A stretch of DNA of 38,512 bases from positions 1 to 38,512 of IMG/VR virus record IMGVR_UViG_3300044546_000258. One strand, 5' to 3'. Within the stretch, counting starts at the first letter, position 1. Each line of letters starts with the position of its first letter. The notes beneath the pieces were generated by a model. The model saw only the letters and a program-made list of their open reading frames with translations. It was not told the origin of the DNA and did no database searches. This document shows, in pieces, positions 1-38,512 of the stretch. Origin of the DNA: a virus. A program made the translations under genes and the position numbers.

Positions 1-2507
1 CTATTGTAACATAAAATATCAAAAAAACTAGTAGACATTGCAGTGTCGTTATTTTCTAATCTAAATGTTGTAGATAATATTTCTGAAATAAAGTTATTTA
101 TATTTCTTGCTGATGATTCTGTACTAAAATTTAAATCATAAAAAGTATGCAATTGCCCGTTTACGTATATTGTATAAACCGATCCAGTTCTTTTTATATT
201 TAAAATAAATGGATATATTGTGAAAGAACTAGTGTTCAAACATTTAGATAATTGATAATATGAATTTTCAGCCCCTTTATTGAATAAAAAGAAATCTTTT
301 GGCGCTTCATTGGCAATTTGAAAATTGTACAATAAAGAAGTGAAAAAATTAAAAGTATTAGGCTCTGCAAAATTATTAATAGAAACATTTGTATCAGTGA
401 ATTGTTTGAAATTTACGTGTTTTTTGCTTATGTTGGTTGCGTCTGCATACCAATTTATCAAGTTGAAGGTTTTTGGTGGAGTCATTGTTCCCCCAAAACA
501 ACCAACTAGATACAAATCAAAATTCTTACAAGTTGATGAGCCAGAAATAAGCCCAGAAAGAGAACCGTTTGTAATAGTTAAAGCTCTGTATCCTGTTGAA
601 TTAAAATTAGAATTATACGAAACACCTCCGCTTAACGTATTTAAAGTAAAAATTGTTGAAGCGTTATTATTTTGTGCTACCCAAGATGACGAGCTTGTCA
701 ATAAAGAATTTTCTAATCTAAAAATATAATCAGTAGGTATATCAGTGTTATATAAAGAATATCTCAACGACGAATTAGAGTATTTTTTAATTAAATTTCC
801 AGCTTGAGAAACTGCGCCAGGCATACTTAAAAAACTTAAACCTTTTGGATCACCATCTATAGGAAAACTATTTACGTTAGTGTATATTTTAGGTTGATAA
901 TACTTATCTCTACTAAAACTAAAAGTAGAAATCTGATCTAAATATTTAAAATAAAAAGTATTAGAACCGTCTTCTCCATATTCTGATTTATTTGAGAAAA
1001 AAGAAGCAACAATAGTAGACGATGTAGTAATTGAGTCTCCATTTCTAACATGAGTGGCTTGTCCTCTAAATAGATCATATTTAGTATTTATTCCATATTT
1101 ATTAAAAGCTCCATTTAATTGATAAAGAGTGCCTTTTATTAAATTATCAGAACTTAAACCATAAGCCTCACCAACTCCTGCAATTTCAGCTATGCCAGCT
1201 TTATTACCACCTCCACCAGCAGCTATGAAACTATTTTTTTCCGTATAAATATTATAAATAAAATCTTTTATATCCTTATCTGTTTTAGCATCTAATTTGA
1301 ATACATTTCCACCAGATTTTGAATCTGATAATGTTGGGTTTGTTTTATTGTATTCTGCGGTTGTTTTGTTTAATACGCCTTCTAAAAATTCTGTTTTAGC
1401 AGAATTCACCCATACATCAGAAGTAATAATATCTCCACCTTTTCCAAAGTTTCCAATTATATTGCAATTGTAAGGTATGTAAAAATTAATAAAAGTACCA
1501 TTTGCATCTCCCGTGAAGTTTTGTAATACTACATTATTTAAATCGACAGCATAACTATTTTCATCTTTAGAAGAGAACGTTGAATTTCCTGGAAAATAAA
1601 CATTTATACCAGAATAAAATGTAAAATCAGAAATTGTTTGATTTGTTTTTAATATTTTTTGTGATAAATCGTAATTTACGTAATTACCATTTTCTATATA
1701 AACGTTTAATGCTTTTTTCTTGAATTCAATGTTTGGTTTAACTCCAGAATTTCCATTAATAACTTCTTCAGACAACTGTTCACTAACCGAATCTATACCT
1801 GTAGCATAAATACTTATTCCAGTATTGTTAGTGCTATATGTATAAATTCTTGCATAATAACCAGTGTCTAAAATTAAAGTTGGAAAATCTTTTTTAGAAA
1901 CATTTACTGTATTTTCTAATTCTGGATATCCATAAAAAGACGCAAATTTAGGATTGTTTGTCGTGTTTTGAGCGCTAATTATTCCAGTCGTAAAAACGGT
2001 ATTTGTTACAAAATCAGTACCTGTTGCAATATCTAATTGATATCCTGTAAAATAATAATTTTTCAAAGATCCAGTACCAGTTGGAGGCAACCAGCTAAAA
2101 TCATAATTAATTCCATTATTTACATCGTAATTTTTTAAAGCTACAAATTTACGCACTGCTCCTGCTGTATTGGTTATTATTCTTGATCCAGTTGCATTTA
2201 TTGTTATTAAACCGCTTGGATCAATAGCTCCATCTTCAACAGATTGACCAAAGATTGTAAAATCCGCTGTTTCATCAGCCGCAGAAGCAGTGATTGTTGG
2301 TTTATAAAATATATAAAAGACTCCAGTCGAACCGTTATTAATTATTAATTCAGAATTAGATGTAGAAAAAACATTTGTATTATTTTTGACATCAATAGCG
2401 TACTCTACATCAGAATTTCCACTATTATAAATTACTACTGGATAACTAGAACCAAAACCCGTCAAGCATTCACCAATATGTTTTCCTGTTGTATTTACAT
2501 ATGTCAT
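1..2507 (-). CDS. large putative virion/tail protein, C-terminus beyond left edge
   Basis: An uninterrupted minus-strand frame runs from an ATG at 2507 to the left edge, giving at least 835 residues (MTYVNTTGKHIGECLTGFG...). The ATG overlaps the TGA of the upstream 661-residue gene as ATGA (2504-2507), which suggests translational coupling and supports this start. The first ~90 residues look like an immunoglobulin-like beta sandwich (alternating hydrophobics, FYKPT, then DFTIFG). A four-Gly stretch followed by NKAGIAEIAG lies near 1170-1215. Near the left edge, VYTIYVNGQLHTFYD resembles a LamG/concanavalin-like strand. The protein is rich in Asn, Ser and Thr, with no signal peptide or enzyme motif seen. 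As the last visible gene of the tail operon it is probably a tail tip or fibre component. That role is inferred from position; I do not recognise the family. Confidence 0.75.
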   Translation of the reverse strand, partial: MTYVNTTGKHIGECLTGFGSSYPVVIYNSGNSDVEYAIDVKNNTNVFSTSNSELIINNGSTGVFYIFYKPTITASAADETADFTIFGQSVEDGAIDPSGLITINATGSRIITNTAGAVRKFVALKNYDVNNGINYDFSWLPPTGTGSLKNYYFTGYQLDIATGTDFVTNTVFTTGIISAQNTTNNPKFASFYGYPELENTVNVSKKDFPTLILDTGYYARIYTYSTNNTGISIYATGIDSVSEQLSEEVINGNSGVKPNIEFKKKALNVYIENGNYVNYDLSQKILKTNQTISDFTFYSGINVYFPGNSTFSSKDENSYAVDLNNVVLQNFTGDANGTFINFYIPYNCNIIGNFGKGGDIITSDVWVNSAKTEFLEGVLNKTTAEYNKTNPTLSDSKSGGNVFKLDAKTDKDIKDFIYNIYTEKNSFIAAGGGGNKAGIAEIAGVGEAYGLSSDNLIKGTLYQLNGAFNKYGINTKYDLFRGQATHVRNGDSITTSSTIVASFFSNKSEYGEDGSNTFYFKYLDQISTFSFSRDKYYQPKIYTNVNSFPIDGDPKGLSFLSMPGAVSQAGNLIKKYSNSSLRYSLYNTDIPTDYIFRLENSLLTSSSSWVAQNNNASTIFTLNTLSGGVSYNSNFNSTGYRALTITNGSLSGLISGSSTCKNFDLYLVGCFGGTMTPPKTFNLINWYADATNISKKHVNFKQFTDTNVSINNFAEPNTFNFFTSLLYNFQIANEAPKDFFLFNKGAENSYYQLSKCLNTSSFTIYPFILNIKRTGSVYTIYVNGQLHTFYDLNFSTESSARNINNFISEILSTTFRLENNDTAMSTSFFDILCYN

Positions 2508-4489
2508 AATTTTATTAACGTATTGAAATATATGTCCGACTCTGTTAAACCTTTAAATTCTATAAATTTCACTGAAAGATCATGATTGTTTTTAAATTTA
2601 TATGAATGATTCCATTCTGGACAATAAACATTTATTAATTTATTATAAGGGGCTGGCAATGTCATTTCAAAAATTTTAAAACCAGCATTCGAATCTAAAA
2701 ATTTTAAAATAGCTTCAGTTTCTTTATCAGATCTATTTGATAAATTATATGTAAATTCTAAATTAGTTTTATTAATTCCATAGTTCTCATAAGCAGCGGC
2801 AGAATTATTGAATTCTGTTTTTGTAAATTTTGGAGAAATTGGAATTTCAAAATCTAATTCTGGTTGAAAATAAAAAGATCTTGTAAATAATGAATTTGCT
2901 CCAGAAGGTCTTTGCGTATGTGTGGGAATAGTATTATCTATTCCAGTGTACCAATAATAACCTTTTTGACTTTCTGCATTTGTATTATAGTAGACTACGT
3001 CATTCTTAAAATAAGATTTAGTTTCGTTAAAAAAAGAAGTTACATCTTTTCCAGTAACCTGAAACCCTCTATAGTCTAAACTAGAATCATAAGCCGATTC
3101 GCATTTGATTGAAATCTTATTTAAATTAGCTTCTACCGAATTATATTGCAAATCAGAAAAATAAATTTTTGAGTTGTTTTTATATGGAAAGAATAAATCT
3201 ATTTTAACATTTTCATAAGAATCAACAATATTTTTAGGAGTATATTCAAAAGTGTTTTGAAAAAATCCTATTAGACATTTAGCTTGAATATCAGTAAGAC
3301 CATCATAATTTAAATTAAATTGTGAATTTAAATTATTTATATTAGGTATTACATTTGTAAAATAATTATCTCCATAGTTCATTCTTTCGGCTTTTGTAGA
3401 AAAACTGGCCGAACATCCATATGTTTTATTAAAAACAGAATCGATTTCTTTTGTTAGATATTGAGATCCAGTTATATTTATTGGAGAATAACGATAATCA
3501 GAAACAGTAAAATTAGATTTACAAATATATAAGCCATCATCATTTGTAAAATGTTTTTCAAAAAGATATTTTTCTACCGCCAATATATCATCATCGGTTG
3601 GTGTTTTAGCAAAACCCAATATTTCATAATAAGAAATGTTTGACGCATCATAATTATATAAATTATTTTGACTTGGATGAGCGTTTTGCGCGGCCCCCAT
3701 CATTAATCCACTGCATCCAGAATTAAAATGATTAGATGTTACGTTTAATAATTCATAACCGTTATTTCTTAATCGTAAATTGTTAGTTGTGTTGTCTTTT
3801 ATTATAGATACTATATTTTTATTTTTTAAAACTTTAGAAGCAGAAAAACAAGAATTAACATTCAATGGAGAATTTTCTGCTGCTCCTGTAGCGTTAATTA
3901 TAAATTGCTGAGATAAAGACGGAACGGCTGTATTCCAACTATATATTTCATTATTACCTGAAACTCCTAAGAATCCACTTGTTGTATAAGTTGTTGCATA
4001 TAAATCAGTATCTATAATTGTAGCTATATTGGGCTTTATAGACGCTCCATAATTTCCTTGTCGTAAATCATCGAACTCATAAACCACGAACCAACAACGA
4101 TCACCTGTTAAAAATCCAACAAAACCATCACCTGTCGTATATAAACTATTAACAGAGTATTTACTTAAATCCGACTGACAAGTTACACAATTTTTATTTT
4201 GATCGTAAAAAGGTCTATTTTCTATTGTTGAATAGTTATTAAGATCTTGACCTATTTCATGACCTACAGCGTTATTATACCATTTATAAATACGTCCTGA
4301 TGCATCAAATTCTAGATTATTTAAATCATCGAGATTGAACCATGCGTAAAGACCAGACAAATTAGTTGGATCTTTTAAATTGCCAGTAAAATATTCAAAG
4401 TCAACTAAATTATATTGCACATAAGAATCGCCAATATCAAAATCAGCTATTCCAGAAACTGAAAACTGCGTGTCTAAAAATTTACTCAT
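2504..4489 (-). CDS. tail tip protein: lectin-like N-terminal domain joined to a minor-tail-type C-terminal half
   Basis: 661 residues. Residues ~45-314 follow the pattern of concanavalin/LamG-like domains common in phage fibres. They begin with LYAWFNLDDLNNLEFDAS and KWYNN, and end with ISYYEILGF followed by DDDILAVEKYLFEKHF, the usual closing strand and helix. Residues ~315-661 look like a phage minor tail protein. The end, with AILKFLDSNAGFKIFEM, then PEWNHSYKF and VKFIEFKG, recalls lambda gpM-like proteins (a helix plus 'G-x-x-x-F' and a final beta strand). It starts at ATG 4489, overlapping the TGA of the 276-residue gene (ATGA), with AGGA 8 bases upstream. Its own TGA overlaps the next ATG. 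It probably sits at the tail tip and contacts host glycans. The fold assignments rest on pattern recognition only. Confidence 0.6.
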   Translation of the reverse strand: MSKFLDTQFSVSGIADFDIGDSYVQYNLVDFEYFTGNLKDPTNLSGLYAWFNLDDLNNLEFDASGRIYKWYNNAVGHEIGQDLNNYSTIENRPFYDQNKNCVTCQSDLSKYSVNSLYTTGDGFVGFLTGDRCWFVVYEFDDLRQGNYGASIKPNIATIIDTDLYATTYTTSGFLGVSGNNEIYSWNTAVPSLSQQFIINATGAAENSPLNVNSCFSASKVLKNKNIVSIIKDNTTNNLRLRNNGYELLNVTSNHFNSGCSGLMMGAAQNAHPSQNNLYNYDASNISYYEILGFAKTPTDDDILAVEKYLFEKHFTNDDGLYICKSNFTVSDYRYSPINITGSQYLTKEIDSVFNKTYGCSASFSTKAERMNYGDNYFTNVIPNINNLNSQFNLNYDGLTDIQAKCLIGFFQNTFEYTPKNIVDSYENVKIDLFFPYKNNSKIYFSDLQYNSVEANLNKISIKCESAYDSSLDYRGFQVTGKDVTSFFNETKSYFKNDVVYYNTNAESQKGYYWYTGIDNTIPTHTQRPSGANSLFTRSFYFQPELDFEIPISPKFTKTEFNNSAAAYENYGINKTNLEFTYNLSNRSDKETEAILKFLDSNAGFKIFEMTLPAPYNKLINVYCPEWNHSYKFKNNHDLSVKFIEFKGLTESDIYFNTLIKL

Positions 4490-5316
4490 AATGAATTCCT
4501 AAGTGGAGCAACCCTTTGGCTAATTGCCATAGTGCTTTGTAATATTCCATTTGAATCTATATTCAAAGATCTTGAATCCAATCTACCAGATATACTAAAA
4601 GTATTTAATAAATTATTATTATAATCTTTTAAATATATATCGCAAATAGATTCTATACCCTCAATATCTAAAACATTAGATTTTTTAAAATAATTACCAT
4701 CAACTGATACCGCTTTTGCTTTATTTATTTTTGCTACTCTAAATGGCGTTATTTCACCATTTTTATAAAATGGAACTCTATCACAACTTTCATTATATGA
4801 ATAACTAAAGATTTCAGAAAATCCAAAAACATTAGATAAATCAGATATATAAGAATTATTTGAATGAGAAATCTGTGTCAATTTTTGCACGGCTGGACCA
4901 GTTGGCCCACTTGGCCCACCTATATCATTATTCTTTAAATTGTATGTGCTATTTGTAGAGTTTATTTTTCCATACCAATCAAAATCAATACTTAATAAAA
5001 TAGGAGAAAATTGCGATGCTGTAAAACTTATACTTTTAACATAACAATTTTCAACAGAAACGCCACCAAAACTACAATTTATACTTGACTCTGAAGAGTT
5101 TACTATATTAAGATAATTTGGTAATGATCCAGTAAGATAAAATTCTGTAGATAATGATCCAACCACAGTCTCTTGAGGAGCGTATCTCAATAAGCTTCCA
5201 TCAGCTAATAAGACTGGCTGAATATTAGATCTTAAAGAAATTTTAACAGATGTAGAATAAAAAATTTCGCTATTTATTCTAAAATCTAAATTTTCATATT
5301 TTATGAATTTACTCAT
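4486..5316 (-). CDS. tail protein with a tail-tube-like motif
   Basis: 276 residues. Residues 91-116 (CYVKSISFTASQF..., ending DFDWYG) match the pattern [YF][LV]xSxx[FL]x[AC]S...S[IVM]xx[FY] seen far more clearly in the 444-residue tube protein (169-194) and the 299-residue protein (99-124). This suggests a divergent tail-tube-like fold, possibly a distal ring or hub. A short Gly-Pro-rich linker (GGPSGPTGPA, 133-142) joins the N- and C-terminal halves. The start ATG (5316-5314) overlaps the upstream TAA by one base (TAATG), so reinitiation is likely, and no Shine-Dalgarno is visible. The stop overlaps the next start. The exact role is unknown. Confidence 0.55.
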   Translation of the reverse strand: MSKFIKYENLDFRINSEIFYSTSVKISLRSNIQPVLLADGSLLRYAPQETVVGSLSTEFYLTGSLPNYLNIVNSSESSINCSFGGVSVENCYVKSISFTASQFSPILLSIDFDWYGKINSTNSTYNLKNNDIGGPSGPTGPAVQKLTQISHSNNSYISDLSNVFGFSEIFSYSYNESCDRVPFYKNGEITPFRVAKINKAKAVSVDGNYFKKSNVLDIEGIESICDIYLKDYNNNLLNTFSISGRLDSRSLNIDSNGILQSTMAISQRVAPLRNSL

Positions 5317-7058
5317 TAAATAATAATGTATTTTAAAGAGCTTGTTACTTTTACTGGAATATTTAATGTTGTAAAATCCGACTTAAATAATCTAAATTGA
5401 AGCAACTGACCAGAAGTAAAACTTCCAAACGTAGTGAATACTATTTCAGCTATTTGATTAGTATTTAATGTTACTGTTCCACTACATTTGACATTAGCAT
5501 AATCTCCAGTTGTATTTATATTGTTATAACCGTTTGTAGCCGTAACTGCTGGAGTTATTGCGTAAAATTGAAAAACAACATTAGTGGCAATCGTGTCTGA
5601 TGTTAATAATTTTACTCTTTCTAATTTACCATTATACATTGACACTCCAAATGGAGCATCATTATTAAAGTTACCACTACTAACCGTAGAAGAACCATTA
5701 ACACCGAAAGGATCTATATATATATTTGATGTGCCAGTTAAACTTGAATTATGCACTTCAATAAAATGACCTTTACAGTAAGAAGAGTTTGTTGTAAATC
5801 TCCCATCAATATCAAAATCACCAACTGTAGATAATTTTGCGACAACATTTGGGCTTGTTCCAAAATAACCTCCTTTTATAAAAACAAAATCATCTGATCC
5901 ACCGAATGTTGTATCATTATATATATTGCCTATAGACCATTTATCTGTATCTACTGCACTATCATATCTAGAAAAAGTTGCAAATGAATTTCTTGGACCA
6001 GTATCTGCACCACCTATAGCTTTATTAGCAGCTATAATTATTTCACATGTTTTAACCGTTCCAGTGTTGGCGAAGTGAGCTACTGTTTCAGAAGATATTG
6101 TATTAACGTCTAATTTATATTGTGGAGCGCTTATTCCAAGCCCCAATAAACCTTCTCCAGCGTGACTATAAACTAAATTTGAAACCGAATCGTCATAAGA
6201 TGGACCAAGGTAAGTTTTATTATTTATTACCCCAAAATATCCAGAATCAACTGTATTTCCTAAAGCTAAAGTTGTATTATTTGTATTACCATCTAATCTA
6301 GTTACTATTCCAGATCCGCTTACGTTTAATGGCGCATAAGGAGTTGTAGTATTAATTCCAACTTTTGGTAATAATAAATCATTATCAATATATATAGCAT
6401 TATATCCCAATCTAATATCAGCTAAATTATTATAATTTATTGAAAACACTTCATCAGTAGCGTTAGTTTTTATTTCACCATTATATGGATCTAATATAAT
6501 TGAATTTCCAGAATTTTGAAATTCAGAAAACTCGCCACTTACTAAAAATTTTCTTGTTAAAGCTCCAGTAGTTCCATGAAACGCAAAATTTCCGCTTTGA
6601 TCGACAACCATTAAATTAGTAAAAGTGCTGCCATTATTTATTGATGATTCTAAATATAATTTTGTATCATTAGGCTCCTTTGCTATTTGATAATACAGGT
6701 TTGGATCTGTTATAGAAATTCCAATTTTTCTAGCTGCGCTAGACGTACTAATTCTAATTTGACCTGATCCATTCGTTGCGCTTGTATTATCAGCAACATC
6801 TAATGATACATAAGGAGTTTTATCATTTACACCAACAAATCCATTACTACCACTTACTGTTAAACCAACAAGACCCGCACTTTCAAATAAAGAAATACCA
6901 CTAGCGTTTTGTGCTGTTAGATAATTAAAAGACTTGGCTAATTCAGATCTTTCTATTTTATTATTATTGGCGGACGTAGAATCTGAAACTAAAAAGATAT
7001 CTGTATCTACAACAGCGCTTCCTAATTTTGCCGATAAGCTTGAAAGTGTTATTGACAT
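5316..7058 (-). CDS. tail fibre/spike-like structural protein
   Basis: 580 residues. The protein has three copies of the fibre motif V/L-G-[VIL]-x...P-x3-L-[DN]-V: VGVNDKTPYVSLDV, VGINTTTPYAPLNV and LGLGISAPQYKLDV. The same motif appears as VGIGTTSPSxKLxV in the giant fibre at the other end of the window. It is common in marine and freshwater phage fibre proteins, where it usually marks a turn between beta-structured segments. The N-terminus (SITLSSLSAKLGSAVVDTDIFLVSD) looks like an attachment segment. The C-terminus is beta-rich (MYNGKLERVKLL, then LLQFRLFKSDF). The gene lies between the distal tail-tube-like gene and the 276-residue gene, so it is likely attached at the tail tip. No peptidase S74 chaperone motif is seen. 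A GGA lies ~15 bases before ATG 7058, too far to be a convincing ribosome site. Confidence 0.6.
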   Translation of the reverse strand: MSITLSSLSAKLGSAVVDTDIFLVSDSTSANNNKIERSELAKSFNYLTAQNASGISLFESAGLVGLTVSGSNGFVGVNDKTPYVSLDVADNTSATNGSGQIRISTSSAARKIGISITDPNLYYQIAKEPNDTKLYLESSINNGSTFTNLMVVDQSGNFAFHGTTGALTRKFLVSGEFSEFQNSGNSIILDPYNGEIKTNATDEVFSINYNNLADIRLGYNAIYIDNDLLLPKVGINTTTPYAPLNVSGSGIVTRLDGNTNNTTLALGNTVDSGYFGVINNKTYLGPSYDDSVSNLVYSHAGEGLLGLGISAPQYKLDVNTISSETVAHFANTGTVKTCEIIIAANKAIGGADTGPRNSFATFSRYDSAVDTDKWSIGNIYNDTTFGGSDDFVFIKGGYFGTSPNVVAKLSTVGDFDIDGRFTTNSSYCKGHFIEVHNSSLTGTSNIYIDPFGVNGSSTVSSGNFNNDAPFGVSMYNGKLERVKLLTSDTIATNVVFQFYAITPAVTATNGYNNINTTGDYANVKCSGTVTLNTNQIAEIVFTTFGSFTSGQLLQFRLFKSDFTTLNIPVKVTSSLKYIII

Positions 7059-7061
7059 ATT

Positions 7062-7961
7062 TTAATTTAAATATCCTTTGTAATTAAGTTTTACACTTAA
7101 AATCTCATCCGCATTCGAATTAAATTCTTGAGACACTAATTTAACATTATTAAAAGATTGATTAAACAAAGAAACCCCAACAGATTTTCTAGCCACAATT
7201 AAATCATCTATTCCGACATCTAAATCTTGATTTGAATCTGCCAATAGATTTTGATCTTGCAGAACAGCTCCAACAATTAACAAACTAAACGAAGAATCAA
7301 TATCATTATTTAATTGCTCGTATAATTTTCTGGATTGAAAATCATCAATTTCAATATTAAAACTTACGCTTATTTCTATAGGAAAATCACACAATACCTC
7401 ATATGGAATATAATTATTTGATGTTTGCAATGTATAAATTGGTTTTTTAGGAGAATTTATAGAATAATCGAAATTAGTTATTCTATTAGATGAAGAGCCG
7501 CTACATGTTATACTTATATCTTTTACTTGTGGAACAGTAACATATCTTGCTTGTCTAGTGCCTGATGCTGAGTATCCAGATCCTATATCTCCAAAAACTT
7601 GAATACTCATCGAAGTCTGTGGAATATCACCAACCGAACAAGACAAGCCAAAAGAACTTAAATATCCACTTTGAAATCCTATTGATCTATTATTATAATT
7701 TATGCTTCCAGCAAAACTAGGAGCTATTAAATTATTTTTTTGACCTGTAAAATTTAAAAACGGCTCATTATATACTAAATATTTATTAACATTAAATTCA
7801 GCCGTAGGTACATCCGCAATTACTTGTTTATTATACCCAATTCCTATTGTGTTAATTGGCGCATAATTAATTGAATACGAACCATCAACTGATATAACCC
7901 CTGAAATAGCTTGGCCGTCAAGATAAAAAACATTTTCATAATTAAGTATTGTATTTTTCAT
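7062..7961 (-). CDS. distal tail protein, tail-tube paralogue (Dit-like position)
   Basis: 299 residues, directly after the tape measure gene, where distal tail proteins usually lie. It aligns by eye with the 444-residue tube protein at three places in the same order. SIN-x3-IN-x2-G (30-40) and VPT (51-53) match TIN-x3-IN-x2-G (68-78) and APT (90-92). GYLSSFGLSCSVGDIPQTS (99-117) matches GFVSEYSFEASVGAIPTAS (169-187) without gaps. DFPIEISVS (192-200) matches NVPINMDVS (332-340). This is good evidence of common ancestry. It probably forms a ring that continues the tube to the tip. Start ATG 7961 lies one base after the tape measure stop. No strong ribosome site is visible, only a purine-rich AAGAAAAG. 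Confidence 0.6.
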   Translation of the reverse strand: MKNTILNYENVFYLDGQAISGVISVDGSYSINYAPINTIGIGYNKQVIADVPTAEFNVNKYLVYNEPFLNFTGQKNNLIAPSFAGSINYNNRSIGFQSGYLSSFGLSCSVGDIPQTSMSIQVFGDIGSGYSASGTRQARYVTVPQVKDISITCSGSSSNRITNFDYSINSPKKPIYTLQTSNNYIPYEVLCDFPIEISVSFNIEIDDFQSRKLYEQLNNDIDSSFSLLIVGAVLQDQNLLADSNQDLDVGIDDLIVARKSVGVSLFNQSFNNVKLVSQEFNSNADEILSVKLNYKGYLN

Positions 7962-7962
7962 T

Positions 7963-10900
7963 TTATGCTTTTCTTGTACCAGCTAATGAACCGCCAAATC
8001 TTTGTTGTTCACGAATAACATCAAGAACTGCTCCATATATTTTAGTATTAAGATTATTTGATAATTCAACATCTTGCTGTTTATATGTTGAACTATCTGC
8101 TCCCATTTGTATAGCGCCGTCTCTATTAACTGAAGTGTTGAAATTAAATGAATTACTAGCATTACTATTATTAACAGTATTAGAATTATTAGCTACAGCA
8201 GATGTTCCCCCGCTTTGCATTCCTACACCATATTGTTTAACCATTGGGCTATTATATAATCCACCTTCCATATAAGCAGGAATTGTATCTGATAAACGAG
8301 AACCTATTGAACCACCAGTCTGACGACCCATAGGTTTTGTAACTAAAGCTCTATTTGGTCCAAATGATGGTCCTGATAAAAATGAATTAAATCCTGATTG
8401 TATATTAGTTGGACCTTTATACTCAAAATTATTTCCTAATAATCCAGATTTTTGAAATTTAGCTAAAGATCCAAGTTCTGAATTTGTCATTCCAGCGCCT
8501 CCAGTTGCATTTAGCTTGGCGGATAAAGTTTGAGCTTTACCAGCTTGGATATTTCCCATTTTATTAGATATTCCAGCGCCTATTCCAATTGTTGCTATAG
8601 AAGCTACAATAGACCCAACCATTTGGGCTGTTTGAGCTTGTCTTGCGCGTTTCTTTTGTCTGGCTTGTTCAGCTTTTTGTATTTCAGTGTCACGTAATTC
8701 TTTGTATAATGAACTATTTTCAAGACCAAAAGTAGTCATACCATCTTCCATTGACTTTATATCACTCAATTCCGCATTGAACGCTCCACCACTAGCGAAA
8801 CGAGGCGCAGCAGAGAAATTCAAAGTATCAAGAGCGGCAGGACCACCCATTGCCATTACCGCTCTTCTATTTAATACATATTCACCATTCTCAAGCATGG
8901 CTGGATATTTATCTCCAGAACCAGTTCCAGAAACATACATGCCAGATTGTGCGCGTACAACACCTCCTTTTTGAGCCGTAAATAGACTTTCAATTCCTGA
9001 TCCACTTATCAATTTTGAAACACCAACCTCCATTAATCTATTACTAATAGTATCTAAGAAATTAGCAGCAACACCTAAAAGAGCATCACCAAGATTATCA
9101 GTTTCTTTTACTGCCGCTTTTATAGCATTTACCATTCCATCTCTAAAAAGCATAGGCGTATCTTTTGCCAATCTATTTAATCCAGTATCAGCATCTTCTT
9201 GTATTTGATCGAAACCTTCTTTGAATCCCATCCTTATCGATTGTCTATCTTTAGCTTCTTGTCTAACTTTACTATTCAAAATGTCTTGTATTGAACGCAT
9301 TTTATCTAATTCATCAACATTAGAATTTAATATGCTATTAATTTCTTTTTCTGTATCTGCTAATGTTTTGGCGGCTTCACCTTGCAAACCATATTGATTT
9401 CTAATATTCGATAATTCTGAAACAAAAGCTTTAGCTTGATCAACATTAGTGATCTTGCTTGTATCAAGATTTGATATAGCTGTTCTAGCTTTTTCTATTT
9501 TACCTAGTTGATCTTCAGTTGATGGACCAACAAATCCATCTTGAACTAAAGGATTTATTTTTTCTGCTTGCACTTTATTTCTGAATGTTTCGAATTGACT
9601 CAACTGTTGTTGAACGTTTTGAGTTGCTTGTGCGTTTTGACGGCGCTGTCTTAATGCTAAATTTTGTTCATCAAATCCTATTTGTTTTTCAGCTTTTCCT
9701 GTAACTCCTAATCCAAAGAAATTTGCTGGTCTAGATTTTGCAGCGTCTAACCTTTGCTCTTCAATTTCAATTGTATTTAAAATCCCTCTTTGAGCTTTTT
9801 CAATTTGCAATAAAGTATTAAGGCGATATATATACGCATTATTTATTCTATCGTTTACGTCAGCAATTTTGATATCAGCTTGAGAATTTGATTCAAAAAT
9901 TTTAGATTCTTTATCAAGACCAATTAATGTTTGAGATATAATCCCCATTTGTTCTTGCAAAGGTTTATATAAAACTGAAGTTTGATCGATATTTGAAAAG
10001 ATATATTCTAAATTTTTTCTAAAACTCTCTAATGAAGCTGGATCATTTATTTTATCAAGCATATCATCTAAATTAAATAAATCTGTCATATCAGATATAT
10101 TTACTTTATCAACACCTAAATTTTTATATAAATTAGGTTGTTCTGATATAGATACTTTTTCAATTTCTTGAAATGCAGTTTTTATTGGGGTTAATATAGG
10201 AAAAAGTGTACTTTTAAGTTGCGATTTTACGTTTCCTAAAGTATCCGCCCTTGTTAAAGACTGTCTTTCCATCATCAATCCTCTATTTTGCATTATAGTT
10301 TCTCTATTTATTCGGCCTTCAGATAATCCAAATCCAAAACCAGGCGTTTTTCTAGTATTTTGTAAATCATTCTCTCTTATATCAATGTTTGCTTTTTGAC
10401 CAGCAATAGAAATTGCTCGTTTTGTATCGCTTTCTATTAATTTATTTTGTAAGATTAATAATCTTTCTGTACTTTCTGCTTTTCTTTTAGCAACATCGTT
10501 CTCAAGAGCGCTTAAAGAAAGATTTTCTTTTTTAGTTTGAATTAATAACATCAAAGAATCTCGCTCTTTTTTTAATTCAGCGTTTAATGATTTTACCTCG
10601 TTTGGATCGACATTTTTATATCCCGCTGCGCTTGTAGCTTCTACAGAATTTGTATTTTTAATTAATTCATTTATTTGGCTTAATTGTTGTTCTGTAGATG
10701 AAGTTTTAAAACTTTCAATTAATTTTTCAAGTTTTCCAAGCGTACCAGCATCAGATCCACCTAATGTTTTAGGTAATTTTGAACCAATATTTTGTTCAAA
10801 ATCAGAGGTGAATTTCATTCTAGATGCTTCTGTTTTAGTTTGAGTTTCTCTATTTCTAGAAGATATTTCTCTTGAAGCTTTTTCTAAAGGAGTTGAAATA

Positions 10901-13900
10901 GAATCTAAATAATTATTAGCGGCATTTTCCAATATCTTAAACCTACTTGATTCAAATTCCATGTTTTGAAGTTGAGAAGCAATGTTAAAGACATAATTAG
11001 AAATAGAGTCTTCTATTCTTTTTATGATTGGTCGCGCATTAAATTGTTGTTTTTCAAGCTGTTGAGCGGCGCTTTTATATTTATCATTTGTAGCGTCAAA
11101 AAACCTCTTCACTAAAACCCCGCTATTAGCTACAAAAAAATCTCCTTCGACTCCCATTTCATCTATTACATTATCAGATAAATCCGCTAACTCTTTAGCA
11201 ATCGTTTCTGATATGTTGTATTTTTTAGCTATCGCCGCTAAATCAGATTCGGATGTATAACCTTGCATTTCTTTTTGAAACTCTTCCATAAATGCAGAAG
11301 AATTTTCGGCAGTTAATCCGCCCTTTTTAAGTAAATCAAAAAAACCTTGAAATTGCACGAAAGATGTCTGCAAACTTGCTTCTGTTTCTTTTATATCACC
11401 AGAGCCTTGCTGAATATTATATCCTTTTTTTGCTAATTGATTTGATCGGACTGGTATTGTAAAAGATAATTTATCACCACTTTCTTTATAAGAAGTTTTT
11501 AAATTATTTATTGATTTTACCATATTTGCAGTACTAGTAAAATCTTCAATAGCTTTACCCATCTTATCTATATCACCACCTGCTTCCATAAATTTTCTTC
11601 CTAATTCAGGAGACTCTTTTGATAAATTTTGAAAAGTTTCTGATAGTTTAAAAGAAGCTTGATTTAATAAAGATGGATCTGATATAGAACTAATTTCTTT
11701 TAATTGCTGGATGTAGGAACCACTTGAACTAATAATATTATCAACTTGTGCTTTATAAAATTCTGAAGACTTCTGCAAGTCTTCTAACGAATCTTGAGAG
11801 TCATAAGCGGCTTTGCCTAAACCAATTAAAGCTCCAATTGCTGCTCCAGCAGCAGTTCCTAACCCTGGAATCATCGATCCAATTTCAGCACCAGTTGTTG
11901 TAGCAGTTAAAACTCCACTAGATGCGCTCGATGCAAATTTTTCAGCAGTACTTAACTGAGATCTATCTCTGCCTCCTTGAATAAGATTTTCTAACTGACC
12001 ACCAATTAAAGCTCCACCCACTACACCAGCAATTCCACCTAATTTTGAACTTGCAAATTTATCTGCTTTTGCTCCTTTTGCGCCAAAAAACTTTTCAGAT
12101 AAAGATTTAGAAGTAGATGTATTTGCAGTAGTTTGATTAGCGGCGTTTCTTTCTGCATCAGCATGAGCTTTAACTTGTTTTAACAACTCATTAAAAGATG
12201 CTGCCTGTAAATTATAACTTTTTAATATTTTTTGTACTGCTGAGTTTATTTGAACATTATTGGTTTTTAATAAATCTATACTTTTTATATAATTATTAAT
12301 AGCAGTATCAATTGAATTTCTACTTGTTACTCTTCCAGACCTCTCTCTAATTGCTGTTCCAGAAGAACTAAAATCAGCAAAGTTAGGCACAAACCCTCCA
12401 CTCATTAACCCAGCATCCTTCTGCCCTCTCATTGAATCACTCAAAGCATTACTTAAACCACCATGATCGGCGATTGCGGAACTAAATGTTGGCTGACTCT
12501 TGTTTCTAATGTGTGGGAAAGGTTTACTATCGAATACGGCTTTTTCTCCGCTCATGCTTTCTTCTAAGCCCATTACTGCTTGTTTATACGCAAAGTTGGG
12601 AATAAAACCTTTTGCAGCATTCATTGCTAAAAACGCAGGATCTTTTACATAATTATCTAATAAACTATTTGTTTCTGCGGACAATCCTTTTACAAGATCA
12701 GGGCTATTCTTCAATATTTGAGAATAACTTGTTCCAGCTAATTCAAGAAAGTTTTTACCAAACTCAGATGGCAATTGATTTTCATGACCAGTTTCATTGA
12801 AAACCATGACACCTTCTTTTATTTTAGCCGCTTGTTCAGGATCAGTTTGAGCAACTCTCTTTAATTTATCATTCATGTGTTTAGCAACCGAGCCACCTGA
12901 TAAATTTTTTTTCGGAAAACCTTTAAAATCAAGACCAATAATTCCATCATCTTGTAAAAGAGCGTCATCAAATGCAGTTTGACTAGATTTTGCTCTAGGT
13001 TGCAATACACTGCCTCTAACAAATTCACCAAATATATTGGATTTATTTATTAATTGTAATGCTTTTCTACTAAAAGTTTCATATAATGGACCGAAAATAT
13101 TAGGATCACCATTTTCATCTGCACCTTTAGCAGTGCTTCTAAAACTAATTTGTCTAAATGTATCTACATCACTAGCTTTAGATATTCCTAAAGTAGGTTG
13201 GATTTTATCAAAAGCAGCATTACCAAATTTCTTAAACCAAGGAATTCTTATTGCGCTTGTAGGAGGAGCAAAATTAGGAATAAAACCTCCAGACTTATAG
13301 TCCAAAGCTAATTTTTCAGCAGTTTCTTTTTTATTTGAACCTTTAGCTACATACGTCTTTTCAAGAGGAACTTTAGTGCGATCTAAGAAAAGATTTGAAG
13401 ATATTATGTCTTTATCGCTTATGTCACTAAGTCGTCCCGCAATCGATTTATTTTTTGCAATTAAATTTCTTTTATTTGTTTTGTGTACAACGTTCTTATC
13501 AAGCCCACCTGCTGTTTGAGGTAAAATCACAGACCCGCCTTCTACTGTAGGCTTGACATACCAATTGCCTGATCTAGTACTCTTAATAGTAGCGTTATTA
13601 GACCTTATTATTTTAGAAATATAGCTGTCTAAATTAATAGGCTTTTCTGATAATTTAGCGTCTCCCCAAAAAGTCTTATTATTTAAGCCTAGTTTTTCCT
13701 TTACTTGTGGATCTTTAAACTCAAACGGATTATAATCTAATATATCGTTGTCTTCTAAGTACGCTTGTTTTAAGCCAATAGCAATCGCTATTGTATTATC
13801 AAAAACTTTTCCAGCATCCATCTTTGCTAAATAATTTGAAGCAAAATTAGGCACAAATCCACTATTCATATACGGATCAACACCCGTTCTACTTATAGCG

Positions 13901-15738
13901 TTTTGTCTATGTGCGCGGCCAGCTTTTGATCCAGCAGGAGGATTAATAAAAGGTTGAGCAAAACCGGGAACATATTTAACATCTTCCGCAGTATTCATTA
14001 CTCCACCAACAGGAGATTTCACTACTTTACCGGGAGCATAACCACCAGCTTGTGCGCCAACTGTTTCAGCCATTCTTGTTGCAGCAGGAATATAACCTCC
14101 TGCGCGAGTGACCTGCAAACCACCAGATCCTTTTACTCGCACACCTTGACCGGCCAATTGAGTTGCTAATTGTTTTGCAAGAGTTGACTGTATTTGATAT
14201 TCTGCTGTTTGCTGTCTTGCTAATTGAAGCAGCAACTGAGCTTGCGCAGCTTGATTACCCATAGAGCCAGCAAGAGCTTGCGATACCGGCCCTTGTTGCT
14301 GCATGATTTGCAAAATAGATTGTTCAATGTTTTTTCTATTTTGAGTTTCTGTCGTGATACCAGCAATCTGAGGCAAAGCCTGAGCGAGATAAGTGAAAGA
14401 GTTTTGTATTAACTTAAAAAGCGTAAAGAAAGCGGCAATAGCACCGGGACCAGCTATTACATTACGAATACCTTTTAATAAACCATTAGCGAAAGTAGAA
14501 CCAACTCCTTCTCCTTCAAGAATTTCGTTCATGCTTTCAACAAGTGATTTCAATTGTTCTGTACCATATCTAGCCAATGGTTCAAATGTTACTTTACCAA
14601 TGTTATTTGCTAGTTGTTGTGTAGAAGTGGCGGTTTGCTTTAATAAAGCATCAAGAGTTTGATTTAGTTTTGCAGTAGCGACTTCAGCTTCATTTGTTGC
14701 TGATGCGCCTCTTTGTAAAGCTCCAGCATACACACCTTGAGATTTATTTAAATCACCAACAATAGCTTTAAGAATGTTAACTTGATAAACACCAGCGACT
14801 TGTTCAGATAACTGCGCTCTTTGAGCGTCTCCTAAGTTTTTATAAGCACCTGCGAAATTTTGTAGAATAGAGACTGCTGGTAAAGTATTTCCTTGTACAT
14901 CTCTTACAGCTATATTGAAAGCTTCTAATTGGTCAAGAGTATCAGTACGTTGTAAGCGAGTAAAAATTGTTTTTAATGCGTTACCAATAACCGCGCCGCC
15001 TCTTGCTGTACTTTGTTGAGCGGATGTAACTAATGCATTTAACTGATCAAAACTAACTCCTGCTTCTTGCGCCGCTTGACCTGTACGAGACAATGCTTCA
15101 GCCAAGTCTCCTGCGCCAACTGCGAAATCCTGTTCGACAGCTACAAGTTTATTTAATATTTGAGTTGTTGTTATTCCAGTTGCAGAAAAACCGTTTATAG
15201 TAGAAGTTAAAGCGTCAACAGAATTTGCAGTGCTAATTCCGGCCACTCTTGCTAAAGTTAACGCGTCTTTTGTTCTTATCAAAACTTCTTCAGCTTTTAA
15301 ACCTTGACGAGAGAATTCAAGAGCAGCTTTAGATGCATCATCAAATGAAGAAGCCGTTTGTTTACCAACGCTAAATAAATCTGTACTAAATTTTTGTAAT
15401 TGACCAGTAGTTAATCCGAATACACGATTAATATCAGCAAGATTCTTTTCGACATCGATAGTAACATTAGCTAATTCTTTAAAACTACGAATAACACCAC
15501 CAAGAACAGCGGTTGAAGCTCCGAATGCAATAACGCGAGCATTAGAAGCGGCAAGAGCCGCCTCAAAATCCTTAACATCACCAGTCATTCTTCCAAGCGG
15601 CTGAGAGAAAGCTCGTTGATTAACGCTTAAATTAACCTGATTGTTCTGAGCGAATTTTTGATTATACGCTTGAACACCAGCTTGAATAGAAGCTGTTAAA
15701 GCTGCTTGATTGGCGGCGACATTGATTTGAACGGCCAT
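7963..15738 (-). CDS. phage tail tape measure protein, TP901 type, with internal cassettes
   Basis: 2591 residues. Residues ~50-350 have the TP901/PhageMin_Tail signature: a conserved helical region with ARVIAFGASTAVLGGVI, SRTGQAAQEAGVSFDQLNAL and ARGGAVIGNALKTIFTRLQR. Gly/Ala-rich hydrophobic segments lie at ~1229-1309 (GGIAGVVGGALIGG, then GLGTAAGAAIGALIGLG), typical of the membrane-active part. Long coiled-coil stretches follow (~1400-2200). Near the C-terminus, AMLENGEYVLNRRAVMAMGG (~2278) is a common tape-measure ending. Between ~545 and 1121 the helical run is broken by cassettes bounded by GF[IV]PNFA at ~627, 818, 1044 and 1115. If fully helical at 0.15 nm per residue, the upper limit for tail length is about 390 nm, less if the cassettes fold separately. 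It starts at ATG 15738, with GTGTAAA upstream and no Shine-Dalgarno. Confidence 0.95.
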   Translation of the reverse strand: MAVQINVAANQAALTASIQAGVQAYNQKFAQNNQVNLSVNQRAFSQPLGRMTGDVKDFEAALAASNARVIAFGASTAVLGGVIRSFKELANVTIDVEKNLADINRVFGLTTGQLQKFSTDLFSVGKQTASSFDDASKAALEFSRQGLKAEEVLIRTKDALTLARVAGISTANSVDALTSTINGFSATGITTTQILNKLVAVEQDFAVGAGDLAEALSRTGQAAQEAGVSFDQLNALVTSAQQSTARGGAVIGNALKTIFTRLQRTDTLDQLEAFNIAVRDVQGNTLPAVSILQNFAGAYKNLGDAQRAQLSEQVAGVYQVNILKAIVGDLNKSQGVYAGALQRGASATNEAEVATAKLNQTLDALLKQTATSTQQLANNIGKVTFEPLARYGTEQLKSLVESMNEILEGEGVGSTFANGLLKGIRNVIAGPGAIAAFFTLFKLIQNSFTYLAQALPQIAGITTETQNRKNIEQSILQIMQQQGPVSQALAGSMGNQAAQAQLLLQLARQQTAEYQIQSTLAKQLATQLAGQGVRVKGSGGLQVTRAGGYIPAATRMAETVGAQAGGYAPGKVVKSPVGGVMNTAEDVKYVPGFAQPFINPPAGSKAGRAHRQNAISRTGVDPYMNSGFVPNFASNYLAKMDAGKVFDNTIAIAIGLKQAYLEDNDILDYNPFEFKDPQVKEKLGLNNKTFWGDAKLSEKPINLDSYISKIIRSNNATIKSTRSGNWYVKPTVEGGSVILPQTAGGLDKNVVHKTNKRNLIAKNKSIAGRLSDISDKDIISSNLFLDRTKVPLEKTYVAKGSNKKETAEKLALDYKSGGFIPNFAPPTSAIRIPWFKKFGNAAFDKIQPTLGISKASDVDTFRQISFRSTAKGADENGDPNIFGPLYETFSRKALQLINKSNIFGEFVRGSVLQPRAKSSQTAFDDALLQDDGIIGLDFKGFPKKNLSGGSVAKHMNDKLKRVAQTDPEQAAKIKEGVMVFNETGHENQLPSEFGKNFLELAGTSYSQILKNSPDLVKGLSAETNSLLDNYVKDPAFLAMNAAKGFIPNFAYKQAVMGLEESMSGEKAVFDSKPFPHIRNKSQPTFSSAIADHGGLSNALSDSMRGQKDAGLMSGGFVPNFADFSSSGTAIRERSGRVTSRNSIDTAINNYIKSIDLLKTNNVQINSAVQKILKSYNLQAASFNELLKQVKAHADAERNAANQTTANTSTSKSLSEKFFGAKGAKADKFASSKLGGIAGVVGGALIGGQLENLIQGGRDRSQLSTAEKFASSASSGVLTATTTGAEIGSMIPGLGTAAGAAIGALIGLGKAAYDSQDSLEDLQKSSEFYKAQVDNIISSSGSYIQQLKEISSISDPSLLNQASFKLSETFQNLSKESPELGRKFMEAGGDIDKMGKAIEDFTSTANMVKSINNLKTSYKESGDKLSFTIPVRSNQLAKKGYNIQQGSGDIKETEASLQTSFVQFQGFFDLLKKGGLTAENSSAFMEEFQKEMQGYTSESDLAAIAKKYNISETIAKELADLSDNVIDEMGVEGDFFVANSGVLVKRFFDATNDKYKSAAQQLEKQQFNARPIIKRIEDSISNYVFNIASQLQNMEFESSRFKILENAANNYLDSISTPLEKASREISSRNRETQTKTEASRMKFTSDFEQNIGSKLPKTLGGSDAGTLGKLEKLIESFKTSSTEQQLSQINELIKNTNSVEATSAAGYKNVDPNEVKSLNAELKKERDSLMLLIQTKKENLSLSALENDVAKRKAESTERLLILQNKLIESDTKRAISIAGQKANIDIRENDLQNTRKTPGFGFGLSEGRINRETIMQNRGLMMERQSLTRADTLGNVKSQLKSTLFPILTPIKTAFQEIEKVSISEQPNLYKNLGVDKVNISDMTDLFNLDDMLDKINDPASLESFRKNLEYIFSNIDQTSVLYKPLQEQMGIISQTLIGLDKESKIFESNSQADIKIADVNDRINNAYIYRLNTLLQIEKAQRGILNTIEIEEQRLDAAKSRPANFFGLGVTGKAEKQIGFDEQNLALRQRRQNAQATQNVQQQLSQFETFRNKVQAEKINPLVQDGFVGPSTEDQLGKIEKARTAISNLDTSKITNVDQAKAFVSELSNIRNQYGLQGEAAKTLADTEKEINSILNSNVDELDKMRSIQDILNSKVRQEAKDRQSIRMGFKEGFDQIQEDADTGLNRLAKDTPMLFRDGMVNAIKAAVKETDNLGDALLGVAANFLDTISNRLMEVGVSKLISGSGIESLFTAQKGGVVRAQSGMYVSGTGSGDKYPAMLENGEYVLNRRAVMAMGGPAALDTLNFSAAPRFASGGAFNAELSDIKSMEDGMTTFGLENSSLYKELRDTEIQKAEQARQKKRARQAQTAQMVGSIVASIATIGIGAGISNKMGNIQAGKAQTLSAKLNATGGAGMTNSELGSLAKFQKSGLLGNNFEYKGPTNIQSGFNSFLSGPSFGPNRALVTKPMGRQTGGSIGSRLSDTIPAYMEGGLYNSPMVKQYGVGMQSGGTSAVANNSNTVNNSNASNSFNFNTSVNRDGAIQMGADSSTYKQQDVELSNNLNTKIYGAVLDVIREQQRFGGSLAGTRKA
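12900..13090 (-). other. possible PD-(D/E)XK nuclease-like cassette inside the tape measure protein
   Basis: Within tape measure residues ~880-945, a helix PLYETFSRKAL carries Glu887. About 37 residues later come AFDD (Asp924, Asp925) and, 12-13 residues on, GLDFKG (Asp937-x-Lys939). The order helix-Glu, Asp, then hydrophobic-D-x-K is what PD-(D/E)XK nuclease cores show. The segment lies between GFIPNFA boundaries at ~818 and ~1044, which suggests a discrete inserted domain. This is motif recognition without a structure; the match could be chance or an inactive relic. Confidence 0.3.
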
Positions 15739-15766
15739 ATGCTTTATTTACACGTTAAAATTACTA

Positions 15767-16762
15767 TTAACCGAATATTTTCATCATATCGTCCATACTC
15801 AATGAGCCGCCTTTCTTTTTAGCTTCATCTGCTAAAGATAAAGTCTTTTGACCTTTAGCCTTTAATCCTATATATTCAAGGTCTTCTGATGTTGCACCAA
15901 CTATTGAACTAGCTTGATTTTCTTTGTTGTTCTTTTTTTCAATTGTTTTTTTGGCGTTTTCATTGGCGTTCACATAATCAATTATTTTATCAGGATCGTC
16001 TTTAATATCTTGAGGCATTTTATCATTTTGCTGAAAAACGTTCTTAAAAAATCGAGCATAAATAAGTAATTTTACTTGATTATAAGTAAGCTCGCACACA
16101 CATTTACCGAAGAATTCAGTAGGATTTTCAGCAAACGGCATATACAAATTAAAAAAATCTTGCAAAATTAGGTGTTGAATCGTGTTATCATTTATGTTTT
16201 TGTAGACCTCTGAGTATTGTTTTATAATACAAGTTAGAGTTTCGGAATCGATATTATCAAACTCATCTTCTTCAAAAGCTTCTTCATCTAATTTTTTATT
16301 TTTATATAAGCATTTTAATATATAATAATCATTAACTCTTTCTTCAGCATAACTTTCGGCGGTTCTTTGAAAGAATGATGCTCTTGTATTTTTTAAATCG
16401 TTTAAACGTTTTTGCGCCGATTCAATATCATTATTAACTCTTGTTATTTCTGATTTTAGATATAATGCTTTCTTTTGTTTATTGAAGTTTTCTATTAAAT
16501 TTTGTTCTTGTGTTATTAAAGATTCTTGTTTATTTGACCATTGTTTCTCTTCAACTAGCCGCTCTAAAGTTTCGCTATTCGTAGGAACGCCGCGTTTTTT
16601 AGCTTGATCAAAATAGACATCATAAATTTGATCAATATCGACTTGATCTTCCAAAGACAAATGCTTTAAATAAAAAAGATTCTCTAAAACTTTAATCTCA
16701 GAGAATCCATTTTTTATATCCCTAAAAGCTTTTTTGTATTTACTCTGTTGGGACTGTTCCAT
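15767..16762 (-). CDS. putative tail assembly chaperone, second of a pair (gpT-like position)
   Basis: 331 residues lying between the 259-residue gene and the tape measure gene, the place of the lambda G/T chaperone pair. The middle (~85-135) is a charged coiled coil (KSEITRVNNDIESAQKRLNDL). The C-terminus is Lys-rich and ends SLSMDDMMKIFG. The start ATG 16762 lies 23 bases inside the preceding gene in another frame, and GGAG sits 6 bases upstream (16769-16772), one of the few clear ribosome sites in the window. It is therefore probably initiated on its own and not made by the usual programmed frameshift. No enzyme motif is seen. The role is inferred from gene order. Confidence 0.6.
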   Translation of the reverse strand: MEQSQQSKYKKAFRDIKNGFSEIKVLENLFYLKHLSLEDQVDIDQIYDVYFDQAKKRGVPTNSETLERLVEEKQWSNKQESLITQEQNLIENFNKQKKALYLKSEITRVNNDIESAQKRLNDLKNTRASFFQRTAESYAEERVNDYYILKCLYKNKKLDEEAFEEDEFDNIDSETLTCIIKQYSEVYKNINDNTIQHLILQDFFNLYMPFAENPTEFFGKCVCELTYNQVKLLIYARFFKNVFQQNDKMPQDIKDDPDKIIDYVNANENAKKTIEKKNNKENQASSIVGATSEDLEYIGLKAKGQKTLSLADEAKKKGGSLSMDDMMKIFG

Positions 16763-17519
16763 CTATTTCTCCAATGATTCTATCGAATTCTTCTTTTTCT
16801 GTATTACTGGTAAAGAACCAATAACTAATAACACTAGCTAGTTTACTATAGCATTTTTCATAAATTTCATTCTTGTTTTCTTCGTAATCGAACATTACAG
16901 ATTCTTTAATTTCAAACGTCTTACCGGGAAACAGCCATTCATATTCAGGACTCTTTTTACTATTATCCTTGAATTGAGTAAGACTGAGTACGTACCAAAG
17001 AATAGCTCTATTTTGAGCTTTAATGTCGGCGGTGTGATTAAACAAAGTCATATAACTCGTTTCTTTTTCAATAAGAGTTTTACGACGTTGAAGAATTTCA
17101 GAAGTTACTTTTTCAATTTTTAGCTTGTAATCTTCATCGCGTTCTGATTCTGGTTTTAGATTAAGAATAGTTAATCTGCTTTGTAGATCTCCAATTTCTC
17201 CAGCGGCAGACACCATGATCTTTGCGTCATTGTCGCTAATCAAACCACCAGTATCACTATACTTATTTAGCAACATCGCCTTTGTTAAAATTCCATTTCG
17301 AATACAGCGGCTCATTTCAATACTGAATTCCATGTCAGCTTCTTGCATTTGCTTTCTATTTGGCTGAAGAATATGAATTTCTATTGGAATTTGTTTCTTA
17401 ACTTTTTCCTTATAAGTGCGTACGACCTGTTCGCCTTGTTCATTTGTAACCGTTTCAGTCTTGTCCTCTTCGACTTCTGCTGTTTTAAAAATATTGAAAC
17501 TATACAGTGACTTTGACAT
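16740..17519 (-). CDS. putative tail assembly chaperone, first of a pair (gpG-like position)
   Basis: 259 residues, first gene of the leftward tail operon. The N-terminus (SLYSFNIFKTAEVEEDKTETV, then KKQIPIEIHILQPNRKQMQEADMEFS) has the 'strand, then polar helix' look of tail chaperones and of T4-like inhibitor/chaperone proteins. A helical middle follows, then WLFPGKTFEIKESVMFDYEE. It starts at ATG 17519, only three bases beyond a probable transcription start, so the message may be nearly leaderless. It overlaps the 331-residue gene by 23 bases in the +1 frame, and I see no convincing slippery heptamer in the overlap. The role is inferred from its place before the tape measure gene. Confidence 0.55.
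   Translation of the reverse strand: MSKSLYSFNIFKTAEVEEDKTETVTNEQGEQVVRTYKEKVKKQIPIEIHILQPNRKQMQEADMEFSIEMSRCIRNGILTKAMLLNKYSDTGGLISDNDAKIMVSAAGEIGDLQSRLTILNLKPESERDEDYKLKIEKVTSEILQRRKTLIEKETSYMTLFNHTADIKAQNRAILWYVLSLTQFKDNSKKSPEYEWLFPGKTFEIKESVMFDYEENKNEIYEKCYSKLASVISYWFFTSNTEKEEFDRIIGEIDGTVPTE
16769..16772 (-). promoter_or_regulatory. ribosome binding site GGAG deciding the start of the second chaperone gene
   Basis: The minus strand reads attGGAGaaatagATG, placing GGAG six bases before ATG 16762 and inside the end of the 259-residue gene. Most genes here have no such site, so this marks independent (perhaps coupled) initiation in the overlap. Confidence 0.6.
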
Positions 17520-17528
17520 AATTTATTT

Positions 17529-17557
17529 ATATTAATATATATTCTATAGTTTTTCAA
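17529..17557 (-). promoter_or_regulatory. sigma70-like promoter for the leftward tail operon
   Basis: On the minus strand TTGAAA (17557-17552) is followed after exactly 17 bases by TAATAT (17534-17529), a near-consensus sigma70 arrangement. Transcription would begin around 17522, within a few bases of ATG 17519, giving an almost leaderless message. TATAAATA, like a T4-type late -10 box, overlaps the same place (17524-17531). It shares the 55-bp divergent region with the plus-strand bipartite element. Confidence 0.4.
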
Positions 17558-17567
17558 CCAGTGTAAA
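17542..17567 (+). promoter_or_regulatory. bipartite element TTCTATAG-N10-AGTGTAAA, copy 1
   Basis: TTCTATAG (17542-17549), ten bases, then AGTGTAAA (17560-17567), ending 7 bases before ATG 17575 of the first neck gene. Both 8-mers and the 10-base spacing recur exactly at 22752-22777, ahead of another plus-strand gene, while the spacer differs. It is probably a phage-specific promoter or operator. It overlaps the opposing promoter, so the two directions may compete. Confidence 0.5.
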
Positions 17568-17574
17568 GGTATAT

Positions 17575-18030
17575 ATGGCTACGAATCTTATATCTGCTTC
17601 AGAAAAAACCGCGCTTAATGCGGTTATTGATGATGTTCATGAGACTTTTGCTCGCGAAATCACTGTTTTTAAAGAAGCCTCACAGATTGTAATTATTACT
17701 GACCCTAACTTTAATCCATTATATAATACTGCTGGTCAAACCACTTCATATGTAAATACACCAGTTTATAAGACATTTAAAGTAAGAATATTTTATAACG
17801 ACGACATTAGTAAAAAATACTGGAGCGAATCAGGACTAGCTTCTCAAATTAAATTAGAAGTCGTTGTTGGATCTGTAAGAATAAAGATGCGAGCAGAAGA
17901 TTATGATTATATCAAAGATGGTCGCCGTTTTGATGTTGATGGAAAACGATTTGTGTTGAATTCTTCATTTAGACCTCATGGTTTATTTGATAATCAATAT
18001 TATACTCTTTATCTCAAACCTGACGCATAA
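17575..18030 (+). CDS. putative neck protein (head-closure type)
   Basis: 151 residues. First gene of the rightward neck/tube operon. A helical N-terminus (SEKTALNAVIDDVHETFAREI) leads into a beta-rich body. The end, with KMRAEDYDYIKDGRRFDVDGKRF and then LFDNQYYTLYLKPDA, resembles small head-closure or stopper proteins, which are compact beta barrels that often finish this way. AAAGG lies 6 bases before ATG 17575. The stop is three bases from the next start. In siphophages the order head closure, neck, tail completion, tail tube is standard and fits the four genes here. The assignment rests on order and general look. Confidence 0.5.
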   Translation: MATNLISASEKTALNAVIDDVHETFAREITVFKEASQIVIITDPNFNPLYNTAGQTTSYVNTPVYKTFKVRIFYNDDISKKYWSESGLASQIKLEVVVGSVRIKMRAEDYDYIKDGRRFDVDGKRFVLNSSFRPHGLFDNQYYTLYLKPDA

Positions 18031-18033
18031 AAT

Positions 18034-18624
18034 ATGGATTCAGATTATACAAAAATAATGCAAGATTTGCAAGGTGATAAGGAATATCAAAAAGAAGTTC
18101 ATAGAATAATTGAAAAAGAATTCAATAAAATAAAAAATCAATATTTACAAGAATTTCTTAATCATCCTATCACTCAAGAAATAAAAGGAGGCATAGATGC
18201 AACAAACACATCAGGAACTCTTGCTGGTATAACTAATTTATATTCTTTTATTGGGTTTGATGAAGGATCTGATCCCATAAAACCTATTGAAGATTTATTA
18301 GAAAAATCTAATTACAGAATTGTTTTTAATAATAAAGCTTTAGATAGTTCGGTTATTTTTGACATACCTACGGCTGTGCAAATATTTGAAGTAACACCTA
18401 TGCCTTGGGCAGTTGGCAGAAGTTGGGCGAGAGGAATCGAAACTGGAATATCAGGTCTTGGATATTATTTAAAAAAAATAAAAAACAGTCGATCTGGATT
18501 CGGCGTTCAATCATCAACCAATCAAATCAGACCTGGAACTGTTTTTAAAAATACAAAATACATATCTGATTTAATAAACAAATTCTCTAAAGATTTAAAA
18601 AGTTTAAATAAAATTACAGCATGA
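18034..18624 (+). CDS. putative neck protein (HK97 gp10-like position)
   Basis: 196 residues with a helical, charged N-terminus (MDSDYTKIMQDLQGDKEYQKE). The middle contains FEVTPMPWAVGRSWARGIETGISGLGYYL, a Trp/Gly/Arg-rich motif that I associate with phage neck proteins but cannot assign to a named family. The C-terminus is basic and helical. Its TGA overlaps the next ATG (ATGA, 18621-18624), so translation is probably coupled. Second in a head-closure, neck, tail-completion, tube series. Role inferred from order. Confidence 0.45.
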   Translation: MDSDYTKIMQDLQGDKEYQKEVHRIIEKEFNKIKNQYLQEFLNHPITQEIKGGIDATNTSGTLAGITNLYSFIGFDEGSDPIKPIEDLLEKSNYRIVFNNKALDSSVIFDIPTAVQIFEVTPMPWAVGRSWARGIETGISGLGYYLKKIKNSRSGFGVQSSTNQIRPGTVFKNTKYISDLINKFSKDLKSLNKITA

Positions 18625-19481
18625 AACCGACATTTACTCATAATGTTATTAACAGTTTTTTTCTTTGGTTCGATAATTTCTTAATGACCAAAGGTGACGC
18701 TTATAAAACTTATACAACAAAACTATATAATTATCAAGACCCTCGACTTGGTGGAGATAAAGTTGTTTACGGATCTCCATATAAACAATGGGTATACGAT
18801 AAAAACATAACTGGCGCAACAATACCATCTGGTTTTACAATTAATAATCAATTTGTATCTACTGGTACAAGTGGTATGAAAATTGATTTTGATAATGGCA
18901 GAATTATTTTTAACAGCGGAGTTTCAACGGGCCTCAATATAACCGGAACTTATTCAGCCAAAGAAGTAAACAGTTATATAACAGATCAGCCAGAAGATAA
19001 TTTAATAATTGAAAATAAATTCGTAACAAATAGTAGATTCACAGTATCTGAAAATTATATTACTCCATATAATCCTGTTACTCCTTGTATATTTGCTTCT
19101 ATTGAAACGTCTCATAATACCGCATTCGCTTTCGGCGGTGAAGATGAAACAAAATGCATTGTTAAAGTCGTAGCGTTTTGTGAAAATTTATATCAGCTAG
19201 ATGGAGTTCTTAGCGTATTTGGCGATTCATATAACGAAATATTCAGCATCATACCAATGACAGGTCATCCATTAGGAGAATTCAATGAAATGAAAACTGG
19301 CGCGTATCCTACGGGATATGATTATAAAAATTTAAACAACGCATATAATTCTCAAACACTTTTTATATCCCATGTTGAAACTTCAAAGATTCGCGACAGC
19401 GTTATTAAAGAATTAAATCCGATTCTTCATATTGGATTTTTAGATTTTGAAATCAAAACTTATCGATACCCTCGATTATAA
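18621..19481 (+). CDS. putative tail completion/terminator protein
   Basis: 286 residues, directly before the tail tube gene, where tail completion or terminator proteins normally lie. The N-terminus (FTHNVINSFFLWFDNFLMTKG) is hydrophobic and aromatic. A central beta-rich part follows (FDNGRIIFNSGVSTG). Later segments, including CIVKVVAFCENLYQLDGVLSVFGDSYNEIF, resemble the strand-helix-strand core of tail terminators. At 286 residues it is longer than typical terminators (~130-200), suggesting an insertion around residues 45-130. Its start overlaps the previous stop, and no Shine-Dalgarno is needed if translation is coupled. Functional confidence is low. Confidence 0.4.
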   Translation: MKPTFTHNVINSFFLWFDNFLMTKGDAYKTYTTKLYNYQDPRLGGDKVVYGSPYKQWVYDKNITGATIPSGFTINNQFVSTGTSGMKIDFDNGRIIFNSGVSTGLNITGTYSAKEVNSYITDQPEDNLIIENKFVTNSRFTVSENYITPYNPVTPCIFASIETSHNTAFAFGGEDETKCIVKVVAFCENLYQLDGVLSVFGDSYNEIFSIIPMTGHPLGEFNEMKTGAYPTGYDYKNLNNAYNSQTLFISHVETSKIRDSVIKELNPILHIGFLDFEIKTYRYPRL

Positions 19482-19505
19482 TTTCACAAAAACAACCAAT
19501 CACTG

Positions 19506-19551
19506 TAAAAAATATTAACAATTTAACAACAATTAAACAAATAAAAAACAT
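19506..19551 (+). promoter_or_regulatory. G-free, A/C-rich 5' leader of the tail tube gene
   Basis: From 19506 to 19551 the plus strand has no G and is rich in CAA/TAA words (aacaatttaacaacaatt...). It contains no Shine-Dalgarno. Such a sequence cannot form stable hairpins, which would keep the start of this presumably abundant structural gene open to ribosomes. An ACTGTAAA word (19502-19509) sits at its upstream edge. Confidence 0.5.
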
Positions 19552-20886
19552 ATGGCAAGAAATCGTGTAATATACCAAAGTCAAGCTTTATTTATCGCTC
19601 CAAGTTCTACTGGAGTACAAGTAAGCGGAGCAGATAGCGCAGGTACTGGATTCACTGCCTCTCCATTTACTCCAACTGATACAGGTTCACTAGCATCCGG
19701 TATTTCTCTTCTAAAGAAGATGGATCGCATTCAAAATTGTAATTTTAATTTTACAATTAATAGACAAGATATCAATGAATTCGGTAAACTCGCTCGTATC
19801 GATTCTATTGTTATGGAAGCTCCAACAGTTGGACTTGATTTCAGTTATTATGTAACTGATGGCTATAATGAAAGATTAATGGGCTTTAATATTACTGGAG
19901 TTACTGATACAAATATCGTTAATGGCGCACAAGCTATTTCTGGATTACTAGCTGATCTACAAGGTAATAATTATTACATTTTAACTGTAGATGAAGGTGA
20001 AGACGTTGTTGGCGGAACATTGACCCCAAATTCTACTATAGTAGGAATTGGTAATGGATTCGTTAGCGAATATAGTTTTGAAGCTTCTGTTGGAGCTATT
20101 CCAACAGCAAGCGTAACTGTTGAAGCTTTTAACATCAAATCTGATTCAGCCGAAACCATCACAACCGTAACAACCGGAAATGCACCCGCAACATCAGTGG
20201 TTGGCGCAGATATCACCTCAATAACTGGAAACAGTGCAGCAATTAATCTTTTTGCTACTCCAGCTACTAAATTTACTTCTATTGGTTCTGCATATAAACT
20301 TGATTATTCAAGAGCTTTTTCAGGAGCAATTGGTGCTGCCGCTGGTGTTAATTTTACAGGATTCACCACTGGAGTAAGTTCTGTAAGCGCATTGCGTCCT
20401 GGTGATATAGTTCTTTCTCTTGGAAACAGCGTTGGTTTAACAAATCTAGCAGACGCTCATATTCAATCATTTAGTTTTACTCTTCCATTGAGCAGAACAA
20501 TTCTACAAAGACTTGGAAATACATTTGGTTTCGCAAGAGTTGTTAATGTTCCTATTAATATGGATGTAAGTATTAGCGCAATTGTTTCTGAACTAAAAGA
20601 TCAAAATCTTTTTGACGCTTTAACAAGTGGAACTCAAACTCTTTCAATTACATTGAAAAATAGCTCATCAGCAAATAAGATTGTTTATGAAATCAGAGGC
20701 GCACTATTATCTTCTGAAACATATTCTGAAAATCTTGGTGATAATCAAACTGTAGATTTAACATATTCAGTTCAAATCGGCGGTGCAAACGACACAACCG
20801 CTGGATTGTTTATGTCTGGAAGTTATCAAAACGAATTAGACTCTATTACATCAGGCTTCTTCAAGCTTGGCACTGGCAAGATCTAA
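19552..20886 (+). CDS. major tail tube protein
   Basis: 444 residues. The position (after neck and completion genes, with its own leader and a strong terminator directly after) and a beta-rich composition point to the tube protein. Key segments are FTINRQDINEFGKLARID (67-84), EAPTVGLDFSYYVTDG (89-104), GFVSEYSFEASVGAIPTAS (169-187), ADAHIQSFSFTLPLSR (300-315) and NVPINMDVS (332-340). Three of these recur in the same order in the distal 299-residue protein encoded 12 kb away on the other strand. At 444 residues it is larger than simple tube proteins (~150-250), and residues ~195-300 (Thr/Ala/Gly-rich) may be an added surface domain. The ATG follows an A-rich, G-free leader. A general major structural protein is the main alternative. 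Confidence 0.7.
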   Translation: MARNRVIYQSQALFIAPSSTGVQVSGADSAGTGFTASPFTPTDTGSLASGISLLKKMDRIQNCNFNFTINRQDINEFGKLARIDSIVMEAPTVGLDFSYYVTDGYNERLMGFNITGVTDTNIVNGAQAISGLLADLQGNNYYILTVDEGEDVVGGTLTPNSTIVGIGNGFVSEYSFEASVGAIPTASVTVEAFNIKSDSAETITTVTTGNAPATSVVGADITSITGNSAAINLFATPATKFTSIGSAYKLDYSRAFSGAIGAAAGVNFTGFTTGVSSVSALRPGDIVLSLGNSVGLTNLADAHIQSFSFTLPLSRTILQRLGNTFGFARVVNVPINMDVSISAIVSELKDQNLFDALTSGTQTLSITLKNSSSANKIVYEIRGALLSSETYSENLGDNQTVDLTYSVQIGGANDTTAGLFMSGSYQNELDSITSGFFKLGTGKI

Positions 20887-20903
20887 AATAGATAACAATA
20901 AAA

Positions 20904-20935
20904 AACCCCAGTCGAAAGACTGGGGTTCTTTTTTT
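20904..20935. terminator. bidirectional intrinsic terminator
   Basis: A perfect 10-bp stem (20904-20913 with 20918-20927) closes a GAAA tetraloop. Seven T follow on the plus strand (20929-20935). Read on the minus strand the same hairpin is followed by a shorter T run. It lies between the tube gene stop (20886) and the stop of the convergent minus-strand gene (20938), serving both. Confidence 0.9.
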
Positions 20936-20937
20936 AC

Positions 20938-21450
20938 TTATGGATGACCATATCCATACGGATAATAAAAATATCCAGATCCTGTAAATATCGGCGAACC
21001 ATCTTCACCAGCTACTTGCACAGGCGCAGCTTGATAAATATTATAACTAGATACTAATCTTTCCATTTCTTCTCTAGCGTCATTAGCTAATCCACGATAT
21101 GTTTTTGCAAGTTCGTTTTTATTTGTGCGCGTAATCATTGTGTCGCCTTCACGCAAAGTCACAAAATCTACAGAGCTATCTACTCCGCGCAACACTTGGC
21201 GAGTCTTTTTTGTATAAAACTCATACAAGTACATTTGCTTATATATTGATCTTTCTTCTTGTTGAAAAAACCCTGTTGGTTCAAAATTAGAATTTTGTAC
21301 TGAATATTGGCTGTATATTTTTGTATTTAACAAACCAACATTATTAGCAAGCCATCCTGAAATATAATAAAATTGAGCATAGCCGCTATCATACTCAAAT
21401 TCATTCGCGAATATTTCATCAGCTAAATCGTGTACACTATAAGCTACCAT
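20938..21450 (-). CDS. putative helical structural protein (head-tail adaptor-like)
   Basis: 170 residues, predicted mostly helical: MVAYSVHDLADEIFANEF, QFYYISGWLANNVGLLNTKI, MYLYEFYTKKTRQVL, KTYRGLANDAREEMERLV. The C-terminus is Tyr/Gly/Pro-rich (GYFYYPYGYGHP). All-helical proteins of this size near neck genes are often gp6/gp15-type adaptors, which would complete the neck set on the opposite strand, but I do not recognise the family. It lies 9 bases after the kinase gene on the same strand and ends at the shared terminator. The upstream sequence is AGTGTAAGATATATAT before ATG 21450, similar to the AGTGTAAA half of the bipartite element. Confidence 0.5.
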   Translation of the reverse strand: MVAYSVHDLADEIFANEFEYDSGYAQFYYISGWLANNVGLLNTKIYSQYSVQNSNFEPTGFFQQEERSIYKQMYLYEFYTKKTRQVLRGVDSSVDFVTLREGDTMITRTNKNELAKTYRGLANDAREEMERLVSSYNIYQAAPVQVAGEDGSPIFTGSGYFYYPYGYGHP

Positions 21451-21459
21451 ATATATATC

Positions 21460-21915
21460 TTACACTTTTTTATTTAACTTACGAACTAATTCGTTGTATA
21501 TCATTTTAGAATAATAACTGCTATTCTTACTTTGAACTTCGATATCAAACTTTTTGGGCGGCTCAAATACTTTATTAGTATCTTCGTATGTTGATTCGTT
21601 AATGGTATTCATAAATATTAAAAAATCAGGATCAAATTGGTCTCTAGTTTTTTGAAATGGACATACAAAGTCGCAAATGACTATTTCGTTATATTGACCG
21701 TACATGTCGGCCAAATCTTTCATTCTTTTACCTTGACGTTCACGACCAGTTTCACTGAAGTCCCAATCGTTGAATTGTTCACGAACTTTATCTGCATTTA
21801 ACCAATGACATTTATAATGATGGCTTAAAAGATAAGACAAATCTGCCGCTAATGTGGTTTTACCAGATCCCGGCAAACCCATAATTAATACCTTTAAAAA
21901 CGAACCAATTGGCAT
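21460..21915 (-). CDS. APS kinase-like P-loop kinase (adenylylsulfate kinase family)
   Basis: 151 residues. The Walker A motif GLPGSGKT (13-20) is followed by LNADKVREQFNDWDFSETGR (39-58), which matches the APS kinase pattern LDGDNxR...N.DLGFS..DR. Then come RMKDLADM and IVICDFVCPFQKTRDQF (78-94), equivalent to the 'SPxxxxR' segment, and FEPPKKFDIEV near the end. APS kinase converts adenylyl sulfate and ATP into PAPS, the donor for sulfotransferases. The gene is divergent from a sulfotransferase gene, with only 10 bases between the two start codons. It is shorter than cellular CysC (~200 residues). It may act on another nucleotide or sugar-like substrate, because phage members of this family are poorly characterised. 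The ATG has no Shine-Dalgarno. Confidence 0.7.
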   Translation of the reverse strand: MPIGSFLKVLIMGLPGSGKTTLAADLSYLLSHHYKCHWLNADKVREQFNDWDFSETGRERQGKRMKDLADMYGQYNEIVICDFVCPFQKTRDQFDPDFLIFMNTINESTYEDTNKVFEPPKKFDIEVQSKNSSYYSKMIYNELVRKLNKKV

Positions 21916-21925
21916 ATTATATGGT

Positions 21926-22750
21926 ATGGTTGAAAAGATATTTTTTCAATGTTCACTACCTCGGGCAGGTTCGACACTTTTACAAAATGTGCTGGCGCAA
22001 AACCCTGATTTTTACGCCACACCAACTAGTGGATTGATTGAAATCTTCCTTAATGCTAGAAATATTTATTCTACAAATATTGAATTTAAGGCTCAAGACA
22101 TCAATGTAGTTGAACCAGCATTCAAAGCTCTTTGTAAAGAAGGCATGTTTGCATATTTTAACGCCATCACTGATAAGAAATATGTTATTGACAAGAGCAG
22201 AGGTTGGAGCGTTACATACGATTTTCTAAATTGGTATTATCCAGAACCAAAGGTTATTGTTATGGTTCGCGATCTGCGAGCAGTTGTGGCGAGCATGGAA
22301 AAGAAGTGGCGACAATATCAGCACATCGATGCTGGCCTTCAAAACTGGAACGAACTTCGTAATACTACGGTTGATAAGAGAATCGATTACTTTTTAATGC
22401 AAGCGCCGCCACTTGCTGTAAGTATTGATGTATTGTATGATACTATTATGCGTAAATTAAGTAAGAAATGCTTATTTATTAAGTTTGAAAACTTCGCCAG
22501 TAATCCTCAAAGAGAAATGGAACGAGTATATGAGTATCTTGAATTACCATTTTATCAACACGACTTTAATAATGTAGAACAAAAGACTTTTGAAGATGAC
22601 CGTATGCACATTCCTTTTGGCGACCATACAATTCAAAAAGTAATCAAACCAGTACCTAACGACTATATAGATATTCTTGGAAAACAGAACTGCGATAATA
22701 TATATAACAAGTTCTCTTGGTTCTATAAAGCTTTTAGTTACGATTATTAA
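21926..22750 (+). CDS. PAPS-dependent sulfotransferase family protein
   Basis: 274 residues from ATG 21926. The frame is open further upstream to 21854, but that extension would overlap the kinase gene, and family members begin just before the PAPS-binding loop, as here (MVEKIFFQCSLPRAGSTLL). CSLPRAGST (9-17) is the 5'-phosphosulfate loop. VIVMVRDLRAVVASM (110-124) is the 3'-phosphate site, with Arg115 and Ser123 spaced as in the family (R-x7-S). ENFASNPQREMERVYEYLELPF (188-209) is the typical late helix. It would transfer sulfate from PAPS to a sugar or protein hydroxyl. Next to an APS kinase and two glycosyltransferases it suggests glycan sulfation. The acceptor is unknown. Confidence 0.8.
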   Translation: MVEKIFFQCSLPRAGSTLLQNVLAQNPDFYATPTSGLIEIFLNARNIYSTNIEFKAQDINVVEPAFKALCKEGMFAYFNAITDKKYVIDKSRGWSVTYDFLNWYYPEPKVIVMVRDLRAVVASMEKKWRQYQHIDAGLQNWNELRNTTVDKRIDYFLMQAPPLAVSIDVLYDTIMRKLSKKCLFIKFENFASNPQREMERVYEYLELPFYQHDFNNVEQKTFEDDRMHIPFGDHTIQKVIKPVPNDYIDILGKQNCDNIYNKFSWFYKAFSYDY

Positions 22751-22751
22751 T

Positions 22752-22777
22752 TTCTATAGATAAAAAAATAGTGTAAA
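22752..22777 (+). promoter_or_regulatory. bipartite element TTCTATAG-N10-AGTGTAAA, copy 2
   Basis: TTCTATAG (22752-22759) and AGTGTAAA (22770-22777), separated by ten A/T-rich bases, 13 bases before ATG 22791. Both halves and the spacing equal the copy at 17542-17567. It begins one base after the stop of the sulfotransferase gene, so the 93-residue gene and possibly the glycosyltransferases have their own promoter. Confidence 0.5.
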
Positions 22778-22790
22778 ACTAAATACAAAT

Positions 22791-23072
22791 ATGAGCGACC
22801 CAACATTCCCAATTATCAATCTACCAAGTGCTGTAGAAATTCAACAAGCTGCTAATACCAGTCAAATCGAAATCCTTCAAACCACAGACGACCCAATCGG
22901 TAAGACCGTAAAGAGTTTGGTAAAGATATCAACCACTCCTTACGCTCATAACTGGTATACAGTATGGTCTGGAGATACATATGATCAAGCTGGTCAATGG
23001 ACGGACACCCAATTGTCTGCCGCCATCGTTACTCTAGTAATGGCAGAATATCCTCCTGCTTTGACACGATAA
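22791..23072 (+). CDS. small uncharacterised protein in its own transcription unit
   Basis: 93 residues, not recognised. The N-terminal half is polar and Thr/Ile-rich (LPSAVEIQQAANTSQIEILQTTDDP). The C-terminal half has an aromatic patch (NWYTVWSGDTYDQAGQW) and a short helix (QLSAAIVTLVMAEY). There is no signal peptide, membrane segment or Cys pair. A promoter-like bipartite element precedes it and a strong hairpin terminator follows at 23109-23140, so it is effectively monocistronic. That arrangement is usual for abundantly made or separately timed proteins. Virion decoration or a regulator of the neighbouring enzymes are both possible. There is no Shine-Dalgarno, and the leader is A-rich. 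Confidence 0.6.
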   Translation: MSDPTFPIINLPSAVEIQQAANTSQIEILQTTDDPIGKTVKSLVKISTTPYAHNWYTVWSGDTYDQAGQWTDTQLSAAIVTLVMAEYPPALTR

Positions 23073-23108
23073 TAACTGTAGAAAAAAATACCAAAAATAC
23101 ATAAAATA

Positions 23109-23140
23109 CCTCAAGGACATATTGTTCTTGAGGTTTTTTT
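23109..23140 (+). terminator. intrinsic terminator whose stem contains the next gene's ribosome binding site
   Basis: An 11-bp stem (23109-23119 with 23123-23133, one G-T pair) with a 3-base TAT loop is followed by seven T (23134-23140). The next base is the A of ATG 23141. The 3' arm ends GAGG (23130-23133), which at 7 bases from the ATG is also the only candidate Shine-Dalgarno for the glycosyltransferase gene. Read-through messages would therefore hide their own ribosome site in the stem. Confidence 0.8.
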
Positions 23141-23905
23141 ATGGCTGAAAAAAAGAAAGTATTAATCGCGACTCCATCTTACGACGGTAAACTGGATGTT
23201 TATTATATCGACTCACTTCTAAACACTTTATCATTAGCTGAAAAGAATAATGTAGAAGTATATCCATTGTTTATTTGTTACGACTCTCTTATTCAACGTG
23301 CGCGAAATGATTTGTTTAAACTTGCTTATAGTAACGATATTGATAATTTGTTTTTTATTGATGGTGATGTAGGATGGAATCCTCAAGATTTTTACAAGCT
23401 GGTAAAAAGCGACAAAGATATTATCGGCGGATCTTATAGAAAAAAGACTGACAACGAAGAACTTTACGTTGTGAAAGCTCTTGATAAAGATAATTCTAAA
23501 TTAAATTTGAGCGTTGATAAAGACGGCATTCTTGAAGTGGCGGGTTTAGGTTGCGGATTCATGAAAATTTCTCGCAAAGCTATGAACGCTTTATGGGAGA
23601 TTTCCAAACCGTATACCTCAGAAAAAGGTGACACACGAATGGTGTTTGAAGTTGTTTGTGAAGACGGCGATCTTATCAGTGAAGATATTTATATGTGTAA
23701 AAAGTGGCGCAATCTTGGTAATAACATTTATCTCGATACTAACATCACATGTTCGCACACAGGCGCGAAGACGTTCGTAGGAGACGTTGGTAAATGGATC
23801 AACTCTTTTAAAAATCAAAACACTTTCAACCCACAACCAGCAACTGATTTGTCTAAGTATTTTGTAAAGAATAATAATGAAGATGATTTTAAAGTTCTTG
23901 TATGA
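23141..23905 (+). CDS. GT-A fold glycosyltransferase
   Basis: 254 residues. Starts MAEKKKVLIATPSYDG, the usual first strand. ARNDL (54-58) precedes FFIDGDVGW (71-79), where D-G-D (74-76) is the DxD metal and nucleotide-sugar motif. GLGCGFMKISRKAM (136-148) and SEDIYMCKKWRNLG (180-193) are the acceptor-site and catalytic-acid regions common in phage and capsule GT2-type enzymes, and His206 follows in CSHTG. It would transfer a sugar from a nucleotide sugar to an unknown acceptor. Its ribosome site GAGG lies inside the preceding terminator hairpin. The stop overlaps the next start (ATGA, 23902-23905), so both glycosyltransferases are probably coupled. Confidence 0.8.
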   Translation: MAEKKKVLIATPSYDGKLDVYYIDSLLNTLSLAEKNNVEVYPLFICYDSLIQRARNDLFKLAYSNDIDNLFFIDGDVGWNPQDFYKLVKSDKDIIGGSYRKKTDNEELYVVKALDKDNSKLNLSVDKDGILEVAGLGCGFMKISRKAMNALWEISKPYTSEKGDTRMVFEVVCEDGDLISEDIYMCKKWRNLGNNIYLDTNITCSHTGAKTFVGDVGKWINSFKNQNTFNPQPATDLSKYFVKNNNEDDFKVLV

Positions 23906-24864
23906 CGGATATTTACGCAGACGTTATTTTATTTGATAGCATAGGATCTCCATACGATGGAAATACGATGCACAAATGCGGAATGGGTGGCAGCGAGTTT
24001 CAAGCTATTTTACTTCTTGAAGAGTTAGCTGAAGAAGGATATAAAGTTATATGCCTAAACAATTCTAATAAAGAATCTTTTGTAAATGGAGTGTTGTATG
24101 CGCCAAACAATTTGGTTGATAGTTATAAATTTAAGTGTAAGAATTTAATAATCCATAGGTATAGCGAAATTCCTAAAATCGGTCACAAAAAAGCATTCAT
24201 GTGGGCAACCGATTTGAATGGCGTTCATAATCTAAAATTCTATAAGCTATTTGAAGAAAAGAAACTAACTTTAATTACCCTCAGTAATTTTCATAACGAT
24301 TTGTTTCCAAAGTCTTGGGACAAGCATGTAATTTATTTCATGATACCTGATTGGGTGTATGAGTATTCTATACCAGAGAACAAGAAAGATTATATATACG
24401 CCAGTAGTTTAATGAAAGGATATTCATCCACATTACCATTATGGAAATATCTAAAAAATGAAAAACTACTTAGTAAAACTGATATATTGAATGTTTGTTT
24501 ACCGGGATACGACAATCCGACCCAAGACATAAGCGAAAAAGATTATGGAATCAATTATCTTGGAACGTTGAAGTTCAAAGAAGTTATAGAACTGATGGCG
24601 AAATGTCGCGGCATGTTTTATGTCAATACTATGCCTGAGACTTTTGGCATAAGCGTTGTACTAGCCGACATATTAAAGACGACACCGTTTGTTTATGGTA
24701 TAAACGGTCTAGGAAGTTTATCTGAATTAATAAATAATAAAAATCTTACTACCGACATGCAAGAATACATTAATATGTTTAAAACTTATTCAAGCTTAAA
24801 CGAAACGCCGCGAAACTTCCGCCCAAAGATGGTTATTAAATGGTGGAAGAAAGTATTGATTTAA
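23902..24864 (+). CDS. GT-B fold glycosyltransferase (group 1 type)
   Basis: 320 residues. CGMGGSEFQAILLLEELAEEGYKV (26-49) is the N-terminal Gly-rich loop and helix of group 1 enzymes. PETFGISVVLADILKTTPFV (245-264) is the donor-site motif. The classical E-x7-E has its first Glu (246), but the second position is Leu254, so catalysis may be altered. FMWATDLNGVHN (99-110) and ITLSNFHNDLF (125-135) fit the interdomain region. It overlaps the upstream glycosyltransferase by 4 bases. Its TAA shares bases with the stop of the convergent methyltransferase gene (TTAA, 24861-24864), with no terminator between. It probably works in the same glycan pathway as its neighbour. Confidence 0.75.
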   Translation: MTDIYADVILFDSIGSPYDGNTMHKCGMGGSEFQAILLLEELAEEGYKVICLNNSNKESFVNGVLYAPNNLVDSYKFKCKNLIIHRYSEIPKIGHKKAFMWATDLNGVHNLKFYKLFEEKKLTLITLSNFHNDLFPKSWDKHVIYFMIPDWVYEYSIPENKKDYIYASSLMKGYSSTLPLWKYLKNEKLLSKTDILNVCLPGYDNPTQDISEKDYGINYLGTLKFKEVIELMAKCRGMFYVNTMPETFGISVVLADILKTTPFVYGINGLGSLSELINNKNLTTDMQEYINMFKTYSSLNETPRNFRPKMVIKWWKKVLI

Positions 24865-25490
24865 GGTCTAATAAATAATAGACTTTCGGCAATCAATTCG
24901 TTCTTATCGTTCATAACCGTTTCGACTGGCATAATATAATCAAATTTTAGATCAAACATTTTGTTTAATATTTGATCTTTATTGCAGCCGCCTTCATTAT
25001 AATTATTAAAAGACACTTCGGCGATAACAACTTTAGCGTTTTTAAAAGTATTTATACCGCCTTCTATAATATCTAATTCACTACCTTGAGTGTCTATTTT
25101 TATAAGATCGTAAACATCTTTCACACAATCATCTAATCTATAAATCGGCAACTCTTCGATTATTAAATTTTGTTCGTTATATGTTTGCGAGTTTTCTTTG
25201 TATATAGAATTGCCAGAACAAATTGGACTCCATTTTGTTTTATAAAATTTAGTTGTGCCGTTGATTTTACCAAGCAATTTTATTTGATAATCGTAAAGTT
25301 GTTTTTGGTATAACTTTTCGCACTCAGCATTTCCTTCGAATAATAATATGTTTGCGACAGGCCAGATTTGGCGCATAATGTCTGCCGTTTGGCAGACACT
25401 TGCACCGATATCTAATATATTTTTAGGATAAAATCCTTTGTCTCTGAGTAAGAAACAAATTTGAGAATAATAGTCATAAGAATAACCCAT
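24861..25490 (-). CDS. FkbM family SAM-dependent methyltransferase
   Basis: 209 residues. ILDIGAS (25-31) is the SAM-binding motif I and LLFEGN (49-54) the acidic post-motif. LPIYRLDD then DLIKIDTQGSELDIIEGG (128-145) is the FkbM signature (LD...lKIDvqGsE..vl.G), and VIAEVSF follows. FkbM enzymes usually methylate hydroxyls on sugars or polyketides. It is the last gene of the right-hand fibre operon, 20 bases after the chaperone-like gene, and faces the two glycosyltransferases. It may cap or modify the glycan they build. The ATG 25490 has no clear Shine-Dalgarno. Confidence 0.8.
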   Translation of the reverse strand: MGYSYDYYSQICFLLRDKGFYPKNILDIGASVCQTADIMRQIWPVANILLFEGNAECEKLYQKQLYDYQIKLLGKINGTTKFYKTKWSPICSGNSIYKENSQTYNEQNLIIEELPIYRLDDCVKDVYDLIKIDTQGSELDIIEGGINTFKNAKVVIAEVSFNNYNEGGCNKDQILNKMFDLKFDYIMPVETVMNDKNELIAESLLFIRP

Positions 25491-25510
25491 GACTATTATA
25501 TAAAAAAAAC

Positions 25511-26047
25511 TTAACCATTAAAGCTTGGCATTGGAGGAAATGGAGGAATACTTATATTTGGAGCGGATGTCGGAATGGTGGGCCACACCGCTTGAGTAAC
25601 ATCTGGGATATCTAACATTGTACGCAATTGTTGTCTGAAGTTTTTAAAATCAAGTTTTGCGGCATCAGATATCGGCGAATCAGGCAATTGAGTGAAATCA
25701 GTGATAACTAAATACTGATCGCGAATCATTCTTATGCTAGTCTCTATTCTGTTTTTTCTTATCTCTTCTTCGGACGGAGTCACATTGACTACAGTAAAAG
25801 ATTCATGACAAGTTTTATTCTCAATGTTTAAAGAATAAGATGTTTCGATTTTTTGTTGTATATTAATCGTTGGAAGCGGATCGCTGTTTACAACCCAGAA
25901 CCCTTCGTCGTTTCCAGACCATGATAAATCAGCCAATTGCTCATCAGATAGTGCAAATAAATTAGATATATTTTTGTAATTGTTTGGTAACGCCGCTGGC
26001 GAAGAAACTATTCGATTATTTACTACTAAAACGTAATTTTTATCCAT
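25511..26047 (-). CDS. tail fibre assembly chaperone-like protein (Phage_tail_APC type)
   Basis: 178 residues. Residues ~96-156 contain RKNRIETSIRMIRDQYLVIT, then DFTQLPDSPISDAAKLDFKNF and RQQLRTMLDI...AVWPTIP. This matches the family pattern R..RN.lL..tDWTQlpD.p......w..YRQ.LRdip....p.wP of phage tail fibre assembly chaperones. The N-terminal half (MDKNYVLVVNNRIVSSPAALP) forms a small beta domain. The C-terminus is Pro-rich (ISIPPFPPMPSFNG). The genes around it encode the giant fibre and Kelch-like protein, so it probably helps fold or attach them. It lies two bases downstream of the 200-residue gene. Confidence 0.65.
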   Translation of the reverse strand: MDKNYVLVVNNRIVSSPAALPNNYKNISNLFALSDEQLADLSWSGNDEGFWVVNSDPLPTINIQQKIETSYSLNIENKTCHESFTVVNVTPSEEEIRKNRIETSIRMIRDQYLVITDFTQLPDSPISDAAKLDFKNFRQQLRTMLDIPDVTQAVWPTIPTSAPNISIPPFPPMPSFNG

Positions 26048-26049
26048 AA

Positions 26050-26652
26050 TTATTTAGAGGTATAAGTTATTTGCGGATTGATAAAGTTATTTAATAATGA
26101 TTGTTTAAAATCTAATAAGTTACCAGCCATTGTTGTTCCTGCTTGTATGTTAGCGCGAATGTTACCTTGGTTTATACCAGTCTGTGCGCTCGCCATATCT
26201 TCAAAAGCTTGACGAGTCAAACGACATTCCCAATAACGAGATTCGGCGGCTTCAATTTCATCGTATGTATAAATTTTCGGCAAACTATTTATTAGTTTAA
26301 CAATAGTTTTGATTTCGCGTTCTCTAAAAATCATATTTTCTTCATGTTGGCGCAAAATATATTGTTTCTTACAAGCTTCTAGATTGTCAATTTCATCGTT
26401 TTTTAATTGTAAACGTTTGATTTCTATTTTTAATTTTTCTATGTCAAAACAATCGCCAATAAAGCCATCACGCATAGATTTAAGTTCCATCATTAATTGC
26501 AGAAACTTACGTTCTGGCAAATCGTGTTCTTGCATGACAAACCTTTCTAATTGAAAAGAAGTGCGACCAGCAGTGTATTTAGAAAAATCAATTGCGCCCA
26601 AATCAAACTTATTTGAGAACTCTTTTAATTTGTTATCTAGTAAATTATCCAT
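26050..26652 (-). CDS. uncharacterised coiled-coil protein of the fibre operon
   Basis: 200 residues, family not recognised. Residues ~25-130 are highly charged and helical (KLKIEIKRLQLKNDEIDNLEACKKQ, then EENMIFREREIKTIVKLINSL), predicting a coiled coil. The later part contains ESRYWECRLTRQAFEDMASAQTG and an Asn/Gly/Ala-rich tail (NQGNIRANIQAGTTMAGNLL). It lies 5 bases after the Kelch-like gene and two bases before the chaperone-like gene, so it is co-transcribed with fibre genes. A connector between fibre and virion, or an assembly factor, would fit, but this is inference from context. Confidence 0.6.
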   Translation of the reverse strand: MDNLLDNKLKEFSNKFDLGAIDFSKYTAGRTSFQLERFVMQEHDLPERKFLQLMMELKSMRDGFIGDCFDIEKLKIEIKRLQLKNDEIDNLEACKKQYILRQHEENMIFREREIKTIVKLINSLPKIYTYDEIEAAESRYWECRLTRQAFEDMASAQTGINQGNIRANIQAGTTMAGNLLDFKQSLLNNFINPQITYTSK

Positions 26653-26657
26653 ATATA

Positions 26658-27617
26658 TTATGCCCCGCTACTGCCATTTATCCAACCTGAATTTGTATCA
26701 CCCGTAGTGTAACTATTATTACTCCAAGTTTCTGTTGAAAAAGTTAATTTATGATATGCGCGATTTAATGTATAATTTCTATAACCAGTCCAAACATATC
26801 CAACAGTTGCCGTCGCGCTACATACGCCTTGAAACAACTGCAAACTACCTTCTGGGCTATTAGATCCAGTAGATACTGTTTCTGTTGAAAAAGTTAATTT
26901 AATATTACTAGCGCTTGTAACATTTGCTCCATTAGCTCTATAACCCCATAATGAATTAGAAAAAGCATATCCCTGAGAATTTGATACACTGTCAGTAGCG
27001 GATAAAGTAGACGCTGTATCACTTGTCATAACGTATTTATATATAGTATTAGTATTAGCACCGCTACTATTATATCCACCTATTACATAAGCATTATTAC
27101 TTTCATATAATCCCATAGAAACGTGTCTAGCAGCGGGTATAGCAGTCGTATTTGTTGCTGTATCGCTTGCTGTTGTTATATAAGTAGTATCACTTCTATA
27201 TTGACCAAGAGAGTCGCTATAGCCACCCATAAAATAAAAACGAGACGCTACTATGGTTGGTAAATTAATTGTCGAGCCTCTTCTTTCTACAGTAAAAGAA
27301 ATAGTGGCGGTAGATTGAACGTCACTGGACGCAAGTATTTTGTTTTTAACTGTAACAATTCCAGAATTATAACCATTTATGTGATAAATATTCGTAGAAC
27401 TAAAACCTCCTGCTCCTTGAGATATTCTTGGACCAGTATTCGCATTTCTTGTGGACTCACTATCTGTACTAAAAGATATTGTTCTATTATAACCGACATT
27501 GCTCTGTCCTCCTGTCACATCTCCAAATAAAAAATATGCAGATCCAAAACCAGTAACTTGAGTACCAGCAGCAATCGGAGCGACTTGTGTTTTATTGGGG
27601 CCAAGAAATTTAATCAT
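26658..27617 (-). CDS. Kelch-like beta-propeller structural protein
   Basis: 319 residues made of about six imperfect repeats, each with a Y-x-[hydrophobic]-x-G-[YD] strand (AYFLFGD, IYHINGY, FYFMGGY, AYVIGGY, SLWGYRA, YVWTGYRN) followed by a [IL]xFST[DE] or KY strand (ISFSTDSE, YKYVMTSD, LTFSTETV, LTFSTETW). This is the look of Kelch or galactose-oxidase-like propellers. Such proteins occur beside marine phage tail fibres and are thought to bind receptors. No catalytic residues are evident. It lies 6 bases after the giant fibre gene, in the same operon. The N-terminus MIKFLGPNKTQVAPIAAGTQ may attach to the virion. Confidence 0.6.
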   Translation of the reverse strand: MIKFLGPNKTQVAPIAAGTQVTGFGSAYFLFGDVTGGQSNVGYNRTISFSTDSESTRNANTGPRISQGAGGFSSTNIYHINGYNSGIVTVKNKILASSDVQSTATISFTVERRGSTINLPTIVASRFYFMGGYSDSLGQYRSDTTYITTASDTATNTTAIPAARHVSMGLYESNNAYVIGGYNSSGANTNTIYKYVMTSDTASTLSATDSVSNSQGYAFSNSLWGYRANGANVTSASNIKLTFSTETVSTGSNSPEGSLQLFQGVCSATATVGYVWTGYRNYTLNRAYHKLTFSTETWSNNSYTTGDTNSGWINGSSGA

Positions 27618-27623
27618 ATGTTA

Positions 27624-30600
27624 TTATAGATTTTGACCTACGATAATTGCATAAATATTAGTACCGCCATCATAAGTAACAAATTGATAAATATCTCGCT
27701 TAGAACTTGCAGTTGTAAGAGTTGGCGCAGTGCCTCCCGGCCATTTTATTGCGGCGGGCCAAGTTATTGAATAACCAACGCCACCACCAACTGTTACAAT
27801 TGTCCACATATGAACAATACTGCTTGCTTGAATATTTGATAAAGTCAATGTTGTTATTGTTGCGGCGAGAGTTAATTCTGTTAAATTATACTGAGTATCA
27901 ATTGTTGTAGATGATGCCGCTGTTACTGTTACTCTTTCGCCATATGTGTTTCTTGTTCTTACTGCATTTAAAACACTTGTACTAGCAGGATCAACATAAT
28001 AAGCAGTGTCGTTACTGTCATAAAATATAGGAGCGCGAAAATCTGTATCAGAATAAGCTGTTCCGACAACGTGTAGTTTTTGTGAAGGACTTGTTGTACC
28101 TATACCAACATTACCATCAACAAGAAGCCCAATAGTATTAGCGCCAGGACCACCTGCTGTATTTGATAATAAATGAAAATATGTATTTACTGTTCCACTT
28201 CCAGGTTGAGTCCTTGGAGTTAAATAAATTCTAGGATTTCCAGAATTATATCCAGTGTAATATAATTTTACGTTATCGTAAGAAGCATTATCTCCTACAT
28301 CTCCTAATCTAATTCCTTCACTACCCCCGCCAATATTAAAAGCTCCTCTAACATCTAACTTTAGTGACGGACTTGTTGTACCTATACCAACATTACCACT
28401 ACTATCAACATTTATTCTTCTATTACCTTGGCCGTCAGAGATTATAATGTTATTGGCAATTGTGGCACTTAATCCTGTGACGTTTGCGCCTAAGATTGTG
28501 TTGTAGTTGCCTGTGGTAATACCACGACCAGTGTTATAACCAATTATTGTGTTTGCGGTTCCTGTTGTAATATCATATCCAGAAGTATCACCCAACGCAC
28601 TATTACTAGTACCTGTTGAATTTGCATTCATCGAATTATGACCAATTGCTGTGTTGGACGATCCGGTTGTATTTGTAAATAATGCATATGTACCAAATGA
28701 ACAATTATAATTGCCAATTGTGTTAAAAGGCATTGCATTGTGACCCATTGCTACATTTCTTATACCAGTCGTATTCCACCTTAATGCTTGCAATCCAACA
28801 GCAGTGTTTGAATTTCCCGTTGTATTTCTAGCTAATGTATAATATCCGAATGCACTATTACAAACACCAGTTGTATTAGCATTTAATGCTTTATAACCAA
28901 AAGCGCTGTTATTGTTTGTTGTATTAGCTGATAAAGCAGCATAACCAAATGCACTGTTGTTGTTACCAACTACGTTATTTACCAGAGCATATTTACCAAA
29001 TGCACAGTTTCTATTACCTGTCGTATTAGCAAATAAAGCAGCAGAACCAAACGCATTATTGTCATTACCAATTGTATTAGCCTTTAAAGAGTCTACACCA
29101 AATGCGTTATTGCGAACACCGCCTGTGTTATTTCTCAAAGCGTATAAACCAAACGCACTATTACTTACGCCTGTTGTGTTATTTAATAAAGACGCATGTC
29201 CAACTGCGGTATTATATCTACCAAATGTATTGTTTGTTAAAGCACTACGTCCAACTGCTGTATTTAAATCACCAGTTGTATTAGCAGACATTGCATATGT
29301 GCCAAATGCACTATTGTTACTACCTGTAGTATTAGTTCTTAAAGCGTATTTACCAAACGCACTATTATTAACGCCTGTTGTATTAAATATTAAAGCTTGA
29401 AAACCAAATGCATTATTATTTGCGCCAATTGTATTTCTTTCTAAAGCGCTAGTGCCAAATGCGCTATTACCATTACCTGTGGTATTAAGATTTAGTGCTT
29501 GATAACCAACTGCGGTATTATATAAACCAATTGTATTAGATAATAAAGATGAAAAACCTACAGCGGTATTGTATATACCAGTTGTATTAGCGTATAATGA
29601 ATATGTACCAATTGCGGTATTATTACTGCCTGTTGTATTTGCTTGTAATGATTGTTGTCCAAAAGCTGTATTATAATTACCAAAAGTATTAAATAATAAC
29701 GATGAACGACCAAACGCACTATTACTAATACCCGTTGTATTATTTATAAGTGCATACATACCAAATGCTGTATTATTTGAACCAGTTGTATTGTTTTGTA
29801 ATGAACCACGACCAAAAGCACTATTACCATTACCTATTGTATTTGTTTTTAAAGAGCCATAACCAAACGCACTATTACTACTAGCTGTTGTAGTATACAT
29901 CAACGCTTGAAGACCAAATGCACTGTTCCTAGTACCTATTGTGTTATTTCTTAAAGCTTCTTTACCAAATGCACTGTTAAATTCACCAATTGTATTAGCA
30001 TTTAATGCTTTGTAACCAAACGCACTGTTATTACTTACAGTATTATTAAGCAAAGCTTGAAAACCAACAACGGTATTATTACTACCAGTAGTATTAGCGA
30101 ATAATGAATTATATCCTATAGCGGTATTACTATTTCCAGAAACATTATTATATAAAGTTGTATAACCAAACGAAGTGTTATTATTACCAACTGTGTTCTG
30201 AGCTAAACTTTCATATCCAACCGCACAATTAAATTGACCAGCTGTATTATTAACTAAAGCTCTATTACCGACTGCAACATTTCTTATACCAACCGTATTT
30301 GATTTTAAAGCATAAAACCCAAATGCACTGTTAAAATTACCCGTGGTATTATTTAATAAAGCATTTGTACCAAAGGCGCTATTACCTTCGCCTATAGTAT
30401 TTGCTTGTAATGTTCCATTGCCGACGGCTGTATTATTGCTACCAGTTGTATTATAATATAATGAATTAAAACCTACTGCTACATTATTAACACCTATTGT
30501 ATTACTTACTAAACTACTATAACCAAATGCGCTATTATTTCCACCAATAGTATTATAAAATAAACTAGCGACACCAACGGCTGTATTACCTGTGCCTATT

Positions 30601-33600
30601 GTATTGTTTTGCAATGCGCCTTTTCCAAATGCCGAATTATTTATTCCTGTTGTATTACTTAATAAAGCGCTTAGACCAACTGCTGTATTGTTGTTACCTA
30701 TAGTATTGCTTTGCAATGCGCTTGTTCCTACAGCAGTATTACTTTGACCTATAGTATTACTAAGTAAAGACTGATAACCTACAGCAACATTATTTGCACC
30801 TATTGTATTAACAGCTAAAGCTTGATTACCAAATGCGGTATTATAACTACCTGTTGTATTTGATTTTAAAGCGTAATAACCAAACGCACTGTTAAATCCA
30901 CCGATTGTATTATTTAATAATGATCCCCAACCAAATGCACTATTTCTTTGACCAATTGTATTTGCGAGTAAAGATTTATATCCAAATGCACTATTTAATG
31001 TACCTGTTGTGTTAGCAAACAAAGATTTATATCCAAAAGCGCTATTGGCGCTTGCCGTATTAGCATTTAAAGCGGAATATCCAACTGATGTGTTATTATT
31101 TGCATTTGCAGTTTGTAAAGAACCCATTCCTATTGCAACATTTCCACCACCAGCTATATTATTTCTCAATGCATATGAACCAAAAGCACTATTATTTCCA
31201 CCAGTTGCATTTTGTCTTAAACTTTCGAATCCAACCGCAGTATTAAATTGTCCACTGGTATTAGAGTATAATGATTCTAAACCAAATGCACTATTAGCAC
31301 CACCGCTATTGTTAGCGTATAACGCTGCATATCCAACTGCTGTGTTTCTAGTGCCAACGGTATTATAATATAAAGAGTAAGCGCCAACAGCAGTGTTAGA
31401 AATACCTGTAGTATTTAACAATAATGAGTATATACCAAACGCACTATTATTAGATCCTCTTGTATTTGTACCCAAAGCACTTCTACCCATTGCGGTATTG
31501 TTTATACCAGTAGTGTTATACTTTAAAGCGTAATTACCAAATGAACTGTTACTTGTACCTATGGTATTACCTTTTAAAGAGTCTCTACCAAATGCACTAT
31601 TTCCATAACCTGTTGTATTAGCAGTTAATGCGTTAGATCCAAAAGCGCTGTTATTGTTTGTTGTATTAAAATAAAGAGCGTTATAACCAAATGCCGCATT
31701 ATTATTACCACTTACATTTGCTAGCATACAGTTAAAACCAACCGCTGTGTTGTTACCTCCGACTGTATTATAATTTAATGCTTGACGACCAAATGCACTA
31801 TTATTACTACCTGATGAGTTGCTTTGTAAAGCGGCGCGGCCAAAAGCACTATTATAAACACCAGTTGTATTTGTCAATAAAGCATACATACCAAAAGCAC
31901 TATTATCTGCGCCAATTGTATTATTATATAAAGCAGCTCTACCAACCGCTGTATTTCTACTACCTGTAGTATTCTTATATAGCGCTTCATCACCAATAGC
32001 GATATTAAATTGACCTATAGTATTGCTGAACAAAGTTTGATGACCCATTGCAACGTTATAATTACCACTTGTATTTGTAATCAACGATTTAAAACCAAAC
32101 GCTGCATTTCTATGTCCCGTAGTATTAACGGCCAATGCTTTATAACCAAATGCACTGTTATTGCTTGTTGTGTTAGCCTCTAAAGCTTGAAAACCAACGG
32201 CAGTATTTGCACTACCTATTATATTAACTGATAATGCGCTACGACCAAGTGCTGTATTGTAAATACCAATTGTATTAGAATTTAATGCGTATGTACCAAA
32301 TGCTGAATTATTACTTCCGGTTGTATTAGCGGTTAATGAACCGTATCCTACAGCCGTATTTAATGAACCTATTGTATTATTTTGTAATGCAGCAGTACCT
32401 ACAGCTACGCTTGAATAACCAGTTGTGTTAGCGAATAACGCTTTATAACCAAACGCACTGTTACTGCTTGTAGTATTAGACACTAATGCATAAGCGCCAA
32501 ATGCACTATTATTATTTCCATTAACATTTAATGCAATTGCATTGCGACCAAATGCAGTATTATTTGCTCCGACTGTATTTGAGGTTAATGATGTTTTTCC
32601 GAAGGCAGAATTATTATAACCTGTTGTGTTGGCTTTTAGAGCGTAATAACCAAAAGCATTATTATCGCTTCCTCCTGTATTGTTTACTAACGAATTAACG
32701 CCTACTGCATTATTTCTTGCACCTGATATATTGTTTGCTAAAGCGTTTGTACCAATCGCGACGTTATTAACACCAACTGTATTATATCTTAATGATTGAA
32801 AACCAACGGCAGTATTACTAACACCAGTTGTATTTTCTCTTAAAGCGTTAAATCCAAACGCGCTATTGTTACTTACGGTATTATTAAACAAAGCAAAATA
32901 ACCAAATGCACTATTATTACTGCCACCTACATTAAGTATTAAAGCTGCGTGACCAAATGCGCTGTTAAAACTGCCTGTTGTATTTGTTTGTAAAGTGCCG
33001 AAACCAATAGCGGTATTATAAGTACCAGTGGTATTGGCAAATAATGATTTGTAACCGAATGCTGAATTATTATAACCTATTGTGTTAGCTGTTAGTGATT
33101 TATAACCAAACGAGGTATTATTTACACCTACAGTATTACTTGATAATGATTGATAACCAAAAGCACTATTTGCTATACCCGTGGTATTATTAGTTAATGC
33201 TTGTTGACCAACAGCGGTATTATTTTTACCTATAGTATTACTAAGCAAACTATTCAATCCAACTGCTGTGTTTCCATTACCTGTGGTATTATACAATAAA
33301 GCTTGCATACCAACAGCAACGTTGTTTACGCCAATTGTATTATATCTTAAAGCGCTATAACCGAAAGCGGTATTATTGTTTGTGGTATTGGTATATAAAG
33401 CATAATTACCGAAAGCGCTATTATTACTTCCTACTGTATTTACATATAATGATTGTAAACCTACAGCAGTATTTTTACCACCAGTTGTATTAGAATTAAG
33501 TGCTTGTTGACCTACAGCAGTATTATTAACACCGCCTGTATTAGATAATAAAGCATTTACACCAACAGCAACATTAGATGCACCTGTAATATTATTTATT

Positions 33601-36600
33601 AAAGCATATCTACCAAAGGCACTATTATTTACTCCTGTAGTATTATAATACAAAGCGTTATGACCAACAGTGGTATTATTTGTACCAATCGTATTACTAA
33701 ATAAAGCAGCTCTACCAACCGATGTATTTCCACTACCTGTAGTATTGTATCTTAATGCTTGCATACCAAACGCACTATTATTACTACCTGTAGTATTGCT
33801 TTGTAAAGTACCTAAACCAGTAGCGGTATTAGCAGTACCAATTGTATTAGAATATAAAGCATTATGACCCACCGCAGTATTATTATCAGTCGTATTATTA
33901 TATAATGATTGATAACCTACACTAACGTTATTACTAGCACTAGTAACGGAATGTAAACTTTGATAACCAATTGCTATATTTTTTTGACCAGTGCTATTTA
34001 ATACAAGCGATTGTTGACCAATTGCTATATTTGATCCACCAGTTGTATTGTAATACAAAGCGTTTAATCCTATTGCAATATTGCTATAACCAAATGTGCT
34101 TGTTCTTAAACTATTAGTACCAATTGCAATATTGTAAATACCAGATGTATTGCTCAGTAAAGCGTATGTACCAAATGCAGTATTACTTACGCCAATTGTA
34201 TTAGCCGATAACGAGCTTAAACCAACAGCTACATTGTTTGTACCAGTTGTATTAGCAAATAATGCTTTATATCCGAAAGCGCTATTATTATTTGTAGTGT
34301 TAGCGTACAAAGCTAGATGCCCAATTGCTGTATTGTTATTGCCTATGAGATTTGTATACAATGCTTGCGTACCCATTGCAACATTTGATGATCCACTTGT
34401 ATTTAATATTAATGCTTGATAACCAACAGCTACGTTACTAGCACCTGTTTTGTTGCTTTCCAATGCACTACGACCAACGGCTACTATATAATTTGCAGTA
34501 TTACTATACAATGATCTCCAACCTATACCAACTGTATCACTTGCGTTACCAACATTACATGCTTGGTAACCAAAATAAGAATTTCTTTCACCAGTTGTAT
34601 TTGAGTTACCAGATTGATAACCTACAGCAGTATTAGCTGAACCTATTGTATTTTGACTTAAAGCATACGCACCAATTGCACTGTTATTAACGCCAGTCGT
34701 ATTAGAGTATAATGTTTGTCTACCAACAGCTGTATTATTACTACCTGTAGTATTATAATATAAACTATAAACACCAAATGCGGAATTGCTATTACCTATA
34801 GTATTATATCGCAACGCTTGCATACCAAATGCACTATTACTAGCGCCTGTTGTATTTGCAAATAAAGATGTATAGCCAAAAGCACTATTACTGTTTGCTG
34901 TGTTATTAAATAATGCGTTTGTGCCTACAGCGGTATTATTATTACCAACGGCATAAAATAACGCATTTACGCCTACAGCAACATTAGCAGAACCAACAAT
35001 ATTTGTAAATAAAGACCCTCTTCCAACCGCAGTGTTATAACCGCCTGTTGTATTATTACGAAGTGATGATCTTCCTATTGCGGTATTTTCCACACCAATT
35101 GTGTTAGCATATAAAGATGTATAACCAAATGCACTATTATTAGAACCACTTACATTACTAAATAATGATTGATAACCTACAGCAGTATTAGCAGCACCAA
35201 TGCTATTAGATCTCAAAGAATAATTACCAAATGCGACGTTTGCGGCACCTGATGTATTTTCTCTTAAAGTGTATATGCCAAATGCGGAATTTTGTTGACC
35301 AATTGTATTATTTCTTAAAGCATGGTAACCCACCGCAGTATTATTACTACCACTAGTGGTTAATCGCAATGCGTCTCTACCCACAGCGGTATTACTAGAA
35401 CCAACTGTATTACCTCTCAAAGCGTATAAACCGAATGCAGAATTATTTATACCTGTGGTATTACTGAATAAACTATAAAAACCAAATCCACTGTTACTAA
35501 TACCAGTTGTATTATTATAAAGTGACTTATAACCAAATGCACTATTAAAACTACCAATCGTATTAACAAATAAAGCTCTATATCCAAAAGCGCTATTATT
35601 TCCTCCAGTTGTATTATAGAACATTGATTGGAAACCAACAGAAACATTGTTGGCACCAATTGTATTATTAAACAAAGCATTAACACCTACGGCTGTATTT
35701 TTAACGCCGGTAGTATTGTATCTTAATGCAGTTTCACCAAATGCGCTATTGTAATTGCCAATTGTATTGTTCTGTAAAGAACCATTTCCTATAGCAGTGT
35801 TTCCTGTGCCAGTTGTATTATTTAATAATGCTTTATAACCAAATGCGTTGTTATTGTTTGTGGTATTGTTGTATAAAGCGTATATTCCAAATGCCGCATT
35901 ACTTGATCCAATAACATTTAAACGTAAAGCCTGATTACCAACAGCGGTATTATTTGCGCCTGTAGTATTAGTAAATAATGATCTAAATCCTACAGCGGTA
36001 TTGTTAGAAGCGATTGTATTATTTGCTAATGAGTCTAAACCTACAGCAACATTTGAAGCTCCTGTTGTGTTAGCTGCTAAAGCTGCATAACCAACTGCGG
36101 TATTGTTATTTGTAGTGTTATTTTGTAAAGCTGTATATCCTACTGCTGTATTATTAGAACCTATTGTATTATTTACTAAAGCGCTAACACCAACTGCGAC
36201 ATTATAATTACCAGTAGTATTTGAGTATAAAGAAACTCCACCAAATGCAGTATTATTTAATCCGATTGTATTGAATCTCATTGAATTCAATCCAAAAGCA
36301 CTGTTGTTAGTACCAGTTGTATTATTTAAAAGAGCATAAGCGCCAAATGCATTATTATTACTTGCTGTGCTATTTTTTAATGCGCTTCTACCCATAGCTG
36401 TACTATTTACGCCAATTGTATTAGTTTGTAAAGCGGCATCACCAAATGCGCTATTATTTGCTCCAGTAGTATTATAAAGTAAAGAATAATGACCGAATGC
36501 GCTATTTGAAACTCCTAATGTATTAATTTGTAATGAACTTCTGCCAACGGCTGTATTAGATATACCTACAGTATTATTAGCTAAAGCATATGCACCAACA

Positions 36601-38512
36601 GCAGTATTTTGAGTACCAGTTGTATTAGAGTTTAAAGCTACATAACCAAATGCACTATTGTCTACACCTGTTGTATTAGCAAATAAAGCCTGAGAACCAA
36701 ATGCGCTATTTCTTGCCCCTATTGTATTTGAAAATAAACTATTTAATCCAACAGCAGTATTATTGCTACCAGTAGTATTAGTTTGTAATGTTTGATAACC
36801 AAAAGCAGCATTGTTTGTGCCTATTGTGTTATTTTGTAAAGCGGCAAAACCAAATGCTGCATTTCTATAACCTGTTGTATTTGCAAATAATGCTTTGTAA
36901 CCAAATGCGTTGTTACCGCTTGTAATGTTATTTTGTAAAGAACCATAACCAACAGCAGTATTATTTGTACCAATTGTGTTGGAATATAAAGAATTAGCAC
37001 CAACTGATGTGTTATTTATACCAGTTGTGTTAGAAAATAAAGAAGAATAACCAATAGCTATATTTGCTGTTCCTATTGTATTTGTCTTTAAAGATTCAAA
37101 ACCAAATGCACTATTATAGTTACCAGTTGTATTAAATCTTAAAGAAGCGTAACCAAATGCACTATTATTAGCACCGATTGTATTGTTTCTTAGTGAATAA
37201 AATCCAAATGCATTATTAGAACTACCAGTTGTATTTGATAGTAATGAATAAAATCCTACAGCAACATTGTATGTGCCAATAGTATTACTTGATAAAGCGT
37301 TAGTGCCTATAGCAACATTATAATTTGTGGTATTAGAATATAAAGCATCAGAACCAATAGCAACATTGTGACTACCAAGTACATTACTGAATAATGATCT
37401 ATAACCAAATGCTGTATTATAAGCACCACTTGTATTATTTCTCAAAGCATTATAACCAAATGCGTTATTTCTAAAACCTGTTGTATTTGCTTTTAATGCT
37501 TGAAAACCAAATGCACTATTATTGTTTGTGGTATTATTGTTTAATGCACTATAACCAAATGCACTATTTGAAGCACCAATCGTATTATAAAGCAATGAAT
37601 TGTGACCAAATGCACTGTTATTCTTACCAGTAGTGTTGCTATATAAAGTATCTTTACCAACCGCAGTATTACTATAACCAAACGTATTGAATCTCAAAGA
37701 TCTATTACCTATAGCTACGTTATAATTACCAGTAGTATTAGCTCTTAAAGCATAATAACCAAATGCATTATTATCAATACCTATTGTATTAGATCTCAAT
37801 GATCTATAACCAAAAGCGTTATTTCTACTACCTGTAGTATTGCTATATAAAGCATAGCTGCCGAATGCATTATTAAAATTACCAATTGTATTATTTGCTA
37901 ATGAATAATAACCAACAGCGGTATTATTAACACCTGTCGTATTTGCATTTAATGCAGTATTTCCAACAGCAGTATTACTAGCAACATTACCAGTACCTCT
38001 TCCAACAATAACACTATTAATAGACAAACTATGTACAACATCTGTAGTATTACTATCTCCAAGCGCTGATGCAGAAGTAAATTTGGCTATTGTATTTGTT
38101 GTGCCTGAAGCGTTGGCGCTTGTTCCAGACGAACCGCTTGTGCCAGACGAACCACTCGTCCCAGATGTACCAGAAGAACCGCTTGTACCAGACGAACCAC
38201 TCGTTCCACTTGTTCCAGAAGAACCACTCGTCCCACTTGTTCCAGAAGAACCACTTGTTCCAGATGTCCCAGAAGAACCGCTTGTGCCAGATGTTCCAGA
38301 AGAACCGCTTGTACCAGAAGAACCACTTGTCCCAGATGTGCCAGAAGAACCGCTTGTGCCAGACGAACCACTCGTCCCACTTGTTCCAGAAGAACCACTT
38401 GTTCCAGATGTCCCAGAAGAACCGCTTGTGCCAGAAGAACCACTTGTCCCAGATGTGCCAGAAGAACCGCTTGTGCCAGACGAACCACTCGTCCCACTTG
38501 TTCCAGAAGAAC
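27624..38512 (-). CDS. giant repetitive tail fibre, N-terminus beyond right edge
   Basis: At least 3628 residues in one open frame from the right edge to TAA at 27624. A TTG at 38027 might be taken as the start, but the frame continues upstream without a stop as GTTNTIAKFTSASALGDS and then a Gly-Thr-Ser/Gly-Ser-Ser repeat, so the true start lies outside. Order of parts: G-x-y collagen-like shaft (38512 to ~38118), a linker, about 185-190 copies of a 17-residue repeat (~37976 to ~28475; consensus N-[TS]-A-[FV]-G-x-x-[AS]-L-x-x-N-T-[TI]-G-x-x), then VGIGTTSPSLKLDV, VGIGTTSPSQKLHV, FYDSNDTAYYVDPAST, and a beta-rich tip ending WPAAIKWPGGTAPTLT and IYAIIVGQNL. The tip resembles known phage fibre ends, and no S74 self-cleaving chaperone is seen. 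First gene of the operon carrying Kelch-like, chaperone-like and FkbM genes. Confidence 0.85.
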   Translation of the reverse strand, partial: SSGTSGTSGSSGTSGSSGTSGTSGSSGTSGSSGTSGTSGSSGTSGTSGSSGTSGSSGTSGTSGSSGTSGSSGTSGTSGSSGTSGTSGSSGTSGTSGSSGTSGTSGSSGTSGSSGTSGTSGSSGTSGSSGTSANASGTTNTIAKFTSASALGDSNTTDVVHSLSINSVIVGRGTGNVASNTAVGNTALNANTTGVNNTAVGYYSLANNTIGNFNNAFGSYALYSNTTGSRNNAFGYRSLRSNTIGIDNNAFGYYALRANTTGNYNVAIGNRSLRFNTFGYSNTAVGKDTLYSNTTGKNNSAFGHNSLLYNTIGASNSAFGYSALNNNTTNNNSAFGFQALKANTTGFRNNAFGYNALRNNTSGAYNTAFGYRSLFSNVLGSHNVAIGSDALYSNTTNYNVAIGTNALSSNTIGTYNVAVGFYSLLSNTTGSSNNAFGFYSLRNNTIGANNSAFGYASLRFNTTGNYNSAFGFESLKTNTIGTANIAIGYSSLFSNTTGINNTSVGANSLYSNTIGTNNTAVGYGSLQNNITSGNNAFGYKALFANTTGYRNAAFGFAALQNNTIGTNNAAFGYQTLQTNTTGSNNTAVGLNSLFSNTIGARNSAFGSQALFANTTGVDNSAFGYVALNSNTTGTQNTAVGAYALANNTVGISNTAVGRSSLQINTLGVSNSAFGHYSLLYNTTGANNSAFGDAALQTNTIGVNSTAMGRSALKNSTASNNNAFGAYALLNNTTGTNNSAFGLNSMRFNTIGLNNTAFGGVSLYSNTTGNYNVAVGVSALVNNTIGSNNTAVGYTALQNNTTNNNTAVGYAALAANTTGASNVAVGLDSLANNTIASNNTAVGFRSLFTNTTGANNTAVGNQALRLNVIGSSNAAFGIYALYNNTTNNNNAFGYKALLNNTTGTGNTAIGNGSLQNNTIGNYNSAFGETALRYNTTGVKNTAVGVNALFNNTIGANNVSVGFQSMFYNTTGGNNSAFGYRALFVNTIGSFNSAFGYKSLYNNTTGISNSGFGFYSLFSNTTGINNSAFGLYALRGNTVGSSNTAVGRDALRLTTSGSNNTAVGYHALRNNTIGQQNSAFGIYTLRENTSGAANVAFGNYSLRSNSIGAANTAVGYQSLFSNVSGSNNSAFGYTSLYANTIGVENTAIGRSSLRNNTTGGYNTAVGRGSLFTNIVGSANVAVGVNALFYAVGNNNTAVGTNALFNNTANSNSAFGYTSLFANTTGASNSAFGMQALRYNTIGNSNSAFGVYSLYYNTTGSNNTAVGRQTLYSNTTGVNNSAIGAYALSQNTIGSANTAVGYQSGNSNTTGERNSYFGYQACNVGNASDTVGIGWRSLYSNTANYIVAVGRSALESNKTGASNVAVGYQALILNTSGSSNVAMGTQALYTNLIGNNNTAIGHLALYANTTNNNSAFGYKALFANTTGTNNVAVGLSSLSANTIGVSNTAFGTYALLSNTSGIYNIAIGTNSLRTSTFGYSNIAIGLNALYYNTTGGSNIAIGQQSLVLNSTGQKNIAIGYQSLHSVTSASNNVSVGYQSLYNNTTDNNTAVGHNALYSNTIGTANTATGLGTLQSNTTGSNNSAFGMQALRYNTTGSGNTSVGRAALFSNTIGTNNTTVGHNALYYNTTGVNNSAFGRYALINNITGASNVAVGVNALLSNTGGVNNTAVGQQALNSNTTGGKNTAVGLQSLYVNTVGSNNSAFGNYALYTNTTNNNTAFGYSALRYNTIGVNNVAVGMQALLYNTTGNGNTAVGLNSLLSNTIGKNNTAVGQQALTNNTTGIANSAFGYQSLSSNTVGVNNTSFGYKSLTANTIGYNNSAFGYKSLFANTTGTYNTAIGFGTLQTNTTGSFNSAFGHAALILNVGGSNNSAFGYFALFNNTVSNNSAFGFNALRENTTGVSNTAVGFQSLRYNTVGVNNVAIGTNALANNISGARNNAVGVNSLVNNTGGSDNNAFGYYALKANTTGYNNSAFGKTSLTSNTVGANNTAFGRNAIALNVNGNNNSAFGAYALVSNTTSSNSAFGYKALFANTTGYSSVAVGTAALQNNTIGSLNTAVGYGSLTANTTGSNNSAFGTYALNSNTIGIYNTALGRSALSVNIIGSANTAVGFQALEANTTSNNSAFGYKALAVNTTGHRNAAFGFKSLITNTSGNYNVAMGHQTLFSNTIGQFNIAIGDEALYKNTTGSRNTAVGRAALYNNTIGADNSAFGMYALLTNTTGVYNSAFGRAALQSNSSGSNNSAFGRQALNYNTVGGNNTAVGFNCMLANVSGNNNAAFGYNALYFNTTNNNSAFGSNALTANTTGYGNSAFGRDSLKGNTIGTSNSSFGNYALKYNTTGINNTAMGRSALGTNTRGSNNSAFGIYSLLLNTTGISNTAVGAYSLYYNTVGTRNTAVGYAALYANNSGGANSAFGLESLYSNTSGQFNTAVGFESLRQNATGGNNSAFGSYALRNNIAGGGNVAIGMGSLQTANANNNTSVGYSALNANTASANSAFGYKSLFANTTGTLNSAFGYKSLLANTIGQRNSAFGWGSLLNNTIGGFNSAFGYYALKSNTTGSYNTAFGNQALAVNTIGANNVAVGYQSLLSNTIGQSNTAVGTSALQSNTIGNNNTAVGLSALLSNTTGINNSAFGKGALQNNTIGTGNTAVGVASLFYNTIGGNNSAFGYSSLVSNTIGVNNVAVGFNSLYYNTTGSNNTAVGNGTLQANTIGEGNSAFGTNALLNNTTGNFNSAFGFYALKSNTVGIRNVAVGNRALVNNTAGQFNCAVGYESLAQNTVGNNNTSFGYTTLYNNVSGNSNTAIGYNSLFANTTGSNNTVVGFQALLNNTVSNNSAFGYKALNANTIGEFNSAFGKEALRNNTIGTRNSAFGLQALMYTTTASSNSAFGYGSLKTNTIGNGNSAFGRGSLQNNTTGSNNTAFGMYALINNTTGISNSAFGRSSLLFNTFGNYNTAFGQQSLQANTTGSNNTAIGTYSLYANTTGIYNTAVGFSSLLSNTIGLYNTAVGYQALNLNTTGNGNSAFGTSALERNTIGANNNAFGFQALIFNTTGVNNSAFGKYALRTNTTGSNNSAFGTYAMSANTTGDLNTAVGRSALTNNTFGRYNTAVGHASLLNNTTGVSNSAFGLYALRNNTGGVRNNAFGVDSLKANTIGNDNNAFGSAALFANTTGNRNCAFGKYALVNNVVGNNNSAFGYAALSANTTNNNSAFGYKALNANTTGVCNSAFGYYTLARNTTGNSNTAVGLQALRWNTTGIRNVAMGHNAMPFNTIGNYNCSFGTYALFTNTTGSSNTAIGHNSMNANSTGTSNSALGDTSGYDITTGTANTIIGYNTGRGITTGNYNTILGANVTGLSATIANNIIISDGQGNRRINVDSSGNVGIGTTSPSLKLDVRGAFNIGGGSEGIRLGDVGDNASYDNVKLYYTGYNSGNPRIYLTPRTQPGSGTVNTYFHLLSNTAGGPGANTIGLLVDGNVGIGTTSPSQKLHVVGTAYSDTDFRAPIFYDSNDTAYYVDPASTSVLNAVRTRNTYGERVTVTAASSTTIDTQYNLTELTLAATITTLTLSNIQASSIVHMWTIVTVGGGVGYSITWPAAIKWPGGTAPTLTTASSKRDIYQFVTYDGGTNIYAIIVGQNL
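28475..37976 (-). repeat. 17-codon (51-bp) tandem repeat array, about 185-190 units
   Basis: Each unit encodes NxA[FV]Gxx[AS]LxxNT[TI]Gxx. Most units are 51 bp, and a minority are 45-48 bp where TGxx is shortened (NTTNNNSAFG type, for example near 37526, 36110, 35862, 34290, 31662). Thr and Ile at the T-[TI]-G position tend to alternate, giving a 34-residue double unit. Synonymous positions are scrambled between units. The count is estimated from span divided by unit length. Confidence 0.9.
38118..38512 (-). repeat. Gly-Thr-Ser / Gly-Ser-Ser triplet repeat (collagen-like)
   Basis: A 9-bp period runs to the window edge. On the minus strand every third codon is Gly, followed by Thr-Ser or Ser-Ser (or TSA-type variants at the inner end). 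There is no Pro. Such G-x-y runs form trimeric shafts in phage fibres. The array contains a 117-bp direct repeat (see separate entry). Confidence 0.85.
38314..38512 (-). repeat. 117-bp direct repeat inside the triplet array
   Basis: Bases 38314-38395 are identical to 38431-38512, a shift of 117 bp (39 codons, 13 triplets). The copies may extend past the edge. To the left the match continues with single differences (38313 A vs 38430 G, and one each in the two preceding 10-base blocks). This suggests a recent in-frame duplication. Confidence 0.8.

Follow-up and report, generated by a model that had tools for sequence, protein, structure and literature searches.

The window analysed here is the whole 38,512-base stretch of viral record IMGVR_UViG_3300044546_000258. 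Its right-hand end is occupied by a giant fibre gene on the minus strand (27624..38510), which encodes 3628 residues followed by a stop codon and is incomplete in this record, the 5' end of the reading frame being open at the contig edge. With 28.3% of the window the gene has the extent given by the initial annotation, a fibre of at least 3628 residues covering about 28% of the DNA. The fibre and the genes downstream of it are composed as follows.

38118..38512, minus strand: collagen-like stalk (GXX, SSGTSG), C-terminal part only (Pfam Collagen, 6.4e-15)
37980..38117, minus strand: linker of about 46 residues from the collagen to the first coil (translation, position of the repeat chain)
28506..37979, minus strand: array of 17-residue repeats, about 186 coils (repeat chain, AlphaFold2 solenoid, fold matches)
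28008..28505, minus strand: array cap and two GNVGIGTTSPSxKL modules; probable fibre-A/fibre-B junction (DNA identity, junction comparison)
27627..28007, minus strand: C-terminal tip, predicted beta domain (pLDDT 83.9, pTM 0.76; PHROG matches)
27624..27626, minus strand: stop codon of the fibre gene
26658..27617, minus strand: Kelch-like protein, directly downstream (PF24681, E 2.7e-8, below the curated cut-off)
26050..26652, minus strand: phrog_1409 protein
25511..26047, minus strand: tail fibre assembly chaperone, third gene downstream (phrog_4912, 2.6e-12; Pfam Phage_tail_APC, 3.9e-8, over the cut-off)

A second viral contig, IMGVR_UViG_3300042430_000602 (L009, here the twin), overlaps window positions 25529-38512. 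The overlap measures 12,984 bases and is free of mismatches and gaps, in two records which do not necessarily stem from independent reads. The fibre gene is complete in the twin; it starts with an ATG at L009:68 and encodes 3820 residues, beginning MSSYTAFQVRNGTSG. Full-length numbering is obtained by adding 192 to the window residue. The full-length protein is made of an anchor (residues 1-11, MSSYTAFQVRN), a GXX run (12-323), a linker (to 369), the array (370-3527), the cap with two GIGTTSP modules (to 3693) and the tip (3694-3820). Collagen-like phage fibres are recognized by a long uninterrupted GXX run, and the run in the twin is perfect over 312 residues; about 131 residues of it, the first of the fibre in the window, are visible there. 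As the collagen part contains a stretch of at least 120 bases that recurs exactly, the length of the collagen is less secure than that of the array.

The array is organized around a unit of 17 residues, with the consensus x-N-[ST]-A-[FV]-G-x-x-[AS]-L-x-x-N-T-[TI]-G-x. Tandem Repeats Finder reported periods of 51, 102 or 153 in 18 of its 25 rows, and residue autocorrelation peaked at offsets 17 (0.46), 34 (0.42) and 51 (0.38), all remaining offsets between 10 and 55 giving 0.04-0.20. The best chain includes 185 units over 185.8 unit lengths, spaced by 17 residues in 162 cases and by 16 in 20, with one spacing of 33 and one of 34; the 185-190 copies estimated from the sequence at the outset are thus confirmed. 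Column counts refer to the 160 seventeen-residue units collected by a finder which requires Gly at column 6 and limits columns 4, 5 and 10. Asn 2 was found in 157, Asn 13 in 155, Gly 16 in 156 and Thr 14 in 139 of these. Since the finder constrains columns 4, 5, 6 and 10, Asn 2, Asn 13 and Gly 16 provide free evidence for the consensus, and the unit described in the initial annotation holds at columns outside the constraints. Variation is highest at columns 1, 7, 8, 11, 12 and 17. Each array chain carries a net charge of +75, acidic residues amounting to about 1%. Synonymous codons are mixed at conserved columns (Ala 4 is encoded by GCA in 74 units, GCT in 49, GCG in 21 and GCC in 9), and the mean DNA identity of units is 0.59-0.60 whether they are 1-12, 20, 30 or at least 40 units apart. 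We read the array as an old repeat maintained at the protein level. Ordinary tandem duplication was considered and set aside, as neighbours are no more alike than other units and no sign of recent local duplication was seen.

Repeats are a classic source of misassembly, and expansion or collapse during assembly had been named at the outset as what would undo the interpretation of the array. The exact repeat in the collagen part, together with the possible dependence of the twin on the same reads, speaks for an artefact. Against it, the array is identical in the twin, is free of exact repeats as long as 35 bases, and has counterparts of 147-164 pattern-counted units in three related contigs. 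Because units are about 59% alike at any distance and exact repeats stay below 35 bases, the length of the array is very unlikely to have been produced by assembly.

The fold of the array was predicted by AlphaFold2 from an ungapped alignment of 50 ten-unit stretches, 14 of them overlapping stretches from the window and 36 from eight related loci (50 of the 55 listed were used, one from L011 and four from L012 being left out); rows are 49-90% identical to the first. Ten units were modelled as a monomer into a regular solenoid with two strands per 17 residues (pLDDT 86.6, pTM 0.82), in agreement with the solenoid proposed at first. The mean pLDDT of the five models was 86.6, 82.1, 81.4, 76.5 and 63.1. 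Foldseek matched the ten-unit model to no PDB entry at E 0.001 or better; its 256 candidates were re-scored with VIA-align, which alone gave clear alignments. The top match is the head of the Fusobacterium trimeric autotransporter CbpF (Z 15.0, rmsd 2.0, 144 aligned residues, 28-29% identity), followed by a ryegrass ice-binding protein (Z 14.8) and left-handed beta-helix enzymes (Z up to 13.8); the AtaA Ylhead (Z 13.7) and the YadA-like head of BoaA (Z 12.3) were also found. Rows within 1 Z of each other count as tied, and the autotransporter head is preferred to the other folds because of higher identity and context, not because of Z. The CbpF, AtaA and BoaA heads, the enzymes and the ice-binding protein are left-handed beta-helices or beta-rolls, and the array solenoid is therefore likely to be left-handed as well. 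An ice-binding fibre, a candidate prompted by the ryegrass match, had no other support and was dropped. CbpF is described as a homotrimer with a beta-roll (PMC12012533).

Among predicted viral structures, 78 Foldseek matches were obtained at E 0.001 or better; a P-SSM2 protein and proteins annotated as 'Collagen triple helix repeat' are among the matches listed. At the sequence level, the best match of the window to YadA_head (PF05658) scores 12.9 bits for a cut-off of 25. The model is over its cut-off in none of 11 records, 4 of which match at E 1 or better; of 14 control genomes, 4 match and 1 is over the cut-off. The likeness to YadA heads advanced in the initial annotation is thus supported by the predicted fold, and fails as membership of the sequence family. 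A Pfam scan of the window fibre, the C-terminus of which is complete, returned only Collagen up to E 1, and no YadA-type membrane anchor. Searching 241 residues by phmmer against the sequences of solved structures gave nothing up to E 1, and the 50-row profile matched only three TRPV5 sequences (E 2.3), taken as chance, so that no sequence link to solved structures was retained. NCBIfam returned only two models for collagen adhesins, both far below their cut-offs, and one for a hexapeptide transferase (E 0.08). YadA-like heads of trimeric autotransporters have about 14-16 residues per coil. The predicted beta-roll aligns with such heads (CbpF, AtaA Chead, BoaA) at Z 12.3-15.0, a range which the enzymes and the ice-binding protein also reach, and differs from them in having 17 residues per coil, in being coded in a phage and in staying below the YadA_head cut-off; unlike the autotransporters, the fibre has no Pfam match to a membrane anchor.

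The repeat is present in other phages as well. A tblastn search in which a 241-residue stretch at the C-terminal end of the array served as query identified it in 90 of 50,697 phage records; a megablast against phages gave no match. In ten phage records, picked by hand from the best-ranked 40 of the 90 and including three which are not isolates, arrays span 10.1 to 32.8 coils. The repeat matches PHROG families 23837, 6002 and 4636 (E 0, with 27, 42 and 34 stretches, respectively), the first two being virion structural families filed under 'head and packaging', the third a tail spike family. Gp55 of Methylophilales phage Venkman and gp48 of Pelagibacter phage HTVC112P match the same families as the window protein, which suggests that the latter is a virion protein. 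Venkman gp55 (about 33 coils), HTVC112P gp48 (about 26), PSSM2_298 of Prochlorococcus phage P-SSM2 (about 27) and gp48 of Roseobacter phage CRP-7 (about 16) are made of the same 17-residue repeat as the window fibre with its 186 coils. All four feature the intramolecular chaperone domain S74 (Peptidase_S74), absent from the window fibre, and none has the Pfam Collagen match found there. Venkman is reported to have siphovirus-like genes and, by TEM, a short tail, possibly because the tail was lost in preparation (PMC8163748). A tail fibre with a YadA domain has already been reported in a paper on marine phages, which also shows S74 as one of the fibre domains (PMC3909814).

The same repeat resides in bacteria. 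The 79 loci examined are mainly from Bacteroidota, such as Flavobacterium, and their arrays have a median of 8 and a maximum of 58 units, some loci being cut. In the one bacterial repeat protein scanned with Pfam, S74 lies at the end, as in the phage relatives. Among 99 IMG/VR loci, several of which share a contig and most of which were collected through their tip and not their repeat, the highest pattern counts are 183 (the twin), 164 (L018), 152 (L015) and 147 (L011, a partial array, the contig being cut at the array start). The related contigs L015/L041, L018 and L011/L043 carry long arrays like that of the window; a collagen-like stalk was seen in L015 and L018, and the N-terminus of L015 is identical to that of the window lineage, MSSYTAFQVRNG. 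In contrast to the window, all three have S74 in the array gene, followed by a second long fibre gene. The repeat is thus an established phage and bacterial module, and an array considered unusual for a phage fibre proved so in length, and not in the repeat itself, which is already included in PHROGs. What sets the window fibre apart is how long its array is, together with its collagen stalk, its probably swapped C-terminus and the exchange of blocks with related phages; the alternation at column 15, described below, is likewise new. A literature search over titles and abstracts, subscription journals lying largely outside it, found no publication on this array.

When the window gene was compared with thirteen other array genes, internal blocks were found to be shared with two, L011 and L015. 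Residues 2054-2575 correspond to L011 367-889 (94.7% DNA identity, about 31 coils, displaced by about 78 coils), residues 2709-3032 to L015 1257-1580 (95.7%, about 19 coils, displaced by about 80), and residues 411-655 to L015 595-839 (89.8%, about 14 coils, displaced by about 16). Further long blocks are common to L011 and L015, and to L010 and L015; between L018 and the other thirteen array genes no common block reached both 150 bases and 88% identity. Values of dN/dS in five shared blocks are 0.24, 0.51, 0.38, 0.40 and 0.56, and are counted as a sign of selection on the blocks. In an ungapped test both edges of the 2709-3032 block drop to background within about one coil, and both edges of the 411-655 block are gradual. 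The right edge of the 2054-2575 block drops over two to three coils; at its left edge the ungapped comparison loses register. We read the shifted blocks as probable traces of in-register recombination between related phages.

Neighbouring coils follow a two-coil rule at one position. Five columns were tested for lag-1 autocorrelation, and at column 15 Thr alternates with a bulky residue, the value being -0.33 in the window gene (none of 2000 shuffles was as low). Negative lag-1 values, each with a P of at most 0.0245 from 2000 shuffles, were obtained for all eight arrays of at least 56 units, which share blocks and are not eight independent cases. Among 162 neighbouring pairs in the window gene, 94 combine Thr with a bulky residue (I, V, F, L), 15 consist of two Thr and 9 of two bulky residues; about 58, 35 and 24 are expected by chance. 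The alternation is absent from two shorter phage arrays (Venkman, 0.01; HTVC112P, 0.28), and Phe at column 5 clusters rather than alternates in the same eight arrays (0.12 to 0.41). Such alternation would be accounted for by steric constraints if column 15 packs in the core or along the trimer axis.

The array cap is 91-97% identical in DNA to L010, L011, L012 and L015. The best PHROGs of the tip are 19200, 9017, 7760 and 22179; phrog_19200, the best, is filed under head and packaging, and the other three of the four under tail fibre. In fold, the tip model comes closest to the Pa223 capsid spike (Foldseek E 0.009, Z 7.7). As all fold matches lie below Z 8, no function of the tip is claimed from its fold. 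The S74 domain, found in 7 of the 10 records searched, has 0 matches in the window record and in the twin record.

Four loci, L013, L041 (on the L015 contig), L043 (on the L011 contig) and L012, have two successive fibre genes, one for an array fibre with S74 and the next for a second long fibre, of 2235-2811 residues, which ends in the tip domain; L043 and L012 belong to near-identical viruses, their contigs sharing 3,762 identical bases. The tip of this second fibre is 74% identical to that of the window in L013 and 37-39% in L041, L043 and L012; the second long fibre gene of L018 has no tip match. In L031, L032, L033, L036 and L038, a fibre lacking the array and carrying the tip (71-88%) precedes the same Kelch-like gene. 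In the window and the twin, array and tip are in one gene. Fibre A of L015 is matched by residues 3481-3581 (75%) and fibre B of L013 by residues 3625-3820 (60%); over its last 146 residues the window fibre matches the L032 fibre (85%). Two GNVGIGTTSP motifs reside in the junction stretch, and recombination at these motifs is the simplest reading of the junction. The junction may lie later than in L015, since over residues 3481-3676 a match of 50% was obtained to fibre A of L011, which has two GIGT modules. On these comparisons, an array fibre and the tip of a neighbouring fibre have probably been fused in the window protein. Two records, which overlap and may be incomplete, show the fused form; the two-gene form would be its ancestor.

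The Kelch-like gene downstream is 53-80% identical in eight related loci and 100% in the twin. Upstream of the giant fibre, the twin contig carries a terminase gene, unassigned genes and, directly upstream, a separate gene for a collagen-like fibre of 517 residues (L204:10073-11626; Pfam Collagen, 1.2e-50). In HTVC111P, HTVC112P and CRP-831 the repeat gene follows the tape-measure and tail genes, and in P-SSM2 it resides among tail fibre genes.

Other parts of the window were annotated alongside. A sulfation/glycan-like cassette (21460-25490) lies between the tail and fibre genes, and encodes an APS-kinase-like protein (PF01583, 6.6e-14), a sulfotransferase (PF13469, 6e-18), an FkbM methyltransferase (PF05050, 2.3e-11), a glycosyltransferase-like protein (weak PHROG match) and one protein that has no family match. 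The cassette is kept in related loci, the sulfotransferase being 92-100% identical in L017, L031, L034, L035 and L041. A speculative role would be the modification of the Ser/Thr-rich collagen or fibre, or else of a glycan of the host. The tape measure protein (7963-15738, minus strand; 2591 residues; phrog_4211, 2.6e-45) features four GF[IV]PNFA motifs and one related GYIPAA; at 0.15 nm of tail length per residue, the usual rule, it implies very roughly a tail of 390 nm. Just upstream of its gene two reading frames overlap by 23 bases (15767-17519, minus strand), and tail assembly chaperones with a frameshift often sit at this place. A protein of 580 residues (5316-7058, minus strand) has a GINTTTP motif resembling the GIGTTSP of the fibre, and only a weak BppU_N match.

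The product of the giant gene is probably a very long homotrimeric virion fibre for reaching and recognizing the host, most likely placed on the tail. Collagen at one end and the frequency of S74 in the group of relatives suggest a trimer. The short N-terminal end, of 11 residues in the twin, would be anchored on the virion side. Next outward would come the collagen-like triple helix, which at a rise of 0.286 nm per residue would measure about 89 nm over its 312 residues, and then a left-handed beta-roll of about 186 coils, of the type found in the heads of trimeric autotransporters. Beta-rolls rise by 0.47-0.48 nm per coil, and the array would accordingly span about 88-90 nm; the length of about 90 nm is a fair estimate on this basis. 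The collagen stalk, absent from the initial annotation, would roughly double the fibre, to a total of about 180 nm. Outermost would be the cap with its two GIGTTSP modules and the beta-domain tip, which may touch the host and bind the receptor. By comparison, the T4 long tail fibre is given as about 145 nm and made of four proteins (PMC5537660), and the longer fibre of Sf14 as 63 nm (PMC11821841). The T4 fibre is likewise long, trimeric and reaching for the host; it is built of other folds, whereas here one polypeptide may extend to the inferred 180 nm.

Placement on the capsid, as a head fibre decorating the shell and sticking loosely to cells or surfaces, would accommodate the filing of PHROGs 23837 and 6002 and of the best PHROG of the tip under head and packaging, the likeness of the tip to the Pa223 capsid spike, and the terminase and collagen fibre genes upstream on the twin contig. 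PHROG categories are annotations, not tests, and three of the four best tip families are tail fibre families; the tail fibre assembly chaperone encoded nearby and the position of the gene in the tail module of phages with the same repeat also point away from the capsid, which makes a head fibre unlikely and attachment to the tail the favoured placement. A different question is which part of the fibre binds. The array itself might form a multivalent, net positive binding surface through the exposed variable positions of its coils, for instance for an acidic surface polysaccharide. Its most variable columns and its charge are consistent with such a role, and CbpF is described as binding its receptor through a loop of the beta-roll (PMC12012533). 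The fibre has, however, a separate tip domain, which ends other fibres too, and binding by the array is quite improbable.

In the preferred reading, that of a tail fibre with a binding tip, the array would be a spacer of adjustable length made of interchangeable coils. A crossover in coil register would stay in frame, and blocks of coils could move between related phages. The array fibre would have acquired the tip of the adjacent fibre gene, the GNVGIGTTSP motif common to both being the probable point of joining, and for this reason the window version would lack the C-terminal S74 of most relatives. Going further, the array could be a ruler that is cut anew, in which in-register exchange of 14-31 coils sets the reach, the column-15 rule limits which joins are tolerated, and the fused tip has replaced the chaperone; this extension is tentative, and we hold it to be possible rather than probable.

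If the model is correct, a single polypeptide would build a fibre longer than the long tail fibre of T4, and its length could be changed by simple in-frame exchange of coils. Such exchange would be a cheap way of tuning the reach of a phage through the capsule or other surface layers of its host. The locus would allow fibre evolution by block transfer and by fusion of neighbouring fibre genes to be put to the test, and protein engineers would find in the arrays a large natural collection of solenoid coils that can be exchanged for one another.
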